Part shown: one piece after another, positions 1 through 64,000 of the stretch | How the letters are laid out: each line of letters begins with the position of its first letter | Numbering within the stretch: the first letter of the stretch is position 1 | NCBI GenBank assembly: GCA_947462335.1 | Contig: OX381717.1 | Span: 41,645,523 to 41,709,522 of the forward strand | Length of the DNA stretch: 64,000 bases | From: Harmothoe impar | Lineage: Eukaryota > Annelida > Polychaeta > Phyllodocida > Polynoidae | Reading direction: 5' to 3' | The notes under the pieces: model-generated | The model's database searches: none | The model's input: only the letters and a program-made list of their open reading frames with translations | What the model was told of the DNA's origin: nothing | Position numbers and translations under genes: made by a program

Positions 1-219
1 TACTTGAAGACCCGCTGGGAGCATATCAACCCCATAGAATCGGCATGATGCATAAATGCACCATGATGACCAAGGGTAAAGCACAATAAAGCAGGCCTTA
101 AAGGAAGGGGTAAATATCATCGATATCTGAATATAATTGGTAAGAAAACGATAAAAATTCAAAATAAAAATAAAAATCAAATCAAATAATCAAAATAATC
201 ATCTTTTTCTTGCTTACAG

Positions 220-3200
220 TCCTTCTCTAAGTTGAAGGACGCGTTGAGAGTGTGTGCAGCATTCCGTGGTACGTACCTCGACTACAGGGACAAGGCTGAA
301 GAGATTAACGAGAAAAACCAACTGGAACACTCCGAGAAGATGTGAGTTTACCATAGTGACTGGAGTTAAGATATCCTCCCGAAAAATATTAACCCCCTTA
401 CCCATTCAAAAATAAATAAACATGCCCTATACATTGCTAACTTATAATGTTTCAGCATAAGGGAAAAAAGTGGAGTGATCACACCTCGTTCCGTCCCGCT
501 TACAATCAAATTTTAATAGACCCAAATAATGTCTGAACATTGCATATTGAATAAATATCTTTGAATTGAATTTAATTCCCCAGGACCCAGCGACCACAGG
601 GGCCACATGTTCTCTTTGCGACAAAGTTATACGGCACCCACGCCTACCAGCCCAAGTACGGCATGAAGGCGGGGACGGCAGAGGAGGCGGAGGAGGCCCT
701 CAGGGAGGAGCAACTCTGGAGGGACTCGGCCTGGCCACCACGCAACGCACCCGCCTTCGACCTACTCAACGCTTTCATGGAAAGGTGAGATTCTTAACGC
801 TTTAACCCTTTAAGGATGGCGTGTCGCTAAAAGATGACATTTGTTGTCAAGATGCACCAATGCAGCCCCGGCAAGGTACTCGCAGGTGCTGCATTGGTGC
901 ATTATGCTGATCCTACGGGAGTGTCTCAATCCCGTACGGTCGGCATGATACTTGAATGCTTGAATGGAGCACTGGCAGGTTACTCGCCAGGGCTGCATTA
1001 ATGCATCATACCCTTGGTCATCATGATGCATGTCCTTAAAGGGTTAAGGGCTATATGAAACTTCAATGAAATATGCCCTTGGACCAATTGGTCGACATGA
1101 TGCCAACCTTGTCAGTAGACTCTCCAAGGGCTGCATTCAAGCCCATAAAGGGGTCGGTAGACTCCTGAAGTGTTGACATGATCCAAGAATGCAGCCGTAG
1201 TTACTATAAAGAAATAGACTCACCAGGGCTACATTCATGCATCATGCCGACCAAGGGCACAACACAATAAAGCATGGGTTTAGCTGCTAGTTCATCGTTG
1301 TCTAGTGTCTACATGTTGTCCTTGTTGAATATAAAACTGATAATCCATGTTAATTCCAGAATAAAGATATAATTGAACCAATTATTCAAAATAAGGCAAA
1401 TAACTCCTCACATTCACTCATGACAATACTTTATAAATATTACAGATGTAACGATGTATTGGAGCTCGTACAGACAACGCGTCACTTCCGCTTACTGTCC
1501 GATGCGGCCGAGGTGGGTGGAGCGGGCAGCGCTAGTCTGGACGCACTCGTTAAAGAAATACACCAGAAATACACGGCCGCCATGGAGCACTTCTTCAGTC
1601 AAGTCTCCAACGTCCTCAGCATTGATGGCACGCAGGCCTTTGAGAACGCCTTCTTTACGTTTAGAACAGTCGTCAAGGTGAGAGCCAATATTTTTGTGAA
1701 TTTTAACAATTTAACAAAAAACCCACCTTTTGTTCTGGCTGTAAATAGGCAGTGTAGTTGAGAAGAACATTACCGTAAATTCCTCTACGCGAGTCAGACT
1801 CAGCTTTCCTTTGTAACCAAGCATGCCCATACAGGGTGCGGATTATACAAATTTTTATAAGTATACTACAGTACCAAATTAGCAATTTTCAGACCCCCGC
1901 TGCGGCTATATAATTTTCTGAAGTTGGGGGTGCGACTTATACACAAGTTAGACTTATACAAGAGAATTCATGGTACATTAAAATTTAATTCTTTTTGATA
2001 TTTTTCCTTCAGGACCTAGAGCGTAAGTTGGCAGATGTCTTGCGGCAGAGTTTCCAACAGTGTCCGACCATTGGCTCACAACTCCGCCTTCTGGAAGTGT
2101 TCGAGGGAGTCAGTAGTCGCGAATTGGTCCAGGTAAGTTTGGACAAATGACTATCCACCTCTACTCCACTTTGCACAGTCACTGACTTTCGCAATTCATC
2201 ACCACTTTACCATTCCGTGAATGCAACCCCTTAAATTTCTAAGTACCAAACTTTATTTTGAGGGACTGGTAATTCTTGAACGCATGAGGGAGGGGGGATT
2301 TAAGGAGTTAAATTTATTAGTAGACAATTTGGTGTCGAAGAGAGGGCAAAAAAACCCAAAAAAACGCTAACATTGATGTCATGTATTACTACAGATGCAC
2401 CTTCGGGATAAAGACGAGGCGTTGGTCCAGGCATTTACAGATGAACTAATCAAGGTGAGGAGCATGTTCCACGCCTCGCAGAAAAAGCCGCCGCTTCACA
2501 AGAACATGCCGCCCCTCATCAGTCGCCTCCTGTGGATACACGCCCTCCGGGAGAGGGTCCAGGTATGTGCAATTTGTATGTAACCCTTTAAGGGCAGCAA
2601 AGTGCTTTATGTGCTGGCAAGTGGCGCCAGTGTGTGGCAAAGTGCATTCAGTAGTACCGTAAAACCTCGCGTATAAGCCTAACTCGCGTATAAGCCGCAC
2701 CCCGACTTTGGGCCAATCCTATAAGCCGCACCAGCGATCTGAATATCGTGGCTTTAGTACTGTACTATAGGAGCAAAAACTCGCGTATAAGCCGCATCTG
2801 GACCCTGGGCCGATCCTATAAGCCGCACCAGCGATCTGATTCGCGTACTAGCCGCGGCTTATACGCGAGGTTTTACGGTATATGGAAACCCAAAGTGGGG
2901 CCAGTGTGTGGCAGAGTGCAGTCAGTAGTATATGGAAAGTGGGAACAGTGTGTGGCAAAGTGCAGTCAGTAGTATATGGAAAGTGGGACCAGTGTGTGGC
3001 AAAGTGCAGTCAGTAGTATATGGAAAGTGGGGCCAGTGTGTGGCAAAGTGCAGTCAGTAGTATATGGAAAGTGGGACCAGTGTGTGGCAAAGTGCAGTCA
3101 GTAGTATATGGAAAGTGGGACCAGTGTGTGGCAAAGTGCAGTCAGTAGTATATGGAAAGTGGGACCAGTGTGTGGCAAAGTGCAGTCAGTAGTATATGGA

Positions 3201-6200
3201 AAGTGGGACCAGTGTGTGGCAAAGTGCAGTCAGTAGTATAAGGAAAGTGGGACTAGTGTGTGGCAAAGTGCAGTCAGTAGTATATGGAAAGTGGGACCAG
3301 TGTGTGGCAAAGTGCAGTCAGTAGTATATGGAAAGTGGGAACAGTGTGTGGCAAAGTGCAGTCAGTAGTATATGGAAAGTGGGACCAGTGTGTGGCAAAG
3401 TGCAGTCAGTAGTATATGGAAAGTGGGGCCAGTGTGTGGCAAAGTGCAGTCAGTAGTATATGGAAAGTGGGACCAGTGTGTGGCAAAGTGCAGTCAGTAG
3501 TATATGGAAAGTGGGACCAGTGTGTGGCAAAGTGCAGTCAGTAGTATATGGAAAGTGGGACCAGTGTGTGGCAAAGTGCAGTCAGTAGTATATGGAAAGT
3601 GGGACCAGTGTGTGGCAAAGTGCAGTCAGTAGTATAAGGAAAGTGGGACCAGTGTGTGGCAAAGTGCAGTCAGTAGTATATGGAAAGTGGGACCAGTGTG
3701 TGGCAAAGTGCAGTCAGTAGTATATGGAAAGTGGGACCAGTGTGTGGCAAAACTGCAGTCAGTATGACAGCGACTGGGTGTAAATGATCATTCCATATGT
3801 CGTGCAGCATACAGATTTTGCTGACCTGGAACTAAGCTATACCTTTTGTGACGCTTTCCCCTGTGTGGCCCTCCCTAACATGTCTTGTATATTACCCACC
3901 TTTCAGGGCCCTATGACCAAGATGAAGAAGGTGAACGCTAGCCTACTGGAGGGAGACTTAGGATGGCACCTGAGGGACGCATACGCCGAGGCCACCGCCG
4001 ACTTTGACAGGTAGCAACCGCTAATATTTTGTTAATACACCAAGAAATGCTCTTTTTATGTACATTGTATAACCATTTTTTTCCCAGTACCATACTATCA
4101 AAGCTCCAGTCATTTTAAAGACTCGGATCAGATACACTTTAAGCATATTTGACTCAGGGTAACTGAGTAATACTAAACGACCCAACCAAGGTTTAAGACG
4201 TTTTTGTTACATGGGAGAAGTGCTGTCATTCAATGTCCATGGCCCACAGCCATTAGATAAGACCATGGAGAGACAGGCAAGATCGGGGGACAAATGTTTC
4301 CTTCGAAAAGAAATGTGAAATGTCTTTCCTTCTGCATGAAATTGAGCTGCGATCTTCAGGTACTGATTTCTCTCTTTCGCATGAACTCTTAAGTACTGTT
4401 AAATTGCTACCCTCTAAATGAAAGTTACATAGGGTTCAATGTTAAACCAAAGATAGAAATCACATTTTCACCCACAGAGCCTCATATTTCTCTCTTTACA
4501 TACAGGAATGCCATCTACTACAGTAGAAATACCCTCATATACACAGAAAAAACCCATCTAGGTTCTTTAATTTAAATTTAAATGCAGGACACAAAAGCAA
4601 AGCAAAAGAACACGCCAGATCTCAACGTATGCAGAGCGAAATTGTACCACCCATATGTTCTCCGTTTATAGGCAGTATTCCACTGACGTCGGTCGGCCGA
4701 GATTCCGTCATCCGATAAAAGTCTACAATGTTAAACGTATGGGAATCTTGGCCGATTTACGTCAGTGGAATACTCCCTTATTGTTCAATCGACTCGCTTT
4801 TTGATAGGGACAAAAGGCGGTACATGCCCGCGGCCTGCAAGTGCAACAGTGGCCCACACCCACCTGCACACCCACACCCACCTGCTCTCTCACACCCACC
4901 TGCTCACCCACACCCACCTGCTGGCCTGTTATGGAATAACATACATGTATGACACATGACTTGAGGGTACTTTTTAACAAGGAATTCATTTCTGATGCCA
5001 GAATTGACCAATGAATGATTATGAGGGAGGATTATATCTAAGTACATGATAAGCTACAAATCCAGCTTACCCTGAGTCATCTGTGAGGTCACTCACACGC
5101 TCAATCTTTAATTTACTCAAATGCAGACATTCATACAGTGTTTTGTGTTCCTGCTTGAATAAAATGTTTAAAATTCTTATTCTAGATATGAGACAAGGAC
5201 AGTAACAGACTGGACGAGCCACGTCACAGCCGAGTTAACAGAGGGACTCAAACAGCCCCTTCTGGTAGGTGATTTGGGTTCTAGAAAGTTACTTTAAATA
5301 GGACATATTCACCCATGATGATGTATGATTCCTGATTAAATATTTTCGGATGAAATATTTGTCCATCTGATAAAGCAAGGATTGTGTGTTCTGGCTCATA
5401 CACTGATTCGCGTATAACCCACTAGAATAGCGGTTTAGCATGATTCGTGAAAGTACCTGAACTGACTCCATGGATATGACTCAAAATTGATGCATGGTTT
5501 TGTAACCAAATAAACTGCGGCATACCCTGATGAAGGTTTTGATAAGGTCAAAGCGTTGATCAATTTGAAAATGCACCTCATCATCATAAATGCCTGCTTC
5601 TTGAATTCAAGTACCTGACCCCCTCATAAAAATAAAAATGTAAAGTCTATTATAAAGATAAATTTTAAAAATAAAATTTTAAAAATAAGTTCCTTGCTTT
5701 TTGAATTCAAGTACCTGACCCCCTCACCTAAACAAGGTCTTGGAAATATCTTGATGAGAAAAATTATAAAATTAAGAATGTGAAGTCTATTTAAAAGATA
5801 GATTAAAAAAAAAAGATTTAGAAAATAAGTTCCTTTGCCCCCTGCAGGTGGCCGATGAGTATGAGGAGGAGGAGGACGTGAGGCCGCAGGTGGTGCACGT
5901 GAACCTGGACCCCAAACTGCTGCTACTCCTCAAGGAGATCCACTACATCAAACAGATGCCCTTCAGCATGAAGCTACCCAGTTAGTAGACTTATTTATAC
6001 ATTTAAAAAGTGTTTTTTTAATAATAGTCACCATATATTTTTTAATACATTTTCTTTTGACTTGAGAAAAAAAAGTTTAAAAGAAGAACCAGATAGGGCG
6101 TGCATTAACCCCATAGGGTCGGCATGATGCATGAATGCAGCCGTGGCGAATTACTCGCCAGGGCTGATTTCACGCATCATGAAGACGAAAGGGCATAGGT

Positions 6201-8871
6201 AAACTGCAGATCTCATTAAGGAGATCCACTACATCAAACAGATGCCCTTCAGCATGAAGCTACCCAGTTAGTAGACTTATGTATACATTTTCGTTTAGCT
6301 TGAGAATACATTTTCTTGAGAAAAAAACTTTTAAAATTTTAACCGAAGATCCATCTAGCGTGTATCATGATACATGAATGCAGCACTGGTGAGTTACTCG
6401 CCATGGCTTGATTTTCCCAGAGCCTACCCAAACAAACAAACCCATGAACAGTTTTGCATAAAAAGATAAATGTAAATACCATGTACAAACTTTTTGTCCA
6501 CAGGTCAGGCGCGAGAGTTGATACGTAACACAGACTCGGGCGAGCTGCGGGTGACAGCGTCACGCCTGGAGACGATCGTCTCCAAATACAACACCGTCAT
6601 GAAGACCATCACCGAGTTTGAACTGCCACTTTTTGAAAGAAAACTCACCAAAATTGATCATGTATGTAAACCACCATAATATAAACCTAGAAATATTTTT
6701 TGTGTAAATCTACCAAATCCCAAGTTCAAATCATGCATAATGACGACTGAGGGCATGGGGCTTTAAGGCATAATGCCGTCCTTAAAGGGTTGAGAGAATG
6801 ATTTTGTCACATTTTCCCACTGCAGCTCTTTGACCAAGGTCTAAACCAATACACATGGCGAACGGAAGAGAAGGCCGACTTCATTGAGACAGCGACTGCC
6901 CTGGTGTGCATCGACTTACATCGTAACCTGGACATTGTACAAACCAACTGCCATCAAGTGGCCGAGATAACGCTCTCCTGGTCCAAAGGCATTCTCGACG
7001 TGTTCTCGGCACGGAACGCAGGACAAAGTTACTCCATCGATGAACTCATTTCTATCCAGAGGTATGTTTGTTTATTCAATATTTTCAAAATTATTATTTT
7101 CTTTTTTTTTTCAAATTATTATTCTAGTCTTAAACCTTAAATCAAAACTGGTTCTCCAAAATGCGCAGATCTTTTTTATACTGGGTAAAATTCTCCTGCA
7201 TTGAGCTGGAAAGCTTTTTTTTTGTTATGGCGATCCTGTGAAAAATGTAAAAATAGTTGTCATACTTTTTTTTCATATTTAAAAATCCATTGCGTGATAC
7301 AAAAGGTTTATATTAATTAACGATGCTTACCCTATATATTTACAGCCAACTGAACGAGGACTTTGAAAATATTGTCACGCCCTCTGGAAATAAGATCCAT
7401 GCCCTTCTACAGGGCTCTTTTGAGGTAAGTTTGACACCACTTTATCCTTCCTCATGTGATTGCATGGTCTATGTTTCGGTACTTCAATTGATAAGTGAGA
7501 ATAGTCTGCTGCAGAATATAGAACAGCATCTATGAGACAAATGTGTGGACCGACCGCACCTCAACACAAAAAAAAAATAAAAAAATAGAACAGCATGACG
7601 ACTCTGGGGGTCATATTCATTTGTCATGATGCACCAATGCAGCACCAGCGCGTAACTCACCGACACTGCATTGGTGCATCAACCCCATAGTATTTGCATG
7701 ATGCATTCATGCAGCACAGGCAATTTAATCGCCAATTCTGCATTCATTCATCATGCCGATCCTATGGCTTTGATACCCTCCTGAGGTGCCGGCATAAAGC
7801 ACCAATGCAGCACCTCCGAGTCAGTTACCACGGCTGCATTCATGCATCATGCTAACTAAGTTTAAAGGGTTAGATAATATACAATCGCCTCTTTCTGTTC
7901 ACATACTACACAGATGAGGAGTTATCCCCCTAGCCCCTTAATAATGCACTATGCTGCCCTTAAAGGGTTAGATAAAATACCATCACCCCTACCTTCCCAA
8001 ACAGGTAAAGAGTGCATCCACCTGGTCCCTTGATAAAGAACTATGCTGTACTTAAAGGGTTAAATAACATTCCAACACCCCTTCCTACTCACACAAGTGA
8101 GGAGACCACCCCCCTGGCCAAATAATAAAGCATTATGCTGCATTGAAAGGGCTAAATAGGGTTAAATATTAAACATATCCTACCCCGTTCCTCCTGACGC
8201 AGGCTATCCAGATGAGCAGTGCGTCCCCGGCGTGGCAAGACTACGTAGACTACATGGACGCTATCGTACTGGACGGTCTCAAGCAGGCCTCCCTCACCAG
8301 CCTAAAGTCCATGCTCAACCAGATCGTCAAGGCCAACATTGCAGATGTAACCATTAATATGATTTTTATCTCATCATTTATAAACGTTTATCTCAGGATT
8401 TATTTTTATCTCAGCATCTACATTTATCTCAGCATTTATATTTATCTTGGCATTTATATTTGTCTCAGCATTTATCAGTATGTTTATCTCAGCATTTATA
8501 TTAAATCATAGATTTTAATTTCTCAGGTTGAAAAAAGTTAAATTCATTTATACCAGGTACTTATCTCAGATTTCAATTGAGTTTTTGTAAAGTCTCTTGG
8601 ATTACCCATAAAACACTGCAGACTTTATGGTAATATCTCATTGCATGGTGGCTTTCGAAATCGTTGACAGTTGATGAATGTATCATCTGCAAATTTTCAG
8701 GACGAGACCATTCCGATTCTACGTATCCGTCTGGAGTTGATGGAGAACCAGGTCGCCTTCCGACCCCCGCTTGACGAGAGCACCTCCAATAAGAGTGTTC
8801 AAGAGACCGTCTCAGACTGGCTCGACTCCTTCCTTGCCCGAGGACGCCTTGTCGACATGCTCGGTGGAAAG
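220..8871 (+). CDS. Dynein tail (DHC_N1-type), exons 1-13 of the window
   Basis: These thirteen exons encode about 650 residues of the N-terminal tail, which in dyneins dimerises and binds intermediate chains. Family-like stretches include FRGTYLDYRDKAEEI (exon 1), the exon 2/3 junction reading ERCNDVLELV, WIHALRERVQ (exon 5), LKQPLL followed by an acidic stretch (exons 7-8) and YTWRTEEKADFI (exon 10). Exon 8 ends with the weaker donor GTTAGT at 5981, and a copy of its 3' part lies downstream in the same intron. Exon 13 is the last before the 14.7 kb intron that holds the retroelement. Exons are GC-rich and introns AT-rich. The domain assignment rests on order and scattered motifs, since tails are poorly conserved. 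Confidence 0.82.
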
Positions 8872-11800
8872 GTATGTCATGACCATGGACTACTTTGATT
8901 AAAGAGGCCCTGACACCTTAATTCCTCACTACTGAAATATCATGTCAGGGCCTCTTTAATGTCCTAATTGGTTAGAAGTGGGTGAAGTCTTAAAATATAT
9001 CTCCTTTAAGCACTAAAACAAGACTTGAATAAACACCTTTCTTGTATAAGCACTGGGGTTAGCAGACCTCGAAAACTATAATGTATAGCACCAGGGCGCC
9101 TTACGTCACTCAAGTGTAACATTGCGCTAACATGTTTAAAGTACTAGGCTCTTTCTTTCTTATCTGTTGGAAGTTCATCTACGAGCATACGCTTTTGTCA
9201 TGTGACGCACGTGGCCTAACACGTGAGGCACGTGCAGGTCGGTATACTCCCTCTCAAAGGCTCTTATGTAAGTGTCACATGCTGCCACACGTGACACAAC
9301 CCCCTCAGGCCGTCACGGGCGCCCCAGAGCCGTCACAGGCCGCTGCACAAGCCTCAGGACCGTCACAGGCCGCTGCACAAGCCTCAGGTCCGTCACAGGC
9401 CGCTGCACACGGTCACATAGGGGCATAGTGTACCTTGGCCAACCACTGTCAACTGACACTAACACTCAAGATGCCATGCTGGTAGCCTGGCCCCCTTAAA
9501 TAGGGTCAGGTCCCAGCACTGGGCATCTCCATCCTCACTCTACACATGGACACCACTGAGCAAGGACCTCTCCACTGACTGAGAACAAGGCTATAGGCTA
9601 TGCCCTACTAGGCCCAACTATCAGACATGGTGTAGGACCCCCTTGGCTCTAGTCCATTACTAACCTCAGGGTTCTTAGGTATACTTACCAAGACCTATAC
9701 TATTGTGTGGATAGGTGTAACTGGGTGGAACCTACTTGTACTTACTGTACTGTTGCTGTCAACTTGTAATAAATACCAACTATACTACAAGACCTCAAGA
9801 CTTACTCAGATTCATACATATTAAAGGAGTCTCCCAACTAAGGGGATTCCTTGTATGACAAAGATCCCACAAGCTGGCAGCACAGACTACCAAGACTCAC
9901 CTCCGCAGCAAAGGACCAGCTACCCCTGGATCTCTACCCAGCAGGAGGAGGAGACCCAGCTCCAAGGAGTCATCCAGGAGCTCCACTCCAACACCCTCAG
10001 CTTCACCACACCACACCACTCAAGAGAGTGACTTCCAAGGCAAGCTTCACCTGGACACCCTAGCTGCCCTGGACAGTATCCAGGACACACAGAGTGACTT
10101 GTTCTCAAACGGTCAGCATACCCCAGGATCAGGTATGAGTGACGATGAGACAGTACCCCCAGGCCAGGCAGCCAAAGAGGAGGCTGAGGCACTTCTACTC
10201 ATAGCCCAGAATGTAGAAACTCATGTGGATAAGACACTTAGGCCTGAACTAACAGCCCTACACACCACACATGAGGAAAGCACCAGCCGAGCCTTAAGGA
10301 AGGCCAAAGAGGAACAAGAGAAGGAATTAATATTACTCAGACAAGCCAACCAGGCACTGAAGAACTCTATGGAGACCCAAAAAGCTGAAGCCGCTCAAGC
10401 ACTACTTGATATGCAAGCTCATCTACAAGTGACAATGAAAAACCAGCTAGCTGAGGCCCTAGCCTCACTCAAGTCAGGTGCACCCAATACCCAAGGAGTG
10501 AACCTGACTAACACTGACACCTCCTCAGCACTCCTAGATGCCTTGAAAGAGGAAAGAGTTGCAAGGGAGGCATCTTTCAGTGGGTTAAGGGACCAGCTAA
10601 AACGAGACAAAGAGGAAAAATACTGTGATATTCTACAGCCAGAAAAATTTTCACAGTCCTCTCTCACACAATCCGCCAGGAGGCACTATGAACAATACTT
10701 TGATTCCAGATATGGGTACCATCCCAGTAACAGAATCAAGTATTTCTCAAACTACCTAGATGGTAAGGCAAAAATTTGGTACAAAGCCTATAGGACAGCC
10801 CATCCAACAGCAGACTATGAAGAAATGAAGGCAGCTTTCCTGAAATACTTCAAGAAGGAGGACGACAGATTTGATGCTAAGGCATTGAGGAAGCAAAATC
10901 CAAAAGAATCTGTATCAGACTATGCCATGGCCTTACAAAAGATGGCCACAGCTCACAACAAGTCTGAGGAGAGAACAAGGGAAGCCCTCCTACATGGTCT
11001 AAGGGACGACATCAGTGCAGTAGTCATCCACAGGGAAGCAACTACATGGGATAAAATACTTGAAGTTGCAGAGGAGTATGAGAACCAACAAACAGTCTCC
11101 ACTGGTAACATTAAAGACGAGATAAAAGCAGAATTAGGCTCAGAACTACAGGAAACAATAGAATCCATGCAGGCACAACTGAAGTCTGTGACACATGTAA
11201 ACTCTATGCTTGTAAAGCAAACAAAATCACAGAAAAATGGAAACCCCTCAAAGAAAGCCAAATCAGACCCAAAGACAGTTCAAATGGATCACTCATCAGA
11301 GGATGAGGACCAAAGCCTAAACCTCATGTCAAATGAACATGTGAGGAGGCAAGAACAAAGGGCACTGAAGGATCAAGGTAAACCCAACAACAGCCAACAA
11401 AGGAACTCTGGAAATAACAGAGGAGGCTACCGAGGCAAAAACTTTGACCCAAACTTCAGAAATAGCAACAGAGGAGGACAACGAGGCAGAGGTGGATACA
11501 GCCAAAATAACAGCCAAGATCACCAAAGCAACAGTCAGGACACCAGCCGTAGAGATAACAGCAGAAGTCGTGACAACAGCAGACACCGTGATAGTAGCAG
11601 AAATCGCGACTACAATCGCCGTGATAACAGCAGAGACCGTGATTACCACCGTCGCGACCAAAGCAGAGATCGTGACTACAACAGAGGTCGGGATCAAAAC
11701 CGTCGTGACTACAGCAATAGTCGTGACAGACAGCATGACTACAACCGCAGTCGTGACAACAGCAGAGGTCGAGACAGCTACAATGGCTACAGATCCAACA

Positions 11801-14800
11801 CACAAGGCTACAACCCCCAACAGCAGCCCCAACAGCCACCTCAAGCTATCCAGCCTGACGTGCTTCAACAGATCAAGCAGCTACTAGGATCTTCAAACTC
11901 GGGAAACTAGAGACCCACAGCGCCGCTGGGCCAGTGCGTTGTGAGCCTCTCCAACCCCCTATCAAGATCCAAGATCAACAACACCTAGGACAACCAAAGA
12001 CAATTGCTAGTATAGCAGAGACAATCCCCCAGTTACATACTGGGAAATCAAGCCGACCATCAGTGATTCATATCACACCTCAACAAGATGCATCGCAAAA
12101 GGAAATGGGTGAGAGTACCAAGATTTCTGTTGAACTTCTTAAAAATGGCTGTTTAAATGCAAGATTCTATGAACACACTGAAATACCTTGTTTAGTTGAC
12201 ACCGGTGCCACTATCACCTGTGTCAGGGATACTTTTCTTAGGGAAATTCAGAAATCTCGAGATGTAGAAATCAAAAAGAGAAAGTTCAATGTACACTTAG
12301 CAGACGGATCCATATGCCATGTAACACAAGCAGCAGTATTGAAATTCAAAATTCATGGTACCAGATTCGAATTCCCATTCTCAATTATTCCAAATCTCAC
12401 AAAGCCAGTTGTCCTAGGCACAGATTTCTTAAAAGCAACACGATCACAGATCGAATTCAATGTAGACCCAGAGCTACAAGTCAAGCCGGTCCGAGCTGTT
12501 AGGGAGGCTACAATCCTTCCTTTCACAGAACTAGCAGTTCTAGGACAAGTCACATCCCTCAAATGTTTAGAAGGATGTGTAGGCACATTAGACAATTTGC
12601 AGAGGAACAACAGAGTTCCATACCTAGTTCAAAAGGGAGTAGTAACACCCTCAGAAATGAACAGGCACCCAATCATACTGCTCAATACAAGCCACCGACC
12701 ATACAAGGTGAGGAAGGGTGATATAATAGCCCTATTCACAGAGGTAGATCCCTCTGAGTTACATCAACCAGATACTGACATCCCTACTGAGGAACCCACA
12801 CTACAAGTGCTAGACACTGAAGAGAATTGTAGTGACACAGAGTCAGACTGTGCCTCAGTATATGCAGATCCAGATACAAACCGTGGAGATGACACTGATG
12901 ATGAATTGGCCACAATTCACAGTGAGGCTCATGACATTATGCCAGACATAATGGAAAATGTGCCACCCAAATGTGTACTAACAGATATTGGACAAGAGAG
13001 ACTCCAAAAGTTACTCCACAAGTATCAAGATGTATTTGTAGGTAAAGACAATGACATAGGTACAACCCACCTATATACACATTCAATTCACATCAAACCA
13101 GATGCAGTACCATGTCACTACCTACCATACAGGCAGACGCCTGAGAAGCAAGCTAAGATGGGAGAAGTCTGTGAAGACCTAGTCAGACAGGGCATCCTCA
13201 GAGAATGTGCAGAGGGACCCTGGGCATCCAGATCATTTTTAGTACAGAAAGCATCTGGAGGCCAACGTCTAGTCACAGACCTACGCCACGTCAATGCTAA
13301 TATGATAAACCAAGCTTTATCAACGCCACGTGCAGACGACACACTACACATGATAGGGTCACTCAAACCTACTGTTTTCAGTAAACTAGATGCGCAACAA
13401 GGGTTTTTCCAAATTCCCATAAGAAGGGAGGATCAACACAAAACTGCTTTCATAGCAAATGACAAAAAATATGTCTACCAAAAGATGCCGATGGGTTTGG
13501 CTACCGCGCCGGCAGGATTTTGCCATCTAGTAACTCTAATTCTCAACAAACTGAAATACAAATGTGCCCTACCATACTTAGATGACATTCTAGTCCTATC
13601 ACCAGATGTAGAACGACATTTTTCAGACCTTGAAGATGTCTTCAAAAGCCTGAGAATTGGGAAACTCAAGCTAAAGAAATCAAAATGTGAATACTTCACA
13701 GATAGGATAGATTTTCTAGGAATGCGTGTCACACCAGATGGTTTACAACCATCCCCAGAAAAGGTGGAAAGTGTCAAAACTTTTCCCACCCCAAAATCTG
13801 TGAAACAAGTCAGATCATTCACAGGACTATGCCAATACTTCAAAAAGTTCATCAAAGACTATGCCAATATTGCTAGGCCACTGTACGACCTACAAACAAA
13901 CCTAAAGGTTTTCAAATGGAATGAAGAGGCAGACAATGCTTTCAAAACATTGAAACATGCACTCTGTACCCATGCACTATTGAGATACCCAGACTATGAC
14001 AAAGAATTCAGTCTAGCAACAGATGCTTCAAATGTGAGCCTAGGAGCCGTTCTATCACAACGCAGTAGTGAAGGAGTACTGAGACCAGTAGCCTTCGCAG
14101 GTAGAACACTATCAAAGCATGAAAGAAACTACAACACAACAGAAAGAGAGCTACTAGGTGTAGTATATGGGATACTACACTTTAGGCACTACTTAGAAAG
14201 TAGGCACTTTCAGTTGTACACAGATCATGCAGCTCTAATACCACTCCTCACAAACACAGGTTTGACCCACAGGTGGGCCAGATGGGCACTGGATATCCAA
14301 CAATTTGCATTCACAATACAACATGTAAAAGGAGATGACAACATTCCTCCAGATGTGATGTCAAGAAGAGAATATCCAGATGCACCACCAATGACCAACC
14401 CCCCACCACCTCCAAGAAGGAAAAGGGCAGCCACCAGAACCAAATTCTCTAAAATCCAAACCAAGATACCATTCAACAGAGATGACCCACCAAAATCAAT
14501 TGACAGACCAAAACCAGTGATCAGAGGTATCTTAAAAGAGACCACCCATTATGTGTTCTGTCATTGTGAAAGGGAATACTGTCAAGAGTATCCAGAAAAC
14601 TGTTTCACCCCGGTTGAGACCAACAGGATTGCACAGATGGTGAAAGCCACACCCCGTGAACCACCACACAGTGCATCAGAAAATCAGTTGGAAGAAAAAC
14701 TGCATAAAATTGCTTCAATCACCAAGGTAGTCAGATTTGCAGAAGAACAGCTGGATATGGAGGAAGAACAGGACAGAGACATTTGTGTTGTCACCACACG

Positions 14801-17800
14801 TTCAAAAGCAAAACGGTCGGTTGCAGAGGATACAAGGTCTAATGACCACCCTCAGCAATTAGGCCTAAAAGTCAAAAAGAACAAAGTGTCAACCAAATCC
14901 TCTTTCCCTACTAAATCCCCCATTTCAACACCCAGCACACCCACAGCCAATTTGCAGAAGCACTCAGACAGAGCAGGTACTGCACAGAAGGCTCACAAAA
15001 CCAAATCTGACCCCCATCCCAAAAGAACAAAGGCCGCCTCCACCAGCACAAACAGAGGAGCAGCCAGTTCAAAGGAGCAGACAGCCAACACAGACATAGC
15101 AGTTGAACAACCAAAGAAACAGACAAAGACCAGACCTGCACCAAAATCTCCTGAAACAATCCAGGCAGAGAAAGATAAAGAAAGGCTGGCACAGCATAAA
15201 ATGGAATTAGACCAGATGTTAGACCAAATCCCAGACAGTTCAATCAACTCCACACTGTTGAAAGAAGAACAAAGGAAGGACACTGGACTAATACCCATTA
15301 TAGACTACCTAGAGAAAGGTGACCTACCTGTAAAAAGCACTGAAGCAACAAAGATTAGGAATAATGCTCAGCACTACCTACTCCTAGACAACATTCTAGT
15401 ACACATATCCCCTACATCATGGAGAAAAACAGACACAGTACCACTACAAGTTGTAGTCCCAAAAACTTGGGTTGAAAACATACTGCAACACTTCCATGAC
15501 TCACCAATGGCAGGTCATGTAGGTACTTCAAAAATGATGTCTTCTCTCATACCTAGGGTATATTGGAAATCTATGATGGCTGATGTCAATCAGTATGTGT
15601 CAACATGTGACACTTGCCTAAAAGCAAAAAGGGCAGTGCACACCCACAAAACACCAATGACTGTAAGGGACTATATGCCAACCCCCATGAAGCACCTAAA
15701 CTTAGATGCTGTGGGACCACTCCCAGAAACAGCCAGGAAAAACAAACACATACAAGTTTGCATAGATTATTCAACTAGATATGTCATAGCATATGCCACA
15801 AAGGATCTCACAGCAGAAACCACACAACGTGAGTTCTACAAGAACGTCATATGTCAGCAAGGTGTACCAACTTCAGTTCAAACTGACAATGGCACCTGCT
15901 ACACAGGCAGCAATTTTAAGAAACTGATGAACACCCAGAAGATTAGACACGACCTGTCAAGTCCATACAGACCACAATCAAATGGATTAGTGGAAAGATT
16001 CAATGCCAGTATAGGAACAGCATTAAGGACTTTCTGTTCTCAGAATCAGAAAACATGGGACCTGTATATAGAATCAATTACATTTGCATTGAACAAAACA
16101 GAGTCCCAGACAACAGGTTACACACCATTCTTCCTACTTCATGGCAGAAACCCTCAAACCATTGTAGAAACTGCCCTAAACATAGAGGAAGAAATCAAAA
16201 CAGTAGCTGAGCATGTATCTGGAATGATACTGTCTCAAGATGAGTCTAGAAGAAAGGCAATAGACAGAGTCAAAAAGCTACAACAAGGAAGGAAGTCAAG
16301 ATATGACAAAAAGCTTACACCACAAGCTATACTTCCACTAGATATTGTATATATCAACATTCCCAGAATTCTGTTGACCACAGATTCAAAGAAGCTTCAA
16401 CCCCTATTCATGGGACCATATGTTGTTGCAGAAAGACCAACTCCAACCAGCGCAAGGTTGAAGAACCTATCAAATAACCTACTAGTCCCCAGACCAGTAC
16501 ATATTGATAGGCTCAAAAAGGTCACAACACTGAGGAAAAATGAGTTTGCACACAGACTCATTCCCCACACCTCAAAGTTTATCCACAGGATAACAAGGGA
16601 TAAAACCCAAATCACACTCACCAAAGAGTCAGTTGGTCTAAACCAAATAGTACCCAGACCAGCCCACCACAAGGTGAAAAGAAACTCCAGGCAAGGGAGA
16701 ATATCTAAGTAGATTACTTTTATATATTGACATGATCATATGGAATATCTATACCCACAGACTATGAATAATAGTCAAATAAGTATATAAACATTCTATA
16801 TGAAGGAAATTGATTTTCCAACAACTGTCCAAATCATAAATGATAAGTAGGGATTTCATATCAGCATAGGATATGAACCCACACAAAGGACAGAAAAGAC
16901 AATATACACTATATAAGTTACAAAAACAATGTGCACACAAAGTAGAATCAAAGGACAGATTACTACAGGGTTGAAGTCTGAAACCCAAAAAGGCTACACA
17001 CAAAAGCCAAAAGAGACTACCTAAAGGGATTAGCAACCCAAGCTTGAAGAAACCACAATTATCATACTTTGCATCAAAGGCTAGCATCCTTGAAAGAATG
17101 CACAATGAAAATGTTTGAACCTAAATCCTGTAAAGTACATGAAACAGAGCGTGCTATGCCAAGAGACTACTGTCTAGACACACCCTTACCCTTCAAAGGA
17201 CCCACACACCTGCCAGGGCATTCAAACCCCCACAGATGCAGGTAGTCCACACTAATTACCCCAGACATAATTACCCCAGTCAGACAAGCCAATGCTGGTG
17301 GCACACAGCTGAGCCACCAGGGAAACAAAGCCAGGCCCTCAATGGATGAGGGTAGGGTGGGCTACATAAGAGGCCCTGACTCCATAGCCAACTCACCAGT
17401 TCTACTCCTACAGCAGTCAGGCACACACCAGCTGGTCCTAGCCATACCAGTTCTCCTATAGCAGGAGGGACTCTGTCAGAAAGCAGACCACACCCACTCT
17501 ACAATATCATACCCAGTTACTACAATCTTGGGAAAGGACTCTAGCACAGATTGGACATTAAGCCAACACTAGCTTGATCATGGAAAAAGGTACAGTTCAA
17601 ACACTACATTGATTATTATATTACTATTGGGACCAACCAGGATTTCTGCTCTCAAAACTATGTACACAGAGGCAGTGCCAAGTGGATACTTCACATAAGC
17701 AAAAAGGATAGCTCACAAAATCAGCAAACCAATTTAAACCTAAGTATATTGCAAAAACACTAGTAGAAGTCTTACTAAGACATAGAATATATTTTATATT

Positions 17801-20800
17801 TCAGGCATGCTAAAGCCAATCCTACTACTAGTGATGATGGCCACTTCTCAAGCCATCACATATGTGCCCACCGTTAGACAGAACGTTGGAGCCATATATG
17901 AGCCATTACCTGAACCATTGGTCAATGGGCACGATACCACAACCATGATATTGGCAATACCATACCATATACCTGCTCCACCAGAGACCGAAACCAAAAT
18001 ACTGGACCAGGTTATGGCACCGACATTTCCTACCCTGCATGACGACAGTTCTACCAGTCAGATATTACAGCAAGCAAGGGAACTAGATCTGTTAATAGAC
18101 ATAACAGACAAGGAAATTAACTCTACCTTAGCATCCATCCATTTGTTCCTATCAAATCCAATTAACAGTCAAGGAAGGTACAGAAGAGCACCACTTGGGT
18201 TCCTAGCCCGACTCTTCAGAGGAGCAATAGGTCTTGCCACACTAGATGACGTCAAAGAGGTCATGGACCAGATAAAGAACATAGACGGCATTCTAGAAGC
18301 TTTTTCTAAGCAAGACAAAGAAGCAGCTATATTAATTGATAAGGTCACACAACGCCAAGACAAATTTGTCAAGGCATATGTTAAGGATAAAAGTATGCTA
18401 GACCAAACCATGAACACTCTAGGCCAAAATATGAATATATGGGCTCAAAATATGACCGCATCTCTGAACACTTATGCAAATCACGAGCACACACAAAGAA
18501 GGAAGATCCAAATTTTAACTGATGCACTCACCATTATTGTAGCAAGAATGAACTATCTGCAGGCATTGCAGCGCACCACATCAGCACTCAGGATGCTATC
18601 AGCAGGCATTATGACTGCTGACATAGTACCACCAGCTGAACTAACGGAGCATCTGAATGATCTGGACATGACACTCAGAATACACTCACCAGGATCAAAG
18701 GTCGCCATAACTGACCTTGACTACTATTATTCCCAAAGAATGATATCCTACACCTATTCGGAACGGCACATATACATCCACCTGGATATCATTGTAGCAT
18801 CCACCGTCTCCACCTTCAGAGTATTTCAACTGGTAACTACACCAGTACCAATCAACACCAAGGAGACACCTACAAAGGGAGTAACCCAATTAATTACTGA
18901 TGTCAAATTCTTGGCTATCTCTGAAGATGGTTCACTATTTATTGAACTGACAAATACAGATATGCTAACCTGTCCAGGAACTAAGATCAAAATTTGTACC
19001 AAAACTAGCCCGAGAATCCATAGACATGTACCTACATGCACAGTAGCAATTTATTTGAACCAAGCTCAGCAAGTCAAGGAAATGTGCCAATTTACTATCT
19101 CACCCTTGAAGAGACCTATCTCACACGCTGTAGCCATTTCACAAGATGAATATCTTGTGACCACAAATTCTCCCACCTACACAGTTACGTGTCACGGGAA
19201 ACCAGCTACTACTCACAAAGCACCATCACACTCAATCATAGGTGTACCATGCCTATGTACAGTGAATATAGATCACTATTCACTACCAAATTCTAGGTTG
19301 CCATGCAACACTACAATTTCATTTCACTATGCTTTGGAGACTATAAACCTACCTTTTCTCGCGGCTCTAAATGAAATCAAAGAAATTGGACCAGACTCCA
19401 AGGCAAATTTGCCACCTTTTCCAAAGGTCAACCTATCCAGGACACTGGATATGTTAAGGAAATCAAGTAATATTGATGAATCAACATTACTAGACCTAAA
19501 CCCATTCGCAAAAACCCTGCTAGATGATGCCTCCAGCCTGGCTAAGCCACTGGAAAATAGACTAATAGAGTCCTATCTATACAAATTTGCACGGCATCCA
19601 GCAGCATCTATCATACCAATGATACTTTCGGTTATAGCTACAATTTTGGCCACATACACCCTATTCAAAATGCACAGAGGATCCACACTACTAGCTTATA
19701 TGCCAACTGCAAAAGCATATAGATTTGTCACAGAGAAGCCTATGGAAAAAGCCTTCGAAACCCTATACAAGAAGGACACCACCACGGCACCAATAGAACA
19801 GGGCCCCACCCCTATTCTAACCATCCATGAGACCCATACTCTTATCATAGCCATACTATTCACACTCACCATTTACTCAGCCTACAGGCTGACCAAATAT
19901 CTAAAGAGTATGGCAACCAAGCACTGTGGAAAGGGAAAAGTCACCAAGAGGACAAATCCCACAGTAGTACTAAAAGTCTACAAAGGAGACACCAACTTCT
20001 CCTTCCCCTTGCGTCCAGTGCCACATGAGTTTGATACAATTATAAAAGCTTCAGCCCCAACATACAGAGATATGATTATAAAAATGTACCCTCTCCCAAG
20101 ACTAGTATTTGAATGGAATGGACCAGTAGTAATTACTACTAAGAAAGGAGAGACCGCATATTTACTGCCAGAAACTATCAATCTACCATGGCGTGCCAGG
20201 TTCAGCATAATACCAGCGCTCAGGGAACCTAACCTAGATTTTGCCATGTTACTACAAAATGACATTTCACCCCAGCCCGTTACCATGGATACCCATGAGT
20301 CAAAGCTGGAAAACATCATAATTGACGACCAAAGAGAGAGCACCAATACATTCAAAAATGTACTCACCATACTCACCCAACCACCTACAGCTGTAACTAG
20401 TGAGAAAGTACATGGGGAAGAATAAACACAATTATACAGGATTGAGATTGACCAAAACTTTTGTGAAAAGTTGGTTGGCCCTGAAAAGGACCGTTTATTT
20501 TGACATTTATAAATGCCACCCACTAGTTGTTATAGTCCCCCCATCCCAAGGCCTCCCAGGACTCGGCCAACTCGGCAGCGGCAGGAGATCCAATCCACGT
20601 ATCATCACTGAAGAGCCACTCGTTCTCCTCCCTCCACTGGACAAAACATGCCTCCAAAGTAGACAAAGCATGCTCAGCGCTGTCTGCAGCATCACCTGTC
20701 ACCGTGTAAGCACATAGGCCGACAGCCAATAGGAAGTCCCAGATGACCCCATCATTTCTGGTGAAAAGCAGTCGCGGGTCATATCCATCCAGATCACGTA

Positions 20801-23800
20801 GGGCCTGAGCCAACAGCTCCAGAGATGCCGCCCTGCGCATGGAAATCCCGCCAGCACCAAGGAAGTACCAGCCGTGATGACGGCACACCAAAACATCACC
20901 TAAACTGGCAATGTCGCGCCGGACTTTATGCAACCACCGCGTCCTTACTGAGTCATATCGACTCAGAATACTCCTAAAAGGAGTCCCAGGAGTCAGCCCC
21001 TCCAAGGTGTTTTGATCACCCAACCACAGGTCCAAGGCCTGCATGTCACCCTGCAGCCAGGCCTCAGGGAGATATGCAAGTACCTCAGGTACAGCCTCCA
21101 ACTCGTCCTCCAAAATTGCCATATGCGCCATACTGTGTTATCTCAAGGGTACTCAAGGTATAAGTGATCCTACTGTGGTCTACACAGCCTTTATAACCCC
21201 TCCCCACCCCCAAATGACACTGTTCACCCTCTGAAGTGATCCCCTCACTTCAGGTGACAAGTCCATGAGAAGGCACATGATCTGCTCACCAAAAGGTGTC
21301 AACCACCGGTGTCACCGCGGCACACGATGCATTTTGCGCCGCATGACACAATAGCCTCAAGGTGCCACACAAAAATCTGCTCAAGGTGCAAAATTTTCAA
21401 ACTCTCACAATCCCAAGGTCAAAGCAAGGTCTCAGTGTGTGTCAGTAGTATCAGGGAATCAATTTTAAGGTATCCCAAAATGAAACAGCCAATTTTTGAA
21501 AAATTGAAGTTTTACAAAAACAATTGCGTACTCTTAACCATGTCAAACTTGCTCAAACATGCATTTATATGTATGAAATTGTATTATTACAATCTAAATT
21601 GCTAACCAAACATGTTTGTATATAACACTGTATTTTACACTGTATACCTTTGTATTATGTAAGACTATTTACAGAAAAACATGAAGCAAAAAAGGAGATA
21701 GTCCGCTGACTAACCCTAGGATACTACACAAAAGACTTAAATCTCACAGCAGCGGCCCACTGCAAAGACATTTCTGATCAAAGTGTAGATCCACAAGTTG
21801 CAAATTGCCAACACCAAGAATCTTGTAAGATTCAACTATCATTGCAGAAACAAGATACCAAGTCATTTTTATGACATTATGAACACTTACCCTCCACCGG
21901 ATAAGGACAAAATATCTGCATAAAAAGGACTGTACTTGTACATACAAACTTACAAATTTAAGTAATGCAAAATGTCAGATGACACAATTATGAACACTTA
22001 TCCGCCACCGGACAAGGACATAAGTATGCATAAAATGTACATTACTGATTGCTATATCACGCAAATCCATAGATAAGCGCTATCTAGAAATAAGAAAACA
22101 AACTTCAAGCCGGTTGGCCTACTTTTATATAAAAGTGGCCTTGGTTTTTTTGGTATCAAACAAAAAGTTTGTAAAAGATTATCATAAGATTTTGCATAAT
22201 TTGCATTATACTCTGTATATTTGTATTCACATGTGAACATTGATATATCAAAATCCACTCAGTTCCACAAAGCACCTATTCACCAAAGACAGCCTATTAC
22301 TTGATAACACATTTTTCATCATGTTTTAGAATTAAGACAAAGATGTACCATGCTGTGTATATAATTCAAACAATGATTTGAAAAGTGTCAGATAAAGACA
22401 CAATGTATTACTACACTGTATAACATGTGATTAAGAAAGTACCAAATTGGTACAAAGAAGGTTTACATACCTTATAGTTAAGATTACACTGTATATAATG
22501 TAGATGACTAGCCAAGCACAAAACCAAAATTCTCCCCAGACCTTTGGTATTTACATACTCTCACATCATCTATATTACAAAAAAAGTGTACTTCACTACA
22601 ACAAACAAAAGAACAAAAAAAAAAAAAAAAAAAAAAGGGTAAATCCTATTTGCCACCAAAAATTGTGGATAAAATTCCAAAATTCACCCCAAATTTTTAG
22701 ATGGAATGACAACTGACGGAGAGTTGTCCTTTTTCCCGAGGGGGAGGCACCTGTCATGTGACGCACGTGGCCTAACACGTGAGGCACGTGCAGGTCGGTA
22801 TACTCCCTCTCAAAGGCTCTTATGTAAGTGTCACATGCTGCCACACGTGACACAACCCCCTCAGGCCGTCACGGGCGCCCCAGAGCCGTCACAGGCCGCT
22901 GCACAAGCCTCAGGACCGTCACAGGCCGCTGCACAAGCCTCAGGTCCGTCACAGGCCGCTGCACACGGTCACATAGGGGCATAGTGTACCTTGGCCAACC
23001 ACTGTCAACTGACACTAACACTCAAGATGCCATGCTGGTAGCCTGGCCCCCTTAAATAGGGTCAGGTCCCAGCACTGGGCATCTCCATCCTCACTCTACA
23101 CATGGACACCACTGAGCAAGGACCTCTCCACTGACTGAGAACAAGGCTATAGGCTATGCCCTACTAGGCCCAACTATCAGACATGGTGTAGGACCCCCTT
23201 GGCTCTAGTCCATTACTAACCTCAGGGTTCCTAGGTATACTTACCAAGACCTATACTATTGTGTGGATAGGTGTAACTGGGTGGAACCTACTTGTACTTA
23301 CTGTACTGTTGCTGTCAACTTGTAATAAATACCAACTATACTACAAGACCTCAAGACTTACTCAGATTCATACATTTTAAAGGAGTCTCCCAACTAAGGG
23401 GATTCCTTGTATGACACTTTATTCTAATTTTCCAAAAGTTGATATTAGACTGTACAAGGCATGGATTATAAAATATATGAGGGTAGAGATTTAATGTTTA
23501 TTTTTGGAATATTCTGTGACCATTAATGTTACTGAAAGAGTCATTACTATGTATTTTACAGGGTTCGTACACCGACTACATCGCAGTAGATGAGGAGGTT
23601 GGACAACTGGTGGAACACGTTCAGCGACTCGTCAAAGACAACGGAGAGGAATGCACGGTAGGTCCTAAATATTTAACCCTTATGGACGGCATTTAGCCCT
23701 TAATGAACGGAATAGCGCTGCCATGTAGTACATCATGCTGACGTATGATGCATTAAAGCACCATGTTGCTCTTAAAGGGTTACTTATACTTATGCAGCAT

Positions 23801-26800
23801 TCATGACTTCTGTGAAACATTGAAGAGGGAAATGAACAAAAAAGTTACCATGAAATAGCATTTTCTAACTTTGTTTGGGGCAATTTAACATGAAATAGAA
23901 GCAAATTTGTCATTTAATACTTTTATGACTTGTTCTGTCATTTGATATCCCAAATCATTTCATACAGAACCTGTACGACCTGTTCCGTGACTACGGTTTC
24001 CTGTGGCAGCTTGATGTAAAACAGACGTTTGACGAGTTCCTCGAGGGGAAGGTCAGCCCGAACCCCATGAGGAACTCCTCCAAGATATCCACCCTCGCGC
24101 CATCTAATCTACGTATGCTGGCCTCTGCTAAGTCGAATCACTCAAGGTGCGTAACTCATACTCTATTCAATATTCAGGAATCTGCCATTAAAAAAAAACA
24201 TTAAACACAGGGGAAAACAGTCTCCTTTTTAGTGTTGAAAAAATTATTTTTTAAATTATTCAAAAAAAAGTATCATTTCACCAATTTTAACTTCACTTGA
24301 CTCAAAGAGGTCCTAAATCATATGGATCTTGTTTTTTTTTTAGAGCTTTCCAACATTTAGTTTTCTCCAATAAAATTTCGGTATGTTTTAAGCCAAGAAA
24401 AAATATCAATCTTGATTTTCCCCCAAGCATCACTCTTGTGAAAATTGAATTAACTTACATTCACAGAGCCTCGTCCGCAAAGAGCAGCATTGAGTCGGCA
24501 GGAATTGTGGGAACGGCAGAAAAGTCGTTCCTGCAACCAAAACAAACACAGCAGACTGAGACTAACGTACCAACGCTGGATGAATTTGACGCAGAAATCG
24601 ATATCTTCAAGGTAAGTCTGAACTGTTTAGCATGTAATGAGTATTTGTTGTAAATGTTTGCTATGTTGATTTAAAAAAGGCATTCGACTCTGTCTCATAC
24701 CTCACACTGTTGAACAGTTTCAAGGACCTGACTCCCGCCCAGCTTTTGTATTTGATTGAATCTTACATTATCATCAAAAGAACTATAAAAAACTACTGCA
24801 ACTGAATCCACGATAGACATCAGCACCATAAACTTTGGTGTTCCGCAAGGCCCTGTTTTTTGGCTTCCGTTATTAAATCTAAAACATCAATTATAGTTCA
24901 GTGTAAGTTTCCTAATTGGGGTCCCATAGCTTCAAGTCTTATCTTTAATCTAAATTCTTCACATATCTAAAGGCCACTACCCAGTATAGTTTTTTTTAAA
25001 TCTTTCTATTTTTTCAACATAGAGCAAAGACTGGATTTTAGATCATTTTTTTCCTATTTAGAATATTACAAACTTTGATAATCATCCATACATTATGATT
25101 CACTCTAACAGACAGCGCGTGATGAGATCGTGGGCCTCCCAGACTACCAGGACGTGGGCTGGCTCCGTGTGGACCTGACCCCAATCAAACAGGTGCTCAC
25201 CACCTATGCCTCCCGCTGGATGTGGACCTTCACCAAGTACCTCTCAGACCAGGTCAGTGCCTCTTTAAATAACCCTTTCTCAGACCAGGTCAGTGCCTCT
25301 TTAAATAACCCTTTCTCAGACCAGGTCAGTGCCTCTTTCAATAACCCTTTCTCAGACCAGGTCAGTGTCACTTTCAATAACCCTTTCTCAGACCAGGTCA
25401 GTGCCTCTTTAAATAACCCTTTCTCAGACCAGGTCAATGCCTCTTTAAATAACCCTTTCTCAGACCAGGTCAGTGCCTCTTAAAATAACCCTTTCTCAGA
25501 CCAGGTCAGTGCCTCCTAAGATAACCCTTTCTCAGACCAGGCCAGTGAATCTTTAAATAACCCTTTCTCAGACCAGGTCAGTGCCTCTTTAAATAACCCT
25601 TTCTTAGACCAGGTCGCTGCCTCTTTAAATAACCCTATCTCAGACCAGGTCAGTGCCTCTTTAAATAACCCTTTCTCAGACCAGGTGAGTGCCTCTTAAA
25701 ATAACCCTTTCTCAGACCAGGTGAGTGCCTCCTAAAATAACCCTTTCTCAGACCAGGTCAGTGCCTCTTTAAATAACCCTTTCTCAGACCAGGTCAATGC
25801 CTCTTTAAATAACCCTTTCTCAGACCAGGTCAGTGCCTCCTAAGATAACCCTTTCTCAGACCAGGTCAGTGCCTCCTAAGATAACCCTTTCTCAGACCAG
25901 GTCAGTGCCTCTTAAAATAACCCTTTCTCAGACCAGGTCAGTGCCTCTTTAAATAACCCTTTCTCAGACCAGGTCAGTGCCACTTTAAACAACCCTTTAT
26001 CAGACCAGGCCAGTGCCTCTTTAAATAACCCTCTACGAGTAGCATAATGCTTTGATGTGCTGTGCCTTTTGTTGGCATGATGCATGAATGCATCCCTGGT
26101 TAGTCGACTCGCCAGGGCTGCATTCATGCATCTTGCCGATCCTTTGGGAGTGTCTAAACCCCATAGGTTCAGTATGATGCGCCAATGCAACACTGGCGAG
26201 TTACTCCCTAGGGCTGCATTCGTACATCATGACGACTGAAGGCATGAAGCATTGATACATTATGCCGTCCTTAAAAGGTTAAGGGAAGCATAGTGCTGTA
26301 ATGATCTCTCTGTATTGTTGGCTTGATACTTAAATTCAGCCCTGGTGAGTCGACTCGCCAGGGTTGCACTGATGCATTATGCCGACCATGTGGGAGTGTA
26401 TTAGCTCAGCCGGGCTGCTTTCATGCTAATGGGTAGACAAACAATTAAGGATATGGTAAGAAAAAATAAGCAAAATTAAATCTTTCCTGTAATGTTTTTT
26501 TCCCATACAAGTTGAATTCTTTTCTCAAACTGGTGGGTCGCAGTATATATGGTCATGCTCTCTTGGAAACTAAATATACTGTACTTTCATGCCAGTTTGA
26601 CCTCATGTGTGGTATTTTATTGTAGGTGACAGATATGCTGGAGAATTTGGACACTTTCCTGAAGAGGATAGAGCCTGAGATTGAGGGTATCACCGGGGAG
26701 GAACGCGACACGGCATCATTCATGAAGATGATGCGGCTATTTAACGAGGTAGGCATAGGTGCATCAATCTGCACTGATAACAATATCAGAGTTCCTAATC

Positions 26801-29800
26801 TGTTCGTTGACTTTCTATGAATCAATTTTCTCTCAGAGTTGAGAAAATATTGACATTAATGACAGTCAGTTGCTGATACATGTAATAACAAAGTGTAAAA
26901 CACCCCAATAATCTAAAACAAATGTTTAAAAAAAGGTCATTTAGGGAGTGCTCATTTTTTAACAACAGGGGGGGGGGCGGTGAGATTTCGGGGGGAGCGC
27001 GCGAAATTTTTTCACCCCCCCCCCGCTAGAGGGGTGGAAATTTTTTACCCCCCCCCCCCGGCAGGCCGAAAATCGCGCACGTTCGCGCCCCTTTGTAGCA
27101 TAGTAACGCGCGGGCTTTTTCCCTCAAAACAGGTTGAATTTTTTTCACCCCCCCCCAAGAGGGGTCTAAATTTTTTCCCCCCCCCCCGGTCAAGGGGTCC
27201 AAATTTTTTACCCCCCCCCCCAAATCCACCACCCCCCCCTGTTGTTAAAAAATGAGCACTCCCTTAGAGCAGCATAGTACTTTAATGCACTATGCCTTTT
27301 TGTCCTCATAATAATGCATGAATGCAGCACTGTAACAAGTAACTTGTCGAGGCTGTATTTATGTATCATGCCTATCTTTGGTGTTGATACACTCATTAAA
27401 GGGTTATTAACCAATTTCCCTCTGCTCAGGTCTCGGCCCAGCAGTCTGAGATGGACGGTAAGTTTGCGGCCATGCACCGCACGGTGCTCCTGGTTAAGAA
27501 GTATGGCCAGCAGTTACCGGACAACACGCAGCAATTGTTTGACGCCGCCCCCGCCCGCTGGAACAGCCTCAAGACCAAGGTGTCGCTCGCCAAGCAGCGC
27601 CTTGGGCCTCGTATACAGGAGGAGTCAGACCGCATCACTAAGGTATTAAAGTATTATTTTTATTTTTTTACTTTTTTACTTTTACTTCTTTAATTTTTAT
27701 CTATTTATTTTCACAAAGGTAAGGTCATGCAACTGAAACTACTGTAAAACATTGGCTATAAAGCTTTTGGTTTGGAATTCATTTTTGCAATGATTAATGA
27801 GTCGATTTCCACCCCCCCCCCCCAAAAAAAAAGAGAAACAACTCGCATTTCTTTTAGATATTTAAAAAAATGTATTTCGTTCATTAAATTTTTTTGTGTG
27901 GGTAAATTCAAAAAAGAAATGAGTTTCCCAGCATCTCAGAAAATAAATGTTTGATGGTGTGTGGTTGCTTTTTCTGTTTTCAAATGAAATATTGTGATTG
28001 CTTAATAGGACCTTGCTACGTTCGGTGAGCGTGTGAACCAGCTTCACACGGAGCTGGAGGCCTCTGAAGTCTACAGCCGCGACTGTTCTCTGGGAGAATC
28101 TTGGGTCATCATCGACAACTTTGTCAAGCGACTCGAGGTTCTCGAGAATGAGGCCCAGGATCTTATCGAGCTCCAGGATCTCCTCGAGACGTCGGTCGTC
28201 AACTTCTCGCTTTTACCACAGTGCCATCTAGATCTGAGCAATCTCAAGTCTGTCTGGGAGACCGTCAGGTGTGTAGACATTTTGATTTAAAAAAAATTTT
28301 TTGTGCATCATTCCGACACTTCAGGAGGGTTTGAACCCCATAGGATTGATATGATGCATGAATGTAGCACTGAACGATTGAGCATTAGAACTGGGGAGGG
28401 GGAGCTCAAAGCTGAATCTGGACACTCATAAAGCAGAGATGTAAGTGGTCAGGGATTTCCCTGAAAATAGTGATTTCAAACATCATTCCACTGTTAAAAT
28501 ATACTCTGAAAATTGCGGTTTAAGGGTAATTGAGTATCTCTTCAGGGATTTTGTTGATATGTGACTTACAACTCTGCATAAGGCATCTGATCTAGAAACT
28601 AACTCAACCTTTAATTTTAAAATTTTAGATTTTAAACCTGTTTTAAAGAACATAATTTAGGCAGATCATATTTACCTGGTAAATAAATAATTTAAATTTC
28701 AAATTTTAATCTTAATAGCATCTAAAAACTATTAATCAATACCTTATTTATAAATTTTACAATTTTAAATCTACGCTATTTAATGCAAATTTAAATATTA
28801 AACTCACAGAATAATAGACGAGCAGCAGAGTGAGTGGAAGCGACACCGGTGGCAGAAGATGAACACCAAGTTCCTGCGGGAGGAAACAAACCGTCAGCTG
28901 GAGGTGGTACGAGGCCTCGCTGACGACGTCTTTACCTGGGACGTCTACCTGGGGCTACTGGAGGCCATCACCAATATACAGGTGCGCTTAAAAAAATTCT
29001 TAAATTTAAAACTCATCACCTTTCTAGGGGGAAGTTCCTCTTAACATGTTTAGACAATGTCATTCCTGTAAGACCCAGCTTATAAGGCAAATTATTTTTT
29101 GTCACTTTTTTTTCACATACGTCAAGCCAATTCCCCCCCCCCTGAAGGACCGGCTTAAAGGCAAAGTTTTAATACATGAGAACTATAGGGAATTTATTTC
29201 CAAAAACATTTTTCTATATAAGTCGGATTTCATAGTAAATTCATCACACCTCAACTAAAATTCATGAGTCTTTTTTTATTACATGCACTTTTTCTAAATT
29301 CATATTGGTGAAATCAAATAAGAGAAAAACTCTTCCAACTCTATCTGTCATACAAAACTACAACAACCAATGAATCATCTATAGTAACGTCCATACTCTC
29401 TGTTCCCCAGGACTGTCTACCGCTGATAGACGACTTGTCCAACCCGGCCATGCGGACCCGACATTGGAAGCAGCTGGTTCGTGTCACCGGGGGCGCGGTA
29501 CAGGTCGACAACGATACCCTCAAGCGGATGACGCTCGGAGAACTTCTGAGTCTGGGTCTACAGAGTGAGTCCAATTCAAAGATATTAAATTTTATCCAAA
29601 TTCCATTTTTTTCCCTTTAAATATCAACTTGCTATTAAACAATTTCAAAATTCTTAACTGGCATGTTAACACCATAAAAGTGGTTCGTCTCGATTCAAAA
29701 CAAAAAAGGGTTTTGGAAAAAAAAGAGAAGATTTGAAGAATTTTGATCAAGAAATTAATATTTTACCCACAGAACATGTGGATGATGTGAGAGCTATCGT

Positions 29801-32800
29801 TCAGCGAGCGGTGAAGGACCTGTCCATAGAACAGTCGCTCAAGACGTACGAGGAGGTCTGGCTGAGCAAGATCTTCGAGAGCCGGGAACACATCCGCTAC
29901 CAACCGGCACAGAGTGCAGCAGCGCAGGAACAGGTAGGGACGGGGTCTTAGTCTTAACCATTTAACCCTTTAAGGCAGCATAATGTGTTAATGTATCATT
30001 CCATGGCCATCATGATGCAAGAATGCAGCCCTGGCGAGTAACTCATCAGTACTGCATGCAAGCATCATGCCCACCCTATGGGATTAATACCCAAAGGGTC
30101 AGCATGATGCACCAATGCCGCACCGGCGAGTTACCCGCCGGGGCTGCATTGGACCCCATGGAGTTTTGCAGAATTCAATTGGCATGATACATGACAGCAG
30201 CTCAACGACTAGACGCATCATATACATGTTCACATTTTGGTTTTATCCAGCAGAGTCCACAGACTAGCAGTGCTACAACCCAAGACAAGGTCAGGATATG
30301 TGTCCGCTAGTTAGCCTAAAACGATTGCTTAATTAACCCGTTAAGGACGAATGTTGCCAAAATATAACATTTGTCATCATGATGCACTAATGCAGCCCTG
30401 GCGAGTAGCTCGCCGACATTATGGGAGTGTCTCAACCCCATAGCGTCGGTATCATGCTTGAATGCAGCATAGGCGAATTACTCGCCAGGGCTGCATTGGT
30501 GCATCATGACGACAAATGTCATCTTTTAGCGACATCCATCCTAAAAGGGTTAAACGTTTTAATTTTTGTAGCAACACCATTATAGAGGATAAGCATTTCG
30601 AAACGCATTAAAAACAATTGTTTTAATTTTGTAGGCGTGGATGCATGATAGAAAATGCTATCCCGACCAAAAAGCTGCCTTTGCTGAGAAATGCATCTTT
30701 TTCTACTTCATGGAGTGTGAATTAATATGCTTTGCAACCACTTGTTTTCTCTTTATTTAAAGTGCACGCCATTATTCATATACCCTCCTTATCCATGTTA
30801 TCTGTACGTTTCAGTTGAGGTGTTTTAACGTTATAGGATTAAGAGGAGAAAGTGTGGTCTGAGATTTTTTTCCAGTAAGGGTCTCTCGGGTTTCATACTC
30901 GTGTGAGGGATTTCGGAACAGAAAATTCACCCCACCTCGTGAGATATTTGGACAGATGTTATTCTGTGGTCACAAGCTTTTTCACAAGCTTTTTACATGA
31001 GTTTTTCACAAGCTTTGTCGCAAGCTTAGTCGCAAGCTCTGTCACAAGTTTGTCACAATGACACAATTGGTCACATGCTTGGTTACATGATTGGTCACAA
31101 GCTCATCAAAGGCTTTGTTGCAAGCTTTGTCGTAAGATTCATCGCAAGCTTCATCGCACGTTCTGGCACAAGCTTTGTCACAAGCTTTGTCACAAGCTTT
31201 GTCACAAACTTTGTCACAAGCTTTGTCACAAGCTTTGACACTAGCTTTGTTACAAGCTTTGTCACAAGCTTTGTCACAAGCTTTGTCACAAGCTTTGTTA
31301 CAAGCTTTGTCACCAGTGTTGTGACAAGCTTTATCACAAGCTTTATCACAAGCTTGGTCACATACACATTGTTATTTCTTATTTTCAGGATAATCAGAGT
31401 GAGATGTCGGAGGCACCGGTCACTGCATCCGGAAGTAGAGCAAACGCACGCGCAGCAAGTCGTATCTCTAACCAGAGCTCGTTGGGTCGAGCACGCCGAG
31501 CATCCGTCTGTTCACTCCCCAACTCACTCATCAACCTGGGAGAGGTAGAGTGCATACTGACTTTTCTTATATCTATTTCCCCAGAATTTAATGCCCTTAA
31601 AATATGTAATAATTCATTATTTACATTTTTAAGCACACAAACACTGGTCCATGGCCATTGGCTCCATGACCTACCCTCATTTAATAACACACTTAAATTC
31701 ATCATATTTATTTTGAAAAGGTCACTATGGACATAAAGAGAAATTCTAAAAGAAAAACGAGTTTTAAGTATTTACTATTTTGTTCTCAAGTTTGGACTTC
31801 AGCCTGAGGTGAGTGACTAGCAGCAAGTAGGTGTGAGGTGAAACTGTAATTTGCAAATTGATCAAATTAAAAAAAAAAAAATGCATGCAATCTTCAAGTG
31901 TTTACACTGACCTCTTCCATAAATATACTTTTGTGTATTCTTAAAAATGATAATCATAATATACAATAAGCAGTTTTTATATATATATTTGACTAATTTT
32001 AATATTTAAAAAATTAAATTTTAGAAGTATTGCATATTCTGGCTAATCAGAGGTCAATAAATTCTTAGGTTGGATAAATCATAACTGAACCCCTAGTAAC
32101 ATGAACTGAGAAAATGTTAGAAATATTATCAAAAAAAAAAAATCCAAATTAATGTCAGAAGGGAAAAGAATATGTCTGAAAAGTTCATGAATGTACTTCA
32201 ATGCTTAGTTATTTCAATGTCATGAGAAAATAATTACGTTTTTTCTAAATGGTCTAGTATGTGTCTGTAAGAGTAGTTAGTTTTAGTATGGATGTTTAAA
32301 GGCACTTGTAGCAGTAATAATACTCTCTTTGTATATGTACAGTATAGACTATGTGTATACACTATTGAATGTCAATGGGAAAACACCTGTGATCACCACA
32401 AGGCCCCATTATAGACATGTAAATGTACAAGTTATATATTTAGTAGACTTTCCTACAGAACTTTTTGTTTTGTTCATTACATGATAATGCAGTTTGCTCC
32501 AATTTCCTCTGGTGATTACACATTTTGTGAGGAAAAAGCAAGCTCAATGTAAAGGACATTTATTTGATCCATAAATAGCCATCTAAACAAATCAGAAAGG
32601 ATGCCTTGTGACTGAAATATTTTGTAGATACCTGAATTCCATTTATTGTTCCCCTTTTGTCATTCCCTTGTCAAATGAGTTCTCTAGGAACGTTCTCATA
32701 AGATGCCAACGGATTTATTTTCAAATAAAGTACTCAATAAGAAGGGCAGTATTGTTCCTCAAAAAAAGAGCACTGAAATGTGGAAATGAAAACTTCAACT

Positions 32801-35800
32801 TTGATATAAAATGACGTCTTGACTCACCCTTTACATCCTTTTTCGCTACTACAGTTTGAATTTGAGGTATGTCCTTTTTGTGAATCTTTTGGAAACCTGT
32901 GGAAAATCCCTCTTTTGGATTGATGACTATTGGGGAAATGGTCTATTTTTAACCACCACAACATCTGTGTTCTCCCCCCAACCTTGATTGATTTCCCCAT
33001 CCCAACTGTCTTGGTAAAGTAGAAACATCCCACTTTCAAATATAAATATCCCAATTGCAACTATAAAATACCCCAGTTTCAGATAAAACTATCCCAAATG
33101 ATTTTGTACTTTCTCAGCAACACCCTTTAGTAGGACACCCTATAAATCTATCCCCAAACTCGATGAATATGATTTACATGGGTACTGGTCTACCCTCTGA
33201 TTGTCTCAGGGCATTTAGCCTTATATACATCCAGTATAGACCATGTAGTGACTTTTATCATCTTGTTCCAAGAAGAATCTAGATAGACATTTCTCTTGTT
33301 TATACTACTCTGTTCTCTCAGATTTTCCTGGTTATGGCATATAATTCCACTTGAGACATAACCCCACATCTTTCACTAACAAATTAGAGATTCACATAAA
33401 TATCCCAAAAAGATTTATAAGAAAATAATTAAGTAAATCATATGTTATCAAACATAAATGTTTATCCAAATATATATAAACCTTCTATCTATTCATTTAA
33501 TACAAAGGTATAATTTCAGCCTTTGATTATTGTAATACCCGGTAGTCTTCACTCTTGTTTCTATATTTATAAAATCTATCTGGCTTTAGATTGAAAAATA
33601 TATCTGTAGAAATAGAAAGACAAAGTAAAGTAAAGAAAAAAACAAGTATGAGGTCAAAATTTACAAAGTCACAATTTATTGCTGAAGAAAAGTCAGCCTG
33701 TATTGCCATCAATATTTGAATTGGTGATGGATTTCTCATGGTTTTCCATATATTAGTTATGTGTTAGACTGTTACAATTGACAGTTTTACCAGTTGATAA
33801 CCTATAATTGCCAAGTAATCAATACTTTGTGGATAGTGCCTCTATATTTTGTGCACAAATCTTATAATATAAATAGAATCAGAATTGTCCAGACTAAGTA
33901 GAGGCATTTATAACCTCTGATATTCGAAAAAAATGAATGATTGAATAGTCTTGAATTGTTGGTCTGTCAAAATGAGAACAAGTTGGATATGCGCAGGACA
34001 TTTCTAGACTAACCCTTTGTGGGCAGTATAGTGCACTATTCCATGCCCTTTCACTGACCTGCTGCAGTTCCGGCGAGTAACTCGCATGAATACATCGTGC
34101 TGACGCTAGACCGTCAATGAACTCGGAAAGATTGGCATGTTGTATAAATGCAGTGCCGGCGAGTTACACAGCCAAACTCAGTCTAGGGTCAGCACATGAC
34201 TAAAAATGAACATAAAACTTGGTTTAAAAGAGTTAATCCACCTTTAAAATGGCTTCATGATATTTGCTGGTGCCCGCAGGACTCGGGTATGCTGACGCTG
34301 CTGACGACGACAGAACCCATCTTTGATGAACTCGAGTCCCACCAGGTGGCTCTACAAGCCATGCAGAGCAGCTCGGCCGCTGGATCCTTCCTCGATGAGG
34401 TACGTAACGATATATTTAGACTTTTCATGTAAGAAAGCCATACCGTAACGGTACATTTAAACTATTCTTTTAAGAAGGCCATTCACATGGTTTTATCTAT
34501 ATGGTATGTTTTTATCATGGTTTAATTTAACATGATAGTTTACCATAATATGTGTATTGATTTTATTGATGTATTCATTTGGTTTACCATTATGATTTAG
34601 TTTATTATCATGATATACCCTTACCTAACCTATTAGGGCGACTTCTTTTTTACAATCATATATAATAACATGATTTAGGTTATCATGATATATCATAATT
34701 CAGTATAATGACACATTGTATATCATGATATAGGTCACCATGATATATCATGATTCAGTTCCCCATGATATATCATGATTTATTCTACCATGATATATCA
34801 TGATTTAGTTCACCACAATATATAATGATACATTGTATTATTTAGTTCACCATGATATATCATGACTTAGTTCACCACAATATGATACATGATTTAGTTC
34901 ACCATGATGTATCATGATTCAGCTCACCATGATGTATCATGATTCAGCTCACCATGATGTATCATGATTTAGTTCACCATGATGTATCATGATTTAGTTC
35001 ACCATGATGTACCATAGCTAATACCCCCCCCCCCTCCCTTGTCCCCAGGTGATGAAGTGGCAGAAACGCCTCCAGAACGTGGAGGCCGTCCTCACCACGT
35101 GGCTCGAGGTGCAGGAGAAGTGGGTCGAACTAGAGGATGTAAGTGTTATTTTTTTGAGTAGGGTTATTGACCATTTATAAGTTCATGTAGAGGTGGTATA
35201 TAACACGTTCTGCCAAGTTTGTCAGAGGAAGTATTTACAATTATATTACAAATTAGACTACTTCTCGAGCAGAAGTTGTCTAAGTTACAGATTTGGTTGT
35301 TCCTGGCTCATTAACATAAGAGATGCCACTTTTCCTACCTGAAGGAATTCCTACTTTTTGGCTGTAAATTTGTGTATTGAATTATGTTAATTTCCTTGTT
35401 CGTTCTAGGTGTTCTGTACTCAGGATATACGCATGGCTCTCCCACATGACGCCAATCTGTTCTCAGCCGTCAACAGAGACTTCCGGCTTCTGATGCGCGC
35501 AACGGATAAAAACCCCAACGTGCTTCAATGCTGCCAGCGCAAAAGTAATAATTTTTTAATAATAATTTATTATACCTAAAAGAAAAAGTTCTCTAATCAT
35601 TTATCTAAAAAGGACATATTCTAAACTCAACAGGACTGCATTCATGCATCACGACGATAAAGAGCCTACTGTATTAAAAAACACACCTTGCATCATCACC
35701 TTAGATGTATTTAACAATCTTTTAATCTATCAAATGTTTCTTCCAGATATTCTCATGATTCTGGAGAAGATGAATCAGGACCTAGAACACTGTCGCCGCT

Positions 35801-38800
35801 CACTCCTCGTCCACTTGGAGCGCCGCCGCCAGATCTTCCCTCGCTTCTTCTTCTTGTCAATGGAAGATGTACTTCACATCATCTGTAATGGTTGGTGTGA
35901 TTTGAAAATAGAAAAATTGAATGATATATTCACGACAATTAATGGAAGAATATAATAATGTTTTCCTAAAAAGGGGAACTGAAATAGTGAAAACTGTACT
36001 GCCATGTTCAAGCGCTGGGTTTTGAATAAGTGATAGTTTTGTATAATCGCGGGAAGGGGAGACCTGAAATATCTCTTATGTGCTAAAAATAGACATTCAA
36101 TAATCACCTGTCTTACATGAGAGCCATGAGTATTTAGGCCCCCAAATCAACAACCGTTGATAGGCCGCTTCATCAAAAAACTACACTGATTGGTTTCTAA
36201 ATGCACTCGAGGAAATCGAGGAAAATTATAACATTTTGAGTGCTAAAATTCCATATCTTCATTTCTTGGATTTCCTTAACATTAAAAATCCAAAAGCTAA
36301 AAAAAAATAATACCCTATCTTGATCACCACTGTAGGTTACGACATAGGCCAGGTAAACCTGTACATAGGGAAGCTCCTGGAGAACGTTGGACGCCTCAGG
36401 TACGAAGAACTCGACGACGGAGAGGCCGGACACTACGTCATTACCGGGGTGGTCAGTACCCTGGGGGAGGTCCTACCCTTCAAACAGGTACGTGGTAAAG
36501 TATAGTGATAATTCTGATTTCTCCATATGGTTGGCCATAGCAGTTCTGTCCATGGAATATCCTACGAGAATTAGATTGGTACTAAAGTTCCACATACCAC
36601 AGATTGTCTGGAACAAGCTATGTTCCGAGAGCAGAGCCAAGATCTCATGAGATTACCGGTGCGAGTGTAAATACAAGCTTTCGCAGGAATAATCTCACTC
36701 CCATTTCTTTGCTATATTAATGTAACTGTGAGTTGAACTGTTTGGTACTATGGAACAGAATGGTACCCTGTAGCTATGTGTCCGAAGTCTTGTAAACTAG
36801 AGTTGCCATGTGTCTTAGGTCATGTAAAATAGACATGTTGTGTGTCTGAAGTCATGTAAATAACCAGCTATGTGTCTGAAGTCATATGAACTCTAAAGTC
36901 ATGTATCTAAAGTCATGCAAAATAGACTTAGAATATATCTACAGTCATGTGAAATAGACTTAGAATATGTCTGAAGTCACGTGAAATAGACTTACTCAGT
37001 TCCTGAAGTCATGTAAAGTAGACCTGCCATATCTTCTAAGTCATAGAGTAGCCTTAAACATTGTTGAATCCCTAACACACCATCTGTTAACAAACATCTA
37101 CATCAGTCCGAAAAAAGCTATTTGGTGCCCTACCCAATTTTAATTTCTAATTTTTAATTTTTTTTTGGAAGGCGTTTTTCTACAAAAAAAAAGAAAGAAT
37201 TTGGTAAAAAAAAAAGTCGACCTACTTACCCTATATTTTTTGGGCCATGTTACCTGAACACAACAATTCTTTTGGCCTAACTCCTGCTTCATGGTCTATG
37301 TTGCAGCACGTGTCATGTGAGGGGCAGATTGAGTCGTGGTTGAACGGTCTCCTGAATGGTATCCGGGCATCGCTCCAGTACCAGATCGCAACCGCTGTTG
37401 GCCTCGAGAAACCACGAACCCGAGAGATCCACTCGGCTGGAGCAAGAAGAGTAACACTCCCTGACAAGAAATCCATGAAAGGAGCAAAAGGTGAGGATGA
37501 ATCTGTATAATACGTGTGTCAATTGTAATTGACAAAACATCAGCAATTCAAAATATAAATATCCAAAGTGGAAAGTACTCCCGTTTTATTTATATGTTCT
37601 AATATAAGTTGATAATCTGCTTAGTCCACAGTTTCTTTTGGCGAAATTAGTGCGGGAGGGAGTCTTTTCTTTTGTGTTGGTAATTTCTGGGATGGTGAGG
37701 TATATAATGAAAACGCTTTCAGCATTTAGTTTCTAGACAGTGACAGTGAGATATCAATAATAGCGAACCATTTTCACTAATACCCTTCCCAAGCCCTTCT
37801 TTTTTTAAAATAAAAATACATTAGAATTAAATAAAAGTTCCCACCGAATAGAATGGCTCTTTCTAAAAAGGCTCATAATTGATTTTGATTATAAGTGGGC
37901 TAATATAAGCCAGTGAATTGTTATACTAAACTTGCATTACAGAAAAGCCTACCAGTAGGAGTGGGAGTCGGGTCAGCACGCGTCAGAGCCCGGCCCGTAC
38001 CGCCTCTGCCGTCAAAACCGACAACGGCACGGCCGCCAAAAGTTCGCGGCCCCGGTCGTGGATCCTGGACCATGTGACGGAGGTGGTGTACCTAGTTACC
38101 CAAATCCAGCTGACTCAGCAAATTAAGGAGGCGCTGACAGAGGTGGACAACGGCAAGCCTGAGGCACTCCAGGTGGGGAATTTATCACATTTGAATTGAT
38201 TTAACTCTGTCTGAGAAGTTACAATAAACCCCAATTATGGAGGGAAAAACGCTTTGAAGAATGTTTTCAAAAATGTTTTCGAAAATGTTTAAAAAAAAAA
38301 CTGCCTTTAAAGCAACCTCCTGCTCTTGGGGGAAATCTTGTGTTCATTAGAAATAAAATGCCCTAGAAAAGTATAGAGTAGTAAAAACTCACTGATGAGC
38401 TGACCCAACCTATAAGCCGAACCTAACTTTGAGGACAGAAATTGGCCTAGATATGTAAAAGTTATGAAATAAATTCCAAAATATTGGGTTTTAACCTAGT
38501 AGCTTTCCATTCTTTTTACCAGTAGGTCATAAGTGTGTATATAAATAAAGTTCATTTAGGAGTGAATCTTAAGTTGCTACATCTACATTATACTATTCAT
38601 GTGCTAATTCAACACTGAATCCTTTATCCAGAACTGCATAGACAAAGTGAACTCTAGTCTGCGTGCCGCTACTCTGATGCTACGTGGACTGGAAGGGGAC
38701 AAAGAAATTCACGAACAGCGTGAACGTGCAAAGAGCGAGAGTGCAAGTAAGTATCGCAATACATTGTCTTTTTTCTATTTGGGAATTCTTCTATTATAGA

Positions 38801-41800
38801 TGGTAACTGGAACAAGAAAGAAACTGGAATTTACTGATTTTTTTGGGGCATAGCTAGTTTATAGTCATAACACTGTTCAGGAAAAAGGCCAAGTCCTTTT
38901 GTATGTACTACATTAAATATATCTAATCTTACAATATATAACATTGCTCTAACTATTACACCATTACAGTGGCGTCCCAACCAGACCGCAGTCAGAGTGT
39001 CGCTGAGTCCAATTCACAGGCGCAAGCAAATAGTGCCTCCAAGCAGGAGTCGACCAACGACAATGAAAAACAGACCATCCCCGAGGAAGGAGAGGGCTCG
39101 GTGGTCAACGGAGATCCCGAGACTGCCTGTAAGTTCTTAATTCTCAGGATGAAAGTCTTTCATTGATTTCAAGTTCTTTTTTATATTACAAAGACCTTTA
39201 CTAAACATTATTCAGGGGCCTCAATTTCAACATTTAAAAAAAATTTCACTTCAAGATATGTATAGAATTCTCACTATTAAATTCATCTCTAAAAGACCAA
39301 GAGCACTGCCCAAACTACTATCCAAAAAAAACTAAAGACAAATCAAAACACCATTTTCCACTTTTTATCTTAACTCTTCACAGCCCTGAGTATCCCACCA
39401 GCAGACACAATGACAATGAACCTCATGGCCATGCCGATGGTCAGCAAGGCCGAGACGGCCGAAGAAGGGAATGACGACGCGGACCAATCCAACCTACGTC
39501 TCCTCCTCTTCCCGAGTCAGATCCGCAAGATCTCCATGCTCATCGCACTCCTTGCCCACCAAAGGGAGATGCTGATGCGGCTCAAAGAAATCCAAGATGG
39601 CGGCGAGGAGGAAGAAGGAGCTGCAGTACCAATCAGCTCCTGCTTCGACTGGGCTTGTCAGCTGCACTATACGCTGGATAAAGAAACGCGCACTGTAAAC
39701 ATAGGGGTGGGTATTTAAAAAAAAAATTTATAAATTTTTTTATTCAATTGTATCGCTAGTACAAGTGTTTGGCCAATTAGGGTTTTTTCAACAGCTCTCT
39801 GATGAATCTAATCTATTATGGAAAACGACTATTTAGATAATGCTAACATATGTTGGCATTTGCAAAGTTTCTGTTTGATAATTGATTATAAAATACATAT
39901 TTCTATTTATTTCTGTTAAAAAGGCCTTTACTTTGACACAAATATAGGTGCTCTAATGTGTGTGTTGCACTGTAAAATGAAGGATAGAAGAGTGAATGAT
40001 TATTGACATGTGTGTACTATTGTGAAATTTCCAATTTGATATGATAAGACATGTTTTTTTTCGCCCACATTTCCTCATAATTATTTCAATATAATTCAGA
40101 ATTCAAAATATATATGTAGGTAAGCTATAACTTTGTTTTGTGTTGCAGTGCCTGGGTAGTGAGTTTGAGTATGGCTTTGAGTACATTGGGTCGTCCCCAC
40201 GCGAGGTGATCACTCCACTCACGGAGCGAGCGTTCCTCGCCTTGACTCAGGCTATCAAGTCACACAACGGAGGTCTGTGTATGGGACCAGCGGTAAGTTA
40301 AATGAATTCATTTTATTAAAATGTTTAGAAAATAAATAATCATGATGATAAAGGTTGCGTAAATTGTTTCGTCTATCATATTGTGACTGGGGGCGCCACA
40401 CCCTCACTAGAATTTGTGTTTAATTGGGGGGAAAAATGAAAAACAAAAGACTGTATTTAACATACTTTAGATGGGTTATTCCATTGCTTAAGAATATAGA
40501 TAAGAAAATACAATGACTTAGTAAGATGTAGATATTTATTAATATATCTGAGATAAACAGACAGATAAAGCATAAAAGTGTAATCTGGTAGAACACTGAC
40601 TTTGATGAGGTTTTAGACTTTTTTAAATGATAGAAATTAAAGCTGACGCCTTCCTTTCCTTTCAGGGTACTTCTCGTCTCGGTACCGTTCAGGAGCTGGG
40701 TCGAGCTCTCGGCAAACCACTCTACACTTTCAACTGTACCAAGTCACTGGACAGCTACGCACTACACGATGTGTTCAAAGGGTTCGCAGCCACCGGTGAG
40801 TGAACTGACCGTTTAGATGGCCCTATAGGTTTTGTATAGGTTTATATAGGGAGCCCAACCACGTTTTCCTATGCCAATGATACCAGAGTAACATGAAGCC
40901 TATAGCTGTCCTGCCATCATTAACCCTTTAAGAACAGCATAAGGCGTTAATGCATCATGCCCTTGGTTGTCATGATGCATGAATGCAGCCCTGGTGAGTA
41001 GATCACAAGGGCTGCATTCAAGCATCATGCCGACCATAGAGGGTTAAGATACTTACTGCATTGGTGCATGATGATGACAAATCATATCTTTTAGCGACAT
41101 GCCGTCCTTAAATAAAGGGTTAAAAATTAATAAATAAAATCCATGTTTTTCCCCGACAGGTTCGTGGATCTGCCTGAACAACATTAACAATATGCAGCCT
41201 GAGGTGCTGAGTGTGTGCGCCCAGCTGGTCACAGCCGTGTTCGATGCCATGCGGGCCGGCAAGGCCAACGCACACTTCCCATCTGAGGAGGTTCAATTAA
41301 CACCCGGCGGAGCATGCTTCGCTGTCATCGACTCTGGTATCAAGGTGAGTTTAGTTTTTATTGACTCTGGATGGGGTCTGTGAGACGGTTTGGAAAATTG
41401 CTTCCACCCATTTTAAAGTTCAATTTTGCACTTTGGCCCACACTGACCCCACTTTCGATGAATTACTGACTGCACTTTGCCACACACTGGTCCCAATTTC
41501 CATATACTACTGACTGCACTTTGCCACACACTGGCCCCACTTTCCATATACTACTAACTGCACTTTGCCACACACTGGTCCCACTTTCCATATACTACTG
41601 ACTGCACTTTGCCACACACCGGCCCCACTTTCCATATACTACTGACTGCACTTTGCCACACACCGGCCCCACTTTCCATATACTACTGACTGCACTTTGC
41701 CATACACTGGTCCCACTTTCCATATACTACTGACTGCACTTTACCACACACTAGTCCCACTTTCCATATACTAATGACTGTACTTTGCCACACACTAGTC

Positions 41801-44800
41801 CCACTTTCCATGTACTAATGACTGCACTTTGCCTTACACTGGTCCCACTTTCCATATACTACTGACTGCACTTTGCCACACACTGGTCCCACTTTCCATA
41901 TACTACTGACTGCACTTTGCCACACACTGGTCCCACTTTCCATATACCACTGACTGCACTTTGCCATACACTGGTCCCTCTCCATATACAGTGTAATAGG
42001 TGAGAATTCATGGTGCCGTCAATTCTTGTGTAGAAGCAGTGGCTTGTACTATGTATAAGAGTCAGACTCAGCTTTCTTTTGATACCAAACATGCCTATAT
42101 AGGGTGTGGCTTATACAAGAGTTTTTATATGTATAGAACAGTACCAACTAAACAATTTTCAATTCTTCAAAAAATAAATAAAAAAATAATTCAGAACCTC
42201 TCTGCGGCTTATATAATTCGTCAAAGTTGGGTGTGTGGCTAATATGTAAGTTAGCTTTATAAATATACTCTGCACCACAACGTGGTGCCCTCGGCAAAAT
42301 CATAATCAAATAACACCTTACCCTGGTAAGTCTCATTTAATTTCACAATTTTACGGTAATGTGACCTTGTGTGCTCCTCCAGGTGCGGACTAACAACCCG
42401 GAGAAGCTGCTGCTGTACAACTCGGTGGTGTCGTGTCTGTCGGACGACCTCCTCTCACAGTTCAGGACTGTCTCCATGCTCGCCCCCGACCTGCGCCTCT
42501 CCACAGAGGTCATGCTCATCAGCCAAGGTCAGTGTGCCTTGCATGTTAAAGGGGCATTCTCACCACTCGCACTTAACCACATAGTAGACTGACTAGAACA
42601 GTACTAGAGTTGTGAGTGGGATACGTTCGGTGATTATGCCACTTTAGATATTTACAATGTCATGGTGCATATTTCTTTAGCCTTTAAAGATGGTGTATCA
42701 GCTAATAGACTTCCCAAATCTTTTCTTCAAAATGGATATAATTTTAATGTCAAGGGTTTTGTTATTATTTTAGCTGATATGCAGTGCTCAATGTTAAATA
42801 TATTTGTGTATAAATGCATGATTTGAGATAGAAAATAATGTTGCTTATTCAACACACTGACTCAGTCACTCCCCCAGGTGAGTACAGGGGTAACTAGCCT
42901 GGTAGAGAAAGCACTGAGCCATGCAGTACCACAACATAGACAGTTTTAGTGTCGACCTACAGTAAAAGATATTGCACTGCATGTGCTCATCTCATAGACT
43001 AAGACACTGTCAATCATTTTAAAAGTTAGGGAATATGTATGGGATAGGATATACAACAGTAATATGATAAAACTAAAAAATCTCTAAATATTTAGCTGAT
43101 ACACCATCTTTAACCCTTTAAGGATGTCCTGATGCCTTAATGCATCATGCCCTTGATCATCATGATGCATGAATGCAGTCCTGGCGAGTAACTTACCAGT
43201 CCTGCATTCAAACATTATGCCGATCCTACGGGCTTCAGATACCCCGGAAGGGTTGGCATGATGCAAAATGCAGCACCAGCGAGTTACTCACCGATGCTGC
43301 ATTGGTGCTTCATGATGACAAATGTCATCTTTCAGCGACATGCTAAGGGTTAAGAATGGGCTAGTGCTTTAATACTAGACCAAAATTGTTTAAAAAAAGG
43401 ATTACCAGCAAGAAAATAGATGAAAATGTATTTAAGGACTTTATTTTATTCTTGCAGGTTTCCAGTTTGCCAGTGAGTTGGCCAAGAAGACGATCCTTCT
43501 GTTTGAGATGTGCAGTTCACTGAGCGGCACCAACTCCCCCATCACCAACCTTACCGACCACCTCAGTGAGTTTTAGAAAGTTTTTTTGTTTTATAAACTG
43601 AAATAATCAGTATAACGTACAAATAGTAGCTACCGGTAGTCTCCTTCATTCAAGTAGTGAGGATATGTATTTTATCAAATTAGCTTGCGAGATTATCTCC
43701 GATGGTTCCTGTCAATGCTGACATTCTTAGACATTCAAAGTGTTTTAAAATAAAATTCTTTGACATTCTGTAATGGATTTTGGGTCATAATGGCACAGTC
43801 ACTTCTTCTTGCTCAACCCTTAAAGATGGTGTATCAGCTAATAGACTTCCCAAATCTTTTCTTCAAAATGGATATAATTTTAATGTCAAGGGTTTTGTTA
43901 TTATTTTAGCTGATATGCAGTGCTCAATGTTAAATATATTTGTGTATAAATGCATGATTTGAGATAGAAAATAATGTTGCTTATTCAACACACTGACTCA
44001 GTCACTCCCCCAGGTGAGTACAGGGGTAACTAGCCTGGTAGAGAAAGCACTGAGCCATGCAGTACCACAACATAGACAGTTTTAGTGTCGACCTACAGTA
44101 AAAGATATTGCACTGCATGTGCTCATCTCATAGACTAAGACACTGTCAATCATTTTAAAAGTTAGGGAATATGTATGGGATAGGATATACAACAGTAATA
44201 TGATAAAACTAAAAAATCTCTAAATATTTAGCTGATACACCATCTTTAAAGGACAGCAACGTGCTTAAATATGATAATGGCCTTTGACTTCCAAATGGAT
44301 AAATTTGTTACTGGTGAGTGATTCGCCAATGCTGTATTCATACATTATGCCCTATAATGTCCCTAAGGAGTACTGGCGAATTGCTCACTGGCACTGTGTT
44401 GGTGGATCATGACCTTAAAGTGAGATGGTCCGATGATTAGGGCTTATAAATCAATTTAAGACTTTTGGAGTGCGAACTATAATTCCTCCATTAAAAAGAC
44501 AATGTAAAATACTGTACTTGGGCCACATTGGACACTCTAAATGGACTCCTATTGGCCATAAATGACATTTTGCTATTCCCTATCCTCCAAATATGAAATT
44601 GTACTACTATTTGGAACACATTTAAGTGGGATTTAAAATATGAAAAAAAAAATCGGATCATGTCACTTTAAAGGGTCGTCAAAGGCCTGTCCACCTCATA
44701 TAAACTTATATCCTTGTGTCTGTGTTTCAGCCTACAACAGTTTGAGTATGAGTGGAGGATGGAGCGCGCAGGTACTGAAGTATGTGGCCACTGAGGCCGG

Positions 44801-47800
44801 AGCTATCCTCGACAAAATGGTCACCGTCAAAATGAAGAATGAAGGTAGATCTTAATGTTAATTTGAAGCTAATGCTGATAAGAAAGATTGCAAACAAGGA
44901 GTTGCCGAGTTCTATGAACTAGTTACTCATATTAAGAAGAAAAATTATGTGTACCGTAAATTCTCACCTAGAAGCCGTGCAGCTTATAGGATCGGCTCAA
45001 AGGCGGGGTGTGGCTTACATGCCAATTTTTATATGTACACTACAGTACTAAATTCGCCATAATCAGACCCCTGTGCAGCTTATAGGATTCCCTCAAGTTA
45101 GGGGGCGGCTTAGATGTGAGTTAGGCTTATACGCGGGTTATATACCCGAGAATTTACGGTAATAGTAAAGAATTTCTTAATATTGTTAAGACAAAAATCA
45201 AACATAAAACTACTAAAATGTTATTTGCATTGACAGAGGTGCTGAAGGGCCTGGCCTCGGTACAGGAGGAGGCCCTCACATACGGAGGGGAAACTGCCAC
45301 GATGGCCACCGACGTAGACGCTCGCTCCATGGGTGCCGAGAAGATCGCAGAACTCGCAGACAGGAGAGATGAGGAAGAAGCCGTGGTCACCGCTCTACGT
45401 AATACCTTCATGCCACGACTCCTGGATCGCGACGCGTCTATTTTTGCTACTTTGATTCGTGATCTATGGACAGAGGTAAATCTACTGAGACATTTAGGCA
45501 TTTATGGGTTTTGCATTAAGTTATGCAGCGCTATACATTAGTCATCACAATCATCCTTCAAATAGCATAAATATTCACTAATGTTTGTCCCATGATCCTT
45601 TTTCGATATCCCCCAAAATATATTTTGAATACTGTTTTCTTACCTCGCACAAGTCAAAATTTCACATGTATAATAAAATAAAAAAATGTAACAGTCTAAT
45701 GTGTATGTCATCATGTTGAATGGATACAGCCCTGGTGCGTAACTGCAAACTCCCCAGTGCTCCATTTATGCATCATGCTGACCAAACGGTATCGAGACTC
45801 CTGAGGTCTCGGCATGTGTCTCGGCATGATATATAGGAGCGTTGGCGAGTTACTTGATAGCGATACCTCAGTCCATTGTGTCGCGACATGTTGTCCTAAA
45901 AGGGTTAAAACTGTTATACTGTACAATAATTGTGTACTCTAGGTGGATGTACCGATGGTGTTTGGTGATCGCGCATCGCCCGACCTGGACCTGCCACAGT
46001 CTAAGACACGGTCAGAGTCCCGCATGTCCAAGACAGGATCCAAGCCAAAGAGCCCCTCAGAAGGACGCTCTTACCGAGGTAGGAATCACTCATTTGATAC
46101 TAGTGGCGTAATTTGTGACTTAATTTCCCCAATAGAATTCTATTCCAATGGTGTATTTAGGTGGCATGTTGTAATAATTATTTTAGTTAACAGTAGGTTT
46201 GCTGTCTTTGCCGCATAGTTGATTGTAAGCGGTTTCATGATAATCGAATTTGGAAAAATTTTAGTCACAGCCCGATTCTCCTAGCATTTAAATGAAATAG
46301 TGCCCTTCCCAAATGCTTAACCTGCGTTTATGGTTTAAGAATAAAGATAAATTTCGACATTTAGAATACTGGCAAAGAGATTTGTTCTGGAGTGGGAGTG
46401 TAGCGCTGGAGAGATTGATATCCGCTTGCACTTTCTTAACTCAACTGATTTAAATTTACCAGTTACTGTACATTCTGGAACGGCTGTATAAATTATCACT
46501 AAAGTTAGTCCAGGAAAATAATGAATAGATATCAAATAATAAAGCAATAAAATGTATGAATAATAACTTTTAAAAGAAGTAAATAATGAACAAATATCAT
46601 ATAATAAGGCGATAACATTTATAAATAACATCTTTTAAACTTGCAGAGTCTATGAACCTCAACACCCCGGTGGTACCGCTAGCCTCGGCCCTCGGTGACC
46701 GGTTCCTGTCTAACATTGAGAAGGAGAAGCAAGTCCTCACTGACATTAACGACGCTATCGCTGTCGCCACCGGCAGTCTCGGACTCATCCCCGGGACCAC
46801 CTTCCAAGCACGCGTATCCCAACTGGCCGAGCTTAACACTGCTCATAAGACGGTATGTTGTTTAATTTTTTAAATATTATTTTTTCCCCATTTCCCTTGG
46901 AAAATAGTCCTCATCATATTAGATGCTTAATTAACTGCTTCATCAAGACAATCACTTTTGACTGATTATATCCCTCCTATAACAAAATTTGCCATAACGT
47001 AATCAACTTAATTCTTGCTCTGACAAATATTAATGCCAAAAATAGTTAGGGTCGGTAGGTTGATTTCTTTTTTCCAAATTATGTCAAGGGTTGTATTAAA
47101 GTGGCGCTTTCCCCATTTTCTCATCATTTCAGTAAAAACACTTCTTTTGTGGAAAACGCACCAAAATACCATCTGTAAAACTAAATCTATTAAAAAAATA
47201 AGGATCGGGTTATAAAATAGGTCGGTTGGAACACAACTTTTTAAATTTTTACCTCAAGGGAAAGCGGTTATTACGTTGATTATGGTAGCTCCCATATCTA
47301 CGGAAGCCGTCAAGGGTCACCAAAAAAATCATATCTAAGGTTTACTTTGTACCCCTGTAGGTTGTGGTGGCCGGTCCCCCTGCCTGTGGTAAGAGTGAGA
47401 CCATTAAGACGTACGCGCTGGCCGAGCGCGAACGTGGCAAACAGATGGTCATCCAGAGCATCTTCACCAAGTCTGTCGAGTCAGATGAGCTACTCGGCTA
47501 CTGGGACCCCACCACCAAGTAGGTCTTATATTTTTGTTCTTAAAATTTAGATTTGAAGAAAGAATTGTCAAATAATTGAACCAGGGCACAGTAGTGCCAG
47601 GTTCTTTAGAGACAGGTATTTTTGGACTTTTTGTCAAAAAAGTCCCTTGCTTTCTGTCCCTTTTTTTCCTGTGAAACATTTGGAAATACTATATTTAAAT
47701 GCTGCCACAAACAAGTTTTGATCAATGCCAATCCATGCCATCAAGGATTGAAACCAAAAAAGCACTATTTGATACAGAAAATTGATATTGAAAAAGAGTC

Positions 47801-50800
47801 ACTAAAATAGCACAAAACCAACTTTTTTGACGCAATGCTAAAAGGTGGGGTTTCAAGTAAAGCACAGACCTTCGTGAAGTGTCCCTTTACACAGAATCCT
47901 CTTTGTTCTTATGTAAAAACTGGGTGAGACACTTTTTGAGACACTCTGTGGGCAGAGTATTGCTGGTACCTTCGGTAACCTTCATGAAAATGAAGGTAAG
48001 GGAGTAGTTTACACAGAAAACAACGAAAAAAGACAAAAAATCATCAGGGCGGCCTGTTGACAAAAGCTGAAACATGGTGTGAGAATTGTCAGGACTGCAT
48101 TCATGCCAGGTTTGGTGTCAAGATCATCTGTAGCACACGCTGCCCTGCGGCCGGCCGACTCGCTTTTCGACCAAGATGTAAAACAGCAGTTACGCGCTGC
48201 AGGGCGCTGACGCCCACAGCCACCTGCTTGCCTACACCCACCAGCTTGCCCACACCCACCTGCTTGCCCAGATCTCCTTGCCGACACCCACCTGCTCGCC
48301 TGGAATTTGATTACTGTAAATTCTCGCGTATAAGCCTAACTCACGTATAAGCCGCACCCCTAACTTTGACAAATTATATAAGCCGCAGAGGGGGTCTGAA
48401 TTTTGCGATTTTGGTACTGTAGTATACTAATAAAAACTCTCGTATAAGCCGCACCCTATATAGGCATGTTTGGTATCAAAAGAAAGCTGAGTCTGACTCG
48501 CGTAGAAGCCGCGGCTTCTACGCGAGAATTAACGGTAAATAAGGCATGTGACCTATCAAAGTGGGTCAGCGTTTCCTGGAGATTATGATTCTGCTGTCAG
48601 AAATAACGTATTGTACTAAAATTAGGTACCTGATCATTGGGAATCAGCACTGTGTGTGTATGTGGGGGGGGGGGGGGTTGTAAGCACTCAATCTCGGCAA
48701 TTCAACATCAAAACTCACATATTAAACTCACACATGTTACACTCACACATGTTGCACTCACGCATGTTACACTCACACATATTACACTCACACATATTAC
48801 ACTCACACATATTACACTCACACATATTACACTCACACATATTACACTCACACATCGGGGGGGGGGGGACTTCGGGTAGGTTTATCCAATGGAAAAACAA
48901 ATACCTTAGTCTTTTGTGATTAGGATCACACACTAGATCTTTTAAGAATACATATCAAAAGCTTTGAAAACAAGAAAACTAAATGAAAACAACTAGATCA
49001 CAAAAAAATAATGCCCTGGTTCACATGTGATATCAATCACATATACCATTCATTCTTCTAATTCTTTATTTAATTTCTTTTTTAAGGTTTGAATTTCGAT
49101 TTGTTTAACCCAGAGGCATAACTCTTAAAGTTACATGCATTATGGCCTTTTTCTCGGGATGCAGTAGCGTAGCTCGTCTGTACTGTATTGATGCAACATA
49201 CCAATCCTTCAGGAGTGTATCAATCTGTAGCTTGGTCGGCATGATGCATAAATGCAGTACTCGCCGGTACTGCATTGATGTATTATGTTGAGACTCCTGT
49301 CTCAATTTCAATTTTAAAAAAAAGTTAAATATAAATATGAATTTCTAATACTTGCTATTTTGTGCCTTTTTAATCATAGGGAGTGGCATGATGGCTTAGT
49401 TCCCTGCATTCTGCGTAAGTTCTGCCTCAACCAGTCAACACAATCCGGTCCTGTGGACGAGCGCCCAACCCTCAAAGTACTTCTTTTGGACGGAGAGGTA
49501 AGTCTATATTGTCCTGATTTTGAGGGAATTCCTAACTTTTCCCCCTAAAATATTTGCATTGAATTGTGTTAATTTCCTTAAGAGACATTGACTAAAATCG
49601 TAATGAGTTCTTACCTTTTTTTTTGTTGAGGCTGAGTGGTATAGAGTGGTATAGAGTGAAGTAAGAACTGGGCTATGATTATCAAATTCTAAAATAATAG
49701 AGAAATAAAGAAATTTAAGTTTAGTGTAAACAAGATAATATTTTCATTGATTGAGACTTTTTTGAATTGTCATTTCGCAGCTTGATGACAGTCAGTTTGA
49801 ACTCATGGAAACCATCCTCCACAACAACGGCTCGGTCGTCTTAGGAAACAACGAGCGCATCATGATGCCTGAAAACCTCCGCTTCTTCTGGGAAGTCGAG
49901 ACGCTCGCGCACCTCACTCCCGCTATTCTCGCTAACGTCGGCGTTCTCGTCATGACGTCACGTGACGTCGGTTGGCGCATGCAGCTGGCCATGTGGGTGG
50001 AGCGGCGACGTGACATTGACCGCGAGATTCTCCGAGGATTGTGCGAGAAGTACGTCGAAGAAGTTGTGGAGCATGTAGGGGAGGCGACACGACCGGAAAT
50101 GAGTGGTCCTGCCTCCAACTCAGCCAGTCGCTACAAGCGTGTGATATGGCAGAGCAATGAGGCCCATATTAATACATTCACGTCGCTACTCGAGGTAGAC
50201 ATTTATTTTATTATTCATGCAATTTTATTTGGTATTATTGAGCATTCTTGTACATCTATGTGATAAAACCTGTATTTTGTTTGCTGTAATTAGTGATATA
50301 ATCTAGATGTCTCTTCATACTCATTTATCGTCATGAAGCACAGAGTAACTGTGTGGCACCACAGTGCATCATACTGCATCATAGTGCATCATACTGACCC
50401 TTCAAGAGTGTATCAACCCCGTAGAGTCAGCATGATGCATTAATGCAGCCATAGAGCCCCGTTGGGAGTGTATCAATCCTGGCTATTTATTCGCCAGGGC
50501 TGCATTCATGTGTCATTCATACCGACAAAAGGCAAGGGCATAACAAAACTGATTTGTGCACGAACAATATACCGTAAAACCCCGCCTTTAAGACGGATTT
50601 TTTTTAAAATTTATTATTCCTACAAGACGGATTTTTTTCCTAAAGAGGGGGCTCGTCTTAAAGGCGGGGTTTTGGTAATTTTGATTTTGGAAAAATGCTC
50701 CTGAAAAAGAAAACAAACTTGTACCATTAATATTATCTTCCGTCTTTGGTAAGATGTTAAGTCATGTAATCTATAAGTTGACGGGAAAAATGCTTAAAAA

Positions 50801-53800
50801 AAACACTGATTTGGGTGACTTAGAGGGGTCTGGGGTTTGGTAAGATCCCCCCAAGTCAGGGGTCGTCTTAAAGGCGGGGTTTTCCAAATTGTCATATCTT
50901 TTTTGTACAAGACGATTTTTTTCCTCAAGTTAAGGGGTCATCTTAAAGGCGGGGTCGTCTTAAAGGCGGGGTTTTAAGCCCCGGCCACACTACGCTGTTT
51001 TGAGCAGATCCGACCCGACCCGACCAGATCAGACCCAACAATCGGAAGAGTTTGGCATGCACAACTCTATCAGACCGGCCAGGTAAAATACATCCGATTG
51101 TCGGGTCTGGTCGGGTCGGATCGGCCCAAAACAGCCTAGTGTGGCCGGGGCTTTACGGTACTAACAATATAACCAGAGCAAAAAAACTTGGACATTAAAA
51201 AAAAAAAACACACCCTACATTTCAGGCGCTCATCAACCCGTACACGGACCTGTCTGATGTGGAGGTGGAGCGTTACTTCACCTTCTCCCTCGTCTGGTCG
51301 TTCGGCGGCACGTTGGAGATGGAGGACCGGGAACCCTTCTCCGTGTGGTGGAGGAAGAGCTTCAAGACGGAGACAGGCCTGCCTGATGCTGCCACCGTAA
51401 GTTATGTTTAAACAGCTTTAAGGGCATCTGGTGTCGTAAGGTCAAATAAAAAAAAGTTTTGTTTCAGGTAACATGGGTAGAAACTCTAGGGTCGGTAGGT
51501 CGGAATTATTATTTTTTTTACTTTTTTTTTTTTTTACTTCCCCTCTAAAAGTGACCGAAAAAAAGTGTAAAAATGGAGAGATGTTTTTCCAAAATTTTGT
51601 AAACCTAAAATTGACCCCAGAAAAGTATGAAAATATAAAAATGTCTTCAAAATTGCATAAAAAAATGTAGATAGGGTCGGTCGGGTGACCTGAAACAAAC
51701 CTTTTTTTTTGGCCTAACCAGTGTGTGCATCCCATATGATATAAATTAAAGATAAAATAAATCAAAATACCCTTCCCCTGAAATTTGTATTACCATTAAG
51801 TTACGCGGAAGGACGGCGTGGTTCATTCGTTTTCTGATACATGCGAGTGCCTCCAAAAATCTCTTCAACCCAACTAAAAGTTTACTGACCTTTCAAGGGC
51901 CCCACATTGCTATTAGTTATGTCCTTTGTCGTAATGAAGCATGAAATCATGCAACATGAGGATGAAGAGCATATAAATGTATCAAAGGACTATGTGGCCC
52001 TTAAAGGGTTAATAATGGCATGGAACTATGACTCATTGAGCTGTCTTGCTACAGGTGTTTGACTACTTGGTGGACAACGAGAGTCACCAGTTTGTGCCGT
52101 GGTCCGACATCTTACCGAGCTACAGCGGCACCCCGCACGCCGGCATCCCCTCGGAGGCCTTCGTGCACACTACATCATCTGAGGTAGGAAACACTTAACC
52201 CTTTAAGGCTTCATGTTGCTAAAAGGTGACATTTGTTGTCATGATGCACCAACCCAGCGAGTAAGCACCAACTCACCGGTGCATCATGCTGACCCTTCAA
52301 GGGTGTGTCAACCCTGCAAGGTCTGCATGATGCATCCCTGGTGCAAATACTATCCAGGGCTGCATTTATGTATCATAAGGCAAAGAGCAAAGCCCATTAA
52401 AACACTGAGCTGCTCTTCAAAGCCTACACGTAACTATAGTGCACGCTTATTTCATGGATCTTTTTAGTAGAGATGCTACTCCCAATTTGACAAAATGTAG
52501 GAAATCTTTTCATTTATAGGGCAATTTTCTGTAGGAAATGAAACTGGTTTAACACAGTCAAACTGACAGTCAAAAGCAAGAATTCCCACAAAGGTACAGT
52601 AGGAAAAATAGCATGTCAAGCCTTAATAAAAACTTTTTATAGTCTTTTTAGTACAGTAGTTCTGCTAATAAACTACTAATGATCATGTTTCTCATGTTTC
52701 AGCAACTGCTGCACCTGTTGGGTATCCTGACAGATGCGGGTAAGCCGGTCATGCTGGTTGGTGAGGGCGGCTGTGGGAAGAGCTCCATCGTCAACGAGCG
52801 TATCCGCACCGTGTGTTCTGGGGAGGTCGCCGAGGTGCTCGGACTCACCATCAACACCAACAGGTGAGGTTATCAATTTCAATTTATGAAGTGTATTACT
52901 TGGTAGTCTGAATAGTCTACAAATAAATGCACATTCATCAAATTTATTGCATACCAGTGTACTTGTTCAGATTCAATTAGATACTTTTTTTTGTTTACCG
53001 GCATTGGAACTGAGGGTATGCGACATTCTAAAAAAGCACCAGATTGCACAATGTGGCTTCAAGACTATCAAAAATGTTCGTGAGAGACAGACCTCTTAAT
53101 GTACCATTGCAAGATTCTTTTCTTTGTTATTTGGGGGTCGGAATAGCGGGTTAAGATAGAAAAGTTTTAAAATCTACAAATTTGTGGTTTCGATCTGTTA
53201 GTAAGTCGAACCAACCAAATATTCAAGAATTTTTCAAATGGTTATTTCTTGTGTGTTTTTTTTGAGTTTAAAAAAAACAGAACTTTAAATTTGTCTTTAT
53301 TATTGTTTAAATTTGTTTCTTGTGGACAGGTTTACCAATGCGCGCCTGGTGTACCAACGTCTTGACGACCACCTGGAGTGGAGGCACGGACGTACCTACG
53401 TACCCAAGGGGAACAAGCGACTACTCTGTCTCATTGACGACATCAACTTGGCACAGGTAAGGCCAAATAAAATAATTTTATTTTTATATTTTTTAAAGCC
53501 GCTCTACGATACCCTTGAATTGAACAAAAAAGTGTTAACGTGGGAATATTTTTTCAAAATTTTTGAAAACCTAAAATCGACCCCCAAAAAGTGTAAAAAT
53601 ATAAAAAATTCTTCAAAACTGCATAAAAAAGTAGGGTCGGCCCGGTTTTGATAGGGTCGGTCGGGTGACCTGAAACAAAGCTCTTCTTTGGGGGGCCTAA
53701 GAATGAAGGGATACAGAGCGCCCCCTCCCCCCCGAGGTAGAAAAGTCGCCGAAATTAAAGGCCCGAGGTCACAATGTCACTTTTCCTACTTTCTACTTTT

Positions 53801-56800
53801 TGGCTGGAATTTCTGCATTGAATTATGTTGATTTCCTACTGCACTAATGCATTAAAGCACTACTGTATATTCTTTTGTATAAGCCGCACTCCTAACGATG
53901 ACAAATTTTATAAGCCGCAGAGGGGGTATGAAGATTGCTATCGGTAATTTGGTAGTACCATAAAAACCTCGCGTATAAGCCGCGGCTAGTACGCAAATCA
54001 GATCGCTGGTGCGGCTTATAGGATTGGTATAGAGTCCAAGCGCGGCTTATAGGCGAGTTTTTGCTACTATAAGGCAGTTCAATATATAGTTATGTTCAGT
54101 ATCAACCCTATATAGTTATGTTCAGTATCAAAAGAAAGCTAAGTCTGAATTGTGTACAGGCTTCAACAGTATGCATCTAATCTCTGCCTGCAACCCCAAC
54201 AGATTGACAAGTTCTACCGTCAGACGGCGACCGAGTTGATCCGTCAGCACATTGATGACGGTGGTTTCTACGACCCTGACAGCCAGTTGTGGCGTTACGT
54301 CAAGAACGTCACCTACGTCACCACCGTCAACGTCAAGACGACGGCCAACGTCCCCAAAGTCAACCCTCGCCTACTGAGGCACTTTGCCATCTTCGGCTCT
54401 CCCTACCCAAGGTATGCTGATGTTACTTAAAGATGGAATTGTATTGAAATCGATAAAATAGACCTTCGCCTGAAATTGATAAAATACGCCTTTCCAATAT
54501 AGTATTTCAACATTAAGAATCACTGATGATAGAGAAAAACATGAGCACTAAGTGTGTATGAATTTACATTGCTTGATGCCCTTTATCAACATGGTCCAAC
54601 ATGATTACGGCCAGAGTCTTGATGTATCGTGCCATCCTTAAAGGGTTAAAGTCTGGCGTATTGTAATGCATAGAAGACAATCATGTCAACCAAATAATCA
54701 AACATGATAATACTCATATATATAGACAAATGCCAACGCCCATTGATACTGCATCTGTTGTATTTCATGAGCGGGGGCTAGGGCAGTATCCCACGAAGCC
54801 TGTGGCTTCGTGGGATGCGCCCCAGCCCCCACAAGTGAAATACGTCAGAGTGGCATCAATGTTGTTGGCATTTGTGTTAATTTGAAGCCATTCAATGAAG
54901 GAAAAACAACATTTATTAGCCCATTGAATACCGCCACATTGTATTCAATGGGGGGAATTGAATACGGCCTGCCAGTGCGTAAGCATAGGAGATCTTGTAT
55001 TTCCAAAAATAAATACATGTATGTCTTGGTTTCAGCGCGACAGACCTGCAGTCTATATTCAGTACCCTGCTGTGCTGTCACTTTGTCACCCCGGACCTGT
55101 CGTCGGCTGCAGCCGGTGGGGGCGGCGGTATGGCGCACCAACTCGGTATCATGGACGAGACGGTACGGTCATCCCTTCTTCTCTGAAACATTATAAATTA
55201 AATGTTACTGTACCTTTCAAGGGCCGCATAGTGCTTTAATGCGATATGCTCGATGAGGTTGTTACACTCTAGAAGGGTCGGCATGATGTATGAATGCAGC
55301 CCGAGTGAGTAAACTCGCCATGGCTGCATTCATGCATCATGACAACCTAGGATATAGCACATTAAAGCTCTATACGACCCTTTAAAGGTTATACACACTT
55401 GTTTTTTTTAATACTAATCTCCACCAGGATTTTGCAAATTACCGTGAACTCCCAACTTTAGCACCTCATCTTTAAGACGACCCCGCCTCCCCACTTTTGG
55501 TAGAAAATCCATCTAATAAATCCCACAAAAAGCCGGGATTTTAAGGTAGATCAAAGAGGAAAGTATTCTTTGCTCTTTGATTAGCTTTGACATGTAAATT
55601 AATTTCTACAAGAAAATAATTCTCAAAGTTGTGGTGTTGAATGGTCGCCATGCCTAGCGGTTGGTTTGGGCCGGTTGGGATTTGTTTACAACTTTCAATG
55701 TGTAATCATGCTTTCATACTTTTATATAGAATATTAAAATTTCTTACTGTTGTTGACAAGTTTGTGGCATTAATACTGAAACTGTAAAATATATTTAAAT
55801 GTTCCCATCGACTCAAATTCAGAAATCCTAGTTTGCCATGACTACCCGCGACCATTGCTGCCAACCATTTTTCAACACTAGAATAACCCTTTTTGAAATC
55901 CAATTTCTGCATTTTTACACAAATACAAAATAATTTTACCACTTTCTCTGATAATAATGCTTAAGAGAACCCTAATTATCCACAAAATAGTATTTTCCAT
56001 ACACTAAATACACTTACAAATAATGCTGGAAAATAATAATTTCATAATAATTTGCATGAAAACACTGATAATTATAACTTATTTTTATCCATAACAGCCA
56101 TATTTCCCATCCTTACTTAATATACTTTTTGGTAACCTAAACTTTTCCCATCATATCCTGACTTTTTTGGTTATCGCGAATGATCGGCCATGTAATTTTT
56201 TCTGTAAAAATTCCTCGTCTAATTTTGGTAATCCGTATACCTTTGGTACCGCGTACAGGCAATACAAGTTCGGAATGTAAGTGGTATATGTACAACACTA
56301 AACATAGCCATAGATTCTTCTCACATCCAACCCTATTGCACAACCCTAGATAAGTCTCTGATCCACTGCTTGCTACTCTCATCTTTTTAAGTTTATAAGT
56401 TAATCATAAGCGGAATTTAATTTAAGAAGAAATGGACAAATTCTTTTATTTGGATTATAGTAATAGTATAAGCCCAGATTGAGTTGCCATACTTAAGTGA
56501 GTGACCAGGTTGATTTGTAAGAATATGCAAGTCTTTCAATGCTTTTATAATAAGCTTAAATGAATATGGTCAATTATGTTTGGCATACCAAACCAGTTTT
56601 TTTTTTTTTGTTTTTTTTTTCGGGGGGGGGGGGGGTATGGTAGCTGTAGCATGATTTTATTTATTTAAAAGCCTTATGTTGTTATACACGATTTACATGA
56701 GTGAATAGTTCACAAAGTGTGCCTAGTTGTTCACAATCGGTGGATCATTGACTTATATAGCTGCATACCTAACACACTCTACTTGTTAACCCTTTGAGGA

Positions 56801-59800
56801 CAGCAAAGTGCATGATTGCACTATGCCATTTTGTAACAATGATGCATGAATGCAGCCCTGATGAGTAACTCGCTACTGCTGGATTCATGCATCATGCCGA
56901 CCCTTCAGGGCTGATACACTCCCAATGGGTTGACATGATGTACCAATGCAGCGTCGGCAAGTTCCTCACTGGTACTGCGTTGGTGCATCATAAAGCTTTT
57001 GGGGCATCATGCCGTCCTTAAAGGGTTAAGAGAACTACTTTAAGAACTACTGGTAGTCATTAATTGTAAGAACAGCTGTATCATACATATAGTCACCAGA
57101 AGAATACCGTACTTTAGGAAGTTCTCACAAACACAGACAGCCTATTATGGTGGATATACAACATTATTTATTTATTTGTATGATTTGTATAAGTTGTTTA
57201 TAATTATAATATGACACTACTGTATGGTGCAATTCATATGAATTTATATGAACTCAATATTGCATGCACAGATTCTGTAGATCTAGGTTTGCACCACATT
57301 TACTACTGATGTCCTCAATGTAATACTGTAAACGTATTAATTTTCGCTCAGTACATATTTTCGCGCATTTCGCGCACGTAGGTATGTGCGCGAAAATATG
57401 ATGTGCGCGAAAATATTGCACAAAAAATAGCTTTCCAATGATATCTGGCATTCTATATTGCACTTCAGAAGAGACTCAATTATCAAATCTAACATGCTGG
57501 AGAAAACGCATCCTGAAACTTCTGGGCCTAGCTATATGATGCCTGTATGATAACGTGGATGTTATGTGGCCCCCAATGTGACCAAGTAATATACTATAAT
57601 TTATAAAGTCTCTGTTGGAAAGGGCTTGGGGACAATCTATTTGAACAATGATTTTGGGCTGTAAATCCCTTAATAATTGTCCGATTCAAAAACCGTAAAA
57701 ACTGACATGTAGCTAGAGATCCCCTGATTGCAAGTGCGCGAAAATATGATTGCGCGAAAATGCCTTTATGTGCTAGCTGCGCGAAAATTTAGCTGCGCGA
57801 AAATATCTACATTTACAGAAGTTAATTAACCCTTTACAGGCAGCATACCCAGTAGTGATTTTTTACCTTATTAAGTGCCATGCTTTCTTTAGAGGGTCAA
57901 TTAGTAGATATAAAGTATGGTTGTATTTACTGATTAAACTGTCTTAAATTCTCCTTACTGGTATTCATCAGATGATTCAAACCAGTCTACTCGCCAGGGC
58001 TGCATTGGCACATTATGTCGAACCTACAGGCTTGATGCGCTACCGAATGGTCATCATGGTGCACCAACGCAATACTTAAACGGTCAAACACATACATATA
58101 TAACCCTGTACGGGCCGCATAGTGTTTAATGCATTATGCCCTTGCTTATCATGAATGCAACCCTGGCGAGTTAACTCGCCAGGGCTGCATTCATGCATCA
58201 TGGTGAGCAAGGGCATACCACATTAACCCTTTAAGGACAGCATGATACCTTAATGCATCATGTCCTTGGTCGTCATGATGCATGAATGCAGCCCTGGTGA
58301 GTAACTCGCCAGTGCTGCATTCAAGCGTCATGCCGACCCTACGGAGTTCTGTTCAGACACTCCAGAATGCATCGTAGCATCTTGAGGATAAATGTCATCT
58401 TTTAGCGACATCTGTCGTTAAAGGGTTAAAGCACTATGCGGCCCTTGAAGGTTAATTAAATGAATAGCGGCCTTATAACGCTGCCCCTATTGTAGGTGCG
58501 TCATGTCGTTAAGGAGGAGGAGGAGGCTCTGAAGGCTCTCCTGTCCCTGCTCGTCACCGTCACCTTAGAACTACAGGACCGTCTCCGCACCATGTTCCTG
58601 CCCACCGCCGAGAGGTGTCACTACGTGTTTGTGATGAAGGACCTCGGCAACATCTTCAGGTGAGCGTTGACTCAGTTAGGATGGTATGATGCTTTACTGC
58701 ATCATGCACTTGGTCGCCATGATGCATAAATGCAGCCCTGGTGTATAACTCGCCATTTCTGCATTCAAGCATCATGCCGACCGTACAAGGGTGAGACACT
58801 CCAGTTGCGTTGGTATGATGCACCGATGAACTGCTGGCGAATTACTCTCCAGGGCTGCATTCATGCATCATGACTATCAAAGGCATGGCACATTAAAATA
58901 CCATGCTGTCATAAGAGCATTAAAACATAACTGAATAATGGCAGTGTGCCAAGACTATCTTTATTACATTTAATTTGTAATTAATTTTATTAACCGAACC
59001 TGAATAAGCACTTTAAAAGAACAAGGATGTGAGCGCCTTGTAATTCTGAATGTGTGCACCCCCGAGAGAGGAGTTAAAATATGAATAGATTAAATTTGAT
59101 AACCATTTCAGTGGATCACTGAGTACATATAACACCTATACCATTTCAGGAACCACGCTATTTTCATGATAGCATCTATCGATAGTCCCGGTAGTGAAAA
59201 AGAAAATTGGTGGTGTTTTCTTTTAACAAGTAGGCCTACTGTATCAGCCATGTGATAATTAAAAATTACAAAAAAAATAAAATAAAAAGTAAGATGTAAT
59301 AACACCTGTACTGTTTCAGGAACCTATGCCTGTCGCTGCGGCCGGGCTGTAAGCAGGACTCGCTACTGTTGCTATGGGAACACGAAACGGAGTGGGTGTA
59401 TGGTCGCCGACTCATCAACGAGATCGACAGTGACCGCTACCACCAGGCCTTCATGACAGCCGTACGCAAGGACTTCACCAACGAGGAACATGTGAGTAGC
59501 ATTTAGTAAAGATTTTTTTAATATACCAGTAACAATTTTTATATATAAATTATTTTTTTAGTAAATCACCTCTGATGCGATTATTTTTCGACATCGTCCA
59601 AATCATGGTATGTCAGACGGGGAATTATTTTGCTAACTAAAAAATGTACAGTTGTATTTAAAAAGATCTAAATATTGATTATCAGTCCCCTCTTTGCTGT
59701 GAATTGACCCCAATGGATTAGCATGATGCATGTATGCATTCCTAGTGAGTAGACTCACTTTACGGCCCTGAAACCAATTGTTTTTAAACAGCAAATATAA

Positions 59801-62630: not shown

Positions 62631-64000
62631 GTGAGTAGAGTAATATCTAACAGTACCGACACATCACCAACACCACCTACAAGAAGTTTGTAGAGAGGTG
62701 AGTAATATCTGACAGTACCGACACATCACCGACACCACCTACGAGAAGTTTGTAGAGAGGTGAGTAATATCTAACAGTACCGACACATCACCAACACCAC
62801 CTACGAGAAGTTTGTCGAGAGGTGAGTAGAGTGATATCTAACAGTACAGGCACATCACCAACACCACCTACGAGAAGTTTGTAAAGAGGTGAGTAGAGTG
62901 ATATCTAACAGTACCGACACATCACCAACACCACCTACGAGAAGTTTGTAGAGAGGTGAGTAATATCTAACAGTATAGACACATCACCAACACCACATAC
63001 GAGAAGTTTGTAGAGAGGTGAGTAGAGTGATATCTAACAGTACCGACACATCACCAACACCACCTACGAGAAGTTTGTCCAGAGGTGAGTAGAGTGATAT
63101 CTAACAGTACCGACACATCACCAACACCACCTACGAGAAGTTTGTAGAGAGGTGAGTAGAGTGATATCTAACAGTACCGACACATCACCAATACCACCTA
63201 CGAGAAGTTTGTAGAGAGGTGAGTAATATCTAACAGTATAGACACATCACCAACACCACCTAAGAGAAGTTTGTAGAGAGGTGAGGAGAGTGATATCTAA
63301 CAGTACCGACACATCACCAACACCACCTACGAGAAGTTTGTAGAGAGGTGAGTAGAGTGATATCTAACAGTACCGACACATCACCAATACCACCTACGAG
63401 AAGTTTGTAGAGAGGTGAGTAATATCTAACAGTATAGACACATCACCAACACCACCTAAGAGAAGTTTGTAGAGAGGTGAGGAGAGTGATATCTAACAGT
63501 ACCGACACATCACCAACACCACCTACGAGAAGTTTGTCCAGAGGTGAGTAGAGTGATATCTAACAGTACCGACACATCACCAACACCACCTACGAGAAGT
63601 TTGTAGAGAGGTGAGTAGAGTGATATCTAACAGTACCGACACATCACCAATACCACCTACGAGAAGTTTGTAGAGAGGTGAGTAATATCTAACAGTATAG
63701 ACACATCACCAACACCACCTAAGAGAAGTTTGTAGAGAGGTGAGGAGAGTGATATCTAACAGTACCGACACATCACCAACACCACCTACGAGAAGTTTGT
63801 AGAGAGGTGAGTAATATCTAACAGTACCGACACATCACCAACACCACCTACGAGAAGTTTGTAGAGAGGTGAGTAGAGTGATATCTAACAGTACCGACAC
63901 ATCACCAACACCACATACGAGAAGTTTGTAGAGAGGTGAGTAATATCTAACAGTATAGACACATCACCAACACCACCTACGAGAAGTTTGTAGAGAGGTG
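62583..64000 (+). repeat. 62/67-bp array made from the exon-60 end and its donor, over 20 copies
   Basis: Each unit has CACATCACCAACACCACC, TACGAGAAGTTTGTAGAGAG, the donor GTGAGT and TATCTAACAG. The first unit is the true exon end (donor at 62631); the rest are copies. Two unit lengths differ by GAGTG after the donor. The array runs past the window end. Confidence 0.95.

What the first reader, a model, noticed from the sequence alone, without database searches (positions are those of the whole stretch)
20494..21197. Complete opposite-strand gene inside a Gypsy-type endogenous retrovirus
Between env and the 3' LTR the minus strand carries a TATA box (21190-21197), a short leader, a strong-context ATG (21131), 202 codons, a stop and an AATAAA 24 bp later. 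All parts are in the right order and spacing. The region is GC-rich in an otherwise A-rich element, so it may be a captured gene. The product is acidic and Trp-rich and matches no family I know. Antisense genes are known in a few retroviruses (HBZ of HTLV-1), but I know of none with its own promoter in an env-bearing Metaviridae element. It could be a regulator, a superinfection-control protein or an antisense silencer of env.
Basis: partly seen in the sequence, partly recalled or inferred. Interest (0 to 1): 0.87.

Follow-up and report, generated by a model that had tools for sequence, protein, structure and literature searches.

The report
Antisense accessory gene in animal retrovirus
A young, env-carrying retrovirus-like element with at least 150 near-identical copies in an animal genome carries a real, selectively maintained protein gene on its opposite strand, a layout known from plant elements and HTLV-1, but its protein matches no known family.

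Summary
The minus strand between env and the 3' LTR carries an intact 202-codon ORF (20523-21131) with a G-rich box, TATA box, strong-context ATG shortly after an in-frame stop, and AATAAA. It is a real gene: in 30 of 30 copies (the window's and 29 others) ranked by noncoding flank, not by the ORF, the frame is intact. Variants among the 29 others are 9 nonsynonymous to 16 synonymous (dN/dS 0.17, P 1e-5), and constraint resembles that on env. A relative at 77% protein identity keeps all 202 residues without a gap. The element is an env-bearing Ty3/gypsy provirus (4-bp TSD, LTRs 99.7% identical, env related to Baculo_F). No Pfam, PHROG or PDB relative was found; structure prediction failed. Composition differs from gag-pol-env, and the one copy examined of a second env-bearing family lacks the ORF, so late acquisition is plausible. 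Weak points: no RNA evidence; the AATAAA reads AATATA in 27 of 29 sampled copies. Best reading: an accessory/regulatory protein made from its own antisense promoter. Such genes are known in plant Gypsy elements (Grande, Retand) and HTLV (HBZ), so this is a new variant of a known kind. Molecular function is inferred only.

The parts
9196..9860 (+). 5' LTR (TGTCATG...TATGACA)
   Evidence: 99.7% identical to 22752-23416, 2 mismatches of 665; CTTT on both outer sides
10135..11910 (+). gag (frame open from 10099; first ATG 10135)
   Evidence: Retrotrans_gag E 1.8e-8; ATG read
11934..16712 (+). pol: protease, RT, RNase H, integrase
   Evidence: Pfam gag-asp_proteas, RVT_1, RT_RNaseH, rve in that order
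17795..17804 (+). splice-acceptor-like TATATTTCAG just before the env ATG
   Evidence: read from sequence; inference
17807..20425 (+). env, 872 aa, RRAP cleavage-like site and fusion-peptide-like segment (by eye), related to Baculo_F proteins
   Evidence: no Pfam Baculo_F hit itself; relative P0010 (57%) hits PF12259 at E 6e-6; PDB 'fusion protein' 9w4d E 0.0027
20494..20499 (-). AATAAA of the antisense gene; AATATA in 27 of 29 flank-ranked copies
20523..21131 (-). antisense ORF (aORF), 202 aa, acidic, Trp-rich
   Evidence: intact in 30 of 30 copies ranked by flank DNA, window copy included; codon-level selection
21160..21170 (-). predicted transcription start region of the antisense gene
   Evidence: 25-31 bases downstream of TATA; inference from sequence
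21190..21195 (-). TATA box (TATAAA)
   Evidence: TATAAA seen in 23 of 29 other flank-ranked copies, 2 not displayed
21197..21211 (-). G-rich box (GGGGGTGGGGAGGGG) upstream of TATA
22752..23416 (+). 3' LTR

Best explanation
The frame is a genuine accessory gene of a recently amplified env-bearing Ty3/gypsy (errantivirus-like) element. The integrated provirus transcribes it from its own TATA and G-box promoter on the minus strand, independently of the LTR, giving a short mRNA of roughly 0.7 kb (about 21165 to about 20480) that stays clear of the env coding region and encodes a 202-aa acidic, Trp-rich protein. The antisense position lets the gene have its own promoter and poly(A) site without cutting short the genomic RNA. 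The protein most likely acts in trans as a regulator of element expression, or as an antagonist of a host factor, as antisense products of HTLV-1 do and those of plant Gypsy elements are proposed to do. Shown: intact frame, codon-level purifying selection, conserved start context and position. Inferred: promoter use, transcript ends, protein fold, trans-acting role. My probabilities: real protein-coding gene 0.93; own antisense promoter 0.75; regulator of the element rather than host antagonist 0.5.
For: Intact in 30 of 30 copies chosen by flanking noncoding DNA (30 loci of 40 scored, 476 candidates; one is the window copy), no indel; shared variants 1 nonsynonymous to 7 synonymous, against 2 to 16 in the env 3' part (621 bases) of the same copies; single-copy variants 12 to 14 against 10 to 15 (ORF and env do not differ). 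Without the window copy: 9 N, 16 S, dN/dS 0.17, P 1.3e-5 in the minus frame; four of the other five frames give P 0.87 or more, and the fifth (plus frame sharing its wobble positions, dN/dS 0.22, P 2e-4) carries 7 stops in the window copy. Relative P0002: 77% identity over all 202 residues without a gap; its 45 changes from P0001 are more conservative than neutral simulation (1 of 2000 as high) and spare long blocks (P 0.001 for the six longest; the single longest block, P 0.12, is not significant). 150 of 150 scored matches in the genome are full length without a stop (501 candidates; ranked by the ORF itself, so biased). ATG context and stop identical in 29 of 29 other flank-ranked copies.
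Against: No RNA or protein evidence for any step. AATAAA is AATATA in 27 of 29 flank-ranked copies and 4 of these 29 read TATAAT. The promoter stretch is no less variable than the ORF (0.070 against 0.056 variable sites). Five database relatives (P0003-P0007, 66-165 aa) are shorter pieces that look like decayed copies. No domain or usable structure. The selection test rests on 25 variants in very young copies of one family, nearest the window copy.
Confidence: 0.62

Rival explanations
1. Chance open frame in a GC-rich stretch: no gene.
For: Pfam, PHROG and PDB searches are empty (the PDB list at E up to 10 had only hits of E 0.58 or worse); 4 of 2000 simulated intervals hold so long an ORF; shorter, decayed-looking relatives exist.
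Against: Codon-level purifying selection, 30 of 30 intact flank-ranked copies, full-length relative at 77% identity.
Confidence: 0.02
2. The working product is the antisense RNA, not the protein: it pairs with the 3' UTR shared by sense transcripts and damps the element through dsRNA or small RNAs.
For: The predicted antisense mRNA is complementary to the 3' part of sense transcripts (coordinates); noncoding antisense RNAs are reported for Drosophila micropia (PMC7264820, read).
Against: Selection acts on codons of the minus frame while synonymous sites vary; a pure RNA would not keep 202 codons.
Confidence: 0.08
3. Captured host or DNA-virus gene carried as cargo that acts on host cell survival or immunity rather than on the element.
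For: GC 0.548 and CpG o/e 0.55 against 0.436 and 0.28 for the element; plus-strand G at fourfold sites 0.24 against 0.07-0.09 in gag, pol and env (Fisher P 1e-4 against env on counts rebuilt from rounded shares); no such ORF in 1.4 kb behind env of the one copy examined of a second env family.
Against: No donor found in the protein database, viral contigs or prokaryote genomes searched; a distant single-copy host gene could not be seen, because only the best 150 matches in the own genome were scored. Composition could also reflect coding demands of the minus strand.
Confidence: 0.25
4. Bcl-2-like cell-death inhibitor: the stretch LFTRNDGVIWDFLLAVGLCA plus a Trp-rich C-terminal part recalls BH1 and BH2.
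For: Resemblance by eye only, from memory.
Against: Of 8 family members scanned at E 10 none hits a Bcl-2 model; one has a weak DUF1285 hit (E 0.084); no PDB profile match; the BH1 Gly-Arg (recalled) is absent; models have mean pLDDT 37-39.
Confidence: 0.03

Closest known systems
Plant Ty3/gypsy antisense aORFs (Grande gene23, RIRE2, Retand ORF4/TRP28)
   Same: Gypsy superfamily element; ORF between the last sense gene and the 3' LTR, antisense; present in most copies; in Grande transcribed from its own upstream promoter (PMC7264820, parts 1-2 of 3 read; PMC11963269, passages)
   Different: Plants; sense ORFs of Retand have no env features in that paper (Grande not looked up); different proteins (TRP28, PF04195, not matched here)
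HTLV-1 HBZ and other antisense genes of deltaretroviruses
   Same: Antisense protein gene at the 3' end of an env-bearing provirus, expressed independently of the sense transactivator; its promoter has Sp1 sites (PMC10186651, passages)
   Different: HBZ starts from the 3' LTR and is a bZIP protein; here a TATA box lies in the internal region about 1.5 kb before the 3' LTR and no bZIP is found; Retroviridae rather than Metaviridae
Insect errantiviruses (gypsy, ZAM and kin)
   Same: gag-pol-env with baculovirus-F-related env, TG..CA LTRs, 4-bp TSD (family traits recalled; baculovirus origin of env also in PMC12440569, parts 1-3 of 5 read)
   Different: No antisense protein gene that I know of (recalled); the window element adds one

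Membership tests
Env-bearing Metaviridae (errantivirus-like) | LTRs TG..CA and 4-bp target duplication | tested here: met
   Window CTTT/CTTT; of 3 other copies whose LTRs match over the whole length, 2 show a 4-bp repeat and 1 does not
Env-bearing Metaviridae (errantivirus-like) | Pol order protease-RT-RNaseH-integrase | tested here: met
   Pfam coordinates
Env-bearing Metaviridae (errantivirus-like) | Baculo_F-type env | tested here: inconclusive
   Window env has no Baculo_F hit; of 4 relatives scanned, P0010 hits above the cutoff, P0011 below it, P0008 and P0012 not at E 0.01; PDB fusion protein E 0.0027
Env-bearing Metaviridae (errantivirus-like) | RT placed inside errantiviruses by phylogeny | not tested
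   No tree was built
Plant-type antisense aORF (aORF-3R) | Conserved antisense ORF between last sense gene and 3' LTR | tested here: met
Plant-type antisense aORF (aORF-3R) | TRP28 (PF04195) domain as in Retand | tested here: not met
   No such Pfam hit
Plant-type antisense aORF (aORF-3R) | Own promoter shown by transcripts | not testable with these tools
   No RNA data held
HBZ-type antisense gene | bZIP domain | tested here: not met
   No such Pfam hit
HBZ-type antisense gene | Promoter in the 3' LTR | tested here: inconclusive
   Minus-strand TATAAA sites in the element lie at 21190 and five other places, none in an LTR; TATA-less starts were not tested
Bcl-2 family | Pfam Bcl-2 match or fold | tested here: not met
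   No Pfam or PDB match; folds unusable

The most novel reading that the evidence does not exclude
Animal Metaviridae have independently become 'complex' retroviruses: a recently active env-bearing gypsy lineage acquired a foreign gene, kept it antisense under its own promoter, and uses the product as an LTR-independent regulator or host-factor antagonist, an analogue of HBZ evolved outside Retroviridae.
Probability: 0.4. Interest if true: 0.78.

Novelty: new variant of a known kind. Interest (0 to 1): 0.6.

Why it matters
Antisense accessory genes are described in plant and fungal Gypsy elements without a known function, and in deltaretroviruses with one. A selectively maintained antisense gene in a recently amplified, env-bearing animal element would give a system in which its role in silencing, latency or host antagonism can be tested. 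It would also suggest that the antisense-accessory-gene layout arose more than once. At least 150 near-identical ORF copies sit in one genome, so expression can be checked in RNA data of the host, if such data exist.

Tried and rejected
Families and folds: Pfam, PHROGs and PDB gave nothing. Two AlphaFold jobs had mean pLDDT 39 and 37, so no fold search was run. The Bcl-2 resemblance was dropped.

Relatives: scans of viral contigs with the ORF and with env found none; a prokaryote-genome scan with P0002 found none. P0002 (ORF) and P0010 (env) relatives closer than the window's own family were not seen in this genome: best 79% among 150 scored of 504 candidates, and 57% among 52 scored of 1438.

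The first selection estimate (shared N4/S21, single N18/S18) used copies ranked by the ORF protein itself and was replaced by the flank-ranked sample. A first alignment with mixed orientation was discarded.

Not reached: whether P0003- or P0004-like older families lie in this genome (requests did not complete); DNA of relatives in other species.
Full report
What is there. The window holds a complete provirus: LTRs 9196-9860 and 22752-23416 (2 mismatches in 665) flanked by CTTT, gag with a Retrotrans_gag domain, pol with protease, RT, RNase H and integrase in Ty3/gypsy order, and an 872-codon env at 17807-20425. The window env itself has no Pfam Baculo_F hit. Of four relatives scanned, P0010 (57% identity) hits it at E 6e-6, above the curated cutoff, P0011 (37%) below it, and P0008 and P0012 not at E 0.01. 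A PDB fusion protein matches the window env at E 0.0027. The env ATG follows a splice-acceptor-like sequence.

The antisense frame. On the minus strand 20523-21131 is a 202-codon ORF. An in-frame TAA lies two codons before its ATG, so 21131 is the first ATG of the frame; context ACAGTATGG is strong. A G-rich run and TATAAA lie 60-80 bases upstream, and AATAAA 23 bases past the stop. In 2000 simulated intervals, 4 held an ATG ORF this long. The predicted mRNA (about 21165 to about 20480) ends before the env stop codon, so it overlaps the 3' UTR of sense transcripts and not env coding sequence; this follows from coordinates and is not measured.

Is it a gene? The protein database holds a 98% relative (P0001), a 77% relative with all 202 residues and no gap (P0002), and five shorter pieces (P0003-P0007, 66-165 aa) that look like decayed copies. 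The 45 changes from P0001 to P0002 are more conservative than neutral simulation started from the window ORF (1 of 2000 as high). Such a database favours intact ORFs, so this alone is not decisive. In the window's own genome (1.51 Gb, 736 contigs), 150 of 150 scored matches (501 candidates) are full length without stops, but they are ranked by the ORF. I therefore drew copies by the noncoding flank 21300-22500: 30 loci of 40 scored, 476 candidates (one is the window copy). All 30 have the intact ORF and no indel; 22 share one protein sequence. Variants shared by two or more copies are 1 nonsynonymous to 7 synonymous, those in one copy 12 to 14; the env 3' part (621 bases) of the same copies gives 2 to 16 and 10 to 15, no difference by Fisher test. 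Leaving out the window copy, 25 variants give 9 N, 16 S, dN/dS 0.17 (P 1.3e-5) in the minus frame. Four other frames show no deficit; the plus frame that shares its wobble positions does (0.22, P 2e-4) but carries 7 stops in the window copy. This is codon-level purifying selection on the minus-strand protein. Limits: the copies are very young, the sample leans to the window's nearest relatives, and 25 variants are few.

Age and spread. I chose 10 copies from the ORF-ranked lists and fetched their LTR regions; 9 gave a pair. In 6 of 9 pairs the two LTRs have no mismatch over the part comparable with the window LTR; the others have 1 of 698, 5 of 682 and 4 of 427. The family has amplified very recently. 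Identity to the window LTR among these copies falls to 84% over the part that matches at all, while 28 of 30 ORF-ranked copies are 97.9-98.9% identical to the window over 3.6 kb around the ORF and 2 are about 94%.

Signals. In 29 other flank-ranked copies the ATG context and stop are identical in 29; TATAAA is seen in 23, TATAAT in 4, 2 were not displayed; the hexamer is AATATA in 27 and AATAAA in 2. In 30 other ORF-ranked copies the ATG context is identical in 28, TATAAA is seen in 24, TATAGA in 2, a changed TATA in 1 (3 not displayed); AATAAA is seen in 21, AATATA in 4. The 3'-end signal is thus variable, and the promoter stretch is no less variable than the ORF (0.070 against 0.056 of sites).

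Origin. GC 0.548 and CpG o/e 0.55 contrast with 0.436 and 0.28 for the element. At fourfold sites plus-strand G is 0.24, against 0.07-0.09 in gag, pol and env (Fisher P 1e-4 against env on counts rebuilt from rounded shares). A second env-bearing family in this genome (about 50% to P0012, itself about 35% to the window env) has 49 of 50 scored envs without a stop (1464 candidates). In the one copy examined, 1.4 kb behind env holds no minus ORF above 76 aa and no match to the antisense protein (best tblastn E 3.3). Gain in the window's lineage is the simpler reading, but no donor was found and one copy is thin evidence. A distant stand-alone host gene could not be excluded, because searches of the own genome score only the best matches.

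Function. No family or usable fold was found. The protein is acidic (pI 4.4) with 10 Trp. The regulator or host-antagonist reading rests on analogy: HBZ is antisense, independent of Tax and nuclear (PMC10186651, passages); Grande gene23 has its own promoter and a nuclear product (PMC7264820, parts 1 and 2 of 3 read); Retand antisense proteins are predicted to bind DNA (PMC11963269, passages). Antisense placement also avoids a poly(A) signal on the genomic strand, which I offer as the reason for the layout (inference).

Novelty. Literature searches on antisense genes and on env-bearing elements, of which I saw the top-ranked rows only, showed antisense genes in plant and fungal Gypsy elements and in Retroviridae, none in an env-bearing animal Metaviridae element. 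The library holds open-licence PMC papers only. A review of antisense transcription in retroviruses (PMC10186651) has no occurrence of Metaviridae or gypsy in its main text. Hence 'new variant of a known kind'.

Host. Not named. A flanking plus-strand ORF weakly matches axonemal dynein heavy chains (E 0.046 and 0.25, among unrelated hits of similar E); other flanking ORFs look like dynein exons by eye. This suggests an insertion in an intron of such a gene in an animal.

Noticed in passing
17771-17812: Env ATG follows TTTTATATTTCAG|GC, so env is probably made from a spliced mRNA (read by eye).
   Followed up: no
9196-9860: The LTR holds 4 CACGTG E-boxes (LTR positions 13, 25, 34, 93). In 6 of 9 other copies with LTR pairs the 5' part of the LTR (first 125-333 positions) was not in the match to the window's LTR, suggesting exchange of regulatory sequence.
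   Followed up: partly
16749-17087: Another minus-strand ATG ORF of 112 aa, Cys- and Leu-rich, between pol and env; conservation not tested.
   Followed up: no
8212-8898 and 49805-50263: Plus-strand ORFs look like axonemal dynein heavy-chain exons (8212-8508 weakly matched; the others by eye), so the provirus may lie in a large intron.
   Followed up: partly
62584-64000: About 21 copies of a 67-bp unit that reads like an exon end plus a GTGAGT splice donor.
   Followed up: no
2892-3764 and 41427-41978: The same 44-bp minisatellite occurs in opposite orientation at two places 38 kb apart, about 94% alike.
   Followed up: no
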